This document shows positions 1-64,000 of a stretch of DNA of 64,000 bases, one piece after another. The notes under the pieces are model-generated. The model was given only the letters and a program-made list of their open reading frames with translations, made no database searches and had not been told where the DNA came from. Position 1 is the stretch's first letter; each line of letters starts with the position of its first letter. Origin of the DNA: Thalassolituus maritimus. Its GTDB lineage: Bacteria > Pseudomonadota > Gammaproteobacteria > Pseudomonadales > Oceanobacteraceae. The stretch spans positions 114,285-178,284 of the forward strand of contig CAJWBH010000006.1 in the NCBI GenBank assembly GCA_913019975.1. The letters run 5' to 3'. Position numbers and translations under genes: made by a program.

Positions 1-579
1 CCAACGAATCGTGTTGATGTCGAGGTTGTTGGTCGGTTCGTCGAGCAGCAGGATGTCCGGGTTTGAGAACAGCGCCTGCGCCAGCAGAACACGCAGTTTC
101 CAGCCTGGGGCGACTTCAGACATCGGGCCCTGATGAAGTTCGGTCTCAATGCCCGCGCCTAACAGAAGCTCACCGGCACGGCTTTCGGCGGTGTAGCCGT
201 CCATTTCTGCGAACTCACCTTCAAGCTCAGCGGCGCGCATGTAGTCGTCTTCGGTGGCTTCCAGATTAGCGTAGATCGCATCGCGCTCTTCTTTGATGGC
301 CCACAACTCTTTGTTGCCCATCATCACGGTGTCGATCACAGTGCATTCTTCAAACGCAAACTGATCCTGATGCAGCTTACCGAGACGCTCGCCCGGTGAT
401 ACGCTGACGTTGCCCGCGCTTGGCTCCAGTGAACCATCGAGGATCTTCATGAAGGTAGATTTTCCACAACCGTTGGCACCGATGAGGCCGTAGCGGTTGC
501 CATCTCCGAATTTGACAGAGATGTTCTCGAACAGCGGCTTGGCACCGAACTGCATGGTGATATTAGCGGTAGAAATCAC
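1..579 (-). CDS. ybiT: ABC-F family ATPase (YbiT-like), N-terminal part, cut by window edge
   Basis: Reading leftwards, the first 193 residues of an ABC-F ATPase are visible. They show a Walker A (GANGCGKS), the linker region and the Walker B/D-loop [11 protein letters not shown] of the first nucleotide-binding domain. The order and wording match YbiT among the ABC-F translation factors, which lack membrane segments and act on ribosomes. I choose the GTG at 579, which has AGGAAG a few bases upstream and gives [12 protein letters not shown], like the usual family start; a second in-frame GTG lies at 585. The second ATPase domain is outside the window. The family is certain; the YbiT subfamily is likely. 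Confidence 0.85.
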
Positions 580-718
580 AGGCACTTCCTGAATTGCGTA
601 GGCAGATTTTGGGACGTATTCAAAGGCCGCGACTATACGCGTTTTCGCCACAGAAAACGAGTCTGAACCCCCACCACATACACCAGAGTACCTGTCGCGG
701 GGGCCTTAATTGAGTGAC

Positions 719-1798
719 TTACTTTTTCAGGCGCAGGGTATTGCCCGAGGTGTTCTTAGGATTGCGGTATACCGTCTTTTTGCGCGGTGCAGATGAGCTG
801 CTGTCATCTTTGCTGTCTTTGGGCTGTTCTTTCCGGGCGGTATGCTTCTCAGGCTTGCGATTGTTTGCTTTCTGGCCTTTGGGCTTGTTCTTTTTAGCAT
901 CGGGCTTGCCACCGGCATGTTTGATGGCTTTCTTACGCTCTTCCTCACTGGCGAGTCGGATGCCATTCTCCTCGATTATGATTTCCCGTTCTTTGTAGAG
1001 CTTCCCTACGGCCATCTTAAACGCACGCTTGCTGACACCGAAGTGCATTTCGATCAGTTCTGCCGGGCTGTAATCGTTCAGGCCCAGAGTGCCGCCGGAG
1101 TCTTTGAGCTTCTGCAGGATGCGCTTTGATAGCGAATCGGCTCTCTGATGGCCAATGGGCTCGAGGCTCAGGTCCAGACGCTGGTCTTCCCGTACCTGAC
1201 GGATAAAGCCCTCGGTCTTCTGTCCAACGCGGATCGCTTTATGAATCTGGCTGTTGTGAAGCACACCCCAGTAGGTGTTATCGACGATGGCTTTGTAGCC
1301 AATATCCGTACGTTGCGCGATCAGTAGCTTGACCTTATCGCCCATCTGATATGGGTCAGCAGCGCCCGGCCAGTTCGCGCTTGCTTCGTCTTTAATAAAG
1401 CGATTCAGACGTGTAGTGCCGATTAAACGCCCGGTATTGTCGCTGGTGACGTAGACCACGTACGACTGCCCGGCTTCCATGCGTTGCTTCTGCTCAGCAA
1501 AAGGAACGAACAGATCTTTCGGCAGGCCCCAGTCGAGAAACGCTCCGGTACGGTTCACGTCTTTCACCATCAAACTGGCCGCCTGGTTCAGCTGTACCCG
1601 CGGGCGCTGTGTCGTAGCGATCAGACGATCATCGGAATCCAGGTAAATAAATACTTCAAGCGTACTGCCGGTTTCTATGCCCTCGGGCACAAAACGGTTG
1701 GGCAGGAGCACGCGCTCGCCGCTGTCATCGCTCAGGTACAGGCCCTGGGGCTGTGTGTCGGCGACCGTCAGAGTGTGAAACAGACCGGGTGTCATCAT
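719..1798 (-). CDS. CvfB-family S1-domain RNA-binding protein
   Basis: The 359-residue protein is built of several S1-like beta-barrel segments (roughly residues 5-65, 70-135 and 145-215), followed by a winged-helix region (about 225-285). This is the CvfB/YitL architecture of RNA-binding proteins that influence gene expression. Residues 286-359 form a Lys/Arg-rich, low-complexity tail ending NTSGNTLRLKK. Similar basic tails occur in gammaproteobacterial members, and this one probably binds RNA. GGAGA sits directly upstream of tandem ATGs, so the start is well supported. The protein is transcribed toward ybiT. The cellular target is unknown. Confidence 0.8.
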   Translation of the reverse strand: MMTPGLFHTLTVADTQPQGLYLSDDSGERVLLPNRFVPEGIETGSTLEVFIYLDSDDRLIATTQRPRVQLNQAASLMVKDVNRTGAFLDWGLPKDLFVPFAEQKQRMEAGQSYVVYVTSDNTGRLIGTTRLNRFIKDEASANWPGAADPYQMGDKVKLLIAQRTDIGYKAIVDNTYWGVLHNSQIHKAIRVGQKTEGFIRQVREDQRLDLSLEPIGHQRADSLSKRILQKLKDSGGTLGLNDYSPAELIEMHFGVSKRAFKMAVGKLYKEREIIIEENGIRLASEEERKKAIKHAGGKPDAKKNKPKGQKANNRKPEKHTARKEQPKDSKDDSSSSAPRKKTVYRNPKNTSGNTLRLKK

Positions 1799-1832
1799 GG
1801 GGTTCTCCGTATTTTCAGGGGCGTCAGCGTCT

Positions 1833-2114
1833 TCACTGACGGTAAAGTGTTTTGATCAGATGCCAGCCGAATTTGGTTTTCACCGGCCCTTGTACTTTTA
1901 ACAGGGGGCCTTTGAAGACGGCATCGACGAAGGGCTTCACCATATCGTTGCGACCGAACTCTCCCAGTGAGCCGCCTTGTTTGCCGGACGGACAGGTGGA
2001 GTGTTTACGCGCCAGCTTGTCGAACTCAGCCCCTTTGTTGAGCTGTTTCAGCAAAGATTCGGCTTCCTCACGGGTTTTGACAAGAATATGGCAGGCGCAG
2101 GCGCGGTTGGCCAT
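1833..2114 (-). CDS. ppiC: PpiC-type parvulin peptidyl-prolyl isomerase
   Basis: This is a 93-residue single-domain parvulin. It starts ACACHILVKTREEAE, has the central GGSLGEFGRNDMVKPF segment and ends VKTKFGWHLIKTLYR, the hallmark pattern of the rotamase family. It has no signal peptide or membrane segment, so it is a small cytoplasmic enzyme of the E. coli PpiC (Par10) class that catalyses cis-trans isomerisation of peptidyl-prolyl bonds. It lies 34 bp upstream of the cvfB-like gene on the same strand and may be cotranscribed with it. Confidence 0.9.
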   Translation of the reverse strand: MANRACACHILVKTREEAESLLKQLNKGAEFDKLARKHSTCPSGKQGGSLGEFGRNDMVKPFVDAVFKGPLLKVQGPVKTKFGWHLIKTLYRQ

Positions 2115-2200
2115 GGTGGAAACCTCCGGAATACTGACGGGTCATACAGGTGTGTTACTCTCAGCGCGGATAGTATCACAGGCCCAGAGGTGAGGTACGG

Positions 2201-2521
2201 GTGGAATTACTGATCATAGCGGTACTCGCCGGGCTGGCTTTGCTTGGTTGGCCCGCAATTCAGCGGCAACAGGCGGCGCGGGTGCTGGCGCTCAGGTATC
2301 TGCGGAAGCAGTGTCAGCAGGAGAATCTGCAGCTGCTCGATGACACTGTGTCGCTGGCACGTATGCGTCTTAAGTTTACTAAGGGGCGACCTGTGCTGGT
2401 ACGAGGCTACGAATTTGAATTCAGTGTCGACGGCGGTGATCGCTACCCGGGCTCACTGGTACTGGAGGGCTACCGGCCGGTATCTGTGGTGCTGGCGGTG
2501 CATTCTGATCCACAGGCCTGA
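2201..2521 (+). CDS. DUF3301 family small membrane-anchored protein
   Basis: The 106-residue protein starts at GTG and has a single N-terminal hydrophobic helix (about residues 2-20), followed by a basic stretch and a compact domain with VSLARMRLKF and YEFEFSVDGGDRYPGSLVL. This matches DUF3301, a gammaproteobacterial family of unknown function. The N-terminal helix suggests an inner-membrane anchor with a cytoplasmic domain. It is divergent from ppiC. No function can be assigned. Confidence 0.75.
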   Translation: MELLIIAVLAGLALLGWPAIQRQQAARVLALRYLRKQCQQENLQLLDDTVSLARMRLKFTKGRPVLVRGYEFEFSVDGGDRYPGSLVLEGYRPVSVVLAVHSDPQA

Positions 2522-2559
2522 TTCGCTGCCATCAACAACTTCATACAAGGAACGAGATA

Positions 2560-2793
2560 ATGGTTAACCACGAATCAGAGAAGTCCCGCTTCGTGATTGA
2601 ACAGGACGGTAAAGAGTGTGTGCTTGATTACGTACTGAAAGGTGATCAAGTGAATTTTACACACACCTATGTCCCGTTCGCTTTGCGCGGAAAGGGGTTA
2701 GCTGAAGAACTTGTTAAAACCGGGCTTCAATGGGCTAATGACAACTCTCTTACTATCAAGGCCAGTTGTTGGTATGTGAAGAAATTTCTGTAA
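2560..2793 (+). CDS. Small GNAT-like N-acetyltransferase (YidJ/YjdJ type)
   Basis: This 77-residue protein has the short acetyltransferase signature VPFALRGKGLAEELVKTGLQWA, which contains the acetyl-CoA pyrophosphate loop R-G-K-G-L/A, and a C-terminal SCWYVKKFL. Members of this compact family are about 90 residues and lack the N-terminal half of ordinary GNAT enzymes. An AAGGAACGAG ribosome site precedes the ATG. It follows the DUF3301 gene by 38 bp on the same strand. The substrate is unknown. Confidence 0.75.
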   Translation: MVNHESEKSRFVIEQDGKECVLDYVLKGDQVNFTHTYVPFALRGKGLAEELVKTGLQWANDNSLTIKASCWYVKKFL

Positions 2794-2981
2794 GCATTTA
2801 CAACCTGTCTGATCTGCACACTCGATAGCCTCATCCATAGTGAATTGTGTGTGCTCAGGTATCATCAGACCTGGCAGGACGTTCACTGATACTTACGAAT
2901 TTCTGTCCAGAGAGAACTAAATGCTGAATGCATAAGGACTCGAGAAAATCGTCAGTAAAAATAGAGCCATCGATACCACGC

Positions 2982-3692
2982 TTAAGCGCGCGGCAGGTGA
3001 ATAAATTCAGTCATCCAGCGAGCGATGGTTTTGCTGTCATTCGGTTGTTCCAAAGTATTCATTGCCTGAGTTAAACGCTCATCGCCAACGTCTTCGCGGC
3101 GGCGCTCCAGTAACCTTCTGAAGTATTCGGGCGTAAATTCCGGGTGCCCTTGAAAGCTCAGGATCAGATCATTGTTATACCAGGCGGCGTATTGGCAGAA
3201 GTCACTACCCGCCAGTCTACGGGCCCCTTCTGGTAGCGCAGAAACCTGATCTTTATGACTGTAAATCAGTTGATAGGCTGGCTGATCATCATTCAGCCAC
3301 ATGGGGCGGTGATCAATCTCCGTCATATGATTACCGACGCCCCAACCCTTGTTGCTTAAGCCTGCGTGGCCACCCAATGCATGGGCCAACAACTGATGGC
3401 CAAAGCATATGCCGAGCATGCGTTCTTTACGTGAGTGGGCTTCGCGCACCCATTCCATTAATGGCTGAATCCAGTGGTCGGTGTCGTAAACACCGGTCTT
3501 TGAGCCGGTCAGTAGGTAGGCGTCGCATTCCCCCGCTGACGGTAACTCGCCGTCATGAATCTGATAGAAAGTGAAGTTCAGGTTTGGATCAATGCTGGCG
3601 AGAAGTTCAGACAACATGACGCCATAGGACACATAATCGCCGATAAGGTCATCATAGAGAACATCACATTCAAGGATACCGAGAGCGGCCAT
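2982..3692 (-). CDS. Class I glutamine amidotransferase (GMP synthase-like)
   Basis: The 236-residue protein has a complete class I GATase fold. It has a nucleophile elbow LGICFGHQLLAHALGG with the catalytic Cys, and a QGHPEFTPEYF segment supplying the His-Glu pair. It is a stand-alone amidotransferase like those annotated as GMP-synthase-like, not a subunit of a synthetase. The donor reaction (glutamine hydrolysis or a gamma-glutamyl-conjugate hydrolase activity) cannot be settled from sequence. Its start lies 3 bp after the end of the DUF3820 gene, so the two are translated from one message. Confidence 0.8.
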   Translation of the reverse strand: MAALGILECDVLYDDLIGDYVSYGVMLSELLASIDPNLNFTFYQIHDGELPSAGECDAYLLTGSKTGVYDTDHWIQPLMEWVREAHSRKERMLGICFGHQLLAHALGGHAGLSNKGWGVGNHMTEIDHRPMWLNDDQPAYQLIYSHKDQVSALPEGARRLAGSDFCQYAAWYNNDLILSFQGHPEFTPEYFRRLLERRREDVGDERLTQAMNTLEQPNDSKTIARWMTEFIHLPRA

Positions 3693-3695
3693 AGA

Positions 3696-3953
3696 TCAAT
3701 GGCTCCCTTTTGCTGCTGGTTGTATCAACTTTGCCGGATAAGCTTTTTTGAGAGGGAGAAGGACATCTTCGACCCCATGAATCCGTATCTCGAGCATCAT
3801 AGCAAGCAAGTCACCCAGACGCCCCTGTGGGAACCCCTTTTTTTGCATCCAGAGCAAGTATTCTTCAGGAATGTCGCAAATGCGTTTTCCCTGATATTTA
3901 CCGAACGGCATGGTCATCTGAACCAGCTGTAGAAGGTGCTCTTTGGTATACAT
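3696..3953 (-). CDS. DUF3820 family protein
   Basis: This is an 85-residue conserved protein with the family core MPFGKYQGKRICDIPEEYLLWM and a helix with RLGDLLAMMLEIRIHG. The same reading frame opens 25 codons earlier, but only the ATG at 3953 places the conserved core near the N terminus as in the family. A FGKYQGK-like motif also occurs in the C-terminal part of some exonuclease-like proteins, so nucleic-acid association is possible but unproven. It sits directly upstream of the amidotransferase gene. Confidence 0.7.
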   Translation of the reverse strand: MYTKEHLLQLVQMTMPFGKYQGKRICDIPEEYLLWMQKKGFPQGRLGDLLAMMLEIRIHGVEDVLLPLKKAYPAKLIQPAAKGSH

Positions 3954-4133
3954 TATTTGGCCTGTATGGATGGTTGGGGGCAATGCAGCAACAGTTTTGA
4001 TTCTAAAAAGTTCCCCAGATTCTTTCAAATTGTTAAAAAGTCAGTTAAACCTCATATTGATAGTCTACACTTTAAGAGATCTACCGGGTGATAGAGTTGT
4101 TAGGGCGCTCGGACATTAAGTAGTAAGGCTCGT

Positions 4134-4187
4134 CTGATATTCATATGACCACGGGTCATCAGGGTGTGCCAGAGACAGTAATATCAG
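4134..4187 (+). promoter_or_regulatory. Nested inverted repeats in the leader of the EAL protein gene
   Basis: Outer arms CTGATATT (4134-4141) and AATATCAG (4180-4187) are perfect complements. They enclose an inner repeat ATGACC-acg-GGTCAT (4145-4159). The downstream outer arm runs into AGGAG, the nearest Shine-Dalgarno-like string to the ATG at 4204. This could be a DNA operator or an RNA structure affecting translation. It does not resemble the c-di-GMP riboswitch core I know. Confidence 0.4.
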
Positions 4188-4203
4188 GAGTCAGAGAATT
4201 TGT

Positions 4204-6849
4204 ATGGTTGTGCTGACCTCAACAGCTGAAGGGAAATATCAGCCTAGTGAGGGATGGAAACGCGTAGAAGAAGAAAGTCGTCGCGCTGGCGTCACCAATG
4301 GTGGACGTTTCGGTGCGGCTGATTTGCGTCTGGAAACCATTCTGGAGAGAACCATGCGGGTATTTATTACTACCCGTGCCGCAACCTTTGCGACTGACGT
4401 TGAGGGAGCGTTGTTCCAGATGGCCCGAGTCCTCAAGGCCAGGGCGGCTGCACTCTATATCGCGACAGACGGCTCAGGAAAACGTCCCGAGCTGGCCGTT
4501 GCTGTGTCACCGAATGATACGGAGCAACTGGCGACGGTTATTCGCGATGGATGGTCTATAGAGGGTGGCAGTATATCTCCACGCTGCTCTTTTGCTGATG
4601 ATGAAAATGCGGACGAAGAAGCATTACGTCATTATCTCGGAGGCAACCGCCTCTCTACTATTCCCCTGTTAAATGACTATGGCGTGACTGGTTGGTTATT
4701 TCTCACGTTCGATGATCCTACACAGCGCCTTTCTCCACGTAAGCTGACTCAGCTGGGAACGTTCGCGCAGTTCTGCCTGCTTATGCAGGAACGCCTGCAT
4801 GTCATGGAAGTACTCGAAGATCGTGAGCATCTTTTACGTCAGACAGAGCGTCTTGCCAATATTGGTTCCTGGTATGACGACGTTGAAAACGATCAGATCA
4901 CTATTACTCCCCAAACGGCAGCAATTTTTGAGCAGGATGAAAATCTTGAAGTCGTCAGTCTTTCTCAGTATTTCGAGTACATTCACCCCGAAGATATAGA
5001 GCGTGTTGCGCAGACACTCACGGAAAGCATGAACGAGTGTAAGCCGTCGGACATGACCTATCGGATCAGCTTACCGTCCGGAGCAGAGAAAGTTATTCAC
5101 GGCCGTGCTGAAGTTATTGTTAATGCTGAGGGCCGGGTTGTTGCTCGTGTTGGTTCGGTGCAGGATATTACTGAACAGCAGGCACGGGAGAATCGCCTGC
5201 GCCTGGCGATGACAGTGTTCGAGTTTTCAATGGAAGGTGTGGTGATTACCGATGCTGACCAGAAAATTGAAGCGGTTAATCCGGCGTTCAGTACCATTAC
5301 CGGATATTCTGAACGAGAAGCTCTGGGCAAAGATCTTGGTTTTCTTCGTTCCAGTCGGCACAACCGGGAATTTTACCAGCGTATTAACAGTCAGTTGAAT
5401 GAACGCGGTTACTGGCGCGGTGAAATCTGGAATACACGTAAAAACGGCGAAAGTTATCCTCAGTGGCTTACTCTGACCTTAGTTCGTGATGAACAGAAAC
5501 GAGTGACGCATTACGTCGGTGTATTCTCGGATATGTCGCGTATAAAAGAGCACGAACAACAACTCAAACATTTATCCAATTACGATTCTTTAACGAATCT
5601 TCCTAATCGCCATTTACTACTAAGTCGCCTTGAAGGTGCGATCGCTGATGCCACGATTAATCAGCGCAAGGTCGGAGTGATTGCGATCGATCTGGATCAC
5701 TTTAAGCACATTAATGATAGCCTCGGACATCCCGCGGGCGATCGTTTGTTGCAGGACTTTGCCAAACGTCTGCGCCAAAGGTTGAGAGATTCGGATACCG
5801 TTGCACGTCAGGGTGGTGATGATTTTGTTGTCGTGCTGGAAAGTGTGGGTAACGTCTCTCAGATCGAGAACGTTGCCGGTATTATTCTTGAGTTGCTCAA
5901 GACACCTTTTGATGTGGGGGTTGGCAAAGATTTTTATATCGGCGCCAGTATAGGTGTCACCATGTTCCCGGATCATGGGGCTGATGTGACTCAGCTGCTC
6001 AGTAACGCCGATGTGGCTATGTACGAGGCTAAGAAAGAAGGCCGTAACAAGTACAAGGTATACAGCAACGAAATGACTCAGGTCGTTGCTGACCGTCTTG
6101 AACTGGGCAACCGTTTGCGCCAGGCACTCACTACAGAAGATGAGTTGAGATTGTATTATCAGCCTCAGGTAGAGCTCACCGAAGGTCGCGTTGTTGGAGT
6201 TGAAGCACTGATCCGCTGGCATACGCCGGACGGCGAAATCATTCCGCCGGGGCGCTTCCTTCCAGTGGCAGAAGAGGGCGGCATGATGCCTGATCTGGAC
6301 AGCTACGTGCTGGGTGTTGCCTGTCGCCAGATAGCGGACTGGCAGTACGAGGGGATAAATAAAATTACGGTTGCGGTAAACATCACCCAGCCAACCTTTA
6401 TGGCCGGTGGCCTTGTGGGGCGTCTGACGGCATTGCTGGAGGAAACCGGCATTGATCCAGGCTGGCTTGAACTGGAAATTACCGAGGGTGCCTTACTGGA
6501 GCCGAGTTCTCAGGTGCTCAGTACCATTTCGGGACTGACAGCCTTAGGGGTGGCTCTGGCGATTGATGATTTCGGAACTGGCTACTCTTCGTTGTCTTAT
6601 CTGCATCGTTATCAGGTTGATAAGCTCAAAATCGACCGAGGCTTCGTTCAGAGCGTCGAAATTGAAGATGAAGGAAAAGTCATTACCCGTACCATCATTC
6701 AGATGGCGAAAGGCCTGGGTTTACAGGTGCTGGCTGAAGGTGTCGAGACGGAAGGTCAATTGCACTTCCTGAGGGATAACGGCTGTGAAACCTGCCAGGG
6801 GTTCTTCTTCAGTCGCCCGGTGCCGGTAGAAGAACTGAGACTTAACTGA
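4204..6849 (+). CDS. GAF/PAS-PAS-GGDEF-EAL cyclic-di-GMP protein, probably a phosphodiesterase
   Basis: The 881-residue soluble signalling protein has a GAF-like N-terminal region (about 55-200), a PAS domain (about 210-330), a second PAS (about 335-450), GGDEF (about 460-615) and EAL (about 625-880). The GGDEF signature reads GGDDF, but an RxxD inhibitory site (RDSD) lies the usual five residues before it. The EAL domain keeps EALIRW, LEITEG, DDFGTG, LKID, AEGVE and QGFFFSRP, all the metal and catalytic positions. It is therefore probably an active c-di-GMP phosphodiesterase whose cyclase domain is regulatory or weak. There are no membrane segments. The signal sensed by the GAF and PAS domains is unknown. 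Confidence 0.9.
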   Translation: MVVLTSTAEGKYQPSEGWKRVEEESRRAGVTNGGRFGAADLRLETILERTMRVFITTRAATFATDVEGALFQMARVLKARAAALYIATDGSGKRPELAVAVSPNDTEQLATVIRDGWSIEGGSISPRCSFADDENADEEALRHYLGGNRLSTIPLLNDYGVTGWLFLTFDDPTQRLSPRKLTQLGTFAQFCLLMQERLHVMEVLEDREHLLRQTERLANIGSWYDDVENDQITITPQTAAIFEQDENLEVVSLSQYFEYIHPEDIERVAQTLTESMNECKPSDMTYRISLPSGAEKVIHGRAEVIVNAEGRVVARVGSVQDITEQQARENRLRLAMTVFEFSMEGVVITDADQKIEAVNPAFSTITGYSEREALGKDLGFLRSSRHNREFYQRINSQLNERGYWRGEIWNTRKNGESYPQWLTLTLVRDEQKRVTHYVGVFSDMSRIKEHEQQLKHLSNYDSLTNLPNRHLLLSRLEGAIADATINQRKVGVIAIDLDHFKHINDSLGHPAGDRLLQDFAKRLRQRLRDSDTVARQGGDDFVVVLESVGNVSQIENVAGIILELLKTPFDVGVGKDFYIGASIGVTMFPDHGADVTQLLSNADVAMYEAKKEGRNKYKVYSNEMTQVVADRLELGNRLRQALTTEDELRLYYQPQVELTEGRVVGVEALIRWHTPDGEIIPPGRFLPVAEEGGMMPDLDSYVLGVACRQIADWQYEGINKITVAVNITQPTFMAGGLVGRLTALLEETGIDPGWLELEITEGALLEPSSQVLSTISGLTALGVALAIDDFGTGYSSLSYLHRYQVDKLKIDRGFVQSVEIEDEGKVITRTIIQMAKGLGLQVLAEGVETEGQLHFLRDNGCETCQGFFFSRPVPVEELRLN

Positions 6850-6860
6850 TGACGTCTCAG

Positions 6861-6890
6861 CGTGATCGGGCGGTTGTCTGCCCGATCACG
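6861..6890. terminator. Terminator-like hairpin between convergent genes
   Basis: An 11-bp perfect inverted repeat (CGTGATCGGGC and its complement) with an 8-base loop lies between the convergent EAL and ppnP genes. It has no T-run on either side, so it is a possible bidirectional or Rho-assisted terminator. Confidence 0.5.
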
Positions 6891-6936
6891 ACGCTCAGGT
6901 ACTTAAACCTGTACCCAAGACTTGTACCCGAGCAAC

Positions 6937-7218
6937 TTACTCGTAAGTACAGAAGTAAGCCGTCTGACCTGACAGGCGGACTTTGAAATTCACGTTAGCT
7001 TCAATCTCGAAGGATTCACCATTAGTGAAGGTCTGCCACTCTTCGCTGCCTGGGAGCAGAGCGTCCATCTTGCCTGACACGATAGTCATGACTTCTTTCT
7101 GGCTGGTGCCGAATTCGTAATCGCCTGGCTCCATAACGCCAACAGTCGCTGGCAGTGTCTCGGTCTGCAGGGCAATCGACATCACCTTGCCGTCGAAATA
7201 CTCGTTTACTTTTAACAT
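6937..7218 (-). CDS. ppnP: Pyrimidine/purine nucleoside phosphorylase PpnP
   Basis: The 93-residue single-domain cupin is nearly full-length identical in pattern to E. coli YaiE/PpnP. It shows the N-terminal VNEYFDGKVMSIAL, the central GVMEPGDYEFGT and MTIVSG, and the C-terminal VNFKVRL..TAYFCTY. The family catalyses phosphorolysis of several nucleosides to base and ribose-1-phosphate. It is monocistronic, convergent with the EAL gene and divergent from deaD. Confidence 0.93.
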   Translation of the reverse strand: MLKVNEYFDGKVMSIALQTETLPATVGVMEPGDYEFGTSQKEVMTIVSGKMDALLPGSEEWQTFTNGESFEIEANVNFKVRLSGQTAYFCTYE

Positions 7219-7307
7219 TTTAGATTCTCCTGTGGATCTGGCGGGCGATTATACGCAGGCACTGTCCATAAGCGCAAAATAGACGAGCAAAAGTCCCATC
7301 ATTTGTG

Positions 7308-7313
7308 TATACT
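7308..7313 (+). promoter_or_regulatory. Candidate -10 element of deaD
   Basis: TATACT is preceded by TGTG, resembling an extended -10; no good -35 is seen. It would give an untranslated leader of about 150 bases. Long leaders are known for deaD/csdA in other gammaproteobacteria. Confidence 0.3.
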
Positions 7314-7468
7314 CCGCCACCCTTTTAAATCAGATCGTCGGGCAACACCGTGTCAGCAGCACCCTGAGGGGTGTTCGGGGTCAACAGATGCCTCATTGAG
7401 CATTGCACGGACAGCAGAGAACTGACCGTCAACGGTAAGCCCCTAAGCGATTGTACACAGGTGAAAAT

Positions 7469-9349
7469 ATGACCGATTCGAACAGCACAGGCTTTGCGAG
7501 CCTGGGCCTGCCATTTCCTGTACTCCGTGTTCTTGAAGAGCTGGGTTACGAAACTCCTTCTGCCATTCAGGCAAACAGTATTCCGCCGTTGCTGGAAGGC
7601 AAAGACGTTCTGGGTATGGCCCAGACGGGTACCGGTAAAACCGCAGCATTCGCGCTGCCACTGCTGGTACGTACCAACCCAGACTTCCGCACACCGCAGG
7701 TGCTGGTACTGGCGCCAACCCGAGAGCTTGCTCAGCAGGTAGCGGAAGCCGCTAAAACCTACAGCAAGCACATGAGTGGCATCAATGTGACCGCAATCTA
7801 TGGCGGTTCAGACTATGGTAGCCAGCTGCGTGATCTTAAGCGCGGACCACAGTGGGTGGTTGGTACGCCGGGTCGTGTTATGGATCACCTGCGTCGCGGC
7901 ACGCTGAGTCTGGCTGACATCAAGGCCGTCGTGCTTGATGAAGCCGATGAAATGCTGCGCATGGGCTTTATTGACGACGTAAACTGGATTCTGGAGCAGG
8001 CACCGGCGAAACGCCAGGTCGCTCTGTTCTCGGCAACCATGCCAAAAGAAATCCAGCGTGTCGCTGAAACTCACCTGAACGAACCGGTACAGGTGAAGAT
8101 TGAATCAAAGACAACCACCAATGACCGTATCCGTCAGCGTTACTGGTTTGTAGGTGGTGTACATAAGAACGACGCACTGCTGCGTATCGCCGAAACCGAA
8201 GACTTTGATGCCATGATGATTTTCGTGCGCACCAAGCAAGCAACGGAAGAAGTGGCTGACTTTATGGCCGCGAACGGCTTCCGTTGTGCGCCTCTGAACG
8301 GCGACATTCCGCAGCAGCAGCGTGAACGTGCTGTTGAAAAGCTGAAAGCAGGCAAGCTCGACATGATTGTGGCGACCGACGTTGCCGCTCGTGGTCTTGA
8401 CGTTGAACGCATCAGCCACGTTATCAACTACGACATTCCACAGGATACAGAGTCGTACGTTCACCGTATTGGTCGTACTGGCCGTGCCGGTCGTGAAGGT
8501 GAAGCGATTGTATTTGTACGTGGTCGTGAAAAGCGCATGCTGCGTGATATTGAAAAAGCCACGCGTCAGCCGATTGAAGAAATGCCGTTGCCAAGCGCAG
8601 CCCAGGTGAATGCAAAGCGTCGCGAAGCTTTCCGAGCGCGTATTATTGATGCTCTCAACACTGAGAAAAATGCACTTTACCGCGAGATTATTGAGTCTGT
8701 ACTGACCGAGCATCCGGTCGATGCACTCGACGTTGCTGCCGCTTGCGCCAGCCTGATTCAGGGTGACAAAGCGCTGTTTATTGATGAAAAAGCCGATCAG
8801 AAAATGCAGGAACGCAAAAAACGTGACCGCGATGATCGTGAACCTCGTCAGCAGCGTGAACCTCGCGACAGAGGTGATCGCGGTAGCCGTGGCCGTAAGG
8901 CGACACCAGACATTAATCCGCTGCCATTAAAAGGTCAGCCAAATGTCGATATGGTGCGTTATATGGTTAGTGTTGGCTACGATGACGGCCTGCGTCCGGG
9001 TAACCTCGTGGGTGCTGTGGCGAACGAAGCCGATCTCGAAAGCCGTTATATCGGTCATATCGAAATTCTGGAAAATTACTCTATCGTTGACCTGCCAGCG
9101 GGCATGCCACCAGAAACAATGAAAACACTGCGCAATGCGCGCGTGTGTGGCCGTGCATTGGAAATTAAAGAGTTTAAAGGCGAGGCGGGTATTCCTGAGC
9201 GTAAGCCGGGTGGTCCTAAGCGCCGTGACGGCGGCTTTAAAGGCAAAGGTTCTAAAGACCGTGATTTTAAAGGCAGCCGCGACTTTAAAGACAAGCCACG
9301 TAAGCCTCACCGTAAAGGCGGAAACGCGCCTGCACGTAAAGCCGACTGA
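7469..9349 (+). CDS. deaD: DEAD-box ATP-dependent RNA helicase DeaD (CsdA)
   Basis: The 626-residue helicase has the Q motif near the N terminus (FASLGL...SAIQ), motif I AQTGTGKT, motif II DEAD, motif III SAT and motif VI HRIGRTGRAGR. These are followed by the CsdA-type RNA-binding domain (PLKGQPNVDMVRYMVSVGYDDG) and a basic Gly/Lys/Asp-rich tail. It remodels structured RNA in ribosome assembly and mRNA decay, especially in the cold. The frame opens at a TTG at 7451, but the ATG at 7469 has AGGTGA at the proper distance and gives the family start MTDSN. Confidence 0.95.
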   Translation: MTDSNSTGFASLGLPFPVLRVLEELGYETPSAIQANSIPPLLEGKDVLGMAQTGTGKTAAFALPLLVRTNPDFRTPQVLVLAPTRELAQQVAEAAKTYSKHMSGINVTAIYGGSDYGSQLRDLKRGPQWVVGTPGRVMDHLRRGTLSLADIKAVVLDEADEMLRMGFIDDVNWILEQAPAKRQVALFSATMPKEIQRVAETHLNEPVQVKIESKTTTNDRIRQRYWFVGGVHKNDALLRIAETEDFDAMMIFVRTKQATEEVADFMAANGFRCAPLNGDIPQQQRERAVEKLKAGKLDMIVATDVAARGLDVERISHVINYDIPQDTESYVHRIGRTGRAGREGEAIVFVRGREKRMLRDIEKATRQPIEEMPLPSAAQVNAKRREAFRARIIDALNTEKNALYREIIESVLTEHPVDALDVAAACASLIQGDKALFIDEKADQKMQERKKRDRDDREPRQQREPRDRGDRGSRGRKATPDINPLPLKGQPNVDMVRYMVSVGYDDGLRPGNLVGAVANEADLESRYIGHIEILENYSIVDLPAGMPPETMKTLRNARVCGRALEIKEFKGEAGIPERKPGGPKRRDGGFKGKGSKDRDFKGSRDFKDKPRKPHRKGGNAPARKAD

Positions 9350-9368
9350 TAAATCTTTTATCGGTTAA

Positions 9369-9399
9369 ATAAGGCGACAGGTTTACTTCGTCGCCTTAT
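9369..9399 (+). terminator. Hairpin downstream of deaD
   Basis: ATAAGGCGAC and its exact complement are separated by an 11-base loop, 20 bp after the deaD stop. No T-run follows, so termination would be imperfect or Rho-assisted. Confidence 0.45.
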
Positions 9400-9400
9400 C

Positions 9401-9426
9401 AAAAAGCCCCGGGCAGATGCCCGGGG
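9401..9426 (-). terminator. Rho-independent terminator of the amide operon
   Basis: On the minus strand CCCCGGGC-N4-GCCCGGGG is followed by C and TTTTT. It lies about 75 bp beyond the fmdB stop codon, as expected for the end of the nine-gene operon. Confidence 0.8.
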
Positions 9427-9501
9427 AAGTCTCAAAACACTGATCGTCTCAGAAACAGCCCCGAAAAAACTGCAAGGTGATTCGAGAGCTGTAATGAGCT
9501 G

Positions 9502-9879
9502 TCAGTGACTGATCATCCATGGCCGCATCGAGGGGAACATCTTGTTGCCTTCCGCGGTATACATCAGATTGCTCCGACGTTTTTTCGCGTTGCAACCACA
9601 GTTGCTACCATGCTTGTGGGCATGGCGCTCCTGCTTTTCCTTCTCGCGCGCATGGAATTCACCGGCGGTCATAACCTCGGGTGAGTGACTTGCTTTTTCG
9701 TTCGCTTCCATGGCTTCCCGCCGCTCTTTGATCATGCTGGCAATCTCTGGTGGCAACACAATCACCCGCGCAGACATAGTCTGGCATTGCGGGCAGAACG
9801 CGGGTTTATCGTGGTGCTCCATCGAAGCCAGTTCCTGGAATACACCGTGTTCAGGACATTTATAGTCATAGAGTGGCAT
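9502..9879 (-). CDS. fmdB: FmdB-like zinc-ribbon protein
   Basis: The 125-residue protein starts MPLYDYKCPEHG and has a second CPQC knuckle about 25 residues on. This is the FmdB zinc-ribbon fold, usually encoded next to formamidase. The rest is charged and ends in a Cys/His-rich patch (HAHKHGSNCGCNAKK), which could bind metal. It is the last gene of the operon, 15 bp after fmdA. FmdB has been proposed as a regulator of formamidase expression, but its biochemical role is not established. Confidence 0.8.
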   Translation of the reverse strand: MPLYDYKCPEHGVFQELASMEHHDKPAFCPQCQTMSARVIVLPPEIASMIKERREAMEANEKASHSPEVMTAGEFHAREKEKQERHAHKHGSNCGCNAKKRRSNLMYTAEGNKMFPSMRPWMISH

Positions 9880-9894
9880 AGTTAAATCCCCTTA

Positions 9895-11124
9895 TTAAAG
9901 ATCCGGCGCTTTTGGAATATCGATGCTGCCATCGAGGTGTTTCTTAGGCCCTTCGGAATTCGGCTGCACGTCAAACTCGAAGATATCGGTTGGTAACCAA
10001 AGCGTCGCACAGGAGTTCGGAATATCAACCACACCACTGATGTGGCCCTGTACCGGTGCACAACCAATGATGGCGTAACCCTGAGCTTCGCTATAACCGA
10101 ACTGAGTTAAGTAGTTAATCGCGTTATGACAGGCCTGACGATAGGCAATGCTAGTATCCAGGTAATGCTGTTTACCGTCTTCATCAACAGAAATACCTTC
10201 AAAAATCAGATAATCGTCGTATTTCGGTACCATCTTACTTGGCTTAAAGATTGGATTTTTAACCTGATACTTCGCCATACCATCTTTGATGATATTAACG
10301 CGCATGTGAATCCAGCCCGCCATTTCAATCGCGCCACAGAAGGTGATTTCACCGTCACCCTGTGAGAAGTGAAGGTCACCAACAGACAGGCCCGCACCAT
10401 CAACATAGACAGGGAAATAGACTTTAGAACCGCGTGTCAGGTCTTTAATATCACAGTTACCACCGTGCTCACGAGGAGGCACAGTACGCGCACCTTCGGC
10501 TGCTGCTTTCGCTTTTTCGTCCCCTGATAGGCGACCCATGTGAGCCGTTTCTGCATAAGGCAGTGTCGCCAGTTCGGGGACGCGTTCTGGATCGGTGTCG
10601 ACTAAAGCTTTTTCACGGGTATTCCACATATCCAGCATTTTTTTGTCTGGCAGACAGCCGATCAGACCGGGGTGGAGAATACCGGCAAACTCAACGCCTG
10701 GAACGTGACGTGAGCTGGTCATCATGCCGTTGAAGTCCCAGATGGATTTCTGTGCTTCCGGGAAGCGATCGGTCAGGAAGCCACCGCCGTTCTTTTTCGA
10801 GAAGAAACCATTGAAGCCCCACTGGTTATCAGGGAAAGCACCGATGTCCAGAATATCAACTTCGAGAAGATCGCCTGGCTCTGCGCCTTCGACTTTAATC
10901 GGGCCGGATAAGAAGTGAACCTGGCTCAGGTCGACATCACGGACGTCGGAAGCGTCGTCGTTATTTTCAATCTGACCACCGGTCCAGTCATAACATTCAA
11001 CAATGAAGTCATCACCGGGTTTTACGGTTGCTACCATCGGAATGTCCGGATGCCAGCGGTTGTGAACCTGGTCATTTTCATAAGCGGATTTACTGAGATC
11101 AATTTTAATGATGGTATCAGTCAT
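9895..11124 (-). CDS. fmdA: Formamidase FmdA
   Basis: The 409-residue protein matches the acetamidase/formamidase family across its length. It has RWHPDIP, VKPGDDFIVECYDWTGGQI, the GDLLEVDILDI strand and SCATLWLPTDIFEFD near the end. It hydrolyses formamide to formate and ammonia in the cytoplasm. The frame is open 26 codons further upstream, but TAAGGAGAAAACC directly precedes the ATG at 11124, which is the family start (MTDTIIKIDLSKS). It lies between the AmiB-like gene and fmdB. With AmiE in the same operon, the cell can deaminate both C1 and C2-C3 amides. Confidence 0.95.
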   Translation of the reverse strand: MTDTIIKIDLSKSAYENDQVHNRWHPDIPMVATVKPGDDFIVECYDWTGGQIENNDDASDVRDVDLSQVHFLSGPIKVEGAEPGDLLEVDILDIGAFPDNQWGFNGFFSKKNGGGFLTDRFPEAQKSIWDFNGMMTSSRHVPGVEFAGILHPGLIGCLPDKKMLDMWNTREKALVDTDPERVPELATLPYAETAHMGRLSGDEKAKAAAEGARTVPPREHGGNCDIKDLTRGSKVYFPVYVDGAGLSVGDLHFSQGDGEITFCGAIEMAGWIHMRVNIIKDGMAKYQVKNPIFKPSKMVPKYDDYLIFEGISVDEDGKQHYLDTSIAYRQACHNAINYLTQFGYSEAQGYAIIGCAPVQGHISGVVDIPNSCATLWLPTDIFEFDVQPNSEGPKKHLDGSIDIPKAPDL

Positions 11125-11134
11125 GGTTTTCTCC

Positions 11135-12205
11135 TTAGGTAGCCTTGGGGCTTTTCGGGGTAAATTCCGGTTCGGAAGGGAATTCAGAGTGCGTTTCCGC
11201 AAGGGAAACCGGGAGCAGAGTGATCTGTCGTTCAGACAGAACGCCCTGCAGGTGTGTATTCATAGTGTCGTTGTGCGCAGTGAGGTGACGAGCCACCTCG
11301 GTAATAACCAGGTCGCGGAAACGACGTTCGATGGCGCGGGCACCGTACTTACGGAATCCGGATGTCATGACGATAAAATCACGAGCCGCCGGTTCAAGTT
11401 CAATACTGGTGTTGTGGCGTTTCAGTTGAGAATTCAGCGACTGCTCAAGGCCTTCAACCAGACTCGGCATATCCTCCGATGTCAGTGCAGAGAAGTACTC
11501 AACAATGCCAATGCGGTTGATAAATTCCGTATTAAAATGGCGCTCCAGTGCGCGTTTATAAAGACCACTGCGGTTAACTCCGGGAACGGAGTCCAGCCAG
11601 CGTAATGACTCAGCGAGGCGACTGCCGACATTACTCGTCATAAACACCAGCGTATTGGTAAAACTGATCGACTTCTGTCCCGACGCCAGCTTCAGGGTGC
11701 CGTTGTCGAGGATATTCATCAGACTCAGTACCACCGAGTGGTCTGCTTTTTCTATTTCATCGAACAGGACAATGCCCGGGCGCGAGCTTGTGCCACTGAT
11801 CAGTTCTTCATTAAGTAAGCTGAGGTTTTCTTTGCTGCCCACATAGCCCGGAGGTGCCCCTGTAATAGCAGCACTGTAGTGGCTCTGTGCGAGAGTATTC
11901 ATATCGATACGACAGAAAGCATCGCTGCGACCGTGAATCGCCTGCGCAACCTGTCGCACCATTTCGGTTTTACCAACGCCGGTCGCGCCGATAAATAAAG
12001 CTGAGAGAAGCGGGCGCCGACGGTCGTTAAGTCCGGCACTGATCACATTCAGTTGCGATTCAAGCCGATCAATCACGGCATCCTGACTACGGATACATGC
12101 TTTCAGGTGAGCTGATACTTCAGCCGGCTGAAAAGCGAACCGCGACAGAAGCGGTTGGCTCTGCGATTGTGTCTGTGAACGAATGCGATCAGTGACAAAG
12201 ACCAT
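11135..12205 (-). CDS. amiB: AmiB-like AAA+ (Clp-family) ATPase
   Basis: The 356-residue single AAA+ module has Walker A GATGVGKTE, a pore-loop-like GAPPGYVG, Walker B IVLFDEIEKAD, sensor 1 TSN and a C-terminal ARAIERRFRDLVITE helical domain. These are Clp/Hsp100 features, but it lacks a second AAA domain, an N-terminal adaptor domain and a ClpP-binding loop that I can see. Its position right after amiE matches AmiB of the Pseudomonas aeruginosa amiEBCRS operon, an ATPase of uncertain role (chaperone or transport energiser). The ATG at 12205 is chosen over a TTG two codons earlier; neither has a strong ribosome site. Confidence 0.8.
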   Translation of the reverse strand: MVFVTDRIRSQTQSQSQPLLSRFAFQPAEVSAHLKACIRSQDAVIDRLESQLNVISAGLNDRRRPLLSALFIGATGVGKTEMVRQVAQAIHGRSDAFCRIDMNTLAQSHYSAAITGAPPGYVGSKENLSLLNEELISGTSSRPGIVLFDEIEKADHSVVLSLMNILDNGTLKLASGQKSISFTNTLVFMTSNVGSRLAESLRWLDSVPGVNRSGLYKRALERHFNTEFINRIGIVEYFSALTSEDMPSLVEGLEQSLNSQLKRHNTSIELEPAARDFIVMTSGFRKYGARAIERRFRDLVITEVARHLTAHNDTMNTHLQGVLSERQITLLPVSLAETHSEFPSEPEFTPKSPKAT

Positions 12206-12219
12206 CGGCAATCTGGCGA

Positions 12220-13266
12220 TTACTCGCCAGCCTCCATTGAGCGCTCTTCAACGGGCAGAGTACCGACCGGGCAATCTGCTACGCCGACTGTTGTGCGCGT
12301 CATGGCTTCGACATCGGCCTGGGCTTTTTCAGCATCGGTTACCCAGGTGCGATAGAACTCGAATGGGCAATCGGCAATGCCTTTGTCACCATCGCCCGAG
12401 GCATGAACACCGCTGTATCCACGGTGCAGAAGTTTGAACAAATGATTCTGCGACTGATCGTTTTTACGGGCGTCGCGAATCTGTGACACAGATAATTGGG
12501 CGTACTGGACACCCATGTCTTCTTCGCCACATTCGCCGAGTGTACGGCCATCGAAGCCGATCAGAGCAGAGTGACCAAAGTAGGAATAGACACCGTCGAA
12601 GCCTGTTGCATTGGCGACAGCTACGTAGCAGTTGTTTGCCCATGCCATGGTTTTCGCCATCATGATCTGTTGTTCTTTGGCTGGGTACATGTAGCCCTGA
12701 CAGCGAACAATCAGCTCTGCGCCTTTCATGGCACAGTCGCGCCAGATCTCCGGATAGTTACCGTCATCACAGATGATCAGACTGATTTTTAACCCTTTAG
12801 GACCTTCACTTACATAAGTACGGTCACCGGGATACCAGCCTTCAATCGGGCACCACGGAATGCACTTACGATATTTCTGAACAATTTCGCCTTCGTTATT
12901 GATCAGGACTAGCGTGTTATAAGGCGCTTTATTCGGGTGTTCTTCGTGCTGTTCACCTGTCAGTGAAAAGATGCCCCAGGTATCGGCCTCTTTGCAGGCA
13001 GCTGCGAAGATGTCCGTTTCATCACCCGGGATAGTGGCAGCAGTGGCATACATTTCCTCTTCGTCGTACATGATTCCCATGGTTGAATATTCCGGGAATA
13101 CGACCAGATCCATACCGGGCAATCCGACTTTCATGCCCTTGATCATGTCGGCAATTTTGCGGGCGTTGTCGAGGACTTCAGCTTTACTGTGAAGACGTGG
13201 CATTTTGTAATTAACGACCGCAACACCAACGGTATCTGGGCTACTGGAAATATCACCGTGACGCAT
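12220..13266 (-). CDS. amiE: Aliphatic amidase AmiE
   Basis: The 348-residue nitrilase-superfamily enzyme aligns without gaps to P. aeruginosa AmiE from MRHGDISSS onward, so numbering is shared: the catalytic Glu59, Lys134 and Cys166 are all present (FPEY, KYRK, IICDDGN). It hydrolyses short aliphatic amides such as acetamide and propionamide to acid plus ammonia in the cytoplasm. AGCGGAGAAC precedes the ATG. It is 12 bp after the last ABC-transporter gene, an arrangement that couples amide import to hydrolysis. Confidence 0.97.
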
Positions 13267-13278
13267 AATGTTCTCCGC

Positions 13279-13968
13279 TTAAACAGAAAGGTATTTTGAA
13301 ATGGTTTCCTGGTCGGCTTCTTCGACCGGTACGTCCAGTACAATTTTTCCTTTTTCAATCACCAGAATCCGGTCAGCGACATCCAGTGCAAAACTGAGTA
13401 CCTGCTCGGAAACCAGAATCGACAAGCCACGCTGTGTACGTATCTGTTTCAGCGTTTTGGCCATATCTTTAATGATGCTGGGCTGAATCCCCTCGGTAGG
13501 TTCATCCAGAATGAGGACATCCGGGTTACTTGCCAGTGCTCGTGCGATCGCAAGCTGTTGTTGCTGACCGCCCGACAGGTTGCCACCGCGGCGATGTTTC
13601 ATTTCATCCAGCACCGGGAAGATGCTGTAGAGGTCAGATGGAATGTTGCGCTCACCGGTGCTGGTCAGTCCGGTTTCGATGTTTTCTTCTACCGTCATGG
13701 TCGAGAAAATCATCCGGCCCTGGGGCACGAAGGCCAGACCAGCACTGACACGCTCGTGACTCTTTAATGGCGACAGTTCTTTGTCCGCCAATTTAACCGT
13801 GCCTCCCTTGCTTGGAATCATGCCAATCAGGGATTTCATCAATGTGGTTTTGCCCATGCCATTGCGACCGAGAATGGCGATGATTTCGTTCTCTTTAAGG
13901 GTCAGGTTCATACCATCAATGATGGTGCTCTGGCCGTAGGCGACGGAGTAATCGTTTAATTGCAGCAT
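13279..13968 (-). CDS. urtE: ABC transporter ATPase, UrtE/LivF type (short-chain amide/urea importer)
   Basis: The 229-residue ATPase has Walker A GRNGMGKT, signature LSGGQQQQ and Walker B LILDEPTEG. The residues GIQPSII after Walker B are typical of the UrtE/LivF branch. It would pair with the UrtD-like ATPase to power the two permeases encoded upstream. Because the operon contains amidases and no urease, I infer short-chain amides (the Fmd system of Methylophilus) as the main cargo; urea remains possible. Confidence 0.88.
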   Translation of the reverse strand: MLQLNDYSVAYGQSTIIDGMNLTLKENEIIAILGRNGMGKTTLMKSLIGMIPSKGGTVKLADKELSPLKSHERVSAGLAFVPQGRMIFSTMTVEENIETGLTSTGERNIPSDLYSIFPVLDEMKHRRGGNLSGGQQQQLAIARALASNPDVLILDEPTEGIQPSIIKDMAKTLKQIRTQRGLSILVSEQVLSFALDVADRILVIEKGKIVLDVPVEEADQETISKYLSV

Positions 13969-13979
13969 GGTAGTTCCCC

Positions 13980-14744
13980 TTAATGGCCCAGGTAGACTTC
14001 GACGACTTTAGGGTCAGACTGCACCCGTTCCATTGAGCCTTCAGATAAAACCTTGCCCTGGTGAAGCACGGTCACCCGGTCGGCAATGTCGGCAACGAAT
14101 TGCATATCGTGTTCAATCACAAGTACTGAGCGGTCTTTGGTAATTCGGTGCAGCAGGTCTGCTGTCTGTTTACGCTCAGAGACCGACATACCTGCAACCG
14201 GCTCGTCCAACATCAGGAGCTCAGGGTCCTGGATCAGCAGCATGCCAATTTCCAGCCACTGCTTCTGACCGTGAGAGAGCAGGTCAGCTGAGGTATCCAG
14301 TTTGTCGCCGAGAAAAATCATGTCGGCGATTTCTTTTACTTTGTCGACGACCTCTTTATCGCGACGGAAGAAGAGGGCACCCCAGACGTTGCGTCCACGC
14401 GGGAACGACAGCTCAAGATTTTCGAATACCGTCAGGTCTTCATAGATGGATGGGTTCTGGAATTTCCGACCCACACCGGCGTGAACAATCTGGTGCTCGT
14501 TCAGCTTGGTTAATTCTTTACCCTTAAATTTAATCGAACCTTCAGTGGCCTTGGTACGGCCACAGATGAGATCCAGTACCGTGGTCTTACCGGCCCCGTT
14601 AGGGCCGATAATGACGCGGATTTCTTGTTCTTCGACGTACAGCGATAAATCGTTCACTGCTTTAAAGCCATCGAAGGACACAGTCAGACCTTCTACGCTC
14701 AAGACAAAGTCTTTTGCTGGAATGGATTTCGTTGACTCAAGCAT
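13980..14744 (-). CDS. urtD: ABC transporter ATPase, UrtD/LivG type
   Basis: The 254-residue ATPase has Walker A GPNGAGKTT, a signature loop LSHGQKQWLEIG and Walker B LLMLDEPVAGM. The LSHGQ signature with KQWLEIG is characteristic of the UrtD branch rather than LivG. Its start overlaps the end of the UrtC-like permease gene by 8 bp, so translation is coupled. It is the second ATPase subunit of the amide/urea importer. Confidence 0.9.
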   Translation of the reverse strand: MLESTKSIPAKDFVLSVEGLTVSFDGFKAVNDLSLYVEEQEIRVIIGPNGAGKTTVLDLICGRTKATEGSIKFKGKELTKLNEHQIVHAGVGRKFQNPSIYEDLTVFENLELSFPRGRNVWGALFFRRDKEVVDKVKEIADMIFLGDKLDTSADLLSHGQKQWLEIGMLLIQDPELLMLDEPVAGMSVSERKQTADLLHRITKDRSVLVIEHDMQFVADIADRVTVLHQGKVLSEGSMERVQSDPKVVEVYLGH

Positions 14745-15939
14745 GTTTGCGTTCCTCTTCTGTCCGGGATTCGTCAGTCAGAGCCTCTTCAGGCGAATTT
14801 TCTTTGGCAGTGGGTTCCTGCGGACCAGGCGTGGCGGGTGAATCATCCTGAGACTTACCGGACATACGCAGCAGTATGGGTTCGATATAGCGCTGATAGA
14901 TACCAGCAAGACCATTCGGGAAGGCCATTACAACGCCGATAAACAGAGCACCCATAGCGAACAGCCAGAGTTCGGGGAAGCTTTCCGAAAAGCTGGTCTT
15001 AGCCCAGTTAACGAGTAATGTGCCGTACACAGCGCCGAGAATAGAAAGACGACCACCCAGTGCGCAGAAGATCACCATTTCAATCGAAGGAACGATGCCA
15101 ACGAAGGTAGGCGACATAAATCCGACCTGAAGCGTGAACATTGCGCCGCCGATCGCGGAGATTGCCGCAGCCAGGCAGAAGATAAAGATTTTGAATCCAG
15201 AGACGTCGTAGCCAGAGAAGCGAACGCGTTCTTCACTTTCACGCATCGCGACTAATAAGCGGCCGAGTTTGCTTTTAATCACAAAGGCGGCAACGAACAG
15301 GCAGATAAACAGTAGCAGCGCGTTGATGTAGTAGAGGATGTACTTCGCTTCGTCAGTACGGATATCCCAACCATGCAGTGTGCGCAGGTCGGTAATACCG
15401 TTTACGCCGCCGGTGTAACCTTGCTGACCGATAATCAGGATGGTCAGGATGGCCGCAACCGCCTGCGTGATAATGGCGAAGTACACACCACCGACACGAC
15501 GCTTGAACATGGCAACAGCAATGATAAAAGCGAAGACAGCGGGCACAGCAATAACAGCGAACAGAGTAAAGCCAAAGCTGTGGAAGGGTTCCCAGAACCA
15601 TGGCAGTTCGGTGAGCTGGTTCCAGTCCATAAAGTCCGGAATGCCGGGAGTCGACTGAATCGCTGTATTTTCAGGTGACGAGGCTTCCAGTTTCAGGAAC
15701 ATCGCCATGCAGTAACCGCCCAGGCCAAAGAATACCCCCTGACCGAGGCTGAGAATGCCACCGTAGCCCCAGCAAAGAACCAGACCGAGGGCAACGAAAG
15801 CGTAAGTGAGATATTTTCCCACCAGGTTAAGGCGGAAGATATCCATCGACAGCGGCAGGATCACCAACAGCAGAACTGCAAGAATGATCATGTGGCTGTA
15901 CTGATTGCGGGCAATAAAATCGGCAAATTTATTCATCAA
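14737..15939 (-). CDS. urtC: ABC transporter permease, UrtC/LivM type
   Basis: The 400-residue inner-membrane permease has about ten hydrophobic segments and the GYGGILSLGQGVFFGLGGY motif of the UrtC/LivM group. There is a cytoplasmic EERVRFSGYDV coupling loop near the middle. The last 45 residues are a hydrophilic tail rich in Pro, Glu and Ser (PATPGPQEPTAKENSPEEAL) that is longer than usual. It partners the UrtB-like permease to form the channel. Confidence 0.9.
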   Translation of the reverse strand: MMNKFADFIARNQYSHMIILAVLLLVILPLSMDIFRLNLVGKYLTYAFVALGLVLCWGYGGILSLGQGVFFGLGGYCMAMFLKLEASSPENTAIQSTPGIPDFMDWNQLTELPWFWEPFHSFGFTLFAVIAVPAVFAFIIAVAMFKRRVGGVYFAIITQAVAAILTILIIGQQGYTGGVNGITDLRTLHGWDIRTDEAKYILYYINALLLFICLFVAAFVIKSKLGRLLVAMRESEERVRFSGYDVSGFKIFIFCLAAAISAIGGAMFTLQVGFMSPTFVGIVPSIEMVIFCALGGRLSILGAVYGTLLVNWAKTSFSESFPELWLFAMGALFIGVVMAFPNGLAGIYQRYIEPILLRMSGKSQDDSPATPGPQEPTAKENSPEEALTDESRTEEERKHA

Positions 15940-15951
15940 TTAGACTCCTGC

Positions 15952-16878
15952 TCAGTGACGTACTTTGAGAGTGAACAGACCCTGAGGACGAAGCATCAGA
16001 ATGCCGACCACAAACAGCAGGGTGAGTACTTTGGCCATTGAGCCGCTGAGGAAAAACTCCATCGTTGACTGGGCCTGAGAGATGGTGAAGGCCGAGGCGA
16101 CGGTACCCAGAAGGCTGGATGCACCACCGAACACAACAACAAGGAAGGTATCAACGATATACAGCTGACCTGACGTCGGACCGGTAGAACCGATCATGGT
16201 GAACGCAGAACCTGCGATGCCTGCGATGCCGCAACCGAGTGCGAAGGTCAGACGGTCAACTTTCTCGGTATTAATACCAACAGCAGCAGCCATCGGACGA
16301 TTCTGTACAACGGCGCGGGTTTGTTTACCCAGACGGGATTTCTGCATCATCAATGCAACACCGACGGTAATCACGATCGTCAGGCCCATCACAAACAGAC
16401 CATTAACCGGCACTTCAACCATGTCGGTTACAGGGTACGAACCCATCAACCAGTCAGGCAGAGTGACGCCTACTTCACGCGCGCCAAATACGGTGCGGTA
16501 GAGTTGTTGCAGAATCAGGCTCAGGCCCCAGGTAGCAAGCAGAGTATCCAGAGGGCGGTGATACAGGTGGCGTATCATCGCCCACTCGACAAAGGCCCCG
16601 AGAGCGGCCGTGACAAAGAAGGCCACTATCATGGCCAGAAAGAAGTAACTGCCATAAATACTTGGCAGGTAGTCAGCAAACAGATTTGAAATTATGTAGG
16701 TAACGTAAGCACCGAGAATCATAAATTCGCCGTGTGCCATATTGATCACACCCATCTGGCCGAAAATAATCGCCAGACCGAGTGCCATCAGAACAAAAAC
16801 AGAAAACAGGATAAGTCCGGCAAAACCTTGCATAGCAAAGATGGAGGTAAGCTCGGATGCAGAATATTCGGCAAACAT
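15952..16878 (-). CDS. urtB: ABC transporter permease, UrtB/LivH type
   Basis: The 308-residue permease has eight or so hydrophobic helices and the family motif GLAIIFGQMGVINMAHGEFM near residue 35, plus the cytoplasmic coupling region KQTRAVVQNRPMAAAVGI. CCGGGGAGAAAC lies upstream of the ATG. It follows the binding-protein gene after a 104-bp spacer containing a hairpin, so it is probably made at lower levels than the binding protein. Confidence 0.9.
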   Translation of the reverse strand: MFAEYSASELTSIFAMQGFAGLILFSVFVLMALGLAIIFGQMGVINMAHGEFMILGAYVTYIISNLFADYLPSIYGSYFFLAMIVAFFVTAALGAFVEWAMIRHLYHRPLDTLLATWGLSLILQQLYRTVFGAREVGVTLPDWLMGSYPVTDMVEVPVNGLFVMGLTIVITVGVALMMQKSRLGKQTRAVVQNRPMAAAVGINTEKVDRLTFALGCGIAGIAGSAFTMIGSTGPTSGQLYIVDTFLVVVFGGASSLLGTVASAFTISQAQSTMEFFLSGSMAKVLTLLFVVGILMLRPQGLFTLKVRH

Positions 16879-16945
16879 GATGTTTCTCCCCGGTGGATCA
16901 GAATTCGGTAGCGGCTGGTGGTTACCGGCGCGCTACCGGAAGGGT

Positions 16946-16965
16946 GGGCTGAGAAAACTCAGCCC
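16946..16965 (-). terminator. Intercistronic hairpin after the binding-protein gene
   Basis: An 8-bp perfect stem (GGGCTGAG/CTCAGCCC) with a 4-base loop lies 18 bp after the urtA-like stop. Without a T-run it is more likely an mRNA-stabilising or partial attenuator element, as often found behind abundant binding-protein genes. Confidence 0.5.
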
Positions 16966-16982
16966 GGGTCATGCGTGGGGTT

Positions 16983-18239
16983 TTACTGGTAACCCTCAGG
17001 GAATGGATCAGGCTCGATCAGTTCATCACTTTCATAAACCACTTTGTACTGACCGTCAGGCTCGGCGAGACCGATGCGGGTTTTCGACCAAAGGTGATGG
17101 TTTTCGTGAACACGGACATAACCTTCTGGTGCGGTTGTCAGCTCGATACCAGGAGAGGCTTCACGGACTTTATCGATATCGAAAGAACCGGCTTTTTCGA
17201 CCGCTGCTTTCCATAACCATGGGCCAAGGTAAGCTGCCTGAGTTACGTCACCGATCACGATGTCGTCACCCCAGCGTTCTTTAAATGCTTTTACGAAGGC
17301 CTGGTTGTTTTCGTTAGGCAGAGACTGGAAGTACTTCATTGAAGCGTAAATACCTTCAATGTTCTCACCACCAATACCCAGGATTTCATCCTCGGTCACC
17401 GAGATGGTAAGGAACAATGGCTTCTCTTTGCCCATGTCGATACCGGCCGCTTTCAGCTGCTTGTAGAAAGCAACGTTAGAACCGCCCACCACTGAGATGA
17501 ATACAACGTCAGGTTTTTTCAGCTTGATTTTGTTGATCACAGAGTTGAACTGAGTGTGACCCAGTGGGTAGTACTCTTCGCCCACAACTTTAGAGCCGAG
17601 TACGTTTTCGATGTGCTTACGTGCAATTTTGTTTGAGGTACGTGGCCAGATGTAGTCAGAGCCGAGCAGGTAGAATTTCTTCGCACCTTTTTCGCGGGCT
17701 GCCCAGTCCAGACCTTCAAGAATCTGCTGAGTCGCTTCCTGACCGGTGTAGATCACGTTAGGTGACTGCTCCAGACCTTCGTAGAAAGTCGGGTAGTAGA
17801 GCATACCGTTATACTGCTCAAAGACTGGCAGAGCGGCTTTACGTGACGCTGAAGTCCAGCAACCGAAGACGGCCGCGACTTTATCCTGAACCAGGAGCTT
17901 CTTGGATTTCTCAGCGAAGGTCGGCCAGTCACTGGCGCCGTCTTCCTGAATGTATTCGATCTTACGACCCAGTACACCGCCCATGGCGTTGATCTGCTCA
18001 ATGGCAAGCTTCTCAGCCTGTACTGAACCTGTTTCACTGATCGCCATGGTGCCAGTAACAGAGTGTAGAATACCGACTTTAACGGTATCGTCCGTTACTG
18101 CCAGCCCAGTGCTGTTCACTTCGTCCGCCAGCGCTGGAACACTTGTATGTGCAAGCATCAGAGCGGCAGGTATTGCGAGTAAATTTTTCAGAAAACCGCG
18201 CCGTGCAAGCGCTGTGTTTTCAAAGGTTGGTAGTCGCAT
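16983..18239 (-). CDS. urtA: Periplasmic short-chain amide/urea-binding protein (FmdD/UrtA type) with Tat-like signal
   Basis: The 418-residue protein begins with a twin-arginine-like signal (ARRGFLKNLLAIPAALMLA) and a cleavage region around PALADEV. It is followed by a type I periplasmic-binding fold with VKVGILHSVTGTMA, FGCWTSASRKA, YYPTFYEG and YPLGHTQF. These are the signatures of the UrtA/FmdD/AmiC group that binds urea or short amides. It is the first gene of the operon, with a GAGG ribosome site before the ATG, and faces the divergent sensor gene. AmiC of Pseudomonas is a cytoplasmic relative used as an amide sensor; this copy is clearly exported. Confidence 0.9.
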   Translation of the reverse strand: MRLPTFENTALARRGFLKNLLAIPAALMLAHTSVPALADEVNSTGLAVTDDTVKVGILHSVTGTMAISETGSVQAEKLAIEQINAMGGVLGRKIEYIQEDGASDWPTFAEKSKKLLVQDKVAAVFGCWTSASRKAALPVFEQYNGMLYYPTFYEGLEQSPNVIYTGQEATQQILEGLDWAAREKGAKKFYLLGSDYIWPRTSNKIARKHIENVLGSKVVGEEYYPLGHTQFNSVINKIKLKKPDVVFISVVGGSNVAFYKQLKAAGIDMGKEKPLFLTISVTEDEILGIGGENIEGIYASMKYFQSLPNENNQAFVKAFKERWGDDIVIGDVTQAAYLGPWLWKAAVEKAGSFDIDKVREASPGIELTTAPEGYVRVHENHHLWSKTRIGLAEPDGQYKVVYESDELIEPDPFPEGYQ

Positions 18240-18342
18240 AGTCAGGCCTCACTTAGGTAGTTTGTGGTTGCTGTGACCTTTTCAGATTGCCTGTAGCGAC
18301 GGTTTTGGAACATTCGTTGAACGCTCCACCGGGGTACGTCAT

Positions 18343-18373
18343 TTGACGCATACGAGTTGGCACGGGATATGAT
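18343..18373 (+). promoter_or_regulatory. Candidate promoter for the sensor kinase gene
   Basis: TTGACG (18343-18348) and TATGAT (18368-18373) are spaced by 19 bp. Both hexamers are good sigma70 matches, although the spacer is long. On the opposite strand TATATT (18375-18380) could be the -10 of the urtA-like operon, so the two promoters would nearly abut. Confidence 0.4.
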
Positions 18374-18388
18374 TAATATAAGTCGCCA

Positions 18389-18446
18389 GGATGCGATAAC
18401 AGATTTTATGAACGCGAAAGCAGATTCATGGATACGACAGCAGATT
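18389..18446 (-). promoter_or_regulatory. Three phased 17-bp direct repeats, candidate activator sites
   Basis: Read on the minus strand the units are AATCTGCTGTCGTATCC (18446-18430), AATCTGCTTTCGCGTTC (18426-18410) and AATCTGTTATCGCATCC (18405-18389). The consensus is AATCTG-Y-T-N-TCG-Y-R-T-Y-C. Unit starts are 20 and 21 bp apart, two helical turns. They sit upstream of a possible urtA-operon -10 and in the leader of the sensor gene, a position suited to an activator. The adjacent LuxR-type regulator is the obvious candidate, by inference. Confidence 0.6.
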
Positions 18447-18459
18447 TCCTGGAGACCGG

Positions 18460-21400
18460 ATGGCAAACCCACAACTACTGACTACCCGCCGTAACTACAA
18501 TCGCTGGGTTGCCAACCAGACCCTCGAAGACTTTGCGCTTCGGTTTACCGGTAAGAACGCCCGCCGCTGGTCGTCGGCACGGGTATCCAACACCGCACTG
18601 GGAGCGATTTCCTTTCTGGCGCTGGAAGCCATCGGGGCTGCGATCACTCTGGTCTATGGCGTCCATGCGGCGCTTCTGGCGACCATGGTGGTGTCGGCCA
18701 TTATCTTCCTGACGGCAATTCCCATCAGTTATTACGCGGCCCGCTATGGGGTCGATATTGATCTGCTCAGCCGGGGAGCCGGATTCGGCTATATCGGCTC
18801 GACGGTGACTTCGCTGATCTACGCATCTTTCACCTTTATCTTTATGGCGCTCGAAGCTGCCATCATGGCGTCGGCCATGGATATCCTCTTTTCGGTGCCC
18901 TTGTGGCTTGGCTACCTGATCAGTGCCTTGATCGTGATTCCGCTGGTAACTCACGGTATTACCCTGATTTCACGGTTTCAGCTATGGACTCAACCCCTCT
19001 GGTTTCTGCTTCAGCTGGCGCCGTTCGTGTTCATTCTTTGGCAGGAAACTCAGGCCATCAGCGACTGGATCAACTTTGAATCGCCGGTTGCACCGTCAGA
19101 GGGCAACGGCGTCAGTCTGATCTATTTTGGTGCCGCATCTGCCGTCATCTTTTCGTTGATTGCTCAAATCGGAGAGCAGGTCGACTTCCTGCGCTTTTTG
19201 CCGGAGCCGAAACCGGATCAGCGACTACGCTGGTGGACTGCATTGATTATCGGCGGGCCGGGATGGATTCTGATGGGCGCCATTAAAATCATGGCCGGAT
19301 CATTTCTGGTTGTGCTGGCACTCAGTCACGGGCTGGGTTACGACGAGGCGGGTGACCCGACCCACATGTACGCTGTTGCGTTCAGCTACCTGACCGAATC
19401 ACCACTGGCGGTGATGGCACTGACGGGGATTTTTGTAGTGCTCTGTCAGGTGAAGATTAATGTCACTAACGCCTACGCGGGCTCAATCGCCTGGTCGAAT
19501 TTCTTTTCGCGTCTGACTCACAGTCACCCAGGTCGTGTGGTCTGGTTATACTTCAACGTTATGATCGCCATTCTGGTAATGGCACTGGGTGTGTACGAAT
19601 CACTCGAACATATTCTGGGTATTTATTCGAATGTCGCTGTGGCTTGGGTCGGTGCGCTCGTTGCTGACCTGGTGATTAATAAACCTCTCGGCCTCAGCCC
19701 TAAACATATTGAGTTTAAGAGGGCGTATCTCTACGACATTAATCCTGTGGGCTTTGGCGCTATGGTGCTCGCATCTCTGTGCGGCATTTTGTCATTTACC
19801 GGTATCTGGGGTGAGACGGCACAGGCGCTGTCTTCGTTTATTTCTTTATTTACTGCGTTCTTTCTGGCACCTGTTATCGCTCTGATCACCGGCGGTAAAT
19901 ACTATCTTGCGCGTGAGATTATTCCGCTGTCACCAGCCACTGAGCAGTTAACCTGCAGCGTCTGCGAGAACGAATTCGACCGCGAAGATATCGCCGTGTG
20001 CCCGGCTTACAACGGGCACATCTGCTCGTTATGCTGCACGCTGGAATCACGCTGCCACGACCAGTGCAAAGAAAACGCACGCTTCAGCGATCAGATTGCC
20101 GCGACGCTGACGACCCTACTTCCCGACCGCTTAGTACATCGTCTTAACCCTCGTATTCTGCAGTTTTCGGGTTTATTGACCATTATCGGTGGCATCGTTG
20201 GGCTCCTGTTCTGGTTGGTGTACATGCAGGCACCTTCTGATAACAGCATGCAGGCTTTGCTTGGCAGTAGTCTGTTGCAGGTTTACGTATTGTTGATGAT
20301 TATCGTCGGTGTTCTGATCTGGTTATTTGTACTCGCTAACGAGAGTCGCGAGTTAGCGCTAGATGAAGCCACAAAACAGACGGATCTGTTATCGCAGGAA
20401 ATTGCTGCGCATGAAGAGACAGACCGTGCTTTGCAGCAGGCGAAAGAATTAGCAGAGGCTGCTAACCTGGCAAAAAGTCGCTATCTCGGTGGTATCAGTC
20501 ACGAGTTAAGAAGCCCACTGAATTCTGTGCTGGGTTACGCTCAGTTACTCGAAAAAAGTGACGGCCTCAGTGATAAACAGCAACGTCAGATAAGTCTGAT
20601 CCGCAGTAGTGGCGAATATCTTGCTGACCTGATTGAAGGCTTGCTCGACCTGTCGCGCATCGAAGCCGGGCGGCTTGAGATTCGTCGTGATGAAGTCAAC
20701 CTCAAGCGCTTATTGAATGATCTCGCCGAAATGTTCCGTCTGCAGTCGGTCGCCAAGGGCATTACGTTTACGTACGAGGCGCCGGCGTATTTACCGGATA
20801 TGGTACGTACCGACGAAAAACATCTGCGCCAGATTCTCACTAACCTTTTATCGAATGCCGTGAAATATACGGAGACCGGCGGTGTTTCGCTGAGCGTAAA
20901 ATACCGTAGCCAGGTTGCTGAATTTACGGTAAAAGACACCGGGCCGGGGATCAGCGCAGAAGAGCACAAAAAGATATTCCAACCGTTTGAACGTATTCGC
21001 AAACCTGGCCATCCGCAGCAGCCGGGCACCGGTCTTGGCCTGACGATCAGTCAATTACTTGCCGATATTATGGGCGGTGAAATCACACTGAAAAGCGCAC
21101 CGGGTTCCGGCAGTACGTTCCGCTTAACCATGATGCTATCCAGCATTGAACGAAAAGTTCACCTTGCTGATAAACCCGCAGCGCCGGCACAGAAAATCAT
21201 TGGTTATGAAGGCGATAAACGAGTCGTACTCACTGTGGATGATGAACCATCACATCGTGGGCTGATCAGTGAGACCTTATCGCCCCTCGGGTTTACCGTG
21301 CTCGAAGCCTCCGGTGCCGATGAATGCGAGGCTGTGCTTGGTGAGGCCAGAGTCGATCTTCTGCTACTGGATATTTCGATGCCGGGCCGCAACGGCTGGA

Positions 21401-21900
21401 CCCTGTTGCAGAAGCTACGTAACGATGGATTTTCGGCGCCTGTGATTATGGTATCTGCTGATGCGGAAGACCGGATTTCTGCTGAAGGAAACGGGGCATT
21501 TTCTGAACCGGGCCGACGTTTGAATGATGACTATCTGATCAAACCGATGAAGGATCAGGTATTACTCGATAAAATTGCGCGACAGCTGGATCTCAGTTGG
21601 ATTTATGAAGGCAGCCCTGAGGACGTCCCGAAGCAGGCAAGGGTCGCTCCTCTCACTGATGCGAGGCTACGCGAATTTATGTCGTTTTCTCAGCTCGGCT
21701 ATATCGCCGGGCTGGAGGCATTGATCGAGGCTTGCGAGCAGGAAGAGTTGGACCCTGATTTCGTCAGAGAGCTTAAGCGCTGTATTACCTCGTTCCGCTT
21801 TGCTGACGTCCACGCCATGTGCGCCGCGCGCCTGGATGCTCAATCTCCGAAGTCACAAGATAATACTGATGAGCACAGTATTGGGAGTGAAAAACCATGA
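18460..21900 (+). CDS. NCS1 transporter-like/hybrid histidine kinase fusion (putative amide or nucleobase-type sensor)
   Basis: A 1146-residue chimera. Residues about 10-490 resemble an NCS1 (cytosine/purine/allantoin) permease with about 12 membrane segments and a typical start (RRWSSARVSNTALGAISF). A cysteine-rich module with eight Cys follows at about 505-545, then two further hydrophobic segments (about 565-630). Next come a coiled linker, HisKA with the phospho-acceptor H681 in GGISHELRSPLN, HATPase with DTGPGI and GTGLGL, and a receiver with D971 (LLLDISMPG). The last 100 residues are helical, without a clear HPt motif. Transporter-kinase fusions of another transporter family are known (CbrA). 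TGGAGA precedes the ATG. It overlaps the response-regulator gene by 4 bp. Divergence from the amide operon suggests it senses amides, urea or a related compound. Confidence 0.88.
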   Translation: MANPQLLTTRRNYNRWVANQTLEDFALRFTGKNARRWSSARVSNTALGAISFLALEAIGAAITLVYGVHAALLATMVVSAIIFLTAIPISYYAARYGVDIDLLSRGAGFGYIGSTVTSLIYASFTFIFMALEAAIMASAMDILFSVPLWLGYLISALIVIPLVTHGITLISRFQLWTQPLWFLLQLAPFVFILWQETQAISDWINFESPVAPSEGNGVSLIYFGAASAVIFSLIAQIGEQVDFLRFLPEPKPDQRLRWWTALIIGGPGWILMGAIKIMAGSFLVVLALSHGLGYDEAGDPTHMYAVAFSYLTESPLAVMALTGIFVVLCQVKINVTNAYAGSIAWSNFFSRLTHSHPGRVVWLYFNVMIAILVMALGVYESLEHILGIYSNVAVAWVGALVADLVINKPLGLSPKHIEFKRAYLYDINPVGFGAMVLASLCGILSFTGIWGETAQALSSFISLFTAFFLAPVIALITGGKYYLAREIIPLSPATEQLTCSVCENEFDREDIAVCPAYNGHICSLCCTLESRCHDQCKENARFSDQIAATLTTLLPDRLVHRLNPRILQFSGLLTIIGGIVGLLFWLVYMQAPSDNSMQALLGSSLLQVYVLLMIIVGVLIWLFVLANESRELALDEATKQTDLLSQEIAAHEETDRALQQAKELAEAANLAKSRYLGGISHELRSPLNSVLGYAQLLEKSDGLSDKQQRQISLIRSSGEYLADLIEGLLDLSRIEAGRLEIRRDEVNLKRLLNDLAEMFRLQSVAKGITFTYEAPAYLPDMVRTDEKHLRQILTNLLSNAVKYTETGGVSLSVKYRSQVAEFTVKDTGPGISAEEHKKIFQPFERIRKPGHPQQPGTGLGLTISQLLADIMGGEITLKSAPGSGSTFRLTMMLSSIERKVHLADKPAAPAQKIIGYEGDKRVVLTVDDEPSHRGLISETLSPLGFTVLEASGADECEAVLGEARVDLLLLDISMPGRNGWTLLQKLRNDGFSAPVIMVSADAEDRISAEGNGAFSEPGRRLNDDYLIKPMKDQVLLDKIARQLDLSWIYEGSPEDVPKQARVAPLTDARLREFMSFSQLGYIAGLEALIEACEQEELDPDFVRELKRCITSFRFADVHAMCAARLDAQSPKSQDNTDEHSIGSEKP

Positions 21901-22829
21901 GTCCTGAAGCAGGCTCGGCTAAACCCGGTGCTACAACTGCTGGCACTATTCTGATCGTCGACGATACACCGGAATCCCTGGCCTTTATGAATGAGGCATT
22001 GGCTGGGGCAGGGTATACCGTTTTAGTCGCTATGGACGGTGAGCAGGCATTGAATATCGCCCGGTTGATGACGCCCGATCTGATTCTGATGGATGGCGTA
22101 ATGCCTCGTATGGATGGCTTTGAAACCTGTCGTGCTCTCAAGGCATCACCTGACAGCGAAGATGTCCCGGTCATTTTTCTCACCGGGCTGAGCGATAGCA
22201 GTGATGTATTAAAAGGGCTTGAGGCTGGCGGCGTCGACTACCTGACCAAGCCGGTCAACCTCGATGAAATGCTGGCACGTGTGCAGGTGCACCTGTCTAC
22301 GGCAATGAAAACCAAGAGCGCCCGTCGTGCCCTTGAAGAAATGGGACAGCCGGCGTTTGCCTGTGATGTCAACGGAACCTTGCTCTGGGCAACGCGAGTC
22401 GCCGAAGAACTGCTGGGAAGCACAGGGGTTGAACTGGCAAGCTGGCAACCGGTATTAAGCCAGGATTTACCTGCATGGTTGACCCGCTCGCCAGAGAGAA
22501 ATGCCATGCTGCGATTAACGTCCGATCAGGCCGAAGTCAGTGTCCGATATCTGGGTCGCCCGTTACCGGGAGAGTACCTGATGCGCTTCGTATTGAATGA
22601 AGAGGTTGCTGCGCGTAAGGCCTTGCAGGCAGCGTTTGATCTTACCGATCGTGAGACGCAGGTGCTGTTCTGGCTCAGTCGGGGCAAAACCAATCAGGAA
22701 ATTGCGCAAATACTGGAGATGAGCCCCAGAACGGTGAATAAGCATCTTGAGCCTGTATTCCGTAAGTTGGGTGTTGAGAATCGCACGGCAGCGGTGGCCA
22801 CCGCATTAGCTATCTCTGGGCAACAATAA
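21897..22829 (+). CDS. LuxR-type response regulator paired with the transporter-kinase
   Basis: The 310-residue regulator has a receiver (about 17-130) with the acidic pair VDD, phospho-acceptor D66 in LILMDGVMPRMDGF and the conserved Lys in LTKPVN. A PAS-like middle segment (about 145-225) is followed by a LuxR/NarL helix-turn-helix (about 243-308: LTDRETQVLFWLSRGKTNQE). The ATGA overlap with the kinase gene indicates coupled translation and a cognate pair. It probably activates the divergent amide operon through the phased repeats at 18389-18446; that link is inferred from position only. Confidence 0.88.
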   Translation: MSPEAGSAKPGATTAGTILIVDDTPESLAFMNEALAGAGYTVLVAMDGEQALNIARLMTPDLILMDGVMPRMDGFETCRALKASPDSEDVPVIFLTGLSDSSDVLKGLEAGGVDYLTKPVNLDEMLARVQVHLSTAMKTKSARRALEEMGQPAFACDVNGTLLWATRVAEELLGSTGVELASWQPVLSQDLPAWLTRSPERNAMLRLTSDQAEVSVRYLGRPLPGEYLMRFVLNEEVAARKALQAAFDLTDRETQVLFWLSRGKTNQEIAQILEMSPRTVNKHLEPVFRKLGVENRTAAVATALAISGQQ

Positions 22830-22903
22830 GTTATCAACCTTGACCGCACCTTAGCCTCTGGTTAGCTTGAGACGTTACTTACTCAGGCAGAGGCCATTGC
22901 TCT

Positions 22904-23512
22904 ATGAAACTTTATGATAACCCGCACGCCCCGAACCCGCGTCGTGTACGTATGGTATTAGCTGAAAAAGGCATTACCTATGACCGTGAAGAACTAGATC
23001 TCGGCGCTGGTGACAACCTTAAAGTGGAGTTCTGTGCGAAGAACCCATTCGCTAAAGTGCCGGTTCTGGAGCTGGACGACGGCTTGTGCCTGTCAGAAAC
23101 GCCGGCTATTTGTCGTTACCTTGATGAAGTTTCCGATGAAGGCAGCCTCTTTGGGACCACACCAAAAGAGCGTGCCATCATTCATATGTGGGAGCACCGG
23201 ATGGAATCTATGGTTCTCTATCCTGCACTGTTTGCCTTCCAGCACATTACGGGCTTCTTTAAGGATCGTATGACGCCAGTCGAAGACTTCGGCAAAGAGA
23301 GCGCTAAAAACTTCATGAAGTCTTTGCCTGTTCTGGATGCTCAGCTTGCTAATAACGAGTGGATAGCAGGCAGCCAGTTTTCTATTGCCGACATCACTGC
23401 GATTTGTGCCATCGACTTTGCACGCATTGTTAAAGTCCGGGTCGGCGACGAGTACCCCAATATCCAGCGTTGGTACGCGGCAATGAAAGAGCGTCCGTCA
23501 TACGCGGCTTAA
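22904..23512 (+). CDS. Glutathione S-transferase
   Basis: The 202-residue cytosolic GST has a thioredoxin-like N-terminal domain (KLYDNPHAPNPRRVRM, then NPFAKVPVLELDDG and the glutathione-binding SETPAICRYLDE) and a C-terminal all-helical domain with SIADITAICAIDFA. It has no transit signal. It may detoxify electrophiles. Its placement just before an oxidoreductase gene and a monooxygenase cluster is suggestive, but a functional link is not shown. Confidence 0.9.
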   Translation: MKLYDNPHAPNPRRVRMVLAEKGITYDREELDLGAGDNLKVEFCAKNPFAKVPVLELDDGLCLSETPAICRYLDEVSDEGSLFGTTPKERAIIHMWEHRMESMVLYPALFAFQHITGFFKDRMTPVEDFGKESAKNFMKSLPVLDAQLANNEWIAGSQFSIADITAICAIDFARIVKVRVGDEYPNIQRWYAAMKERPSYAA

Positions 23513-23580
23513 GAGAACTTTTCCGCTCTTTTGGACACGGAAATAGAAGCAACTTTACGGATTAGTTATAAGGGGTAATT

Positions 23581-24162
23581 ATGGCGAATTACGCAATTAT
23601 CAGCGCCAGCCATCGTGATGGCGCACAAAGCCTGCGTCTGGCACAAGAACTGAACACGCGCTTCTTCGACGGCGGCGCTGACGTGATTGATCTCTTCAAA
23701 GCGGACCTTCCATTGTGGAATGGCGAGCGCGAAGCGAATGAGCAGGTCAAAGAAGTACAGAATAAAATTACGCAGGCTGATGGGTTGGTGTTTGTGGTGC
23801 CTGAGTGGCACGGCATGGCGCCTGCCGGGTTGAAGAACCTGTTTCTCTGGTGCAGCCATCCGCAGTTTGCGCATAAACCTGCTTTGCTGGTTGCCGTGTC
23901 TGGGTCGGTCGGTGGCGCCTTTGTTGTCGCTGAGCTTCGCGGTAGCGGCTACAAAAACTCGCGTTTACTCTGGTTACCAGAGCATCTGATTCTTCGTGAT
24001 GCCTCTGAACTCTGGCAGGGTAAGGGCCGTGAATCAGATGAGTACCTTGAGAAGCGTGCCCGCTATGCGGTTGAGCAACTCAAGACCTACACTGACGCGC
24101 TTGCGCCTCAACGCGAAGCACTCACTGCGGGCCTGGAAGATTTTCCAAACGGCATGTCTTAA
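23581..24162 (+). CDS. NADPH-dependent FMN reductase-like flavodoxin-fold protein
   Basis: The 193-residue protein has a flavodoxin-like core. It starts NYAIISASHRDGAQSLRLA (phosphate-binding loop) and has VFVVPEWHGMAPAGLKNLF, the family's active-site P-E-(W/Y)-x-G segment with a Trp in place of the usual Tyr. Members reduce FMN or quinones with NAD(P)H. AAGGGG precedes the ATG. It lies 68 bp after the GST gene on the same strand and is probably cotranscribed. Confidence 0.82.
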   Translation: MANYAIISASHRDGAQSLRLAQELNTRFFDGGADVIDLFKADLPLWNGEREANEQVKEVQNKITQADGLVFVVPEWHGMAPAGLKNLFLWCSHPQFAHKPALLVAVSGSVGGAFVVAELRGSGYKNSRLLWLPEHLILRDASELWQGKGRESDEYLEKRARYAVEQLKTYTDALAPQREALTAGLEDFPNGMS

Positions 24163-24207
24163 GCTTTTTGCCCTGTATTGAGCCCTCAATGCTGAAAGGG
24201 CGCTTTA

Positions 24208-24233
24208 GCTCACTTGACGCAGGTCAAGTGAGC
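24208..24233. terminator. Terminator-like inverted repeat
   Basis: The 11-bp perfect arms GCTCACTTGAC and GTCAAGTGAGC flank a 4-base loop, 45 bp after the flavoprotein gene. It probably ends that transcript, though no T-run follows. Confidence 0.5.
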
Positions 24234-24485
24234 AACAACTAGCTTTGGTGTGCGTTCGTCCCACTGGCTGATAAACACTCCCGCTTTTTTATTCTCCGCT
24301 TATACCCGGATTATTCTGCTCATTCCCACTGGTTTCAGGGTTTCAGACTTCAGACTCCGTCGGCCCAGTCCATTTGTGATGGCTCCCTTTTCTGATATCA
24401 GTGGATGGTTCCGGTGCATCCATAATGACTCTTTAGTCACTTTGATGGCGTAATCAGACCTTTTCATACATTATTCTGATTGTAG

Positions 24486-24500
24486 GATTGTCCGACAATC
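24486..24500. promoter_or_regulatory. Palindromic operator before the reductase gene
   Basis: GATTGTC-C-GACAATC is a perfect 7+1+7 palindrome 22 bp upstream of the ATG. The TTGTC-n-GACAA pattern resembles sites of GntR/FCD-family repressors. No such regulator is encoded nearby. Confidence 0.5.
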
Positions 24501-24521
24501 TAACAATGAGAAGCCAGAGCA

Positions 24522-25556
24522 ATGTTTGGACTGTTCAAATCTGCGAAACCACACACCTTAACCATCGAAGGCGTTGGAGAGTTCACGGTAAATCCGAAAG
24601 AGACCATTCTGACTGCTGCCCTGCGTCAGGGAGTTCGCTTTCCGTACAGTTGCAAAGTAGGGGGCTGTGCAACCTGTAAATGCAAGCTTCAGGATGGTCA
24701 GGTTAAAGAATTGACCTCATCCGCTTTTATTCTCAGCTCTGAAGATCTCGACAATAAGTACATCCTGGGATGCCAATCTCAATTGAAGTCTGACGTGACG
24801 GTATTTGTTGATGGTTTGTCTGATGGCACCTCTGTAGCAAGCGTGCAGGAAGGAGAAATTACTTCGATTGAAAAACTCACAGCCGACATGGTCAGCGTCA
24901 CGGTTACCTTGCCAGAAGAGACCACCTACGTTCCCGGCCAATACGCTCTGTTTTCAACGCCGGCCGTGTCGTCAGGCTCGCGCAGTTATTCGTTCGCTAC
25001 TCCGCCTCAGGGTAACCAGGTACGTTTTTTCATCCGTGAAGTGCCCGGCGGCGAAATGTCAGGCTGGGCAAATCATCAGGCAGTTGTCGGCGATAAAGTC
25101 ACCATCGATGGCCCTTACGGTGATTTTTACCTTCGCCAGGGCAGCGGTGAAATGCTGATGATCGCGGGTGGCAGTGGTATCGCACCGGTACTGGCGATTC
25201 TCGAAGATGCCATGAACCATAAGATCGACCGGGATGTGACCTTCCTGTTTGGTGCCCGCACTGAAAAAGACCTCTGCGCGCTGGAGGATATTTCCCGAAT
25301 TTCCCGCAACTGGTCCGGCCGTTTCCGCTTTATTCCTGTACTGTCTGAAGAGCCAGAAGGTAGTAGCTGGGAAGGTCGTCGGGGTCTTGTTACCGATGTG
25401 ATCCCTGAATTAACAGATATTTCGCAGACCTATATGTGTGGGCCGCCACCTATGTTGGACGCCGCGGAAAAGTGCCTGCGTAACTCAGGCATGAGCGAAA
25501 ACGGAATTTATTGCGACCGGTTTACCGACCGTTCGCATACCCAAAAAGCCGGATAA
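24522..25556 (+). CDS. Ferredoxin-NAD(P)H reductase, electron-transfer subunit of the hydroxylase (XylA-like)
   Basis: The 344-residue reductase has a plant-type 2Fe-2S ferredoxin domain first (about 1-95, CKVGGCATCKCKL and a later Cys in YILGCQSQ). It is followed by an FAD domain (about 105-205, SRSYSFATPP) and an NAD(P) domain (about 210-335, AGGSGIAPVLAIL and MCGPPPMLDAAE). This single-chain design is that of XylA and related oxygenase reductases, which take electrons from NADH to a membrane diiron hydroxylase. The hydroxylase gene follows 48 bp downstream, so no rubredoxin is needed. Confidence 0.92.
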   Translation: MFGLFKSAKPHTLTIEGVGEFTVNPKETILTAALRQGVRFPYSCKVGGCATCKCKLQDGQVKELTSSAFILSSEDLDNKYILGCQSQLKSDVTVFVDGLSDGTSVASVQEGEITSIEKLTADMVSVTVTLPEETTYVPGQYALFSTPAVSSGSRSYSFATPPQGNQVRFFIREVPGGEMSGWANHQAVVGDKVTIDGPYGDFYLRQGSGEMLMIAGGSGIAPVLAILEDAMNHKIDRDVTFLFGARTEKDLCALEDISRISRNWSGRFRFIPVLSEEPEGSSWEGRRGLVTDVIPELTDISQTYMCGPPPMLDAAEKCLRNSGMSENGIYCDRFTDRSHTQKAG

Positions 25557-25604
25557 GACAGAATTTAAATCTAACATAAAAGAGCATAACGGAAGGAGAA
25601 TCCT

Positions 25605-26783
25605 ATGTTCCATTACCTCAAATACTTTCTTTTTCACGCCATTGGTCTGCTTGCCGCAGCGGCAATGTTCCTCGGCGCCGACTGGATTATTTATGGTCTG
25701 ATCGCCATCTTCGGCGGCTATATCGTACTGGACGCTGTGTTGGGGGATGACACAACGACTCCTGACTTTAAACACCCGGGTATTTTGACTGCGCAGCTCT
25801 GGTTAGCATTGCCTCTCCTTTCGTTGATTGTCTTTGCCTATTTCTGGCAGGTGAGTGCCGGTGATCTGTTCGGCCTGGGAGAGATGCTCACCAGCCTGAC
25901 CGGTTACGATGTTCTGGCAGCTAAAGCCGAGGGCACTTGGGTGTCAGATCTGTGCGCTCTGCTTATGACCGGCCTGATGATTGGTATGGTGGGCACCATT
26001 ACCGGCCATGAACTGACGCATCGTACCTGGGACCCGACCTCAATGTTTATTGGTCGCTGGTTGCTGGCTTTCAGCTTCGATGTCGCCTTCGCCGTTGAAC
26101 ATGTTTACGGTCACCACCGTTACGTGAGTACGACTAAAGATCCTGCCACTGCACCGCGTGGCCGCAACGTCTATTTCCACGTACTGGCATCGACCATTAA
26201 GGGCAACATCAGCGCACTTAAACTCGAAGCCGAGCGCCTGCGTAAAATGGGGCATAACCCACTGTCGATTCGTAACTCGGTACTGCGTGGCTACGGCATG
26301 AGCGCCATCATCGTTGCGCTGGCTTACCTGGCGGGTGGCGTAGAAACCATGCTGATGTTTATCGGTGCAGGCCTGTTCGGTAAAGCCCTGCTGGAAATCG
26401 TGAACTACATGGAACACTACGGCATGGTTCGTAATCCAGAACTGCCAGTGCAGCCACGTCACTCATGGAACACCAACAAGCGCTTCTCGTCATGGACCAT
26501 GTTCAACCTGACCCGTCACTCTCACCATCACGCTCACGGTGAAGTGCCATACCAGGACCTGCGCCCATACCCAGAAGCACCGACTATGATCAATGGCTAC
26601 CTGACTACCATCGTCGTCGCCCTGATCCCACCGCTGTGGCACCACCTGATGACGCCAAAAGTGCTGGAGTGGGATGAGAAATACGCCAGCGACGAAGAGA
26701 AGGTACTGGCCGCCGAAGCGAACCGTATCAGTGGCATTAAAGCGCTGACAGAGCATGGCCAGGTATCAGCTCAGCAGGCGTAA
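25605..26783 (+). CDS. Membrane diiron hydroxylase of the AlkB/XylM family
   Basis: The 392-residue integral-membrane hydroxylase has about six hydrophobic helices and the full set of His clusters: HELTH (first box), EHVYGHHRYV (second), NYMEHYGMVR (the AlkB/XylM hallmark) and LTRHSHHHAHG (third). The family hydroxylates alkane termini or methyl groups of aromatic hydrocarbons using O2. Pairing with a fused ferredoxin-reductase points toward the XylM side rather than rubredoxin-dependent AlkB; the substrate is not determined. GGAAGGAG precedes the ATG. Confidence 0.9.
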   Translation: MFHYLKYFLFHAIGLLAAAAMFLGADWIIYGLIAIFGGYIVLDAVLGDDTTTPDFKHPGILTAQLWLALPLLSLIVFAYFWQVSAGDLFGLGEMLTSLTGYDVLAAKAEGTWVSDLCALLMTGLMIGMVGTITGHELTHRTWDPTSMFIGRWLLAFSFDVAFAVEHVYGHHRYVSTTKDPATAPRGRNVYFHVLASTIKGNISALKLEAERLRKMGHNPLSIRNSVLRGYGMSAIIVALAYLAGGVETMLMFIGAGLFGKALLEIVNYMEHYGMVRNPELPVQPRHSWNTNKRFSSWTMFNLTRHSHHHAHGEVPYQDLRPYPEAPTMINGYLTTIVVALIPPLWHHLMTPKVLEWDEKYASDEEKVLAAEANRISGIKALTEHGQVSAQQA

Positions 26784-26817
26784 GCTCAGCAGGTATTGCC
26801 AGAAGTAAGAAATCGAA

Positions 26818-26840
26818 AGCCCCGGAAACGGGGCTTTTTT
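26818..26840 (+). terminator. Rho-independent terminator of the hydroxylase operon
   Basis: AGCCCCG-gaaa-CGGGGCT is followed by six T, 35 bp after the hydroxylase stop. It separates this operon from the restriction-modification island. Confidence 0.92.
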
Positions 26841-26869
26841 GTGCGTGCTTGTTAGAATTCGAAAAGTAT

Positions 26870-26899
26870 TTGAAATAGTATCTAGTATGGAATATACTA
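26870..26899 (+). promoter_or_regulatory. Promoter and overlapping operator of the type I R-M island
   Basis: TTGAAA (26870-26875), a 17-bp spacer and TATACT (26893-26898) form a strong sigma70 promoter. A repeat TAGTAT (26883-26888)-N5-ATACTA (26894-26899) covers the -10, and a further direct TAGTAT lies at 26876-26881. This layout suggests a repressor site, perhaps for autoregulation. Confidence 0.7.
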
Positions 26900-26930
26900 C
26901 AAAAATCAAAGTTAGCAACAGGGAGCATGT

Positions 26931-27218
26931 ATGGCACACACAAGACACATTCAAAAGCGTATGAACCAGCGAGGTATCACAGCGGGCTTGATTGATATAG
27001 TCAGTCAGTTTGGCGTGGCTCAGGGTGATAAACTGATTTTGAACAAAAAGAATGCTGAAGCAGCGTTGAAAGAATTGGAATCGGTGAAGAAAGGACTTCT
27101 CGACATCCATAAAAAAGGAGGTTTAGTGGTGGTAGAAAGCGGTGATGCTCAGATCACGACATACTCGCTCGACAGCTACTCACGTAAAAAGGTTGGAGGC
27201 AAAAACAGTGTCCACTAA
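26931..27218 (+). CDS. Small DUF4258-like protein leading the R-M operon
   Basis: The 95-residue protein starts HTRHIQKRMNQRGITAGLID, has a helical middle (KNAEAALKELESVKKGLLD) and ends in two strands (GGLVVVESGDAQITTYSLDS). The RM-x-QRGI start and C-terminal strands resemble DUF4258, a family related to small RelE/BrnT-like toxins, though the match is from memory and not strong. The end overlaps the next gene by 11 bp. It may be a toxin, a regulator acting on the TAGTAT repeat, or an R-M accessory factor; the sequence does not decide. Confidence 0.6.
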   Translation: MAHTRHIQKRMNQRGITAGLIDIVSQFGVAQGDKLILNKKNAEAALKELESVKKGLLDIHKKGGLVVVESGDAQITTYSLDSYSRKKVGGKNSVH

Positions 27219-28875
27219 GTCAATACTGAGTATCATTCTGGAAATCTTACGTGGGAGCTTCGTCCCGTCCGACTCTCTCGATGAAATCAGTCTGCTGATT
27301 ACTTGGGCGGCATGGAAGCAGCGTAATGGGCAGGAGCCAAAGCTCAGAGAGGCAGCGTTTCTGATTGATTCTTATCGCGAGATGGCTCAAGACCTGGGAG
27401 ACCATGGTCTTGATGTCGAACGATCTCGTCTGGTTCAGCGATTGTCTGAATCTGCACTGGAGGAGCTGCTTCGGCATATCGCGGCAATCGGCAATGATTA
27501 CAAAGAAATAGCAAGGTCACTCTGCGAGGTATCTCAGACAATCGACCCACGCTCGCCAACCATATTTCTTAATCAGGGAGTCAGTCAGCAGATTCTTGAA
27601 TTAGCGAAATATACACAGGCTAAAACTGCTTTCTATCATGACGCAAGCTTGATGGCTTTGTGTGACGTCAAAGAGCCCGATAAAGCCATTTTCTACTCGT
27701 CAAATGCCAGGCCTGTTGTTTTCGCAATTACCTATCTTCTGGGAGTAAAACTCGTTTTCTCAGCACCTGAGTTGATTTTTCAGCCGCTGGATACGCAGGA
27801 TGCGAACCTTAATGCATCGTGTGTGGTATCCATCCCTCCCTTGGGAGCACAAATTACCACCGTAGAGGGGCGAATCCGTTCAGAAGAGGGGGCACTGGAA
27901 CGAGCAATTAACGAAGCAACAGACAGAGCCGTGGTTATGGTTACTCAGGCCGCTCTCCTATCACGATCTGCTGCCACTATGCGTGAGCAACTGGTACGAA
28001 AAAACTGGATCCAGGCGGTGATTAGCTTACCGCAAGGCAGTTTATTACATACCTCGATTCCTCCGGTATTACTTGTTATCGACAAGCATCGCTCAGATAA
28101 CGACAAAATTGCTTTATATGAATTTACAAAAGGAGAGTTCCGGGCCGATTCAACGCCGCTCGCCGAAATGGTCGACAACCTGGAAGTAGGTAGCTCAGGT
28201 GTACTGGTCGACGCGGATCAGATTCGCGAGAACGACTATGACCTATCATTCGGACGATACAAATATGGCAGTGCCACTGCAGCTCTTAAAAGTGCCTCTG
28301 CACAGCCATTGAGTCACTTCGCAGATATCATCAGAGCGCAGAATCTGAAGTCAGAGGGTGCTGATGCAAGCGAAGAGGGCGTTTATCTTGAGGCCGGAGC
28401 GCGCGATATTGACGAAACTGGCATCCTTAATACTCCAGAAAAGTGCATCAGGGTTGATGATAGTCAGCTGCGCCGTGCAGAAGCTCAGAGATTACAGGCA
28501 GGTGACATCTTGCTGGCTGTAAAAGGTAATATCGGCCGTATTGCGCTGGTCTCAGAAAATTGCGCTCATAACTGGATCGCTGGGCAGCTGTTTGTCATTA
28601 TCAGACCACGATCAACGGTAAGCAGCATCTACCTGTATCGCTACCTGTCTTCACAGCTTATTCAGGCCTACCTGGCTGAAATCGAGACAGGCACAGCCAT
28701 GAAAGTGATCAAAGCTGCGGATTTACAGAACTTGCCAGTGGAAGTGCCTACGCAAGATCGCAGTGCCGAGGTTGAAGCCAACTTCACTGCTATCCAGCAG
28801 GAATATTTGGCCATTCGTCAGCACCGTGAAAAAATCAGCCAGTGTATGACAGAGCTATGGGGACATTCTGGCTGA
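27208..28875 (+). CDS. Degenerate N6-adenine methyltransferase fused to an HsdS-like domain
   Basis: The 555-residue protein starts at GTG with GGAGG 8 bp upstream. Residues 1-120 are helical, as in HsdM N-termini; about 120-360 follow the N6-methyltransferase fold (NQGVSQQILELA at 122, WIQAVISLPQGSLLHTSIPP late). The SAM-binding DPxxGxG is missing (FYHDASLM at 142) and the catalytic NPPF is replaced by SIPP at 208-211. From about 370 on it looks like one HsdS half (GDILLAVKGNIGRIALVS, then the helix HREKISQCMTELWG). It is thus probably a catalytically dead methyltransferase carrying a DNA-recognition domain. It lies directly upstream of a complete hsdM. Confidence 0.7.
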   Translation: MSTKSILSIILEILRGSFVPSDSLDEISLLITWAAWKQRNGQEPKLREAAFLIDSYREMAQDLGDHGLDVERSRLVQRLSESALEELLRHIAAIGNDYKEIARSLCEVSQTIDPRSPTIFLNQGVSQQILELAKYTQAKTAFYHDASLMALCDVKEPDKAIFYSSNARPVVFAITYLLGVKLVFSAPELIFQPLDTQDANLNASCVVSIPPLGAQITTVEGRIRSEEGALERAINEATDRAVVMVTQAALLSRSAATMREQLVRKNWIQAVISLPQGSLLHTSIPPVLLVIDKHRSDNDKIALYEFTKGEFRADSTPLAEMVDNLEVGSSGVLVDADQIRENDYDLSFGRYKYGSATAALKSASAQPLSHFADIIRAQNLKSEGADASEEGVYLEAGARDIDETGILNTPEKCIRVDDSQLRRAEAQRLQAGDILLAVKGNIGRIALVSENCAHNWIAGQLFVIIRPRSTVSSIYLYRYLSSQLIQAYLAEIETGTAMKVIKAADLQNLPVEVPTQDRSAEVEANFTAIQQEYLAIRQHREKISQCMTELWGHSG

Positions 28876-28917
28876 TCCCAGAACAAGACACATACCGTTA
28901 TCAATGAATTGAATTCA

Positions 28918-28955
28918 GAGCACGCACTAATTCCACCGGTATTGAGTGGGTGCTC
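28918..28955 (+). repeat. Inverted repeat before hsdM
   Basis: The arms GAGCACGCACT (28918-28928) and AGTGGGTGCTC (28945-28955) pair at 10 of 11 positions around a 16-base loop, 20 bp before the hsdM ATG. It may attenuate transcription between the front pair and hsdMSR, or bind a regulator. Confidence 0.45.
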
Positions 28956-28975
28956 ACTAAGGACAAACGAACACT

Positions 28976-31723
28976 ATGAAACTGACCCTCGCCCGTCTTG
29001 AGAATCTGCTACTTGCAGCCTGTGACGACCTGCGTGGTAGCATGGATGCCAGCGAATATAAAGAATACATTTTTGGCATGCTGTTTCTTAAGCGTGCCAG
29101 CGACTTATTTGATGAGCGCCGTGCCCAGATTAAGAAAGAGCTCGAAGCAAAGGGCATGAGCCCGGAAGACATCAAAGAAGTACAGAATGACCGGGACGAA
29201 TACCACGGCAAATATTTCTACGTGCCACCCCGTGCCCGCTGGAATGAAGGTTGGGAAGAGACTGAATTAAAAGACGGCAAAGAAGTTGTTCATCAGCGTC
29301 CGGCACTAAAGCACCTGAAAACCAACGTAGGTTCCTATCTGAACAAAGCCTTACAAGCCATTGAAGAAGAGAACATTGATGCCCTTCAGGATGTACTCGC
29401 AGGTATCAACTTCAACAAAAAGATCGGTCAGCGCACGCTCGACGACGATACGCTTGCCGACTTTATCCAGAACTTCGATAAAATTCCGCTGCACGATGCT
29501 GATTTTGAATTCCCTGACCTGCTCGGTGCAGCCTACGAATGGCTGATCAAATACTTTGCCGACTCGGCGGGAAAAAAAGCCGGTGAGTTTTACACCCCGG
29601 CCGAAGTTGTGCGCCTGTGTGTAGAAATCTGTGACCCGGATGAAGGCATGAGCGTCTACGACCCGACCTGTGGCTCAGGCGGTATGCTGATACAGATGCG
29701 TGATTATTTGCGCGAGAAGGGCGGTGACTCCACCGAACTATCGTTGAACGGGCAGGAAAAAATTGGCACTACCTGGTCAATCTGCAAAATGAACATGCTG
29801 TTGCACGGTATCTCTCATGCCGATATCCGTCAGGAAGACACTCTGCGCGAACCCCAACACATGGCCGAAAACAATGAACTGAAGCGCTTTGATCGTGTAG
29901 TGGCCAACCCGCCGTTCAGCCAGAACTACATTAAAAAAGACATCAAATTTGCCAGTCGTTTCCCGGTGTTTATGCCAGAAAAAGGCAAAAAAGCCGACAT
30001 GATGTTTGTGCAGCACATGCTGTCTGTACTGAAACACAATGGTCGCTTAGCGACGGTCATGCCACACGGTGTGCTGTTTCGCGGCGGTGAAGAAAGCGAA
30101 GCGCGCAAGTACATTATCGAGCAAGGTTGGCTTGAGGCCATTATTGGCTTGCCGGGTAACCTCTTTTACGGCACCGGCATTCCGGCCTGTATTCTGGTGA
30201 TGAACAAAGCAAACGCCAGCGAGCGTGATTCGGTGTTGTTTATCAACGCCGACCGCGAATACCGCGAAGGCAAAGCGCAGAATCATCTGCGCCCGGAAGA
30301 TCTGGACAAAATCATCAACGCCTACCGCGCGGGTGATGATATTCCGGGCTATGCTCGCAAAGTGCCCGTTAGTGAAATTAAAGACGAAAACTACAACTGC
30401 AATATCCGCCGTTACGTAGACAACGCGCCACCGCCAGAACCTCACGATGTCCGTGCGCACCTGCATGGTGGTGTCCCTGAAGCTGAAATCGCCGCATTAG
30501 CGCATTACTGGGAAAACTACACCGGCCTTGAAACCAGTCTCTTTGAAAAACGGGATCAGCAAGCGCTTGCTAACTCAGGTGAATATCAGGATTTTGCCCA
30601 AACGCTGACCGATAAGCGCGATATCGCCCCGCACATTAATGAGCATCCGGGCGTTCTCGCTGCTAATGATCAATTTATGCAGCAGGTCGATACCTGGTGG
30701 CAAAACAACCAGGCTATCGTCGAAGCTCTGGCACCTGATGCTGATAACCAACAAGGGCGCATGCGCAACGTCTACGTCATGCGTCGCCAGTTGCAGAAAA
30801 GCATCCAGGAACATCTGGCCGACCAGACACTGCTGACGCCTTTTCAGGTGCGCGGTGCCTTCGCCGGTTTTGCCGACGACCTGAAAGCCGACTTTAAATC
30901 CATTGCCGCCAGCGGCTGGGGAGCCGAACTCATCCCCGATAACGAGATTCTTGAAAGCCAGTTCCCGAAGGTGCTGGAAGAACAGGAGCAGGCCCAGAGT
31001 CGCCTGGCCGAGCTGCAAGCCCTGTTTGCCGCTGCCAGCGAAGACGACTTTGAAGACAACGACGACACCGGTGTGCTACCGACCGACGACGTTGCCAGCA
31101 AAAAGGCAGAACTCAAAGAAACCACTGCCGAATGGAAAGCCCAGCTCAAGCTCACCAAAGATCTTGCGGGTAATCTGTTTACCGAGCTGAAAGCCGCCAA
31201 CAAAATTCCTAAGGGTGCAAAAAAAGGATTCTACTGCAGCGAAGGTCTGACCCAGAAAGACCCGCAATTCAGTAACGGTCTTCGCATTACTACACTGGCA
31301 GAACAAAGCCTGTACCAGAGTGAATACACCGACCAGATTAAAACGGCGGTACGCTGCGGCGAACAGGCCATGCAGCGTGCTACTCAACTGGCCAGCAGCC
31401 TGGCACGCCACAGTGCGTTAGAGAACGAAGTCAAAGAAATCAAAGCAACGATCAAGGGCATCAGTGCCAAGCGCGACGAGCTGGTGGAATCGGCCCGTAA
31501 AAAGATCGACGCCAGCGAAGCCCGCACGCTGATTCTTAAGCGCTTACGTCGTTTGCTGCTGGCACGTTATCAGGGCTACCTGAAAGCCGAACAGCGCCGC
31601 TGTATCCGCGCTATCGAAAACCTGTGGAGCAAATACGCGGTAACGGCGAAAACCATCGAAGCCGAGCGAGATCAGGCGTCCGCTCAGTTGCAGGCGTTTT
31701 TGGCGGAGTTGGGGTATGAGTGA
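28976..31723 (+). CDS. hsdM: Type I restriction-modification methyltransferase subunit HsdM (with long C-terminal extension)
   Basis: The 915-residue HsdM has an N-terminal helical domain, GEFYTP at 203, the SAM-binding DPTCGSGG at 229 and catalytic NPPF at 311. All motifs for N6-adenine methylation are intact. Typical HsdM is about 500 residues. Here about 400 extra residues follow, largely acidic and coiled-coil-like (e.g. around residues 690-740 and 800-915), plausibly contacting HsdS or HsdR. The start overlaps nothing and has AGGACAAAC upstream. Its end overlaps hsdS by 8 bp. Confidence 0.95.
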
Positions 31724-33014
31724 GTGGGCGAAAGTTCGCTTGAAGGATATTGCTGAAATTAAAATTGGTGGTACACCTTCTAGAACAATATCAGCTTATT
31801 GGGCATCTGAGGGACAGGATGGGCATCAATGGTGTGCAATTTCAGATCTGAAAGGTAGGTATATCAGTGAAACCAAAGAAAGAATAACTGATTCTGGTGT
31901 AATCAATTCGAACGTTAAGCTACTCAATGCTGGCTCATTCGTAATGAGTTTTAAGTTATCCATTGGGCGAGGTGCGATTTTAAAAAGTCCAATGTACACA
32001 AATGAAGCCATTGCAGGGTTTGAGTCAAAAGGTGCTATTAACTCAGACTTTTTATACTATGTTTTACCTCAAGCAGCTTTAAGATCGGTCACAGATGTGG
32101 CAGTAAAAGGTGCAACACTTAATAAAGAGTCTTTAGGGAATATTGTACTATCTATCCCTGCTAGTGAGTCTCAACAGGGTTGCATCGCCAATATCCTCCA
32201 GACCATCGACGAGGCCATCGAAAAAACCGAACAACTGATCGAAAAATACCAGCAGATCAAAGCTGGCCTGATGAATGACCTGTTTACCCGGGGAATAGGA
32301 GCTGATGGCAAGTTACGTCCGCCCCGAGCGCAGGCGCCAGAGTTGTATCATAAAACACCGATTGGCTGGATACCAAGAGATTGGGACTGCGAGTTACTAG
32401 ATAAAGTTGCAGTGCGAGGCAGTGGCCATACCCCGAGCAAAAGCTTTCCAGAGTATTGGGACGGAGGGGTAAAGTGGATTTCTTTAGCAGACTCACATCG
32501 CTTAGATAAGTTATATATCTCAGAAACTCAATTTGAAATAAGTGAGCTTGGTTTACAGAATTCGTCGGCTATTTTGCATCCCCCGGGCATTGTTGTTTTG
32601 TCTCGTGATGCCGGTGTTGGTAAAAGTGCGATTACGAAGGCCCCGATGGCAGTGAGCCAGCATTTTATGTGCTGGCGGTGTGATGAAAAACGCATGCATA
32701 ATGTTTTTCTTTATTACTGGCTTCAGCACAATAAGCGGTACTTTGAAAATATCGCTATGGGGAGCACAATCCTTACTATCGGGTTGTCATATTTTAAAAA
32801 GCTTAAAATCGGTGTTCCTTCTGAATTCGATGAGCAGAAGACTATAGCTTCTTCTCTATTGGCATTAGAAGGAAAAATATTTTCTATGCAGAGTGATCTC
32901 GCTAAGAAGAAAGAAGTCAAATCCGGCCTGATGCACGATCTTCTGACAGGCAAAGTTTCTGTTTCTGCTGATTTACCGGTTGAACCTGCATCACCGGAGG
33001 AAGGAGCCGCCTGA
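31716..33014 (+). CDS. hsdS: Type I restriction-modification specificity subunit HsdS
   Basis: The 432-residue protein has two target-recognition domains (about 1-150 and 215-370). Each is followed by a conserved helix: the central one ([20 protein letters not shown], ending [10 protein letters not shown]) and the distal one ([20 protein letters not shown]). It sets the bipartite DNA target of the HsdM2S and HsdR2M2S complexes. The first recognition domain and part of the second are noticeably more A+T-rich than the flanking genes, typical of domains exchanged by recombination. It overlaps hsdM by 8 bp and the next gene by 1 bp. Confidence 0.95.
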
Positions 33015-33781
33015 TGACCCTACTGGATGCCACGCATATCCCGGATTGGTTGCTGGATCTGTCAGAGTCCTGCGAGCTTGAGTGTAAAAAAGCCGCTGGG
33101 CGTGATGGTAAAGGTGAGATTCCACATGATCTCTGGCCGACGGTCAGTGCGTTTGCCAATACCCGTGGTGGGGCGTACCAGTTGGTGGGCCGCGAGTTGC
33201 CAACACCGGATCAGGTGTTTGGTGCGACGGGGTTGGCCATAAGCTCACTGGATAACTCGGCGAGCTCCCTAGATAAGACAGCAAGCTCCCTAGATAACAC
33301 GACAAGCTCCCTAGATAAGGCTGAGAGCTCCCTTGATACGGCAGCAAGCTCCCCAGATAAGACCATAAGCTCCCTTGATACGGACGATAGCCAGTCAGAT
33401 CAGCAGCTCGACAGTCAGGGACGGTTGCTTTCAGGACTATTACCTGCCCCTGTGATTTATGATCTGAATGAGATTTCAGCCGAGCTGCGTGACCGTCTGC
33501 GCCAGCTCTCGCGGGAGCCCCGCGAGAAACAACGCATCAGCTCAGAGGTAATGCAGGGCATTCTGTTATCCCTGTGTACCGGGCATTACATGACCCGGCC
33601 ATGCCTGGCGGAGCTGGTGAACCGCGATGCTGAGAGTCTGCGTTCTCAATATCTGGCACCTATGGTCACCAGGGGGGAGCTGCAACTGGCATTCCCGCAA
33701 AACCCGACAGACCCAAGACAGGCCTACATTGCTGCACCGCAGCCGGTGGCGGCCAATGATGAGGAACTCTTTGATGAGTGA
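33014..33781 (+). CDS. Short AlbA/Schlafen-like putative DNA-binding protein with heptapeptide repeats
   Basis: The 255-residue protein has three parts. Residues 1-75 resemble the start of an AlbA_2 (Schlafen-like) domain, with ELECKKA and TVSAFANTRGGAYQLVG. Residues 77-125 are seven copies of a 7-residue unit with consensus SSLDKTA. Residues 135-255 contain a winged-helix-like region (SSEVMQGILLSLCTGHYMTRPCLAELVNR). AlbA_2 proteins are common passengers of type I R-M operons. Here the domain looks truncated, interrupted by the repeat. It overlaps hsdS by 1 bp and hsdR by 8 bp, so it is part of the translated operon; its role is unknown. Confidence 0.75.
   Translation: MTLLDATHIPDWLLDLSESCELECKKAAGRDGKGEIPHDLWPTVSAFANTRGGAYQLVGRELPTPDQVFGATGLAISSLDNSASSLDKTASSLDNTTSSLDKAESSLDTAASSPDKTISSLDTDDSQSDQQLDSQGRLLSGLLPAPVIYDLNEISAELRDRLRQLSREPREKQRISSEVMQGILLSLCTGHYMTRPCLAELVNRDAESLRSQYLAPMVTRGELQLAFPQNPTDPRQAYIAAPQPVAANDEELFDE
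33242..33388 (+). repeat. Seven tandem 21-bp units inside the AlbA-like gene
   Basis: The unit starts AGCTCCCTAGATAAG and encodes a 7-residue Ser-Ser-Leu-Asp repeat. The copies are divergent but phased exactly at 21 bp, so copy-number change would keep the frame. Confidence 0.9.
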
Positions 33782-36700
33782 GTACACGGAAGTAGAACAA
33801 CCCTTTCTGCAGCAGTTGCAGGCACTGGGTTGGGACGTGATAGATCAAGGACAGGATATTCCATCTGACCCTTCAAAAAGTCTGCGCCCGGATTTTCGAC
33901 ATTGGCTGCTACCCGAGGTATTTAACCGCGCGGTTGCTGCGATTAACCCCGGGCAGTCAGCAGGCAAGACTTGGCTGACGCCCAAGCAGTTACAGGACCT
34001 GCAGGAACAACTATTGCGCCAGCCTAACCGGACGTTGCTGGAAGCCAATGAAGCGATTCAGGGCTTATTGTTTAAGACCGGCCTGGATATTAACGAAGAA
34101 ACCGGTGACGAGTACCCGGTGGTGCAGTTGATTGATTTTGCCCACCCGGAAAGAAATGAGTTTACCGCGATCAATCAGTTCCGACTGGATACGCCGGGCT
34201 GCGTGAAGCAATTTATCATTCCGGATATCGTATTGTTCGTGAATGGTATTCCCCTGGTTGTGGTGGAGTGTAAGAAAGGCGGCCCCAACTGCGCCAACCC
34301 AATGGCTGAGGCGTATGTTCAGTTGCAGCGTTATATGAACAAACGCCCTGAGACATTAAAAGAAGGGTTGCGTGAAGGTGAGCCAAAGTTATTTCACAAT
34401 AATCTGATGGTCATACGTAGTTGTGGGCTTGAGGCCGACTACGGAACGATTACCTCGGGAGAAGAGCACTTTTACCCCTGGAAAACCCAGTGGCCAGAGC
34501 CTGATGAAACCGCTCAGGGTATGAATCAGCAACAGCAGTTGATTAACGGCATGCTGAATAAAACCAATCTGCTGCATATTCTGCGTACGTCTTCGGTCTT
34601 TATGACTACGGACGATGGTCATCGTATCAAGGTGGTTTGCCGTTATCAGCAGTTCCGGGCTGCCAATAAAATTGTTGAGCGGCTACGTCATGGTAAAACC
34701 GCAGAAGAAAAAAGCGGCGTGGTCTGGCATACACAAGGTTCGGGTAAGAGCCTGACCATGGTCTTTGTCGCACGTATGCTGCGGGCCTCTTCTGACCTTC
34801 AGGATTACAAGATCGTACTGATCAATGACCGCACTGAGCTTGAAGAGCAGCTGACGAACACCGCACAACTGATTGGTGGCACAGTGAACGTGGTTGAGTC
34901 CCGCCAGGCATTGCGCACTGACCTTTCCGGTGACAGCTCTGATATTAATATGGTGATGGTGCATAAGTTTCAGCAGAACGACCAAAGCCTGCCGTTAGCG
35001 GTAGCAGAGGCGCTGGCTACATATCAGGCGATGCCGGGTAAACAGACCTTTGGGGTGGTGAATAACTCCGGGCGCATTGTGCTGATGATTGATGAAGCCC
35101 ACCGTACGCAGGGCTCTGATCTTGGTGACAATATTTTTGAGGCTTTTCCTAATGCCGCACGTATTGCCTTTACCGGAACGCCGTTAATCACAGAGCGTCA
35201 TGGTGAAAAGCGCACAGTAAAACGCTTTGGCGAATACATCGACAAATACAAGCTGATGGATGCCGTTGAAGACGGCACGACGTTGCAGATTCTGTACGAG
35301 GGTCGCACGGCCGACGCCGCGCTGAACGATAAACATGGTTTTGAAACCGCCTTTGAAAACCTGTTTAAAGACCGAACAGATGAAGAACTGTTGGCGATTA
35401 AAAAGAAGTACGGCGCTACAGGCGATATTCTGGAGGCGGAACAACGTATCGAAGCCATCGCCAGAGATATGGTGACGCATTATTTAGAGCATATCTTTCC
35501 GAATGGTTTTAAGGCGCAGGTGGTCTGTCATTCGAAACTGGCTGCAGTGCGTTATCAGAAGGCAATACATCAGGCGCTTGTGGAGAAAGTGGAAGCGCTC
35601 AAATCAGAGGATGTACCGGACACTGAGCTGATTCGCAAAGTGGAATTTCTGAAAGCGGCTGTAGTGATATCCAGTGATGGCACTAATGAGCCAGCGTATG
35701 TCACGGAAGCCCGAAAAGAAGCTCGGGCGATGAAGGCGGTCGATAACTTCTGTGCGGCGTTTTCGTTCGATGATCCAGAAAAGAAAGACACAGGTATCGC
35801 ATTTCTTGTGGTCTGCGACATGCTGCTGACGGGCTTTGATGCTCCGATTGAACAGGTGATGTATCTCGATAAGAAAATTCGTGAACACACTCTGTTGCAG
35901 GCCATCGCCCGCACTAACCGGGTAAAAAAGGGCAAGCAGCGTGGTTATGTGGTCGACTATATTGGTCTGACGAATAACCTGACGGATGCACTGACCCTTT
36001 ACGCAGCCACCGATGAACAGGAAGAGCTGGCATTGGGGTTGAAGAGTATTCAGTCTGAAGTGCCTGTTTTGCAGGAGCGGTATCAGCGTGTTCTGACTTT
36101 GTTCTCACAAAATAAGGTTGCAGGTGTTCAGGATTTTGCCGAAGGCAAACTGCCTGACGTAGAAGCCGATGCAAAAGTGGTGCATGAGGCAGTTAAGCTA
36201 CTGAAAAACGAAAAATTACGTGCTGACTTTGATGTCTTTCTGAAGAAGTTTCTGAGTAGTCTGGATATCATTCTGCCGCATTCAGCTGGGCATGGTTATC
36301 GTATTCCTGCCAAGCGTTTGGGCTACATTCAGCGGGTTACGAAAGAGCGCTACAAGGATGAATCTCTGAACCTGGGGGATGCCGGTCAGAAGGTGCGGGA
36401 TCTGATCAATGAGCATCTGGTGAGCTTAGGTATTAACCCTAAGGTGGCTCCGGTTGAACTGCTGTCTGAGAACTTTCTTGAACAACTTAATCAGCACGCG
36501 GCCGGTAATGCCGAAGCAAAAGCCAGTGAAATGGAGCATGCGATTCGTAAGCACTGCACGGTGCATCACGATGAAGACCCGGCGTTTTATAAGAGCTTGT
36601 CTGAGAAGGTTGAGCAACTTATTGAGCAGTATCAGGATCAGTGGGACAAGCTGGCTGAGGAGCTTGAGAAGCTTCGTACCGTTGCTGTCGAAGGTCGTCA

Positions 36701-37028
36701 GAAAGGCGATGAAGGCATGAGCAAAGAAGCGACAACCTTCTACGAGCATATTGCAAACGAAGCCTTTGGTGGATCTGTGCCCGATAGCGCCACTGCTAAA
36801 ATGAAAGCGCTGATGGAGTCGGTAGTTGAGGTGCTGCAGCTCAGTATTGGCAGTATCGACTTCTGGCAGAACAGTGATAAGCAGAAGCGTGTGCGCAGTG
36901 AGATCAAAACGGCTCTGACACTAACAGGCATTGATCAGCTGAAGCAGAACCGTGAAAGAATCGCAGTCGAGATTATGAAACTGGCGAAGAACCGCCATGA
37001 CGAACTATTAAAAGGCATGAAAAACTGA
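33774..37028 (+). CDS. hsdR: Type I restriction endonuclease subunit HsdR
   Basis: The 1084-residue motor-nuclease has an N-terminal PD-(D/E)xK domain with D151 and E165-x-K167 (PDIVLF...VVVECKK). SF2 helicase motifs follow, with Walker A at 322 (TQGSGKS), DEAH at 440 (IDEAHRTQ), FTGTP and a later IARTNR. The last third is helical and probably binds HsdM. The frame extends 49 codons upstream, but the ATG at 33774 gives the natural start MSEYTEVEQPFLQQL and an 8-bp overlap with the preceding gene. It translocates and cuts unmodified DNA. Confidence 0.95.
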   Translation: MSEYTEVEQPFLQQLQALGWDVIDQGQDIPSDPSKSLRPDFRHWLLPEVFNRAVAAINPGQSAGKTWLTPKQLQDLQEQLLRQPNRTLLEANEAIQGLLFKTGLDINEETGDEYPVVQLIDFAHPERNEFTAINQFRLDTPGCVKQFIIPDIVLFVNGIPLVVVECKKGGPNCANPMAEAYVQLQRYMNKRPETLKEGLREGEPKLFHNNLMVIRSCGLEADYGTITSGEEHFYPWKTQWPEPDETAQGMNQQQQLINGMLNKTNLLHILRTSSVFMTTDDGHRIKVVCRYQQFRAANKIVERLRHGKTAEEKSGVVWHTQGSGKSLTMVFVARMLRASSDLQDYKIVLINDRTELEEQLTNTAQLIGGTVNVVESRQALRTDLSGDSSDINMVMVHKFQQNDQSLPLAVAEALATYQAMPGKQTFGVVNNSGRIVLMIDEAHRTQGSDLGDNIFEAFPNAARIAFTGTPLITERHGEKRTVKRFGEYIDKYKLMDAVEDGTTLQILYEGRTADAALNDKHGFETAFENLFKDRTDEELLAIKKKYGATGDILEAEQRIEAIARDMVTHYLEHIFPNGFKAQVVCHSKLAAVRYQKAIHQALVEKVEALKSEDVPDTELIRKVEFLKAAVVISSDGTNEPAYVTEARKEARAMKAVDNFCAAFSFDDPEKKDTGIAFLVVCDMLLTGFDAPIEQVMYLDKKIREHTLLQAIARTNRVKKGKQRGYVVDYIGLTNNLTDALTLYAATDEQEELALGLKSIQSEVPVLQERYQRVLTLFSQNKVAGVQDFAEGKLPDVEADAKVVHEAVKLLKNEKLRADFDVFLKKFLSSLDIILPHSAGHGYRIPAKRLGYIQRVTKERYKDESLNLGDAGQKVRDLINEHLVSLGINPKVAPVELLSENFLEQLNQHAAGNAEAKASEMEHAIRKHCTVHHDEDPAFYKSLSEKVEQLIEQYQDQWDKLAEELEKLRTVAVEGRQKGDEGMSKEATTFYEHIANEAFGGSVPDSATAKMKALMESVVEVLQLSIGSIDFWQNSDKQKRVRSEIKTALTLTGIDQLKQNRERIAVEIMKLAKNRHDELLKGMKN

Positions 37029-37735
37029 TGACACCAAGACGTGTGCAGGATATCGACTATCAGTTACTCCCCGGGACGCCACGGGCGACAACAGATATCG
37101 TGATTGAGCGGGATGGTTCGGTCGTTGTCCGTGCTCCAGAGCATTACAGCGCAGAGCAGGTGGATGCGGTGGTCGAGAGTAAGCGGATGTGGATCTATCG
37201 TAATCTGGCCGAGTGGCGTGATCTGAATGCCACTGCGGTTACGCGTGAGTACGTTAGTGGAGAAACGTTTCTGTATCTTGGGCGCTCTTATCGCCTTCAG
37301 TTAGTTTCGGGGCAGGAGAATGATCTGACGTTGAAGGATGGTCGGTTCTGTTTAAGTCGTGAGCTGATCGAAACATCAGGCATTGATGGTGCAAAGCAGG
37401 CATTTGAGCGTTTCTACACCGTTAAAGGATTGCAGCGGTTTCAGGATCGAATTGCTTATTTTGCTCCTAAGGTTGGCGTGTCCCCGGCGGCTGTAAAAGT
37501 TAAGGACATGGGGTTCCGCTGGGCGAGTTGCAGCAGCAGGGGAAACATTAACTTCCATTGGAAGTGCATGATGGCTTCACCAAAAATTATCGACTACATC
37601 GTTGTGCACGAGCTGTGTCACTTTCATCACCGTAATCATAGCGATGCGTATTGGAACGAGGTCGATAAGATTCTGCCTGACTGGCGGGAGAGAAAAGAAT
37701 GGCTCCGCGTGAACGGTGCGGGGTTAGATGTCTGA
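37028..37735 (+). CDS. YgjP/DUF45-type zinc metallopeptidase of the R-M operon
   Basis: The 235-residue protein has the SprT-like core: FRWASCSSRGNINFHW, then the zinc site VHELCHFHHRNHSDAYW with HExxH and a downstream His. Such M48-like/DUF45 genes very often sit at the end of type I R-M operons, but their role there is not established. It overlaps hsdR by 1 bp (TGATG), the same junction type as hsdS and the AlbA-like gene, so it is the last gene of the operon. Confidence 0.88.
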   Translation: MTPRRVQDIDYQLLPGTPRATTDIVIERDGSVVVRAPEHYSAEQVDAVVESKRMWIYRNLAEWRDLNATAVTREYVSGETFLYLGRSYRLQLVSGQENDLTLKDGRFCLSRELIETSGIDGAKQAFERFYTVKGLQRFQDRIAYFAPKVGVSPAAVKVKDMGFRWASCSSRGNINFHWKCMMASPKIIDYIVVHELCHFHHRNHSDAYWNEVDKILPDWRERKEWLRVNGAGLDV

Positions 37736-37776
37736 GCTCGCTCACCTGTAGTTTTAATTCCAATGCGTCGTCGTGG

Positions 37777-38766
37777 TTATAGCGTTGTTATCAACTCTGC
37801 CCGCGATACGGTCTCAGAAGGCATCTCACCAAACAGTTTTTTATAGTCCTGCCCGAACTGCCCCGCATGCCAGAAGCCCCAGTCCGCGGCAATCGAAGAA
37901 ATAGGACGCTCCTGATTTTCGGTTGCTAACAGAGAACGTCGTACCTGATTTAAGCGTGCAGTTTTTAAGAACTTCAGTGGGCTGATACCCAGAATACTCT
38001 CAAAGCTGTACTGCAGGGTGCGGCGGCTGGTATGTGTGAGTTCGCACAGCTCTGTAATGGTAAGCGGTGCATCCTGATTCATGTCCATCCAGGCTTTTAC
38101 TTTATCGACTACGGCTTTGCGGTGGGCGTAGCTGGTGGCAGGGCGTTTGGCCGGTGTTTCTTTCTTCAGCAGGTCTAACAGGGTGCGCAGAATCAGATCG
38201 CGTTGTAAGCGTTGATGAAGGTCGGGTGTGTCTGGGTTGACTAGTTTGCCGAGCAGTTCGCGTACATGCGCGAGGTCCTGTTCAGGAATCGCCAGACGCG
38301 GGTGTTCGTGCAGTGATAACCCCTGAAGATTCAGTTCATCATTTTCTGCGGCGGCCAATAGTGCATCCGTGCGGATCACCAGACCATAAATGTCGAACTC
38401 ATTCGGTGTGATCAGTTCAAAATCACAGGCGCCGGGGCGGCACATGATCTGGTTGTTATCGACTTCAAGGCCGTTAATCCGGCAATCAGCAGGTTCAGCA
38501 GAAATTCCTAACCAGATGGCATCAGGCCAGACATTGCATTGCTGGCGCAGCGCCTGACTGGTGTGTTCTTTAAAGACCTGCATGCCTTCGAGGGCGATCT
38601 CATCAATGCGCCCATAGAAGTGGCCGCCGGAGAGCTGGTCGTATTCCTGCTGCCAGTTGGTGAGGTTGCGGGCGTGAAGATCGGCATCACATGCTTCACT
38701 CGTATTCGCTGCGCGCAGTGGTTCAGTGCTCTGAGTCAGTGCATCGAGTGTCTGTTGTTGGTGCAT
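37777..38766 (-). CDS. AraC-family regulator of ethanolamine genes (EutR-like)
   Basis: The 329-residue protein has a sensory N-terminal domain and a C-terminal AraC helix-turn-helix pair (about 235-325: LTITELCELTHTSRRTLQYSFE and SSIAADWGFWHAGQFGQDYKKLFGEMPSE). This resembles EutR and related regulators. It is divergent from eutBC and a permease gene, so it is probably their ethanolamine-responsive activator; this is inferred from position. The ATG at 38766 has GGGAGC upstream; an ATG 11 codons earlier has no ribosome site. Confidence 0.85.
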   Translation of the reverse strand: MHQQQTLDALTQSTEPLRAANTSEACDADLHARNLTNWQQEYDQLSGGHFYGRIDEIALEGMQVFKEHTSQALRQQCNVWPDAIWLGISAEPADCRINGLEVDNNQIMCRPGACDFELITPNEFDIYGLVIRTDALLAAAENDELNLQGLSLHEHPRLAIPEQDLAHVRELLGKLVNPDTPDLHQRLQRDLILRTLLDLLKKETPAKRPATSYAHRKAVVDKVKAWMDMNQDAPLTITELCELTHTSRRTLQYSFESILGISPLKFLKTARLNQVRRSLLATENQERPISSIAADWGFWHAGQFGQDYKKLFGEMPSETVSRAELITTL

Positions 38767-38871
38767 TTTCTGCTCCCCGGCTCGGTAACGGTACTGCATC
38801 TGTCCGTTATTAAGTCTGTGATCTTCTGTATTACAGTCATCCTAACCAGCTGAGAGGCCCGTGGCATCAGC

Positions 38872-38890
38872 TTTTCAGACGTTCTGAAAA
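38872..38890. promoter_or_regulatory. Palindrome in the regulator-eutB intergenic region
   Basis: TTTTCAGA-cgt-TCTGAAAA is a perfect 8-bp inverted repeat, 113 bp before the eutB ATG. It is a candidate regulator-binding site in the divergent promoter region. Confidence 0.5.
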
Positions 38891-38915
38891 ACTTTGCCAA
38901 AATTCGATAGGCCGC

Positions 38916-38931
38916 TGGACTATCTCTCGCA
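38916..38931 (+). promoter_or_regulatory. Weak sigma54-like -24/-12 element before eutB
   Basis: TGGACTATCTCTCGCA keeps GG and GC at the required 10-bp interval but matches the rest of TGGCACG-N4-TTGCA only partly. An RpoN dependence of ethanolamine genes has been reported in Pseudomonas, which makes it worth noting. Confidence 0.25.
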
Positions 38932-39002
38932 CTACTCCTTCGTATGACACAGCAACAAGTGTTCCCGTCTGGCTCAATAAGGACGGGAAGCGAAGGAAAA
39001 CT

Positions 39003-40403
39003 ATGAAATACAGCTACACCGCCGGTCAGCAGACCTGGCACTTTGAGAACCTGGCAGAAGTGATGGCGAAGGCCACACCAGCCCGCAGCGGCGACCGTCT
39101 TGCAGGCGTGATTGCACGTTCAGCAGAAGAGCGGGTGATCGCGCAGATGGTTCTGGCCGACGTTCCACTAAAGCAGTTCCTGAATGAAGCTTTGGTACCG
39201 TACGAAGATGACGAAGTGACCCGTCTGATTATCGACGAGCACGATGCTCAATCATTCTCAGCGATCTCTCATCTCACCGTTGGCGATTTTCGCAACTGGC
39301 TGTTAAGCGATATGGCCACACCTGAGGTGTTAGAAGGTGTGCGTGCGGGTATTACGCCCGAGATGGCGGCGGCGGTATCGAAGATTATGCGCAACCAGGA
39401 TCTGATTCTGGTCGCTAAAAAATGCTATGTAAAAACCGCCTTCCGCAACACCATTGGTTTGCCGGGGCATTTATCGACACGTCTGCAGCCGAATCATCCC
39501 ACTGATGATGTGAACGGCATTGCTGCCAGTATTTTAGATGGCCTGTTGTACGGCAATGGCGATGCGGTAATCGGTATTAACCCCGCTACCGATAACGTTG
39601 CTCAGGCGATCAAGCTGATGAAACTGATGGACGAAGTGATCTGTAAATACGAGATTCCTACTCAGTCCTGTGTGCTCACCCATGTGACGAATACGATTGA
39701 ATGCATTGAAGCCGGTGCGCCGGTTGATCTGGTGTTTCAGTCGATTGGTGGTACGGAAGCGACCAACTCTTCCTTCGGTTTCAATATCGCAACACTTGCC
39801 GAGGCACAAGACGCCGCACTCAGTTTAAAGCGCGGTACCGTTGGCAATAACGTTATGTATTTTGAAACCGGGCAGGGCAGTTCGCTGTCGGCGAATGCGC
39901 ATCATGGGTTGGATCAGCAGACCTGTGAGGTGCGTGCTTATGCCGTCGCGCGTAAATTTAATCCGCTGTTAATCAATACCGTTGTTGGATTTATCGGCCC
40001 GGAATATTTATTCGACGGTAAAGAAATTATCCGTGCCGGTCTTGAAGATCATTTCTGTGCAAAATTACTCGGCCTGCCGATGGGCTGTGACGTCTGTTAC
40101 ACCAACCATGCCGAAGCTGACCAGAATGATATGGACAATCTGCTGACCCTATTGGGCGTCGCCGGTTGTTCGTTTGTGATGGGCATTCCTGGCTCTGACG
40201 ACATCATGCTGAATTATCAGACCACCTCTTTTCACGATGCACTTTACGCCCGACGTGTGCTGGGCAGTCAGCCCGCGCCTGAGTTCGCGCAATGGCTTGC
40301 GCGTATGCAGATCATGGGTGATGCCTTTGTATTAAATGACGCTTTACCTGAGGCATTTGCCCGTTCGCTTAATGCACTACCACCTGTTGCCGGTCAGCAC
40401 TGA
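39003..40403 (+). CDS. eutB: Ethanolamine ammonia-lyase large subunit EutB
   Basis: The 466-residue protein matches EutB throughout: KKCYVKTAFRNTIGLPGHLS, RLQPNHPTDDVNG, SVFQSIGGTEATNSSFG-type substrate residues and YFETGQGSSLSANAHHG. It is the TIM-barrel catalytic subunit of the B12-dependent lyase that splits ethanolamine to acetaldehyde and ammonia. AAGGAAAAC precedes the ATG. No shell, reactivase (EutA) or dehydrogenase genes are next to it, so this is the compact non-microcompartment version. Confidence 0.97.
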   Translation: MKYSYTAGQQTWHFENLAEVMAKATPARSGDRLAGVIARSAEERVIAQMVLADVPLKQFLNEALVPYEDDEVTRLIIDEHDAQSFSAISHLTVGDFRNWLLSDMATPEVLEGVRAGITPEMAAAVSKIMRNQDLILVAKKCYVKTAFRNTIGLPGHLSTRLQPNHPTDDVNGIAASILDGLLYGNGDAVIGINPATDNVAQAIKLMKLMDEVICKYEIPTQSCVLTHVTNTIECIEAGAPVDLVFQSIGGTEATNSSFGFNIATLAEAQDAALSLKRGTVGNNVMYFETGQGSSLSANAHHGLDQQTCEVRAYAVARKFNPLLINTVVGFIGPEYLFDGKEIIRAGLEDHFCAKLLGLPMGCDVCYTNHAEADQNDMDNLLTLLGVAGCSFVMGIPGSDDIMLNYQTTSFHDALYARRVLGSQPAPEFAQWLARMQIMGDAFVLNDALPEAFARSLNALPPVAGQH

Positions 40404-40413
40404 GGGGATGACG

Positions 40414-41244
40414 ATGAAAAATAACTCAACTGGTGTTGTAGAGAATCCCTGGCGTCGTCTGCGCGAATTTACCGATGCACGTATCGGTTTAGGGCGTGCA
40501 GGTGTCAGTCTGCCGACCAAAGAATTACTCGAGTTTCAGTTATCGCACGCCCGTGCCCGTGATGCGGTGCATTTCCCGCTGGATTGCGACGGGCTGATCA
40601 CAGCCATTGAAGATTCTGAGGTGATTAATAGCCGTGTCAGCGATATTCATCGTGTGCACAGTCGTGCGTCTGATCGGATGGAATACCTGCAGCGCCCGGA
40701 TTTAGGACGTCGCTTGAATGAGCATTCCCGCAGCCTGTTACAGCATGACATTTCATCACCTGAAAGCAGCGTCAGCAGCGAACATGACCTGGGCATTGTG
40801 ATTGTTGATGGCCTTTCGTCCTTAGCCGTACAGCAGAATATCGTGCCGTTTCTCGAGACGTTATTGCCGCAATTAAACGAGTACTCACTGGCCCCCATCA
40901 CTATGGTTGAGCAGGGCCGGGTAGCGGTGGGCGATGAAGTTGGTGAGCTACTGAATGCTCGTTGTGTGATTGTTTTAATCGGCGAACGCCCGGGGCTCAG
41001 CTCACCGGATAGCTTGGGCCTCTACCTGACCTATCAGCCGCACGTCGGCCTCACCGATGCTGCCCGCAACTGTATTTCGAATATCCGCCCGGCAGGGCTT
41101 TCTTACGCAGAAGCGGCCCGTCGTACTCAGTATCTGCTGGATGAATCCCGTCAGTTAAAACTGTCGGGCGTGAACTTAAAAGACCGAACACAGGATGACG
41201 TGATTGCAACGGTATCCGGCAATAAAAACTTTTTAATTTCTTAA
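40414..41244 (+). CDS. eutC: Ethanolamine ammonia-lyase small subunit EutC
   Basis: The 276-residue B12-binding small subunit shows PWRRLREFTDARIGLGRAG, ELLEFQLSHARARDAVH, VIVDGLSSLAVQ and LIGERPGLSSPDSLGLYLTY. The frame is open upstream into eutB. The ATG at 40414 has GAGGGG six bases away and gives the natural start MKNNSTGVVENPW, 10 bp after the eutB stop. It forms the heterooligomer with EutB. Confidence 0.95.
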   Translation: MKNNSTGVVENPWRRLREFTDARIGLGRAGVSLPTKELLEFQLSHARARDAVHFPLDCDGLITAIEDSEVINSRVSDIHRVHSRASDRMEYLQRPDLGRRLNEHSRSLLQHDISSPESSVSSEHDLGIVIVDGLSSLAVQQNIVPFLETLLPQLNEYSLAPITMVEQGRVAVGDEVGELLNARCVIVLIGERPGLSSPDSLGLYLTYQPHVGLTDAARNCISNIRPAGLSYAEAARRTQYLLDESRQLKLSGVNLKDRTQDDVIATVSGNKNFLIS

Positions 41245-41252
41245 CCCATTTA

Positions 41253-41289
41253 AAACCTGAATTTTAAACCTGAATTTTAAACCTGAATT
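41253..41289 (+). repeat. Tandem 13-bp repeats between eutC and the permease gene
   Basis: AAACCTGAATTTT occurs twice in tandem, then 11 bases of a third copy. It is A+T-rich spacer DNA upstream of the permease ribosome site, probably from replication slippage. Confidence 0.75.
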
Positions 41290-41330
41290 GAAAACCAACT
41301 TTTAAATTATCTGAAAACGGAGAGACCATT

Positions 41331-42779
41331 ATGTCTGCACCTAAAGTTAATCAGGAGTACCTGGCTCAACGCCAGTTAAAGCGCGGTACCGCCGGCTGGA
41401 TTCTGCTCGCAGGTCTTGGCGTATCGTATGTGATTTCCGGCGATTTCGCCGGCTGGAACTTTGGCCTCGCGGAAGCGGGCTGGGGCGGCTTTGCCATTGC
41501 TGCCGTATTGATGGCGATTATGTATTTAACACTCGTGTTGTCGCTGGCTGAAATGTCGGCGGCGATTCCTGCAGCGGGTGGCGGTTATTCGTTTGCTCGT
41601 CAGGCGATGGGGCCAGCAGGCGGTTATTTAACTGGTCTCGCGGTACTTATTGAATATGCGCTGGCACCTGCGGCGATTGTGATATTTATCGGTTCGGCCT
41701 TTGAAGAACTGACCGGATTAAATGGCCCCTTGGTATACGCTGGGTTCTATCTGGTGTTTATTGGTATTCATCTGGCCGGTGTCGGTGAAGCCTTAAAAGT
41801 CATGATGGTGATCAGTGCTCTCGCGGTATTCGCGATTCTGGCGACAGCGGTTGCTTTAGTTGGCGATTTCGACGCCAGCCGTTTGTTTGATATTGCTCCG
41901 ACCGCAGCAGCTGGTGCATCAGAAGTCCTGCCATTCGGCTGGTACGGTGTGTGGGCGGCGTTGCCGTTTGCCATGTGGTTGTTCCTGGCAGTAGAAGGTG
42001 TCCCTCTGGCGGCAGAAGAATCTAAGAACCCGGCGAAAGATGTTCCCAAAGGTATTATCGGTGCCATGGTCTTCCTGCTGTTTACTGCGCTCCTGGTTGT
42101 GGTTCTGCTGGCGGGTGCAGCGGGTGCTGAAGCTATGGGTGGCAGTGCGGTGCCATTGGTTGATGCTCTGAAAGTAACTGGTAATGAAAATCTGGCGACA
42201 GCGGTGAACGTACTGGGTCTGGCGGGTCTGATCGCGTCTTTCTTCTCGATTATTTACGGCTACAGCCGTCTGGTATTTGCCCTGTCTCGTGCGGGTTACC
42301 TGCCGAAGTCACTGTCGGTGACAAGTGAGCGTAAAGTGCCATCACGTGCGTTAATCGTACCGGGTGTTCTGGGCTTCCTGGCTTCCTTGAGTGGCGAAGG
42401 CGATCTGATGCTGGCCATGGCCGTTGTCGGTGCAACTGTGTCTTATGCCCTGATGGCCCTGAGCCACATCCTGCTGCGTGTACGCCAGCCAGACATGCCA
42501 CGCCCGTATAAAACACCGGGTGGTGTGGTGACCTCAGGAATTGCGCTGGTGCTGTCGCTGATCGCTCTGACCGGTGTGTACGCTTTCGATCCTCGTGCGT
42601 TCTTCTTCACTGTGGTGCTGTTTGTGATCGGTGCAGCGTACTTCTTCGGTTATAGCCGTAACCATCTGGTTGCTAAGACCGCGGCGGAAGAGTTCGCCAT
42701 GCTGGAAGCGGCCGAGCATGAGCTGGAAGATGATGCTGAAGCAACGCCTTCTATGGCGACGGCCAAAGCGGCGTCATAA
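41331..42779 (+). CDS. eat: Ethanolamine permease (APC superfamily)
   Basis: The 482-residue transporter has 12 hydrophobic helices and family landmarks: GLGVSYVISGDFAGWNFGLA in helix 1, AAIPAAGGGYSFARQAMGP and VEGVPLAAEESKNPAKDVPKG. This is the ethanolamine permease branch of the amino acid-polyamine superfamily. The C-terminal 45 residues are hydrophilic and acidic. It follows eutBC and supplies the substrate. Confidence 0.93.
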   Translation: MSAPKVNQEYLAQRQLKRGTAGWILLAGLGVSYVISGDFAGWNFGLAEAGWGGFAIAAVLMAIMYLTLVLSLAEMSAAIPAAGGGYSFARQAMGPAGGYLTGLAVLIEYALAPAAIVIFIGSAFEELTGLNGPLVYAGFYLVFIGIHLAGVGEALKVMMVISALAVFAILATAVALVGDFDASRLFDIAPTAAAGASEVLPFGWYGVWAALPFAMWLFLAVEGVPLAAEESKNPAKDVPKGIIGAMVFLLFTALLVVVLLAGAAGAEAMGGSAVPLVDALKVTGNENLATAVNVLGLAGLIASFFSIIYGYSRLVFALSRAGYLPKSLSVTSERKVPSRALIVPGVLGFLASLSGEGDLMLAMAVVGATVSYALMALSHILLRVRQPDMPRPYKTPGGVVTSGIALVLSLIALTGVYAFDPRAFFFTVVLFVIGAAYFFGYSRNHLVAKTAAEEFAMLEAAEHELEDDAEATPSMATAKAAS

Positions 42780-42812
42780 CTCACGCAGGCAGCTTTAATC
42801 TGCTTATCAAAC

Positions 42813-42846
42813 AACGCTCTGGTGCTTAGGTCTCAGGGCGTTTTTT
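42813..42846 (+). terminator. Rho-independent terminator of the ethanolamine operon
   Basis: AACGCTCTG pairs with CAGGGCGTT (one G-T pair) and is followed by six T, 34 bp after the permease stop. Confidence 0.85.
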
Positions 42847-42939
42847 ATATCCCTTATACACATACGTGCTTGCCTGAATTGCATCTCCAAGCCGGGCTCC
42901 GTACCATGCCGTTTTAACCGATTCTGAGCCTTCCCGCTT

Positions 42940-45261
42940 TTGTCTGATTCTCTGCACACTCACTACAGAACTGCGCAACTGACGCAGGAGCAGCAAGCCG
43001 TCGTTGCCCATAAGCAGGGGCATGCACGTGTGATCGCTGTGGCCGGGGCAGGGAAGACATCGACACTGACGCATTTTATTCAGGCGCGTCTGCACGATGG
43101 CGTACCAGCGCGGCGCATGCTGGTGCTGATGTACAACAAAGCGGCGCAGGAAGATTTTCAAAAGCGTCTGACATCACTTGTCAGTGGTCAGCCGCTTCCC
43201 CAGATTCGTACATTCCACTCATTGGGTCTGAAAATTTATGATCGCCTGATCACTATGGGGGCACTGCCACAGTGGCAGGGTAAGGTCCTGTCAGACGGAG
43301 AGACCGAGAACATTGTCTGGCGTTTGCTACAGGAAATAGCAGACGATGACACGCGTCAGGATATTCTTTCCCAGCGCCGCAAGTGGGTAGAGCCCGCGAT
43401 GGCATTTCTCGATCTGGTTAAGTCAGGGCTATTGCCCGCAGCGGATGTTCTGGAAACCCTCGATTACCCACCAGAGTGCCGGATCTTCACTGAACTCTTT
43501 TACCGCTTTGAAGACTGGCGCCGGTCGAATTACCGCATCAGTTACTCTGACATGCTGTACGACCCTGTGATGTGCTTACGATCGCATCCTGAGTTGGCCG
43601 ATCACTTTGGCGGTCACATGCAATGGATACTGGTCGACGAGTATCAGGACATCAACGATGTTCAGCAGGCGCTTCTTCATATGCTCTGGGGTGGGCGCGG
43701 AAATGTCGTCGTGATCGGTGACCCGGATCAGACGATTTATGAGTTCCGTGGCTCAAAACCCGAATTTATCGTAAGCCGGTTTGCGCAGGAGTTTGGCGAT
43801 GTAACGACGTATCAGTTGCCGCATACCTTCCGCTACGGGCATGCTCTCAGTTTCTGTGCTAATCACCTGATTTATCACAATCGCGATCGTGAAGCAGTTA
43901 CGGGTCTGTCGCATTCGACGACGCCCGATACGCGGGTAAAACTGCACCGGGTGCGGAATGAAGCTGCTTTCAGTATTAAGTTAATCCGGGATGCCATTGA
44001 GCAGGATGAGAACGCAGAGATTGTCGTTATCCACCGTATCTGGTCGTTGTCGGCGGCATTGGAGCTTGGTCTTCTCAAGGAAGATATTCCTTATCACCTG
44101 GATCACAGTCGTTCGGTTCTTGAGGCCTGGGAATTACGCATTTTCTGGTTATTACTGGAGATTGCGTCCGGACGTTTTGCAGAGCGTTCAGTCCGCAGTC
44201 GGGAAGACAGTTGGCTGCACATACTGACGACGCCTTTTCCAAAAGTAAGACGAGCACTCCTGGAACGTATTGCTCAGAAAATGGGCGCTGTTACTCATGG
44301 TTACGGCGAAGCCTTGATTGAGGCGCTTCCGGACGATCTGAGCAAATGGCAGATACAACAACTTGAAACGCGTGCGCAGATTATTTCAGCCGCAGAACTG
44401 ACCAATATGAAGGGTTGGCGGCTGCTGAAAGATTATGCAGAGCAGACTGAGCTGGAAGAGGGCATTCGCGATAATGCCTTCAGTGCACAGCAGAGCGATG
44501 ATCGCATAGAGACCATCCGTGCGTTTATGAGGTATGCGAGTAGTACTGATCTCAGTGCGGGTGAACTGTCAGAGCACTGGAGGTCTCTCCTGCAAAAGGT
44601 AAAAGCGCAGAAGAATCAGTCCGACCATAGAGTCACACTCACCAGTGCGCACAAAAGCAAGGGTAGGGAGTGGGATACTGTGATTATCCCGGGCCTGAAT
44701 GGCCAGTACTTCCCGTACCACCCTGAGGGGGAGTTCACGACTGCGGCGGACATCGCCAGTGAGCGCAGGCTTCTCTATGTGAGTATGACCCGGGCGCGTA
44801 AACAATTGCATCTACTCGCTCCGGACACGCCTGACAAGCCATTGCGCGAGTGCTCAGACCGCGAGATGCCCAGCACCTTTGAGCGGGAACTGGGGGTTAT
44901 CAGGTCAAAAGAGCTGCTTGAGACAATAGCGCGCGGGGATAATACCTATGTGCTCCGCGGTCAGGACGGCTATCAACCACAATGGCTGGGGACGTACCTG
45001 GCGCACCTCGGCGCCGGGGATCTGGAAGTACGTTTTGAAGTACCAGTTTCGTCGACCGCCGGGCAGGTGAAACGCCCGGGCGGTGTGATCGACAGCAAAT
45101 TCAATGATGATAAAAAGTTGACCAGAATTGTGCATGACACCCTGGGGACAGGAATTGTTATCAGTGAGGACAGCGATTACCTCAAAGTCCGTTTTGACAG
45201 TGATTCCAGGGTGCGAACACTCTCAAGAAATGCCGTCATGGACAAAATCCGCTTGCTGTGA
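42940..45261 (+). CDS. UvrD/Rep-type superfamily 1 DNA helicase
   Basis: The 773-residue helicase has Walker A AVAGAGKTST near residue 33, motif II LVDEYQDIN, motif III GDPDQTIYEFRGS and later TSAHKSKGREWDTV and YVSMTRARK. The C-terminal 45 residues (DTLGTGIVISEDSDYLKVRF) form a Tudor-like domain as in PcrA/UvrD. It is shorter than UvrD in its 2B region and belongs to a UvrD-like side branch. The only start near the Walker A is a TTG at 42940, just after an in-frame stop, without a clear ribosome site. It is probably a repair or recombination helicase. Confidence 0.88.
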   Translation: MSDSLHTHYRTAQLTQEQQAVVAHKQGHARVIAVAGAGKTSTLTHFIQARLHDGVPARRMLVLMYNKAAQEDFQKRLTSLVSGQPLPQIRTFHSLGLKIYDRLITMGALPQWQGKVLSDGETENIVWRLLQEIADDDTRQDILSQRRKWVEPAMAFLDLVKSGLLPAADVLETLDYPPECRIFTELFYRFEDWRRSNYRISYSDMLYDPVMCLRSHPELADHFGGHMQWILVDEYQDINDVQQALLHMLWGGRGNVVVIGDPDQTIYEFRGSKPEFIVSRFAQEFGDVTTYQLPHTFRYGHALSFCANHLIYHNRDREAVTGLSHSTTPDTRVKLHRVRNEAAFSIKLIRDAIEQDENAEIVVIHRIWSLSAALELGLLKEDIPYHLDHSRSVLEAWELRIFWLLLEIASGRFAERSVRSREDSWLHILTTPFPKVRRALLERIAQKMGAVTHGYGEALIEALPDDLSKWQIQQLETRAQIISAAELTNMKGWRLLKDYAEQTELEEGIRDNAFSAQQSDDRIETIRAFMRYASSTDLSAGELSEHWRSLLQKVKAQKNQSDHRVTLTSAHKSKGREWDTVIIPGLNGQYFPYHPEGEFTTAADIASERRLLYVSMTRARKQLHLLAPDTPDKPLRECSDREMPSTFERELGVIRSKELLETIARGDNTYVLRGQDGYQPQWLGTYLAHLGAGDLEVRFEVPVSSTAGQVKRPGGVIDSKFNDDKKLTRIVHDTLGTGIVISEDSDYLKVRFDSDSRVRTLSRNAVMDKIRLL

Positions 45262-45337
45262 CGGTTTTCCTCAGCGTGTGGCTTGTTATACTGGGGCCAC
45301 ATTCAGCCCAGCCGGGCAAACAATTACGGGAAACACT

Positions 45338-45823
45338 ATGACCATCGAACAAAAGAAAGTCGTTACTATTCACTATAAAGTCACTGACGTTGCCAGCAAC
45401 GAAGTGATCGACTCTTCAGAAGGTGGTCAGCCAATGACGTACCTGCACGGTGCGCAGAACATCATTCCAGGCCTGGAAGCTGCGCTGGAAGGCAAGCAGG
45501 TGGGTGACGAGCTCGACGTAACCATCGCTCCTGAAGATGCTTATGGCGAATACAGCGATGAGCGTATCCAGAAAGTACCGCACGAAGCTTTCCAGGGCGT
45601 TGAGAAAGTAGAGCCGGGTATGGCATTCACTGCTCAGACTGAACACGGCCCAATCAACCTGATCGTGACTGAAGTTGATGAAACTGAAGTGACTGTTGAT
45701 GCAAACCATCCGCTGGCAGGTAAGTCACTGGCGTTCTCTGTAAAAGTTGAGAGCATTCGTGAAGCGAGCGAAGAAGAACTGCAGCACGGTCACGTGCACG
45801 GCGAAGGTGGCGTTCAGCACTGA
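45338..45823 (+). CDS. slyD: FKBP-type peptidyl-prolyl isomerase SlyD
   Basis: The 161-residue SlyD has the split FKBP domain (VTIHYKVTD, YLHGAQNIIPGLEAALEGK, FSVKVESIREA) with the inserted chaperone flap (about 70-125). The C-terminal metal-binding tail is short (HGHVHGEGGVQH). In E. coli SlyD contributes nickel to hydrogenase assembly. The open frame begins far upstream, but ACGGGAAAC places the start at the ATG at 45338. TATACT at 45287-45292 may be its -10. Confidence 0.93.
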   Translation: MTIEQKKVVTIHYKVTDVASNEVIDSSEGGQPMTYLHGAQNIIPGLEAALEGKQVGDELDVTIAPEDAYGEYSDERIQKVPHEAFQGVEKVEPGMAFTAQTEHGPINLIVTEVDETEVTVDANHPLAGKSLAFSVKVESIREASEEELQHGHVHGEGGVQH

Positions 45824-45835
45824 TCTTCGTATGAC

Positions 45836-45862
45836 AGAGCAGGCCAGGCGCTGGTCTGCTCT
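45836..45862 (+). terminator. Hairpin after slyD
   Basis: A 12-bp stem with one G-T pair (AGAGCAGGCCAG against CTGGTCTGCTCT) has a 3-base loop and begins 13 bp past the stop. No T-run follows. Confidence 0.6.
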
Positions 45863-46179
45863 TCGCTAACTTCTCATCCCTCTGTCAAAGCCGACAAATT
45901 CAGACCCTCCCGCCTTATTTACCAATACTGTACATCTCACTGCACACCACTGGTGCGCCCCTCTGAAATACCAGTAATCATGCACCATTCGTCAGCATTA
46001 ATTTGTACATCAATCTTGATCTGAGTCGTATTTTCTCTGTGAGAACTGAGACCTTCTGCGCCACCGGATTGAAGCCTTAACAAGCTGTGATAAATTAAAA
46101 GTCAGACGGTAGAAACAATCTGGAAATTTGTTATTACAACGGCAACTTTTCAGAAAGTAGGCTGTCTTCAAGCATGCCC
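45863..46179. other. Intergenic stretch without recognised content
   Basis: About 320 bp of A+T-richer sequence between slyD and the small membrane protein gene. I find no credible ORF, tRNA or clear promoter on either strand; it presumably contains the promoter for the downstream gene. Confidence 0.5.
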
Positions 46180-46197
46180 TGTTCAACAGGTTGAACA
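46180..46197 (+). promoter_or_regulatory. Inverted repeat just before a ribosome site
   Basis: TGTTCAAC-ag-GTTGAACA is a perfect 8-bp palindrome that ends 3 bp before GGAGGAAA of the next gene. It could be an operator or, in RNA, a structure controlling access to the ribosome site. Confidence 0.4.
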
Positions 46198-46213
46198 TCT
46201 GGAGGAAATGCAA

Positions 46214-46426
46214 ATGAGAAAAGGTAAAATAGCGGCGTACCGTCGCAAGTCAATGGTATTTGGTGGTCTTCTTGGTGCCGCCTTTGGCGTTGTAATCGGC
46301 AGCATGGTGGGCGCGTCCCTTGAAGCTGCACTAACAGGCTTCTTCGGTGGTCTGATCCTGGGAGAGATGATTACGTACGGTCGTACCTTTCCGGTACATC
46401 ATCACCCTCACCAGACAAAAAAATAA
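46214..46426 (+). CDS. Small glycine-zipper membrane protein
   Basis: A 70-residue protein: a basic start (RKGKIAAYRRKS), then about 45 hydrophobic residues rich in Gly and Ala with GxxxG-type spacing (GGLLGAAFGVVIGSMVGAS, GFFGGLILGEM), and a His-rich end (HHHPHQTKK). This looks like one helical hairpin in the inner membrane. I do not recognise the family. GGAGG lies 8 bp before this ATG; an ATG two codons earlier is too close to it. Confidence 0.6.
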   Translation: MRKGKIAAYRRKSMVFGGLLGAAFGVVIGSMVGASLEAALTGFFGGLILGEMITYGRTFPVHHHPHQTKK

Positions 46427-46433
46427 GAATTCT

Positions 46434-46462
46434 GCGCAGCGGTCTTGGGCAGGCTGCTGCGC
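46434..46462 (+). terminator. Hairpin between the small membrane protein and nuclease genes
   Basis: GCGCAGC and GCTGCGC enclose a 15-base loop, 8 bp after the stop. It is followed by a mixed CTGTTATTAT rather than a pure T-run. Confidence 0.4.
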
Positions 46463-46509
46463 CTGTTATTATGTCCTGGCACTGACCACACAGGACGAGT
46501 TACCTACGC

Positions 46510-48207
46510 ATGCCCGTCGCCCCGGATCTTCCCGAGAAATACTACCTCGATAACTTTTATTTTGTTCTCAATCATGTCGCGCAACTTTACGCAGACATTA
46601 TTAATGAGGACGAGCGTACCTTTTACGACGATTTTATTGCGCTGTCGGAAAGTGCACAGTGTCTATATGCTCGCTTGCTCAGTCGCCGTGGGGACTGGTT
46701 CAGGCGTGACAAACTGGCGTACGCAGAAATCCCCGATATCACTGCCGCAGCAGTCGAATTGCAGAGCCAGCGTTTTCTCGAAATCTATGACCTTCAGTCG
46801 GGCGGATTGCCCCAGGAAGATGACTGGCTGAATCTGTTCACGCGTCAGGAACTGGCCACAGCCATACAGACGTCTACCGGTCAGAAAGTGCCAACGTCGC
46901 TGCGCAAGCAAGAGTTGCTGGCACGCTTCGAGGAAAACAGCGAGAAGCTCGTTGCCGGTCTGCCTGACACGGAGATTTATTGCGTTTACGGAGAGCAGGA
47001 GCTGGACACCTTCCGGCTGCTTTTTTTTGGCAATCTTTATCAGGACTTTACGGAATTTGTACTGCGGGATCTGGGGATTTACCGATACGAATCATACAAC
47101 CTCAACGTTGCCAGTCGTTGGTGCCATCAACGTAGTGATCTTGAAGCACACCGGCTTTATTACGCTTTGCGTGAAGAGGCCGGAGACCTGAAAGATCACA
47201 GCGCAGAAAGCTTGTGCCGGATCGCCGACAGCTTGCCGGCATCCGAAGAGCCCACTCTCAGGCGGCGACGTCATCGCTTTCTGGTCGATATCGGACGCCA
47301 GGTAGAACGGCTGGGGTATTCTGATGACGCTCTCACTATCTATGAGCGCAGCATGCGTCACCCGGCCCGGGAGCGCCGGCTTAGGATATTAGTTGCGCAA
47401 GGACAGCAGGAAGACGCTGATAAGCTTGCGTTCGCCATGGCGAAGGCTCCCTTCAACGAAGAAGAGCACCAGTTTTTACTCTCATTTGTGCCGCGAAAAA
47501 TGAAGCACAACCATGAACTGTGTCAGCGTCTTGCAGAGCGGGTGTCGGCTCCCTTGGAAGACGTTATGACTATGCCGGCTGAAACGCGATTATCGCTTGG
47601 TGTTGAGCGCGCAGTGGCTGCTGCATTTGAATCGGAGAACCCCGGTGACCGGCTGGTGTACTGCGAAAATCTGTTAATTCCTGGGATGTTCGGCCTGATT
47701 TTCTGGTCGGCTATCTATGCTGAAGTCCCGGGTGCGTTTTTCCACCCATTCCAGATCCGGCCATCAGACCTTTATGAAGCGGACTTCGTGACATTGCGCC
47801 AGAAAGAGTTTGATGTCTGCTGGCAGGCATTAGAATCCGCTGACAGTCTTTTAGAGAGAGCTTCAGAAACCTATCAGCAGAAGCAGGGCATCGCGAATCC
47901 GTTTGTGCATTGGGCGGTGCTGACCGAAGACCTGATTCGTTTGTCTGTTGAGCGCATTCCTGTGGCCGTGTGGCAGGGTGTATTTCGTTTTATGCTGCAA
48001 GATCTCAGACAGCATAAAGCCGGCTTGCCAGACCTGATCCGATTCCCCGCGAGTGAGGGCTTCGAATTATTGGAGGTAAAAGGGCCGGGAGACACCTTAC
48101 AGAAAAATCAGAAAGTCTGGTTCGCCGAGTTCGAACGCTTAGGCATTCCAGCCAGGGTGATTCGTGTAAAAGACGACCCCACCATTATGGGGGGGCGGTC
48201 TGACTGA
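46510..48207 (+). CDS. FAN1-type VRR-NUC structure-specific nuclease
   Basis: The 565-residue protein has an N-terminal SAP-like/helical part (LNLFTRQELATAIQTSTGQKVPTS type), a TPR-like middle (LGYSDDALTIYERSMRHPARERR) and a C-terminal VRR-NUC domain. The latter has the PD-(D/E)xK core PDLIRF and ELLEVKGPGDTLQKNQKVWF. This is the architecture of bacterial FAN1, a 5'-flap nuclease able to process interstrand crosslinks. It is well conserved with no missing catalytic residues. It stands alone on its strand between a small membrane protein gene and the convergent leuA. Confidence 0.9.
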   Translation: MPVAPDLPEKYYLDNFYFVLNHVAQLYADIINEDERTFYDDFIALSESAQCLYARLLSRRGDWFRRDKLAYAEIPDITAAAVELQSQRFLEIYDLQSGGLPQEDDWLNLFTRQELATAIQTSTGQKVPTSLRKQELLARFEENSEKLVAGLPDTEIYCVYGEQELDTFRLLFFGNLYQDFTEFVLRDLGIYRYESYNLNVASRWCHQRSDLEAHRLYYALREEAGDLKDHSAESLCRIADSLPASEEPTLRRRRHRFLVDIGRQVERLGYSDDALTIYERSMRHPARERRLRILVAQGQQEDADKLAFAMAKAPFNEEEHQFLLSFVPRKMKHNHELCQRLAERVSAPLEDVMTMPAETRLSLGVERAVAAAFESENPGDRLVYCENLLIPGMFGLIFWSAIYAEVPGAFFHPFQIRPSDLYEADFVTLRQKEFDVCWQALESADSLLERASETYQQKQGIANPFVHWAVLTEDLIRLSVERIPVAVWQGVFRFMLQDLRQHKAGLPDLIRFPASEGFELLEVKGPGDTLQKNQKVWFAEFERLGIPARVIRVKDDPTIMGGRSD

Positions 48208-48261
48208 CGCAGAGCAAGGAGAGGAAAGTCCAGAAGACTGACTCCCGGACTGACTCCCAGG

Positions 48262-49947
48262 TCAGGCGGCTTTAACGCCCTGACTGATGGCGATATTCAG
48301 TGCAGTCACAATCGACTCCAGACTGGCTGCCAGTGTGTCGCTGTCCTGAGCTGCTGCTGTGAAGCGCTGCCCTTGCAGGCTGATCTGAACAAACGCCATT
48401 GCCTGCGCGTCTGAGCCCTCGCCGAGAGATACTTCTTCAAACTGTACAACCTGAAGATCTATTCCGGTTGTTTTGTGCAGTGCATCACCAAAGGCACTGA
48501 TACTGCCGCTGCCTTTACCGTGCAGAGTGATCAGGTTCTGACCGTCATTCAACGTCGCCTGAATCGTATGGTGCAGGCTGTCATGCTCGGTCTGATAGCC
48601 CGACAGTTCGTAGTGGCCGCCACGAGGCATAAAGGCCTGACGGAAGATGGCGACAATCTCATCACTGCTCAGCTCACGAGCTTCACGCTCCGATGCTGAC
48701 TGAATGTGCTGCGCCAGTTCTATCTGCATCCAGCGTGGCAGAGTCACTCCTAACGCCTGTTCGACGATATAACTGGCGCCACCTTTACCCGACTGGCTGT
48801 TCACGCGGATAACCGACTGGTACGTACGGCCAATGTCCTGTGGATCAATCGGCAGGTAGGCGACATCCCAGTGCTCTTCCTCGCTCTGCTGTGCAAGACA
48901 CTTACGGATAGCGTCCTGGTGGCTTCCTGAGAAGGCCGTATAAACCAGCTCTCCCAACCACGGGTGGCGTGGATGCGTTTTAATGTTCGTGCACTCTTCG
49001 ACGGTCGCAATGATGTCGTCAGCAATACTGATATCCAGCTCGGGGTCGATCCCCTGGCTGTAAAGGTTCATGGCCATCGTCACTATGTCCATGTTACCTG
49101 TGCGTTCACCGTTACCCAGAAGCGTCCCCTCGATGCGGTCGGCGCCAGCCAGTAAGGCAAGTTCTGCTGCTGCGACGGCACAACCACGGTCATTGTGGGT
49201 GTGAATGCTCACGGTAATGCTGTCACGGTTATCGACATTGCGGCAGAACCACTCAACCTGATCAGCAAAGACGTTCGGCATGGCAGACTCTACCGTGGCC
49301 GGCAGGTTGATGATGGTTTTGTTTTCTGGCGTTGGCTGCCAGACATCGATCACGGCATTACACACTTCTGTGGCAAATTCGACTTCGGTGCTTGAGAAGC
49401 TTTCCGGTGAGTACTGGAACACCCACTCCGTATCAGGAAATTTTTTCGATTCTTCCATCACCTTCGTTGCACCTTTGCGGGCAATGTCGATGATGCCACT
49501 TTTCTCGAGCCCGAAAACTTTGTTGCGCTGCACGGGCGAGGTGGAGTTATAGACGTGCACCACAGCCCGGCGTACGCCGCGCAATGCTTCGTAGGTGCGT
49601 TCAATCAGTTCATCGCGTGCCTGTACCAGTACCTGAACAGTGACATCTTCTGGTATCTGACGGGCTTCGACCAGCCAGCGGGCAAAGTCGAAATCAGGCT
49701 GTGACGCTGATGGAAAGCCGATCTCAATTTCTTTAAAGCCCATGCGTACCAACAGGGCCCACATCTGTTTTTTCTGCTCAACGGTCATGGGATCAATAAG
49801 CGCCTGGTTGCCATCACGTAGATCCACAGAACACCAGATTGGCGCTTTGCTCAGGGCGTTCGATGGCCACTGGCGGTCGTCAAGCGTCACGCGCGGAAAG
49901 GCGCGGTATTTGGTGTGATTGAAGCGTGGGTTCGTAGGCGTCGTCAT
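48262..49947 (-). CDS. leuA: 2-isopropylmalate synthase LeuA
   Basis: The 561-residue enzyme has an HMGL-like catalytic TIM barrel (WCSVDLRDGNQALIDPMT, the SIHTHNDRGCAVA metal/His motif and GNGERTGN). A C-terminal regulatory domain (GSGSISAFGDALHKTTGI) binds leucine. Length and wording match the longer, type-2 LeuA with substantial C-terminal allosteric domain. It condenses acetyl-CoA with 2-oxoisovalerate, the first step of leucine synthesis. It is divergent from an Lrp-family gene, 288 bp away. Confidence 0.96.
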   Translation of the reverse strand: MTTPTNPRFNHTKYRAFPRVTLDDRQWPSNALSKAPIWCSVDLRDGNQALIDPMTVEQKKQMWALLVRMGFKEIEIGFPSASQPDFDFARWLVEARQIPEDVTVQVLVQARDELIERTYEALRGVRRAVVHVYNSTSPVQRNKVFGLEKSGIIDIARKGATKVMEESKKFPDTEWVFQYSPESFSSTEVEFATEVCNAVIDVWQPTPENKTIINLPATVESAMPNVFADQVEWFCRNVDNRDSITVSIHTHNDRGCAVAAAELALLAGADRIEGTLLGNGERTGNMDIVTMAMNLYSQGIDPELDISIADDIIATVEECTNIKTHPRHPWLGELVYTAFSGSHQDAIRKCLAQQSEEEHWDVAYLPIDPQDIGRTYQSVIRVNSQSGKGGASYIVEQALGVTLPRWMQIELAQHIQSASEREARELSSDEIVAIFRQAFMPRGGHYELSGYQTEHDSLHHTIQATLNDGQNLITLHGKGSGSISAFGDALHKTTGIDLQVVQFEEVSLGEGSDAQAMAFVQISLQGQRFTAAAQDSDTLAASLESIVTALNIAISQGVKAA

Positions 49948-50196
49948 TGTCGTATCCGTTATCTGTCCGTTGGTTCTGAATGGGTAGTTTCAGTTGGTTT
50001 CGAGACTGTCTGGCTGGCCTGTAACTGCCTTTTGAGTGTTACTTCGGTCAGCTTTTTGAGCTTCCCGCCACCGGGCTCTGATTGGAGTCACCGGCTGCCT
50101 TCACAGTATGGATATAGTGTATGCCTGTTATTGCGAAGAATGATTGCAAATGTGCCTTTGAAAACCATTGATCGGGCAATAAGTATCTGTAATTAT

Positions 50197-50217
50197 AATA
50201 TTTATTGGTTAAATATT
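50197..50217. promoter_or_regulatory. A+T-rich dyad in the leuA-lrp intergenic region
   Basis: AATATTTA-N5-TAAATATT is a perfect 8-bp dyad 19 bp before the regulator ATG. It is overlapped by TATAAT (50194-50199) as a candidate -10. A+T-rich dyads are typical Lrp/AsnC sites, so autoregulation and control of leuA are plausible. Confidence 0.5.
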
Positions 50218-50235
50218 GCTTTTTAGGGTGAGTCG

Positions 50236-50721
50236 ATGGCTAAAACAACTCCTGTGGTGCTTGATCGCACCGACCGACACCTCCTGGAGCTCCTGCAGCA
50301 GGATGGCAGTCTCAGTAATCTTGAGCTTGCCGATAAAGTCGGCTTATCTCCGTCGCCGTGCTCGCGCCGTGTGAAAGCGTTGGAGGATAGCGGGCTGATT
50401 ACGGGCTACCGGGCGCTGTTAGACGCCCGTAAGCTTGGCCTCGACCTGCTGGCACTGATCAATATCAGCATGGACCGTCATACCCCAGAGCGTTTCAATA
50501 ACTTCGAGGAGAAGCTGACCGCCTGCCCGGAAGTGCTGGAGTGCTATCTGATTACCGGCCAGTCAGCCGATTATGTGCTTAAGGTGCTGGTAGAGGACAT
50601 GGACGCCTATCAGCAGTTTCTTTTGGGCACCCTGACACGGATTGAAGGCGTCAGCGGCGTACACTCTTCATTTGTAATGCGTAAAGTTGTGGACCGTACT
50701 GCGATTCCAATTCCCCGATAG
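50236..50721 (+). CDS. Lrp/AsnC-family transcriptional regulator
   Basis: The 161-residue protein has an N-terminal helix-turn-helix (LDRTDRHLLELLQQDG, LSNLELADKVGLSPSPCSRR) and a C-terminal RAM ligand-binding domain (CPEVLECYLITGQSADYVLKVLVEDMDAYQQF). It is an Lrp-family regulator that senses an amino acid; the specific effector is not known. AGGGTGAGTCG precedes the ATG. The divergent leuA gene is a likely target. Confidence 0.92.
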   Translation: MAKTTPVVLDRTDRHLLELLQQDGSLSNLELADKVGLSPSPCSRRVKALEDSGLITGYRALLDARKLGLDLLALINISMDRHTPERFNNFEEKLTACPEVLECYLITGQSADYVLKVLVEDMDAYQQFLLGTLTRIEGVSGVHSSFVMRKVVDRTAIPIPR

Positions 50722-50754
50722 GGTCTATACTTCGGGATACATTACAGAATCTGA

Positions 50755-52377
50755 GTGTCGCCAGTGACTTCGATCGATAAAAAGCTCACCCTTCAGGTTG
50801 TAATCTGGAGCCTTCTTGCCGGACTCGTTTTCAGCGGCATACAGATGGTGGTGGACTATCGCGATGCACAGAAAAATTTTGATCAATCTGTTAATACCCT
50901 GTTAGAGCGATCTACCTCTACGGCTGCGCTGGCACTGTATAACTATGATCAACGCAGTCTGACCGCAGGGCTCGATAGTATGCTCACCCACCCTGGGGTT
51001 GTTGCTGCCCAGGTCAGCGAAGTAAATACTGACTTTATGATCCGTCAGGGCAGTGTGTCTGGTCGTCAGGAGTTACTGGAATTCACCACCGAGCTCTTCG
51101 TGCCTCAGCAGTATCGCACGGCCAACGCCGCGCCGCCGTCGGTCATTGGGGAAGTCACGCTTTTTGCTGACAAATCTGAGATCAACGCAGGTTTCGAGCG
51201 CCGCGCAATCATTGTGCTTCTGGCAGATCTGGGCCGCACAGTAACACTGATCGTTGTTCTTTTGATTGTACTTCGTTTACGTCTGACTGGGCCGGTCCGA
51301 CGCCTGACCCGGCGCTTGATCGAAACCGACATTCATAGTCCTACTCAACTTAATATCGAAGTCGAGGAGTCGCTGGCTGGTACAGAGCTGGATGACCTGA
51401 CATCGAAGATGCGTGATCTCTTATCGGCGATGCAATCGCAGATGGAGCGGCGACAGGCCGCTGAGCAGAAAGCGAAGCAGTTGAATGAGCAGTTGGAAGA
51501 AAAGGTACATGCCCGAACGCGCGAACTGCACGAGAGTAATACTAACCTGCAAGCCAGCCTTGATCAGTTGCAAAAAATGCAGGCGCTGCTTTTGCAGGCC
51601 CAGCGAATGGCCTCTCTGGGGCATCTTGCTGCCGGCGTCGCTCACGAAATCAATAACCCTGTCGCTGTGGTGTACAGCAATATCGCGACGTTGAGTGAAT
51701 ATCTCAGTGAGTTGATCAGCCTCGCCGAAGAGTATCAGCATGCCGAAGATAAAATTAACGATAACGAATTGCGCTTAGCGCTGGAGAAAATGCGCGAGGC
51801 GATTGACCTGGCCTTCGTGAAAGACGATGGGCCAGAGTTAATTTCAGCATCGAAACATAGCCTTGAGCGGGTCAGGAATATCATCAGTGAATTGAGAACC
51901 TTTGCCGATTCTGACTCGCTCGAGCGTGAGAAAGTGCGGCTGAATGATCTGTTGCGCGAAGCTGTGCGCACAGTCGATGGCTGCCAACGGGATGAAATCC
52001 GACTGATCAGTCTGGTCGACGAGGATCTTGAGGTCGAGGTTGTTCCATCTCAGGTGAGACTAATCCTCGGCAAAATACTGGAAAATGCCTGTGAGGCAAT
52101 GCCAGCGGGGGGCAATATCGAAATTGCTTCGGAAGTCGATGATGCCAACATCAACCTGGTGATCAAAGACAGTGGCTGTGGTATGGATTCGGGCCAGTTG
52201 GAAAAAGCGATCAACCCTTTCTATAGCAATAAGGCCGTCGGTGAGGGAACCGGCCTGGGCCTGACCGTCGCCTACAACCTGATGTTAAATCAGGGCGGTG
52301 AATTGAGCATGGCCAGTGAGGAAGGTCATGGCACTATGGTTGTTCTTAAGTTTCCCAGAGATAATGTGCTCTTCTGA
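50755..52377 (+). CDS. Membrane sensor histidine kinase (orphan)
   Basis: The 540-residue kinase has two membrane helices (about 14-35 and 158-180) bracketing a periplasmic domain of about 120 residues. A HAMP-like/coiled-coil linker (about 185-285) leads to HisKA with H297 in GVAHEINNPVAVVYSN, and HATPase with KILENACEAM, DSGCGM and GTGLGLTVAY. The start is GTG with no strong ribosome site. No response regulator gene is adjacent, so its partner is elsewhere. Similar kinases with HEINNP occur in C4-dicarboxylate (DctB)-like groups; the ligand is not assigned. Confidence 0.88.
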   Translation: MSPVTSIDKKLTLQVVIWSLLAGLVFSGIQMVVDYRDAQKNFDQSVNTLLERSTSTAALALYNYDQRSLTAGLDSMLTHPGVVAAQVSEVNTDFMIRQGSVSGRQELLEFTTELFVPQQYRTANAAPPSVIGEVTLFADKSEINAGFERRAIIVLLADLGRTVTLIVVLLIVLRLRLTGPVRRLTRRLIETDIHSPTQLNIEVEESLAGTELDDLTSKMRDLLSAMQSQMERRQAAEQKAKQLNEQLEEKVHARTRELHESNTNLQASLDQLQKMQALLLQAQRMASLGHLAAGVAHEINNPVAVVYSNIATLSEYLSELISLAEEYQHAEDKINDNELRLALEKMREAIDLAFVKDDGPELISASKHSLERVRNIISELRTFADSDSLEREKVRLNDLLREAVRTVDGCQRDEIRLISLVDEDLEVEVVPSQVRLILGKILENACEAMPAGGNIEIASEVDDANINLVIKDSGCGMDSGQLEKAINPFYSNKAVGEGTGLGLTVAYNLMLNQGGELSMASEEGHGTMVVLKFPRDNVLF

Positions 52378-52452
52378 AGCGCTCCCCTGATTGAACCCAT
52401 CTCCCGGTTAGGGTAGTTTCCAGCTGAACTGCTCTGACAACGGAAACACGTC

Positions 52453-52812
52453 ATGTCTAAAAAATCTTCATCTGGTGGCCTGGTTTACTCCACTGAATTT
52501 GGTCGTGCCTGCCCGGGTTGCGGCGAGCCTGTTGATCAGTGTGTCTGTGATCAGGAGCAGGTGCCCGAGGGCGACGGTATTGTCAGGGTCGCGCGTGAAA
52601 CCAAAGGTCGCGGCGGCAAGGTCATGACTCTGGTGTCGGGCGTGCCTCTTGTTGGTAGTGAGTTGAAAACACTGGCAAAAGAACTGAAAAAGAAGTGTGG
52701 TACGGGCGGTGCTCTCAAAGATGGTGTGATTGAGATTCAGGGCGAACAGCGTGATCTGCTGGTCTCTGAGCTGACTAAGCGTGGATTTACTGTCAAAAAA
52801 GTAGGGGGCTGA
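52453..52812 (+). CDS. yciH: SUI1/eIF1-like translation factor YciH
   Basis: The 119-residue protein has an N-terminal Cys-rich patch (CPGCGEPVDQCVC) and the SUI1 fold (GRGGKVMTLVSGVPL, KKKCGTGGALKDGVIEIQG). It is the bacterial homologue of eIF1, thought to influence start-codon fidelity. It is 2 bp from the KefF-like gene, whose start is a TTG. Confidence 0.93.
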   Translation: MSKKSSSGGLVYSTEFGRACPGCGEPVDQCVCDQEQVPEGDGIVRVARETKGRGGKVMTLVSGVPLVGSELKTLAKELKKKCGTGGALKDGVIEIQGEQRDLLVSELTKRGFTVKKVGG

Positions 52813-52814
52813 TA

Positions 52815-53363
52815 TTGGCCAAGGCTCTGATTGTCTATGCTCATCCTGCGCATCAGCGCTCAAGAGCAAATCGTGCTCTGTTGAACCGGATCAGCGATCT
52901 GCATAACGTCACCGTGCATGATCTATATGAAACCTATCCGGATTTCTTTATCGACGTAGAGGCCGAGCAGAAGCTGCTTCTGGAACACGACGTTATCGTA
53001 ATTCAGCATCCTGTGTACTGGTACAACATGCCAGCGCTTTTGCGTGAATGGCAGGATCTTGTATTGGAATACGGTTACGCCTACGGGCGTAAGCAGCAGC
53101 GTCTGGCAGGCAAATATATGTGGGTTGTATTGACGGCCGGGGCACCAGAGCATACTTACAGCGACACTGGTGTTAATGAGCGCCCGTTGAGTGAGTATTT
53201 TCTTCATTACCCGCGGATGGCGAACGTTTGTCATCTGGAAATGAAACCCACCTTTGAGGTTTATCATGGTCGTCATTCTCCGGATGAGGACCTTGATAAA
53301 ACGGTTGAGCAGTATCGGTCCTGTCTGTTGAAGTACCTGAAGGAGCACCCGGGCGATGCATGA
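52815..53363 (+). CDS. kefF: KefF-type quinone oxidoreductase, ancillary to potassium efflux
   Basis: The 182-residue flavodoxin-fold protein has KALIVYAHPAHQRSRANR, VIQHPVYWYNMPALLREWQD and FEVYHGRH. This is the KefF/KefG family that is required for full activity of Kef channels and has NAD(P)H:quinone reductase activity. It begins at a TTG with GGGGGCTGATA upstream. Its end overlaps the KefC-type gene by 8 bp, so the two are translated together, as in E. coli kefFC. Confidence 0.9.
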   Translation: MAKALIVYAHPAHQRSRANRALLNRISDLHNVTVHDLYETYPDFFIDVEAEQKLLLEHDVIVIQHPVYWYNMPALLREWQDLVLEYGYAYGRKQQRLAGKYMWVVLTAGAPEHTYSDTGVNERPLSEYFLHYPRMANVCHLEMKPTFEVYHGRHSPDEDLDKTVEQYRSCLLKYLKEHPGDA

Positions 53364-55194
53364 AGCTGGCTTCCTTATGCAGGCGTTTGTCTTTCTGGCC
53401 GCCGCGGTGATTGCGGTGCCTATTGCAGCGCGCCTTGGCCTGGGCTCTGTTCTCGGCTATCTCTGTGCGGGCGCTGTGATCGGCCCGTTTGCGCTGGGTC
53501 TGATTGGTCAGGATATCGAAGAGGTGATGCACTTCGCTGAGTTCGGTGTCGTGATGATGCTGTTTCTCGTGGGGTTAGAACTTGACCCATCGAAGCTCTG
53601 GCGCATGCGTGTACCCATTGTGGGTATGGGCGGGCTGCAGGTCGTACTCACTACTGCCGTGATTGCCGGTATAGCGCTTATCTATCTCGACAACTGGCAG
53701 CATGCGGTCGTCGTCGGCATGGTTCTGTCGTTATCATCTACCGCCATTGTTCTTCAGACCCTGAACGAAAAAGGTCTGATGAAAAATGACAGCGGCCAGT
53801 CCGCATTTGCCGTGCTGCTGTTTCAGGATATTGCCGTCATTCCTATGCTTGCCGTGCTGCCGTTGTTGGCGGTGGCTGAGGTCGGTACTTATAGCGATAA
53901 ACATAATCTGCCGGGCTATCAGAGTGCTCTGATGGTATTGGGTGTGGTTATCGGGATCGTTGTTGTCGGTCGCTGGCTGAGCCGCTCGGTATTCCGCATT
54001 ATTGCTGAAACCCGTCTACGCGAAATGTTTACTGCGACAGCACTCTTTCTGGTGGTCGGCATTGCTTTACTGATGGAGCACATTGGTCTGTCTCCGGCGC
54101 TGGGTACGTTTGTCGCTGGTGTGGTTCTGGCGAACTCTGAATATCGCCATGAATTAGAAGCCGAGGTCGAGCCTTTTAAAGGGCTGCTGCTGGCGCTCTT
54201 CTTTATCTCTGTGGGGGCCTCGATCGACTTTGCGCTGCTGATGGAAAACCCATGGCCAATTTTCGCCATGGTTGGCGGACTGGTACTGATTAAGCTGGTG
54301 ATTCTGCTGGTACTGGGTAAGGCCTTCGGCCTCAGTAGCCGCAGTAATGCCATCTTTACTTTCTCGTTGGCGCAGGCCGGTGAATTTGCTTTTGTGCTGT
54401 TCAGTTTTGCATCTGCGCAGGATGTATTGCCGCCATACATTATTGACCCACTGACGCTTGTTGTTGCTTTATCGATGGCACTGACACCATTACTGTTTGT
54501 TATCAATGAGCGCTTTGTGTTGCCGCGCCTGCGCGGAGTGAAAGCATCCGAACGTCCCCACGATGCGATTAAACAACCGGAAGGGAAGGCGATCCTTGTA
54601 GGGTTTGGTCGTTTTGGCCAGATTGTAGGGCGTCTGTTGCGTATGAACGGCTTTGAAATTACCGTACTTGAGCACGATGCTGCTCAGGTGGATCTTGTCC
54701 GTAACTTTGGCCACAAAGTTTACTACGGTGATGCCGCCCGGATGGATCTGCTGGAAACCGCAGGCATTGAAGACGTGGATTTGCTGGTACTGGCGATTGA
54801 TGATCATCAGCGGATGTTGAAAACCATCCATCAGGTTAAGCGTCATCATCCGGATATTAAGATTCTGGCGCGAGCCGCTGGGCGCCGTGAGGCCGCTGAA
54901 TTAATTCACGCCGGTGCTGACCATATTGAGCGGGAAACCTTTGATTCGGCGCTGTCGATGGGCCGTATGGCACTTTCGCTGATGGGATTCCGTGCCTACC
55001 AGGCACAACGAGCGGCACAGCTGTTTAAGCACCACGACAAGAAGAGCCTGTACGCTCTTAGTGAAGTAATCGAGGACGATAAGAAGTATCTGACGGTTGC
55101 CAAACAGCACGCCACCGATCTGGAAAAAGTGCTTAAGTCAGACGATCAGGCGAATACCGAACTCGACGACAGAGGCTGGGACAGTGGCAGTTGA
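53356..55194 (+). CDS. kefC: Glutathione-regulated potassium-efflux system protein (KefB/KefC type)
   Basis: The 612-residue protein has a CPA2 membrane domain of about 12 helices (about 1-380, with FLVGLELDPSKLWRM, STAIVLQTL and FVAGVVLANSEYRHELE) and a cytosolic RCK/TrkA-N domain (about 400-530, ILVGFGRFGQIVGRLL). This is the KefB/KefC layout: K+/H+ exchange gated by glutathione and its adducts, protecting against electrophiles. It is coupled to kefF by an 8-bp overlap and runs into tadA. Confidence 0.92.
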   Translation: MHEAGFLMQAFVFLAAAVIAVPIAARLGLGSVLGYLCAGAVIGPFALGLIGQDIEEVMHFAEFGVVMMLFLVGLELDPSKLWRMRVPIVGMGGLQVVLTTAVIAGIALIYLDNWQHAVVVGMVLSLSSTAIVLQTLNEKGLMKNDSGQSAFAVLLFQDIAVIPMLAVLPLLAVAEVGTYSDKHNLPGYQSALMVLGVVIGIVVVGRWLSRSVFRIIAETRLREMFTATALFLVVGIALLMEHIGLSPALGTFVAGVVLANSEYRHELEAEVEPFKGLLLALFFISVGASIDFALLMENPWPIFAMVGGLVLIKLVILLVLGKAFGLSSRSNAIFTFSLAQAGEFAFVLFSFASAQDVLPPYIIDPLTLVVALSMALTPLLFVINERFVLPRLRGVKASERPHDAIKQPEGKAILVGFGRFGQIVGRLLRMNGFEITVLEHDAAQVDLVRNFGHKVYYGDAARMDLLETAGIEDVDLLVLAIDDHQRMLKTIHQVKRHHPDIKILARAAGRREAAELIHAGADHIERETFDSALSMGRMALSLMGFRAYQAQRAAQLFKHHDKKSLYALSEVIEDDKKYLTVAKQHATDLEKVLKSDDQANTELDDRGWDSGS

Positions 55195-55711
55195 TCCTGT
55201 GAGTCTGTGCGGCCTCGACATTGCCGATGATGAGGCGGGCATGGCCTGTGCCCTTGAGCTGGCAGCTCTGGCAGCAGAGCAGGGTGAAGTGCCAGTAGGG
55301 GCTGTGATCGTCAGTGAGGGCAAAATCATTGGCGTCGGATCAAATTCGCCGATCACTGGTCTCGACCCAACTGCTCACGCGGAGGTTAACGCGATTCGTG
55401 ATGCTGCACAGCGGATCGGAAACTACCGGCTGAGTGGCGCGACGCTCTATGTCACAGTTGAGCCCTGCAGTATGTGTTCAGGTGCGATTATTCACAGCCG
55501 GATCGGGCGGGTGGTTTACGGCACTACCGAGCCCAAAGCGGGCGTGGTGGAAAGCGCTGAGTGCTTCTTTGAAAAGCCCTTTCTGAACTGGCAGGTAGAG
55601 GTCGTGGGCGGCGTAAAGGCTGAGCAATGCGCTACCACCATGACCGAGTTTTTTGCTGCGCGAAGAGCAGGTAAAAAGAAGCTCAAGAAAGCCTCGCCTG
55701 CGGCAGACTGA
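55184..55711 (+). CDS. tadA: tRNA-specific adenosine deaminase TadA
   Basis: The 175-residue deaminase has the catalytic HAE (PTAHAEVNAIRDAA) and zinc Cys pair PCSMC, plus NYRLSGATLYVTVEP and IIHSRIGRVVYG. It converts A34 of tRNA-Arg(ACG) to inosine. The GTG at 55184 gives an N-terminal region matching TadA length and an 11-bp overlap with the Kef gene. The frame is open further upstream but within the Kef gene. Its Lys-rich end (GKKKLKKAS) resembles tails of other TadA proteins. Confidence 0.95.
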   Translation: MAVDPVSLCGLDIADDEAGMACALELAALAAEQGEVPVGAVIVSEGKIIGVGSNSPITGLDPTAHAEVNAIRDAAQRIGNYRLSGATLYVTVEPCSMCSGAIIHSRIGRVVYGTTEPKAGVVESAECFFEKPFLNWQVEVVGGVKAEQCATTMTEFFAARRAGKKKLKKASPAAD

Positions 55712-55730
55712 ATTTTAAGTACTTTGCGCT

Positions 55731-57176
55731 TCAGAGCAGGGGTGGAATAACCGTCACGGGCACATCGGAGTCCTGAATGCTGTCGTTGTCGGTCTCGTCT
55801 GCGACAACCTGCTCTTCATTCCAGATCAGAACATCGTAATAACGACGGATATTCTGAACATAGGTCACTGGCTCCTGGCCACGCGCATAGCCATAACGCG
55901 TCTGGCGGTAGTAGCGCTGCTGAGTCAATAACGGCAGTACCTTTTTCACATCGATCCACAGATCCGGGTTACGCCCTAGTTTCTCCGCCAGTCTGCGGGC
56001 ATCCTCAAGGTGGCCGAAGCCGACGTTGTAGGCGGCCAGCGCCATCCAGGTGCGGTCCGGCTCGTGCACTGACTCATCGAGACGCTCGCGTAACCCAGCG
56101 AGGTAACGGCTACCGCCAGCAATACTCTGTGATGGGTCGAGGCGGTTGGTAACGCCTAGCTCACCTGCGGTTCTCAGGGTCAGCATCATCAGGCCTCTGA
56201 CGCCTGTGAATGAACGCGCGCGTGGATTCCAGTGACTTTCCTGATAGCCCATAGCGGCGAGCAGGCGCCAGTCGAAACCGTGTTTCTCCGCGGCTGCTTT
56301 GAAGTCTTTCTCGTAGCGGGGCAAGACCTTGCGGCTATGACGCAGGAATCGATGAGCGCCGACATAGTCAAACTGCCCGACGTGACCATAAAACCGCTCA
56401 GACAGTTCGGCCATGAGTACGCCGGTCTCGGGGCGGTAGAAAAAGTCGAAAGTCCGGTCGCGCAGAGAATCATCTGCGCGGCGCGGCATAACCCAGGCAA
56501 CGGTCTGAATTTCACCCAGAGTAAATGCGACATCGAGGTTCGGAAGGTACGAACGCATGAGGCGAAATTCGTTCGAGTTCACCAGCGTAAAATCCAGCTC
56601 GCGGTCAGACACCATCTGCAGCAGGTCAGACGCATCCAGCTCGCTGGTTTCCCGCCATGAAAGCGAGGGCAGCTCGGTTTTCTGCCAGTGCCTGAGCGTA
56701 CGTGCGTGCCGTGACTTAGCCGGAACCATCAGGCGCCCGGTTTGCAGGTCTTCAATCGATTCAGGTTTTGTGGTGCGCAGACGGTAAACGATCTGCTCTG
56801 ATATTGAGGAGTAGGTTGGGCCATACACAACCGGGTAGCCTGATGTCTGCTCTTTGGTGAACCCCGCTGCTGATATATGTGCATCGCCATTTTCGAGAGC
56901 TTCCATGGCTGTTTGCAGATTATCAACGACCATCAGTTCAAGCTCTACGCCCAGGTAATCCGCAAAAGACTCGACGAGTTCGTACTCGTACCCTGTCGCG
57001 CCGTGGCGCTCTTCATAATAGGTGGTGGGATTGTTACGTGTAACAACGATCAGACGACCATCTTCAATAATCCGGTCGAGCAGAGTGGGGTGTCGGCTGC
57101 TCACAAGCAGTGCAACCACAACGAGTGTGGTCAGTACACGTCTTGTATTCCTTATGGTGTTCAGCAGCCTGGTCAT
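55731..57176 (-). CDS. mltF: Membrane-bound lytic murein transglycosylase F (MltF)
   Basis: The 481-residue protein has an N-terminal membrane helix/signal (VLTTLVVVALLVSS), a periplasmic solute-binding-like domain (about 45-265: LIVVTRNNPTTYYE) and a lytic transglycosylase domain with catalytic Glu in AAMGYQESHWNPRA. Further motifs are GVRGLMMLTLRTA and ALAAYNVGFGHLEDA. It cleaves peptidoglycan to anhydromuropeptides. The ATG at 57176 is preferred; the frame is open another 49 codons without signal-like features. It is convergent with tadA. Confidence 0.94.
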   Translation of the reverse strand: MTRLLNTIRNTRRVLTTLVVVALLVSSRHPTLLDRIIEDGRLIVVTRNNPTTYYEERHGATGYEYELVESFADYLGVELELMVVDNLQTAMEALENGDAHISAAGFTKEQTSGYPVVYGPTYSSISEQIVYRLRTTKPESIEDLQTGRLMVPAKSRHARTLRHWQKTELPSLSWRETSELDASDLLQMVSDRELDFTLVNSNEFRLMRSYLPNLDVAFTLGEIQTVAWVMPRRADDSLRDRTFDFFYRPETGVLMAELSERFYGHVGQFDYVGAHRFLRHSRKVLPRYEKDFKAAAEKHGFDWRLLAAMGYQESHWNPRARSFTGVRGLMMLTLRTAGELGVTNRLDPSQSIAGGSRYLAGLRERLDESVHEPDRTWMALAAYNVGFGHLEDARRLAEKLGRNPDLWIDVKKVLPLLTQQRYYRQTRYGYARGQEPVTYVQNIRRYYDVLIWNEEQVVADETDNDSIQDSDVPVTVIPPLL

Positions 57177-57463
57177 AAGTATTTTACATCTCCCTTGGAC
57201 TTGAGAGTTTAGCTCCTGTGAATGAGTTAAAACAGCGATGCGGGAGAATTTTACCTTCGCCTTAAGCAGTGAATTGCAGGTAGTACTTTGAAATATATAC
57301 AGAAAATAGAGTTTGTCTGGCACAACATGCCACTCTGACCTCAGGAACAGACTGTTCTTTCAGTCATATCTGTTTTTCTATTGCTTCACCTTCCGTATGG
57401 CAGATGAAGGGCTGATCCAGTACAATTCGGCCTCATTTTTTTCCTGTTATGAGTCGAACCACC

Positions 57464-60400
57464 ATGCTTGAGCTGCGTGGCGCCCCGGCGCTTTCCTCAT
57501 TCCGTCAGAACAAAATCCTTAACAAGCTGCAGTCAGCGGTGCCAGCAGTAACCGGCGTGTACGCCGAATTCATGCACTTTGCTGATCTGAAAGCCGATTT
57601 GAATGACGCTGAACTCACTGTCCTTGAGCGCATTCTGCGCTATGGGCCAAAGGCTGAGCAGAAAGACGGAGCGGGTGAGCTGTTCTTAGTCGTACCGCGT
57701 TTTGGCACGATTTCGCCATGGTCTTCTAAGGCAACCGACATCGCTCATAACTGTGGCCTGAGCAATGTGGATCGTCTTGAGCGTGGTGTTGCTTACTACG
57801 TTGAGGGTGCAACAGCAGCTGACCGTGATGCCGTGGCTGCAGCACTGCACGACCGCATGACTGAAGTGGTACTTGAAAACAGCGCCGCCGCTGAGAACCT
57901 GTTCTCTCACGCTGAGCCTGCGCCGCTGAGCACCATTGATATTCTGGGTGGTGGCCGTGATGCACTGATCGCTGCTGACCAGAACCTGGGCCTGGCTCTG
58001 GCCGACGACGAAGTCGACTACTTGGTTGAAAACTACATAAAGCTGGATCGCAACCCGACTGACGTCGAACTCATGATGTTCGCCCAGGCGAACTCCGAGC
58101 ACTGCCGTCACAAGATCTTTAACGCCAGCTGGACGATTGACGGCGAAGACCAGGACAAATCCCTGTTCGCCATGATCAAAAACACTTACGAGTGTTACAA
58201 CGAAAACATCCTGTCTGCGTATAAAGACAACGCCTCTGTGATCCGTGGTCATCACACTGGCCGTTTCTTCCCCAATCCAGATGGCCGTGAATATTCTTAC
58301 CATCAGGAAGAAATGCACATCCTGATGAAGGTTGAGACCCACAACCACCCAACCGCGATTGCACCGCACTCTGGTGCAGCAACCGGCTCCGGCGGCGAGA
58401 TCCGTGACGAAGGCGCAACTGGCCGAGGCTCTAAGCCAAAAGCGGGTCTGACTGGTTTTACTGTATCTGACCTGAAAATTCCGGGCTTCGAACAGCCATG
58501 GGAAAGCCAGTACGGCAAGCCTGATCGCATCGTATCTGCCCTCGATATCATGATCGAAGGCCCTATCGGTGGTGCAGCATTTAACAACGAATTCGGTCGT
58601 CCGAACCTGTGTGGTTACTTCCGTACCTTCGAACTGCAGCACGATGGCGAAGTTCGTGGTTACCACAAGCCAATCATGATTGCGGGTGGTTACGGCAACA
58701 TCCGTGACGAGCACGTACAGAAGGGTGATATCCCTGTTGGCGCACGCCTGATCGCACTGGGTGGCCCTGCGATGCAGATTGGTCTGGGCGGTGGCGCTGC
58801 GTCGTCTATGTCTTCTGGCCAGTCGAATGCCGACCTAGACTTTGCCTCTGTACAGCGTGAAAACCCAGAAATGGAACGTCGTTGTCAGGAAGTTATTGAC
58901 CGCTGCTGGCAGCTGGGTGACAAAAACCCAATCGCCTTTATCCACGACGTAGGTGCGGGCGGTCTGTCTAACGCCTTCCCGGAGCTGGTATCTGACGGCG
59001 GCCGTGGCGGTAAGTTTGAACTGCGTAACGTACCAAACGACGAGCCGGGCATGAGCCCGCTGGCGATCTGGTGTAACGAATCTCAGGAACGCTATGTAAT
59101 GGCCGTTGCGGAAGAAGACATGGACGCGTTCGACGCTATTTGTGCCCGTGAGCGCTGCCCATACGCCGTAGTCGGTATCGCCACCGAAGAAGAACACCTG
59201 ACCGTGACCGACAGCCACTTCGACAACAGCCCGGTAGACCTGCCCTTAGAAGTCCTGCTGGGTAAGGCTCCACGTATGCACCGTGACGTTGCGACCCGTG
59301 GCAAAGCCGAAGAGAGCTTCACCAGCGCCGGAATAGACATGACGGACGCCGCTAAGCGCATCCTGACGCTGCCTACCGTGGCGAGCAAATCTTTCCTGAT
59401 CACCATCGGTGACCGTTCTATTACCGGTACCGTTGCGCGTGATCAGTTCGTTGGCCCTTGGCAGGTGCCAGTGGCTGACGTTGCCGTAACGACCTCGTCT
59501 TACGACACCTACGCCGGTGAAGCGATGGCGATGGGTGAGCGTACCCCTGTTGCACTTATTGACGCACCAGCATCTGGTCGTCTGGCAGTGGCCGAAGCCA
59601 TCACCAACATCGCCGCAGCACCCATCAACAAATTGGCTGACATCAAAATGTCGGCTAACTGGATGTGTGCAGCGGGTCACGAAGGTGAAGACGCCAAACT
59701 GTACGACACCGTAAAAGCCGTGGGTATGGAACTCTGCCCAGAGCTGCAGGTAACTATTCCTGTGGGTAAAGACTCTATGTCGATGAAGACCCGTTGGAAT
59801 GATGCAGGAGAAGACAAGGCCGTTACTGCGCCTATGTCACTGATCATCACCGGCTTCGCGCCAGTGTCTGATGCACGCAAAGTACTGACGCCAGAACTGA
59901 AGCGCATTGACGAAGCCTCTGACCTGATTCTGGTCGATCTGGGTCGTGGTCAGAACCGTCTCGGTGCTTCCTGTCTGGCACAGGTATTCAACCGCGTGGG
60001 TGATACTGCGCCGGATCTGGATGACGCAGAAGACCTGAAAGCCTTCTTCGCTGTGGTACAGGGCCTGAACGCTGATCGCAAACTGCTGGCATACCACGAC
60101 CGTTCAGACGGTGGTCTGTTTGCCACCCTGACCGAGATGGCGTTCGCTGCGCATACGGGTCTGGATATCAAACTGGACTTATTAGCAGAAAACAAAGATG
60201 AGCTTGCCGCAGCCCTGTTCGCTGAAGAACTAGGTGCAGTCATGCAGGTAAAACGTGACGATCTGGAAGAAGTACTGGCACAGTTTGAAGCGGCGGGTCT
60301 GGGGGACTGCACTCAGGTGATCGGTACGCTGAATGACGACGACCAGATTACCTTCAGCTTCCAGGACGAAGAATTCCTCAGCGAAAGCCGCGTGACCTGG

Positions 60401-61342
60401 CAGCGCCTGTGGGCACAGACCAGCTACGAAATGCAGGCATTGCGTGATAACGCCGACTGCGCGAAGCAGGAATTTGATGCTCTGCTCGATGCAGAAGATC
60501 CGGGTATCCACGCTGAACTGACCTTCGATATTAATGAAGATATTACAGCGGATCTGGGCGACGAGCGTCCGCTGGTAGCGATTCTGCGTGAGCAGGGCGT
60601 TAACGGTCAGATCGAAATGGCTGCGGCCTTCGACCGCGCTGGTTTCGCCACTGTTGACGTACACATGAGCGACATCCTGTCGGGCAGCGTAACGCTTGAA
60701 GGCTTCCGTGGTCTTGTGGCGTGCGGCGGCTTCTCGTACGGCGACGTACTGGGTGCCGGTGAAGGTTGGGCGAAATCGATTCTGTTTAACGAACAGGCTC
60801 GTGGTCAGTTCAAAGCCTTCTTCGAGCGTAATGACACCTTCGCACTGGGCGTATGTAACGGCTGTCAGATGCTCTCCAACCTGCACGAACTGATCCCAGG
60901 CACTGAGCACTGGCCGCACTTCGTTCGCAACACCAGCGAACAGTTCGAAGCCCGTGTTGCTATGGTTGAAGTTCAGGAATCGGATTCTGTCTTCCTCGCA
61001 GGTATGGCCGGCTCACGTATGCCAATCGCCATCGCCCACGGGGAAGGTCGTGCAGAATTCGCCGACGAATCAGACATCGACGAACTGGCAGGCCAGATTG
61101 CACTGCGCTACACCGACAACTACGGCAAAGTCACCGAGCAATACCCACTGAACCCGAACGGTTCACCGCAGGGTATTACCGGCCTGACCGCTGCCGACGG
61201 CCGCGTCACCATTATGATGCCGCACCCAGAGCGTGTATTCCGCGCGATCCAGAACAGCCATATTCCAGGCGACTGGGACGAGGACGGTGCTTGGATGCGT
61301 ATGTTCAGAAATGCGCGGGTGTGGTGCTCTGAGAATAGCTGA
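57464..61342 (+). CDS. purL: Phosphoribosylformylglycinamidine synthase PurL
   Basis: The single-chain 1292-residue FGAM synthetase has the N-terminal domain ([12 protein letters not shown]), two AIRS-like ATP domains ([39 protein letters not shown]) and a C-terminal GATase domain. The GATase has nucleophile Cys in [13 protein letters not shown] and HGEGR before [10 protein letters not shown]. It performs the fourth step of purine synthesis. Two in-frame ATGs 15 bp apart are possible; I use the second because it matches the usual start, but neither has a strong ribosome site. Confidence 0.97.
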
Positions 61343-61349
61343 TAAGTAG

Positions 61350-61366
61350 GGTGGGCACTGCCCACC
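61350..61366. repeat. REP-like palindrome GGTGGGC...GCCCACC after purL
   Basis: GGTGGGC-act-GCCCACC lies 8 bp after the purL stop and matches a short palindrome I recall as widespread between genes of many proteobacteria. Its minus strand encodes the well-known spurious start MVGSAHPTY, which explains the overlapping open frames here. Confidence 0.65.
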
Positions 61367-61382
61367 ATGCCTGCCCATAAAG

Positions 61383-61416
61383 AAAGCCGCTGGTCAGTAA
61401 TGATTAGCGGCTTTTT
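61383..61416 (+). terminator. Rho-independent terminator of purL
   Basis: AAAGCCGCT and AGCGGCTTT form a 9-bp stem with a 14-base loop, continuing into a run of five T. Confidence 0.85.
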
Positions 61417-61701
61417 GGTTCTCTGGGAATCTATAGGTAAATCACACCATGTAGGAGCGATTCAGCCAGCTTGCCTGGCTATTCGCGATCAACTGCGGGT
61501 ATCACTGTAGGAAGGAATATGACTCCCTCATACAATTACCGGATAAGGTTTTATCGAGCAGTGTATATGGAGTAGTCTGGCAATCTGGTTGGATGAAAGG
61601 GCGCTTTCTATACTAGCAGCCGGAGGCTATTCTTTGTCCCGAGAGCGATACCGATTGTGGAGGTACGCTACTTATGAAATTACCGTGTTAGCTAGGATGC
61701 T
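61417..61701. other. Intergenic region between purL and the FMN reductase
   Basis: With the elements just upstream, the gene-free stretch totals about 360 bp. Apart from the REP-like copy at 61450-61488 it holds A+T-richer sequence with no supported ORF or RNA; a promoter for the following pair must lie here but is not obvious. Confidence 0.5.
61450..61488 (+). repeat. REP-like palindromic element, copy 1
   Basis: A 39-bp element starts TGTAGGAGCGATTCAGCCAG and ends TGGCTATTCGCGA. Its centre folds as GCCAG-cttgc-CTGGC and the ends are nearly complementary. GTAGGAGCG and TTCGCGA ends resemble Pseudomonas-type REP sequences. A second copy lies inverted at 63850-63888. Confidence 0.8.
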
Positions 61702-62250
61702 ATGAAAATACTCGCTATATCAGGAAGTTCCCGCAGATTATCTACGAATACAGCCTTGTTGAATGCAATGAAGGATACGGCCCCCGAAGGGGTCGAACTT
61801 ACAGTTTTCAGTAGTCTTGATTCCCTACCCATTTTCTCTCCAGATGCAGAAGGCGCCTTAACACCAGATGTGGTTTGTGACTTTATCAAGTTAGTTCAGG
61901 AGTGCGATGGCCTGATTATCTCAAGCCCAGAATATGTCAGAGCCATTCCCGGCGGGCTGAAGAACGCAATCGACTGGATGGTTTCTCGATTTGAAATTGT
62001 CGATAAACCAGTAGCGTTAGCGCATGCCTCTCATCGTGGAGATGATATGCTTTATTCATTGAGGCTGGTTCTTTCGACGGTAAGTAGTAAATTTTTTGAG
62101 GACCATTTTTTGCGTATCCCCCTTATTGGTAAAACGCCTGATGAAGTATATGAATTACTTAGAAGCACTGAGTTGCAGAAGGACGTTTCTAGGTTTCTTC
62201 ATGCTTATTTGGCTGAAATTAGGGGAGGTAGTACACAATGCACCAACTGA
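61702..62250 (+). CDS. NADPH-dependent FMN reductase family protein
   Basis: The 182-residue flavodoxin-fold protein starts KILAISGSSRRLSTNTALL (phosphate loop GSSRxxSxN) and has IISSPEYVRAIPGGLKNAIDWM, both family hallmarks. It is similar to but distinct from the protein encoded at 23581-24162. It is more A+T-rich than most of the window and overlaps the next gene by 13 bp. The substrate (FMN, quinone, azo dye or chromate) is not predictable. Confidence 0.85.
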   Translation: MKILAISGSSRRLSTNTALLNAMKDTAPEGVELTVFSSLDSLPIFSPDAEGALTPDVVCDFIKLVQECDGLIISSPEYVRAIPGGLKNAIDWMVSRFEIVDKPVALAHASHRGDDMLYSLRLVLSTVSSKFFEDHFLRIPLIGKTPDEVYELLRSTELQKDVSRFLHAYLAEIRGGSTQCTN

Positions 62251-62786
62251 CTTTTAATAATCCGATATCAAGCTTTGAAGATCTGGTTATCGTTTCTCAA
62301 CGCATTTCCTTGACTCCTATTTCTGAACGGTTTCGAGAGGATATTTATCGCGAATTCACATCAGAAATTACTCGCTACATGATGCCGCCTCCACCACAGG
62401 ATATCTCCGAAACGCTTGAGTTCATTCGCAGCAGTATTGAAGGTATGCAGCGCTCGGAAGAGTTAGTGTTTGTAATAGTTGATACTGAAGGGCAATTCCT
62501 CGGATGTGCTGGTTTGCATTCTCGTGAGTCTTCACTTACTCCAGAGCTAGGTATCTGGGTTAAAAAATGCGCTCATGGAAGCGCTTTGGGTCGGGAGGCC
62601 GTGCGCTGCCTGAGGGACTGGGCTTCTGAGAATCTGAAACTCAGTTACTTTATCTACCCAGTTGAGAAGAAGAATCTGGCAAGCAGGAAAATTGCTGTGT
62701 CGCTAGGCGGAGAGATTATTAAAGAACAGAAAACATTGTCCTTGTCGGGTAATCTGCTAGATGAAGTGGTTTATCATGTCCCATAG
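62238..62786 (+). CDS. RimJ/RimL-type GNAT acetyltransferase
   Basis: The 182-residue protein carries a GNAT fold: ISLTPISERFREDIYREF, FLGCAGLHS strand, ELGIWVKKCAHGSALGREAV (acetyl-CoA loop, here G-x-A-L-G-R in place of G-x-G-x-G/A) and NLASRKIAVSLGGEII. It belongs to the ribosomal-protein/antibiotic acetyltransferase-like group; the substrate is unknown. It overlaps the FMN reductase gene by 13 bp, so translation is coupled. Its A+T-rich composition fits an acquired pair. Confidence 0.82.
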   Translation: MHQLTFNNPISSFEDLVIVSQRISLTPISERFREDIYREFTSEITRYMMPPPPQDISETLEFIRSSIEGMQRSEELVFVIVDTEGQFLGCAGLHSRESSLTPELGIWVKKCAHGSALGREAVRCLRDWASENLKLSYFIYPVEKKNLASRKIAVSLGGEIIKEQKTLSLSGNLLDEVVYHVP

Positions 62787-62870
62787 CATCTGATTCCTAG
62801 AATCACAGACAGGGTGATTCGAAAATAGCCTGGGAATACTGACTGAATTGCTACCGCAGAAATCAGAATC

Positions 62871-63095
62871 TCAAGACTTCGAATGCCACGAAATATCCAC
62901 TTCACGATGCTGCGCTACGCAGTCGCGCAGGTACAGGTTGATCAGGCTCTGATAGGGGATGCCTTTTTCTTCGGCCATGTCTTTAAGGTATTCAATCACG
63001 TCTTCGCTCAGGCGCATGGTGACTGATTTCTTCAGTTTTGAAGCGTAAGGATTTTTACGCGACTTCATTTCTGATAAATCGTACTCATCTTTCAT
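62871..63095 (-). CDS. CopG/BrnA-type antitoxin-like ribbon-helix-helix protein
   Basis: The 74-residue protein has KNPYASKLKKSVTMRLSEDV followed by YLKDMAEEKGIPYQSLINLY, the signature of BrnA/CopG antitoxins. No BrnT toxin gene lies beside it. Instead it follows the HigA-like gene by 34 bp on the same strand. It may be a solitary antitoxin or a third member of the toxin-antitoxin operon. Confidence 0.8.
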   Translation of the reverse strand: MKDEYDLSEMKSRKNPYASKLKKSVTMRLSEDVIEYLKDMAEEKGIPYQSLINLYLRDCVAQHREVDISWHSKS

Positions 63096-63129
63096 CGAAT
63101 ACCCCCATTTTACGAAAGCTTCGTTCTAA

Positions 63130-63417
63130 TCAGTCCGCCAGCGCCCGCAACACCAGCTCAGGCTCCCTCGCCACAACATTCAGCAATACCAAAGCCGGAC
63201 CTTGAGGGGAGCGATCACCGCGCTCCCAGTGGCGCAGGGTACTGACGCTGATGCCAAAGGCAGATGCAAACTCATTCTGTGACATATCCAGTTTTGCCCG
63301 GATAGCCTTAACATCTAAAGGGCCAAACTCATGTATGACGGCTTTTTGGGATTTGCCCTTAGAAAACTCGACGGCTTCTTTCAGCCCTTGTTCGATACTT
63401 GCGAATGCATTCCTCAT
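63130..63417 (-). CDS. HigA/NadS-type helix-turn-helix antitoxin
   Basis: The 95-residue protein starts MRNAFASIEQGLKEAVEFSK and has an XRE helix-turn-helix (LDMSQNEFASAFGISVSTLRHWERG, then PQGPALVLLNVV). This is the HigA/NadS pattern: an antitoxin and repressor encoded after its toxin gene, which it overlaps by 59 bp. In-frame ATGs also lie two and four codons earlier; the family start favours 63417. Confidence 0.85.
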   Translation of the reverse strand: MRNAFASIEQGLKEAVEFSKGKSQKAVIHEFGPLDVKAIRAKLDMSQNEFASAFGISVSTLRHWERGDRSPQGPALVLLNVVAREPELVLRALAD

Positions 63418-63751
63418 CAACATCACCATAATGCTTACGTAACAGGTCGGTGAGTCTGGCCAGGTCGTTTCGCTCAGCCTTGCTGAGATTAGCCTTTTCA
63501 CCCTTCCCAAAAACAGTCAGAAGAAAGAGGGGCATGGTTCCGTTATGGTAGAAGTACACGACACGTGCACCACCGCTTTTACCTCGCCCTTGAGCAGACC
63601 ACCGTAGCTTTCGTATTCCGCCAGTTCCTTGCAGGATGTCGCCAGCCATAGGATGACGTGCTAAGTAATTGATAATACTCAGCTTCTCTTCATCCGTGAA
63701 AAGATTGCTAGCTCGCTTCTGAAATTCAGGGAGCTCTACAATTGTCTGCAT
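63359..63751 (-). CDS. RelE/HigB-type toxin
   Basis: The 130-residue protein has a RelE/ParE-superfamily fold with TIVELPEFQKRASNLFTDEE, GGIRKLRWSAQGRGKSGGAR, VVYFYHNGTMPLFLLTVFGK and GEKANLSKAER. These are typical of the HigB2/NadT group, which cleave ribosome-associated mRNA. The toxin gene comes first and the antitoxin gene follows with overlap, as in higBA. Its C-terminal end is Arg-rich. Confidence 0.87.
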   Translation of the reverse strand: MQTIVELPEFQKRASNLFTDEEKLSIINYLARHPMAGDILQGTGGIRKLRWSAQGRGKSGGARVVYFYHNGTMPLFLLTVFGKGEKANLSKAERNDLARLTDLLRKHYGDVDEECIRKYRTRAERSRRVF

Positions 63752-63762
63752 GGTTATTAGTG

Positions 63763-63779
63763 TAATCCAATGGATTATA
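63763..63779 (-). promoter_or_regulatory. Promoter/operator of the toxin-antitoxin operon
   Basis: On the minus strand TATAAT (63779-63774) is the likely -10. The palindrome TAATCC-att-GGATTA (63777-63763) overlaps it, 12 bp before the toxin ATG. This suits repression by the HigA-like protein. Confidence 0.6.
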
Positions 63780-63849
63780 CTTCAGCTAGATGCAGGCATA
63801 ATAGTCCGGTTTACATAGACGTCACAGCGCCGGTCACTGCTGAGGTTGT

Positions 63850-63888
63850 TCGCGAATAGCCACGCAAGCTGGCTGAATCGCTCCTATA
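63850..63888 (-). repeat. REP-like palindromic element, copy 2 (inverted)
   Basis: This is the reverse complement of copy 1 with two base differences. It lies about 100 bp outside the toxin gene. The pair encloses all of the 61.7-63.8 kb accessory genes. The remaining bases to 64000 hold nothing I can assign. Confidence 0.8.
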
Positions 63889-64000
63889 GGGTGGTTTGAA
63901 GCCTGAACCGTGTATTGTCCGATACGCTGTCGGGAATAAGATTCTCTTATATGGACCCGTCCCGTTGTTGCAAGCCATTTCGACGTTTCAGATTGAGATT

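Follow-up and report, generated by a model that had tools for sequence, protein, structure and literature searches.

A permease-like sensor kinase appears to switch on urea and small-amide utilization genes through a recurrent DNA site

A 64,000-nucleotide stretch of Thalassolituus maritimus DNA (the window) contains a transporter-like sensor kinase facing an operon for amide import and hydrolysis, which raises the question of what this kinase senses and which genes it controls. It appears to be a permease–kinase sensor that detects urea and small amides and switches on the genes for their import and breakdown through a site recurrent across many bacteria. In the open PMC literature, including the accessible portions of PMC3925955, PMC11109136, PMC12625717, PMC4222082 and PMC11633122, we found no description of an NCS1–kinase fusion. 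The only paper found there that notes this gene neighbourhood, PMC13296017, reports one genome in which urtABCDE and fmdA accompany a hybrid kinase and a LuxR regulator; its accessible portion mentions no permease domain in the kinase.

If this reading is correct, bacteria possess a widespread sensor dedicated to urea and small amides, and NCS1 joins the transporter families known as kinase fusions. It would also supply a predicted regulon and DNA site open to immediate testing, a likely function for the ‘cytosine/allantoin permease’ genes of urease clusters, and a natural series from permease to sensor showing how a transporter turns into a receptor.

The kinase–regulator pair and the divergent operon

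The first-pass annotation placed a permease-like domain, a Cys-rich module, a histidine kinase and a receiver in one chain, and a single plus-strand ORF of 1146 aa (18460..21900) does encode all four. The presumed sensor, an NCS1-like (CodB/Mhp1-type) permease domain assigned by profile and predicted fold, covers residues 1–490 (18460..19929). The Cys module follows at residues 499–537 (19954..20070), with the pattern CxxC...C...CSLCC...C...C. Each of the 98 fused proteins examined, that of the window among them, retains all eight cysteines; 91 conform to the strict pattern, and the other seven, judged by eye, vary at the residue after the third Cys. Residues 564–637 (20149..20370) form two long predicted helices (564–590 and 595–637), read here as an extra transmembrane pair leading into the kinase. 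Pfam identifies HisKA (671–737) and HATPase (784–892) domains, together spanning residues 671–892 (20470..21135), and a receiver at residues 923–1039 (21226..21576), making the protein a hybrid histidine kinase.

The proposed coupling to a LuxR-type regulator agrees with a 4-bp overlap between the kinase ORF and the next plus-strand ORF (21897..22829, 310 aa). The encoded response regulator is of LuxR/NarL type, with Pfam matches to a receiver (residues 18–130) and a LuxR/GerE helix–turn–helix (249–302).

Divergent from the kinase, on the minus strand, lies an operon for a urea/amide-type ABC importer and for amide hydrolysis, as first described. It begins with a periplasmic binding protein of UrtA/FmdD type (16983..18239; TIGR03407, 549.8 bits against a cut-off of 492.75). 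Two ABC permeases (UrtB-like, 15952..16878; UrtC-like, 14737..15939) and two ABC ATPases (UrtD-like, 13980..14744; UrtE-like, 13279..13968) follow, labelled from operon order and annotated relatives rather than from family models of their own. Next come the aliphatic amidase AmiE (12220..13266; NF009802, 709.7 bits, cut-off 427), an AAA+ protein that resembles the D2 half of ClpB in profile matches and that we take to be AmiB-like (11135..12211), formamidase FmdA (9895..11124; NF045496, 770.4 bits, cut-off 500), whose start codon we picked within a longer ORF (9895–11202), and an FmdB-type zinc-ribbon protein recognized by Pfam and family profiles (9502..9879).

This content resembles the Methylophilus fmdDEF/fmdA/ami amide system, which reportedly comprises a binding-protein importer, formamidase, FmdB and amidase; the kinase pair and the operator described below are new here. 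In Pseudomonas aeruginosa, amiE is controlled in response to short amides by AmiC/AmiR, a binding-protein/antiterminator pair. Short-amide control of amiE would be common to both, whereas here the DNA-binding regulator of a two-component system would exert it. The presence of an ANTAR regulator next to the amidase was rejected, in agreement with the reported absence of AmiR from the locus: the genome's sole ANTAR match is on contig C2 and the window is on contig C6.

Fold class and relatives of the sensor domain

The sensor domain is NCS1-like, of the CodB/Mhp1 fold class as judged from its predicted model (pLDDT 77, pTM 0.78). The NCS1 proteins CodB (7qoa, E 3e-7) and Mhp1 (2jln, E 3.6e-7) top the 388 Foldseek matches. 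With hhalign, comparison to an alignment of 15 NCS1 proteins gave a probability of 99.0% (E 5e-18, 384 columns), against 2.1% for a control of three SLC5-type sequences. SLC5/STAC membership was thus rejected, and the earlier suggestion that this is a transporter–kinase fusion with a family other than that of CbrA is supported. The NCBIfam cytosine permease model was matched by 4 of the 18 aligned sequences, the window's own excluded (best E 7e-8). Residues 1–490 matched no Pfam family above chance, though, and the Pfam NCS1 model PF02133 had no match in the kinase, in 18 sensor regions or anywhere in the genome. A direct sequence search against solved structures found no real match. Because pairwise BLAST against Escherichia coli CodB was not significant either, the link to NCS1 needed profiles, fold and intermediates.

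According to the accessible portion of PMC9379551, the aromatic residues Trp108 and Phe204 of CodB sandwich its substrate, and Thr278 and Thr279 are Na2 threonines. By alignment (21% identity between CodB and the window's sensor), this aromatic sandwich is absent from the sensors: the Trp108 position is F in 85/98 and L in 13/98, and the Phe204 position is L in 95/98 (Leu233 in the window's sensor). By alignment only, the Thr279 position is T in 88/98 sensors and the Thr278 position is V in 84/98 (Val335 in the window's sensor). Nine positions (E132, Q236, E239, Q240, D242, K332, N334, N337 and Y339) are identical in all 98 fused and all 11 free-standing proteins, and by alignment would lie at or near the CodB site. 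Six of them are also found in two distant NCS1 proteins, so this conservation is partly family-wide. The sensor domain has its predicted fold and profile in common with CodB, Mhp1 and MetT, but differs from them in lying outside the Pfam NCS1 model, in an aromatic residue of TM6 and a Na2 threonine that are altered by alignment, and in being fused to a kinase. MetT is an NCS1 protein able to take a non-cyclic nitrogen compound (PMC13390362, accessible portion).

The nearest free-standing homologues, one of them from Arthrobacter, are about 40% identical to the sensor domain. Most are found in urease (ureEFG-J-D-ABC and ureDAB...EFG), formamidase (fmdA-fmdB) or amidase (amiE) clusters, and because of these settings they are probably urea/amide permeases. 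In two loci (L171 and L148) such a gene is divergent from a kinase, with the operator in between; two homologues have no such neighbours. In a tree that left out eight fragment, frame-broken or near-duplicate rows (L007, L012_1, L013_0, L013_1, L016, L021, L082 and L176_1), the free-standing proteins branch beside the sensors. The sensor looks like a urea/amide permease fused once to a kinase. The first-pass annotation had called it a former nucleobase transporter; its NCS1-like character stands, and the nucleobase part is not supported, since the gene clusters of the relatives and their adjoining position on the tree make a urea/amide permease the more likely immediate ancestor.

Two adjacent TM1 positions separate the groups. 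Position 55 is Asp in 11/11 free-standing permeases and non-acidic in 98/98 sensors, and position 56 is Glu in 98/98 sensors and in 0/11 free-standing permeases. Judged from these residues, the change may break the transport cycle and so yield a receptor.

The free-standing permeases also bear on whether the signal is taken up by the Cys module, sensing metal or redox state, with the permease domain as a relic. Complete conservation of the eight cysteines would suit such a role, as would the fact that urease is a metalloenzyme. However, the module is a tail that free-standing permeases already possess, mostly with fewer cysteines (several have CxxC...CSLC), and the predicted pocket positions are invariant; we consider a sensory Cys module highly improbable. 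With middling confidence, we propose that NCS1-fold permeases for urea and short amides form a new family, annotated as cytosine/allantoin permeases or hypothetical proteins, in which one fusion gave rise to the sensor with the predicted pocket unchanged and TM1 altered. Hybrid kinases, simple kinases and, in one case, a GGDEF-EAL output would later have taken up this module, with repeated moves between amide and urea regulons.

Association with amide and urea genes

The link between the sensor and amide/urea genes is strong. Among 398 sampled genomes, the sensor was present in 39 of the 40 with FmdA and in 15 of the 358 others (p 1.9e-40, uncorrected for phylogeny); one of these 15 (G038) was a weak match in which no relative was found. 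In the first sample, FmdA, urease or urt genes lay no more than about 10.5 kb from 54/56 sensor loci, and the two remaining loci were at contig ends. The 56 were counted from 60 places, leaving out a distant NCS1 relative (L083), a 1.9-kb piece (L084), a locus where tblastn found no relative (L085) and the window itself. Among the loci taken from genome contigs, two that are 95–98% identical to the window (L001 and L002) and one with the kinase part only (L024) were also left out. Methylotuvimicrobium buryatense has the pair in two copies (L011). The predicted co-occurrence of the kinase pair with urt/fmd/ami operons was thus found, but amide/urea genes were missing from the surrounding 10.5 kb or so at 8 of the 16 fused sensors of a second sample. 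For three of these (L181, L184 and L185) little upstream sequence was available; L172–L175 and the second L176 copy appear genuinely unlinked. Neighbouring genes were called by tblastn; calling the longest ORFs produced antisense artefacts at GC-rich loci, with several proteins belonging to no family. At L113, L178 and L182 the urease label derives from UreD only.

In most loci the target-operon gene closest to the kinase is that of the binding protein, as might be expected if the amide were read through ligand-loaded FmdD/UrtA and the permease domain were a docking platform. We regard this as unlikely: kinases also stand beside fmdA with no fmd/urt binding protein nearby (L079, L081 and L171, the genomes of L079 and L081 having UrtA elsewhere), and the predicted pocket positions are invariant across sensors and free-standing permeases alike.

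One kinase type serves formamidase, amidase and urease contexts, and all three enzymes release ammonia. The sensor might therefore read nitrogen status, product ammonium or pH rather than substrate. This is very unlikely in our view, given that the sensor domain is homologous to permeases of urea/amide clusters and that residue 128 is Phe in 65/65 amide-linked sensors and Leu in 10/23 urea-linked sensors. The latter difference suggests substrate tuning, although residue differences between the groups were ranked without correction for ancestry and position 128 alone was used.

The intergenic palindrome and related systems

Between the two divergent transcription units lies a predicted operator, TACGTCATTTGACGCA (18335..18350), with one mismatch to the palindrome TACGTCANNTGACGTA; it is the only place in the genome within one mismatch. 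With at most one mismatch, the palindrome TACGY-N6-RCGTA is found in the kinase–importer interval of 43 of the 48 non-redundant loci, against 1.18 expected, and the perfect core in 29/48 regions against 0/2400 shuffles, the motif having been discovered in the regions where it was counted. The real dyad recurs in 20/48 regions; in 20 shuffled sets, no palindromic dyad was shared by more than three regions. A chance origin was rejected on these counts. Of the five regions without a site at this threshold, two (L019 and L098) have one before fmdA.

Across 102 partly redundant loci there are 80 perfect cores: 55 upstream of both the kinase and an importer or permease, five upstream of the kinase alone, 10 upstream of fmdA, one upstream of amiE, seven away from the kinase upstream of urtA/fmdD, and two without explanation. 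The operator was found in 39/47 upstream regions of kinase-linked urtA genes and in 0/40 from kinase-less genomes, where the controls are mostly of the canonical type and the linked genes mostly of the fmdD type. Distant urtA paralogues carry it in 5/19 cases. Four of these sites are perfect and come from the four genomes, all of one family (f12), in which the kinase occupies a urt-less urease locus. No site was present at fmdA in G114, the sole kinase-less case available, and scanning the intergenic region for sigma-70 promoters gave no hit. These distributions support the palindrome as a shared, predicted operator of the regulator. Together with the cross-genome association, they support the idea that amide/urea genes here have a regulatory route of their own.

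We consider it quite probable that a permease-derived sensor reads an amide or urea and that the regulator, binding the palindrome, activates import and hydrolysis genes. The N-terminal domain would be a permease-type receptor whose ancestors were NCS1-fold permeases of a branch handling urea and short amides. A short amide would bind it, formamide or acetamide in this case and urea in urease-linked relatives. A conformational change would be relayed via the Cys module and extra helix pair to the kinase, and phosphate passed to the co-translated LuxR-type regulator. Bound at the palindrome between the two transcription units, the regulator would activate fmdD...amiE-fmdA-fmdB. Computation shows the architecture, the predicted fold class, the gene association, the conservation of the operator and the kinship with free-standing permeases; the ligand, the phosphotransfer route, the regulator's attachment to this operator, activation and any remaining transport are inferred.

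Similar arrangements are known. An Amt-type ammonium sensor kinase likewise responds to a nitrogen compound with a transporter domain and a histidine kinase in one fusion (PMC5764959, accessible portion), with an ammonium transporter domain in place of the NCS1-like domain and amides here. In the SLC5/STAC kinases CrbS/CrbR and CbrA/CbrB (also RpuS/RpuR), a fused transporter domain and kinase signal for the transporter's nutrient, and CrbS is also a hybrid kinase with a LuxR-type partner acting through an inverted repeat (accessible portions of PMC5715377, PMC13022988 and PMC9100948). The present sensor differs from these in its NCS1-like transporter and amide/urea regulon, and in having the Cys module and helix pair at the place of STAC. 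The same genome encodes a CrbS-like protein of equal length beside acs, which aligns with the sensor kinase in the kinase and receiver parts only, at 26% identity.

Gene layout and nature of the N-terminal domain

The hybrid sensor kinase (1146 aa, 18460–21900, + strand), with Pfam HisKA, HATPase and receiver domains, shares a 4-base overlap with the reading frame of a response regulator (310 aa, 21897–22829, + strand; Pfam receiver and LuxR HTH), in line with the coupling to a LuxR-type regulator proposed in the first-pass annotation. Its description of the pair as divergent from an ABC importer-amidase-formamidase operon also held. The opposite strand carries the importer first, made up of a binding protein of the UrtA/FmdD type with two permeases and two ATPases, and then the aliphatic amidase AmiE, an AAA protein, the formamidase FmdA and a zinc-ribbon protein of the FmdB type. 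Curated cut-offs were passed by UrtA, AmiE and FmdA; the permeases and ATPases were named from gene order and annotated relatives. The AAA protein between amiE and fmdA is ClpB-like (11135–12211), and an aliphatic amidase followed by an AAA gene also occurs in Arthrobacter (L136) and Klebsiella (L141). The host is near Thalassolituus maritimus (98% for the kinase of locus L001). Beyond the regulator, 24522–26783 encodes a ferredoxin-type oxidoreductase and then a membrane protein of the fatty-acid-desaturase family (Pfam), a possible alkane hydroxylase pair.

The N-terminal 490 residues, claimed to be NCS1 permease-like, gave no Pfam match better than chance, and PF02133 matched neither this sensor domain nor any protein of the genome. 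The cytosine permease model was matched by 4 of 18 aligned sensor sequences (best E 7e-8), the window's own not among them. A structure predicted from 18 sequences (pLDDT 77, pTM 0.78) came closest in the PDB to CodB (E 3e-7) and then to Mhp1 (E 3.6e-7), with the top SSS/SLC5-type protein behind them (1.4e-5). Profile comparison gave 99.0% against 15 NCS1 proteins and 2.1% against SLC5-type proteins, the latter a small set of three sequences, one being a CrbS-like protein with an SSF match under the cut-off. A plasmid-borne ‘cytosine permease’ was 28% identical to the sensor domain (E 2e-23) and itself matched the NCS1 model at E 6e-17, under that model's cut-off. At binding-site positions taken from a CodB study (PMC9379551), alignment placed Leu at CodB Phe204 in 95/98 fused proteins and Val at Thr278 in 84/98. 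Judged from sequence and model, the domain is best placed as an NCS1-like branch of its own, with these altered positions keeping it short of clean NCS1 membership: the claim stood for fold and profile, and not for PF02133.

CbrA and CrbS are SLC5/STAC kinases according to PMC13022988 and PMC5715377, so the contrast drawn earlier, that the CbrA fusion involves another transporter family, was upheld. The window's genome also encodes a CrbS-like hybrid kinase equal in length to the window sensor, alongside a LuxR regulator, acetyl-CoA synthetase (acs) and a sodium:solute symporter (L255:11456–19652, contig C3); it was so named for its architecture, its neighbours and a weak SSF match that stayed under the cut-off. 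The two proteins have only the kinase and receiver in common (26%), and this one genome probably holds two transporter-fused kinases of different families. A search of open PMC papers yielded no description of the permease-kinase fusion, of its operator or of urea/amide permeases of NCS1-like type.

A palindrome between kinase and importer

From 70 loci with a divergent kinase and importer, 48 non-redundant intergenic regions (sensor domains <80% identical) were searched for palindromic dyads. One dyad occurred in 20 regions, compared with a maximum of 3 for any dyad in 20 shuffled sets. It has the core TACGY-N6-RCGTA and the extended form ATACGTCA-NN-TGACGTAT. Counted in the motif-discovery regions themselves, the core with at most one mismatch was present in 43/48 (1.18 expected from dinucleotide shuffles) and the perfect core in 29/48 (0 in 2400 shuffles). 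Five regions lacked it at one mismatch (L016, L019, L098, L104 and L108); in L019 and L098 it is present before fmdA. The predicted operator in the window (18335–18350) has one mismatch to TACGTCANNTGACGTA and lies ∼100 bp from either start codon. Six further TACGTCANNTGACGTA places in the rest of the genome, each with two mismatches, were not above the reversed control, and the short core is by itself unspecific genome-wide, with a perfect copy at 53076–53091.

Across 102 partly redundant loci (1.98 Mb; shuffled background one site per 0.77 Mb scanned) there were 80 perfect cores. Fifty-five preceded the kinase and also the importer or permease by ≤450 bp, 10 were upstream of fmdA, 5 of the kinase alone and 1 of amiE; 7 were 79–161 bp upstream of a urtA/fmdD-type match distant from the kinase. 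Two (L061:13689 and L179:1221) are without explanation, no downstream target gene being recognised. Under a uniform 750-bp rule, the operator preceded 39/47 urtA genes linked to the kinase and 0/40 from kinase-less genomes; these controls, from 40 genera, were hand-picked among the matches listed and are an imperfect match, being mostly canonical where linked genes are mostly fmdD-type. The sole available fmdA without a kinase (G114) had no site. Among 19 hand-picked distant urtA paralogues in kinase genomes, 5 had the operator, 4 of them perfect. These four belong to G379, G225, G389 and G019, a single family and exactly the genomes where the kinase sits in a urease locus lacking urt, which argues from sequence that the operator tends to follow its target genes rather than merely the kinase gene. 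The window's genome encodes another UrtA (G000:C11:85104–86198), above the model cut-off, with no operator upstream.

Association with amide and urea genes

We searched 398 genomes of the window's phylum for both the sensor domain (matched in 54) and FmdA (over cut-off in 40). The sensor was found in 39/40 FmdA genomes and 15/358 others (Fisher p 1.9e-40, uncorrected for shared ancestry), and 16 families hold both. One of the 15 (G038) is a weak match where no relative was located. Of 60 matched places, 56 were examined in stretches ≤20 kb, leaving out the window itself and three that were rejected: FmdA lay within 10.5 kb in 37, urease genes in 13, a canonical urt importer without urease found in 4, and none of these in 2, both at contig ends. 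In some loci UreD was the only basis for the urease label (L113, and L178 and L182 of the second sample), and L058, tallied as urease, combines fmdA, importer, urease and kinase in one locus. All 22 nearer-relative loci kept had an fmd/urt-type importer gene, and 18 had FmdA within the available stretch.

The second sample covered 369 genomes from the window's class, 17 with a sensor match; 8/16 newly examined fused sensors in it had no amide/urea neighbour. Three of these (L181, L184 and L185) have only short upstream sequence; for L172–L175 and the second L176 copy, the lack of linkage looks real. The expected co-occurrence of the kinase pair with urt/fmd/ami genes was borne out by 39/40 FmdA genomes and 54/56 places in the first sample, and was not seen for half of the sensors examined in the second. 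Outputs also vary by Pfam: L172 is a simple kinase, L174 a PAS-containing hybrid kinase, and in L173 (6919–10554, − strand) the sensor domain is joined to PAS-GGDEF-EAL, a c-di-GMP output replacing the kinase. Methylotuvimicrobium has a second sensor kinase (L011:19452–22853) ∼6 kb from the first, with no amide genes found adjoining. In a plasmid collection the sensor domain occurred in 534 records, 342 from Klebsiella; two Klebsiella loci (L115 and L141) both carry the kinase, a urt-type importer and formamidase.

Free-standing relatives and a possible signalling route

Homologues without a kinase are 535–575 aa long and ∼40% identical to the sensor domain; except for that of Methylovirgula (49%), they are >60% identical to the Arthrobacter protein. 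Their neighbours are amiE, AAA and acs genes in Arthrobacter, fmdB-fmdA in Tsukamurella, fmdA-fmdB in Moraxella, and urease operons in Acinetobacter johnsonii and Klebsiella; two more have no amide/urea neighbour and one other record is unannotated. Three NCS1-like proteins within or adjoining urease operons (L143:7971–9578, L142:5663–7270 and L170:9107–10678), annotated, where at all, as cytosine or allantoin permeases, are likely urea permeases. The kinase and permease-fmdA-amiE of L171 diverge from either side of the operator, the permease taking the place of the ABC importer seen elsewhere; in L148 a kinase and a permease likewise diverge around a site, the remaining genes of that locus being unannotated. 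Scanning six loci with a free-standing homologue and no kinase (L136, L137, L142, L143, L146 and L170) turned up no perfect site.

In a quick-search tree of 111 rows, with two NCS1 proteins as outgroup, nine free-standing proteins split first, then two more, and all 98 fused sensors formed one group (SH-aLRT 96); the program warned that long branches may falsely pull the nine to the outgroup. Amide and urea contexts switched at least six times among fused sensors.

The permease domain would bind the ligand, as homology, context and conservation suggest, and the signal would pass via the Cys module (residues 499–537) and a helix pair. From the domains present, autophosphorylation and then phosphotransfer may follow. 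The LuxR-type regulator would bind the palindrome, for which the comparative evidence is strong, and probably activates rather than represses, judging from site position and the CrbR precedent (PMC5715377).

A Cys tail is found in free-standing proteins too, mostly with fewer Cys; eight are present in 98/98 fused proteins. Nine predicted pocket positions (E132, Q236, E239, Q240, D242, K332, N334, N337 and Y339) have the same residues in fused sensors and free-standing permeases, six of them also in both NCS1 outgroup proteins. In TM1, position 55 is Asp in 11/11 permeases and 0/98 sensors, and position 56 is Glu in 98/98 sensors and 0/11 permeases. Residue 128 (CodB Trp108) is Phe in 65/65 amide-linked sensors and Leu in 10/23 urea-linked ones (p 2.5e-7, uncorrected for ancestry).
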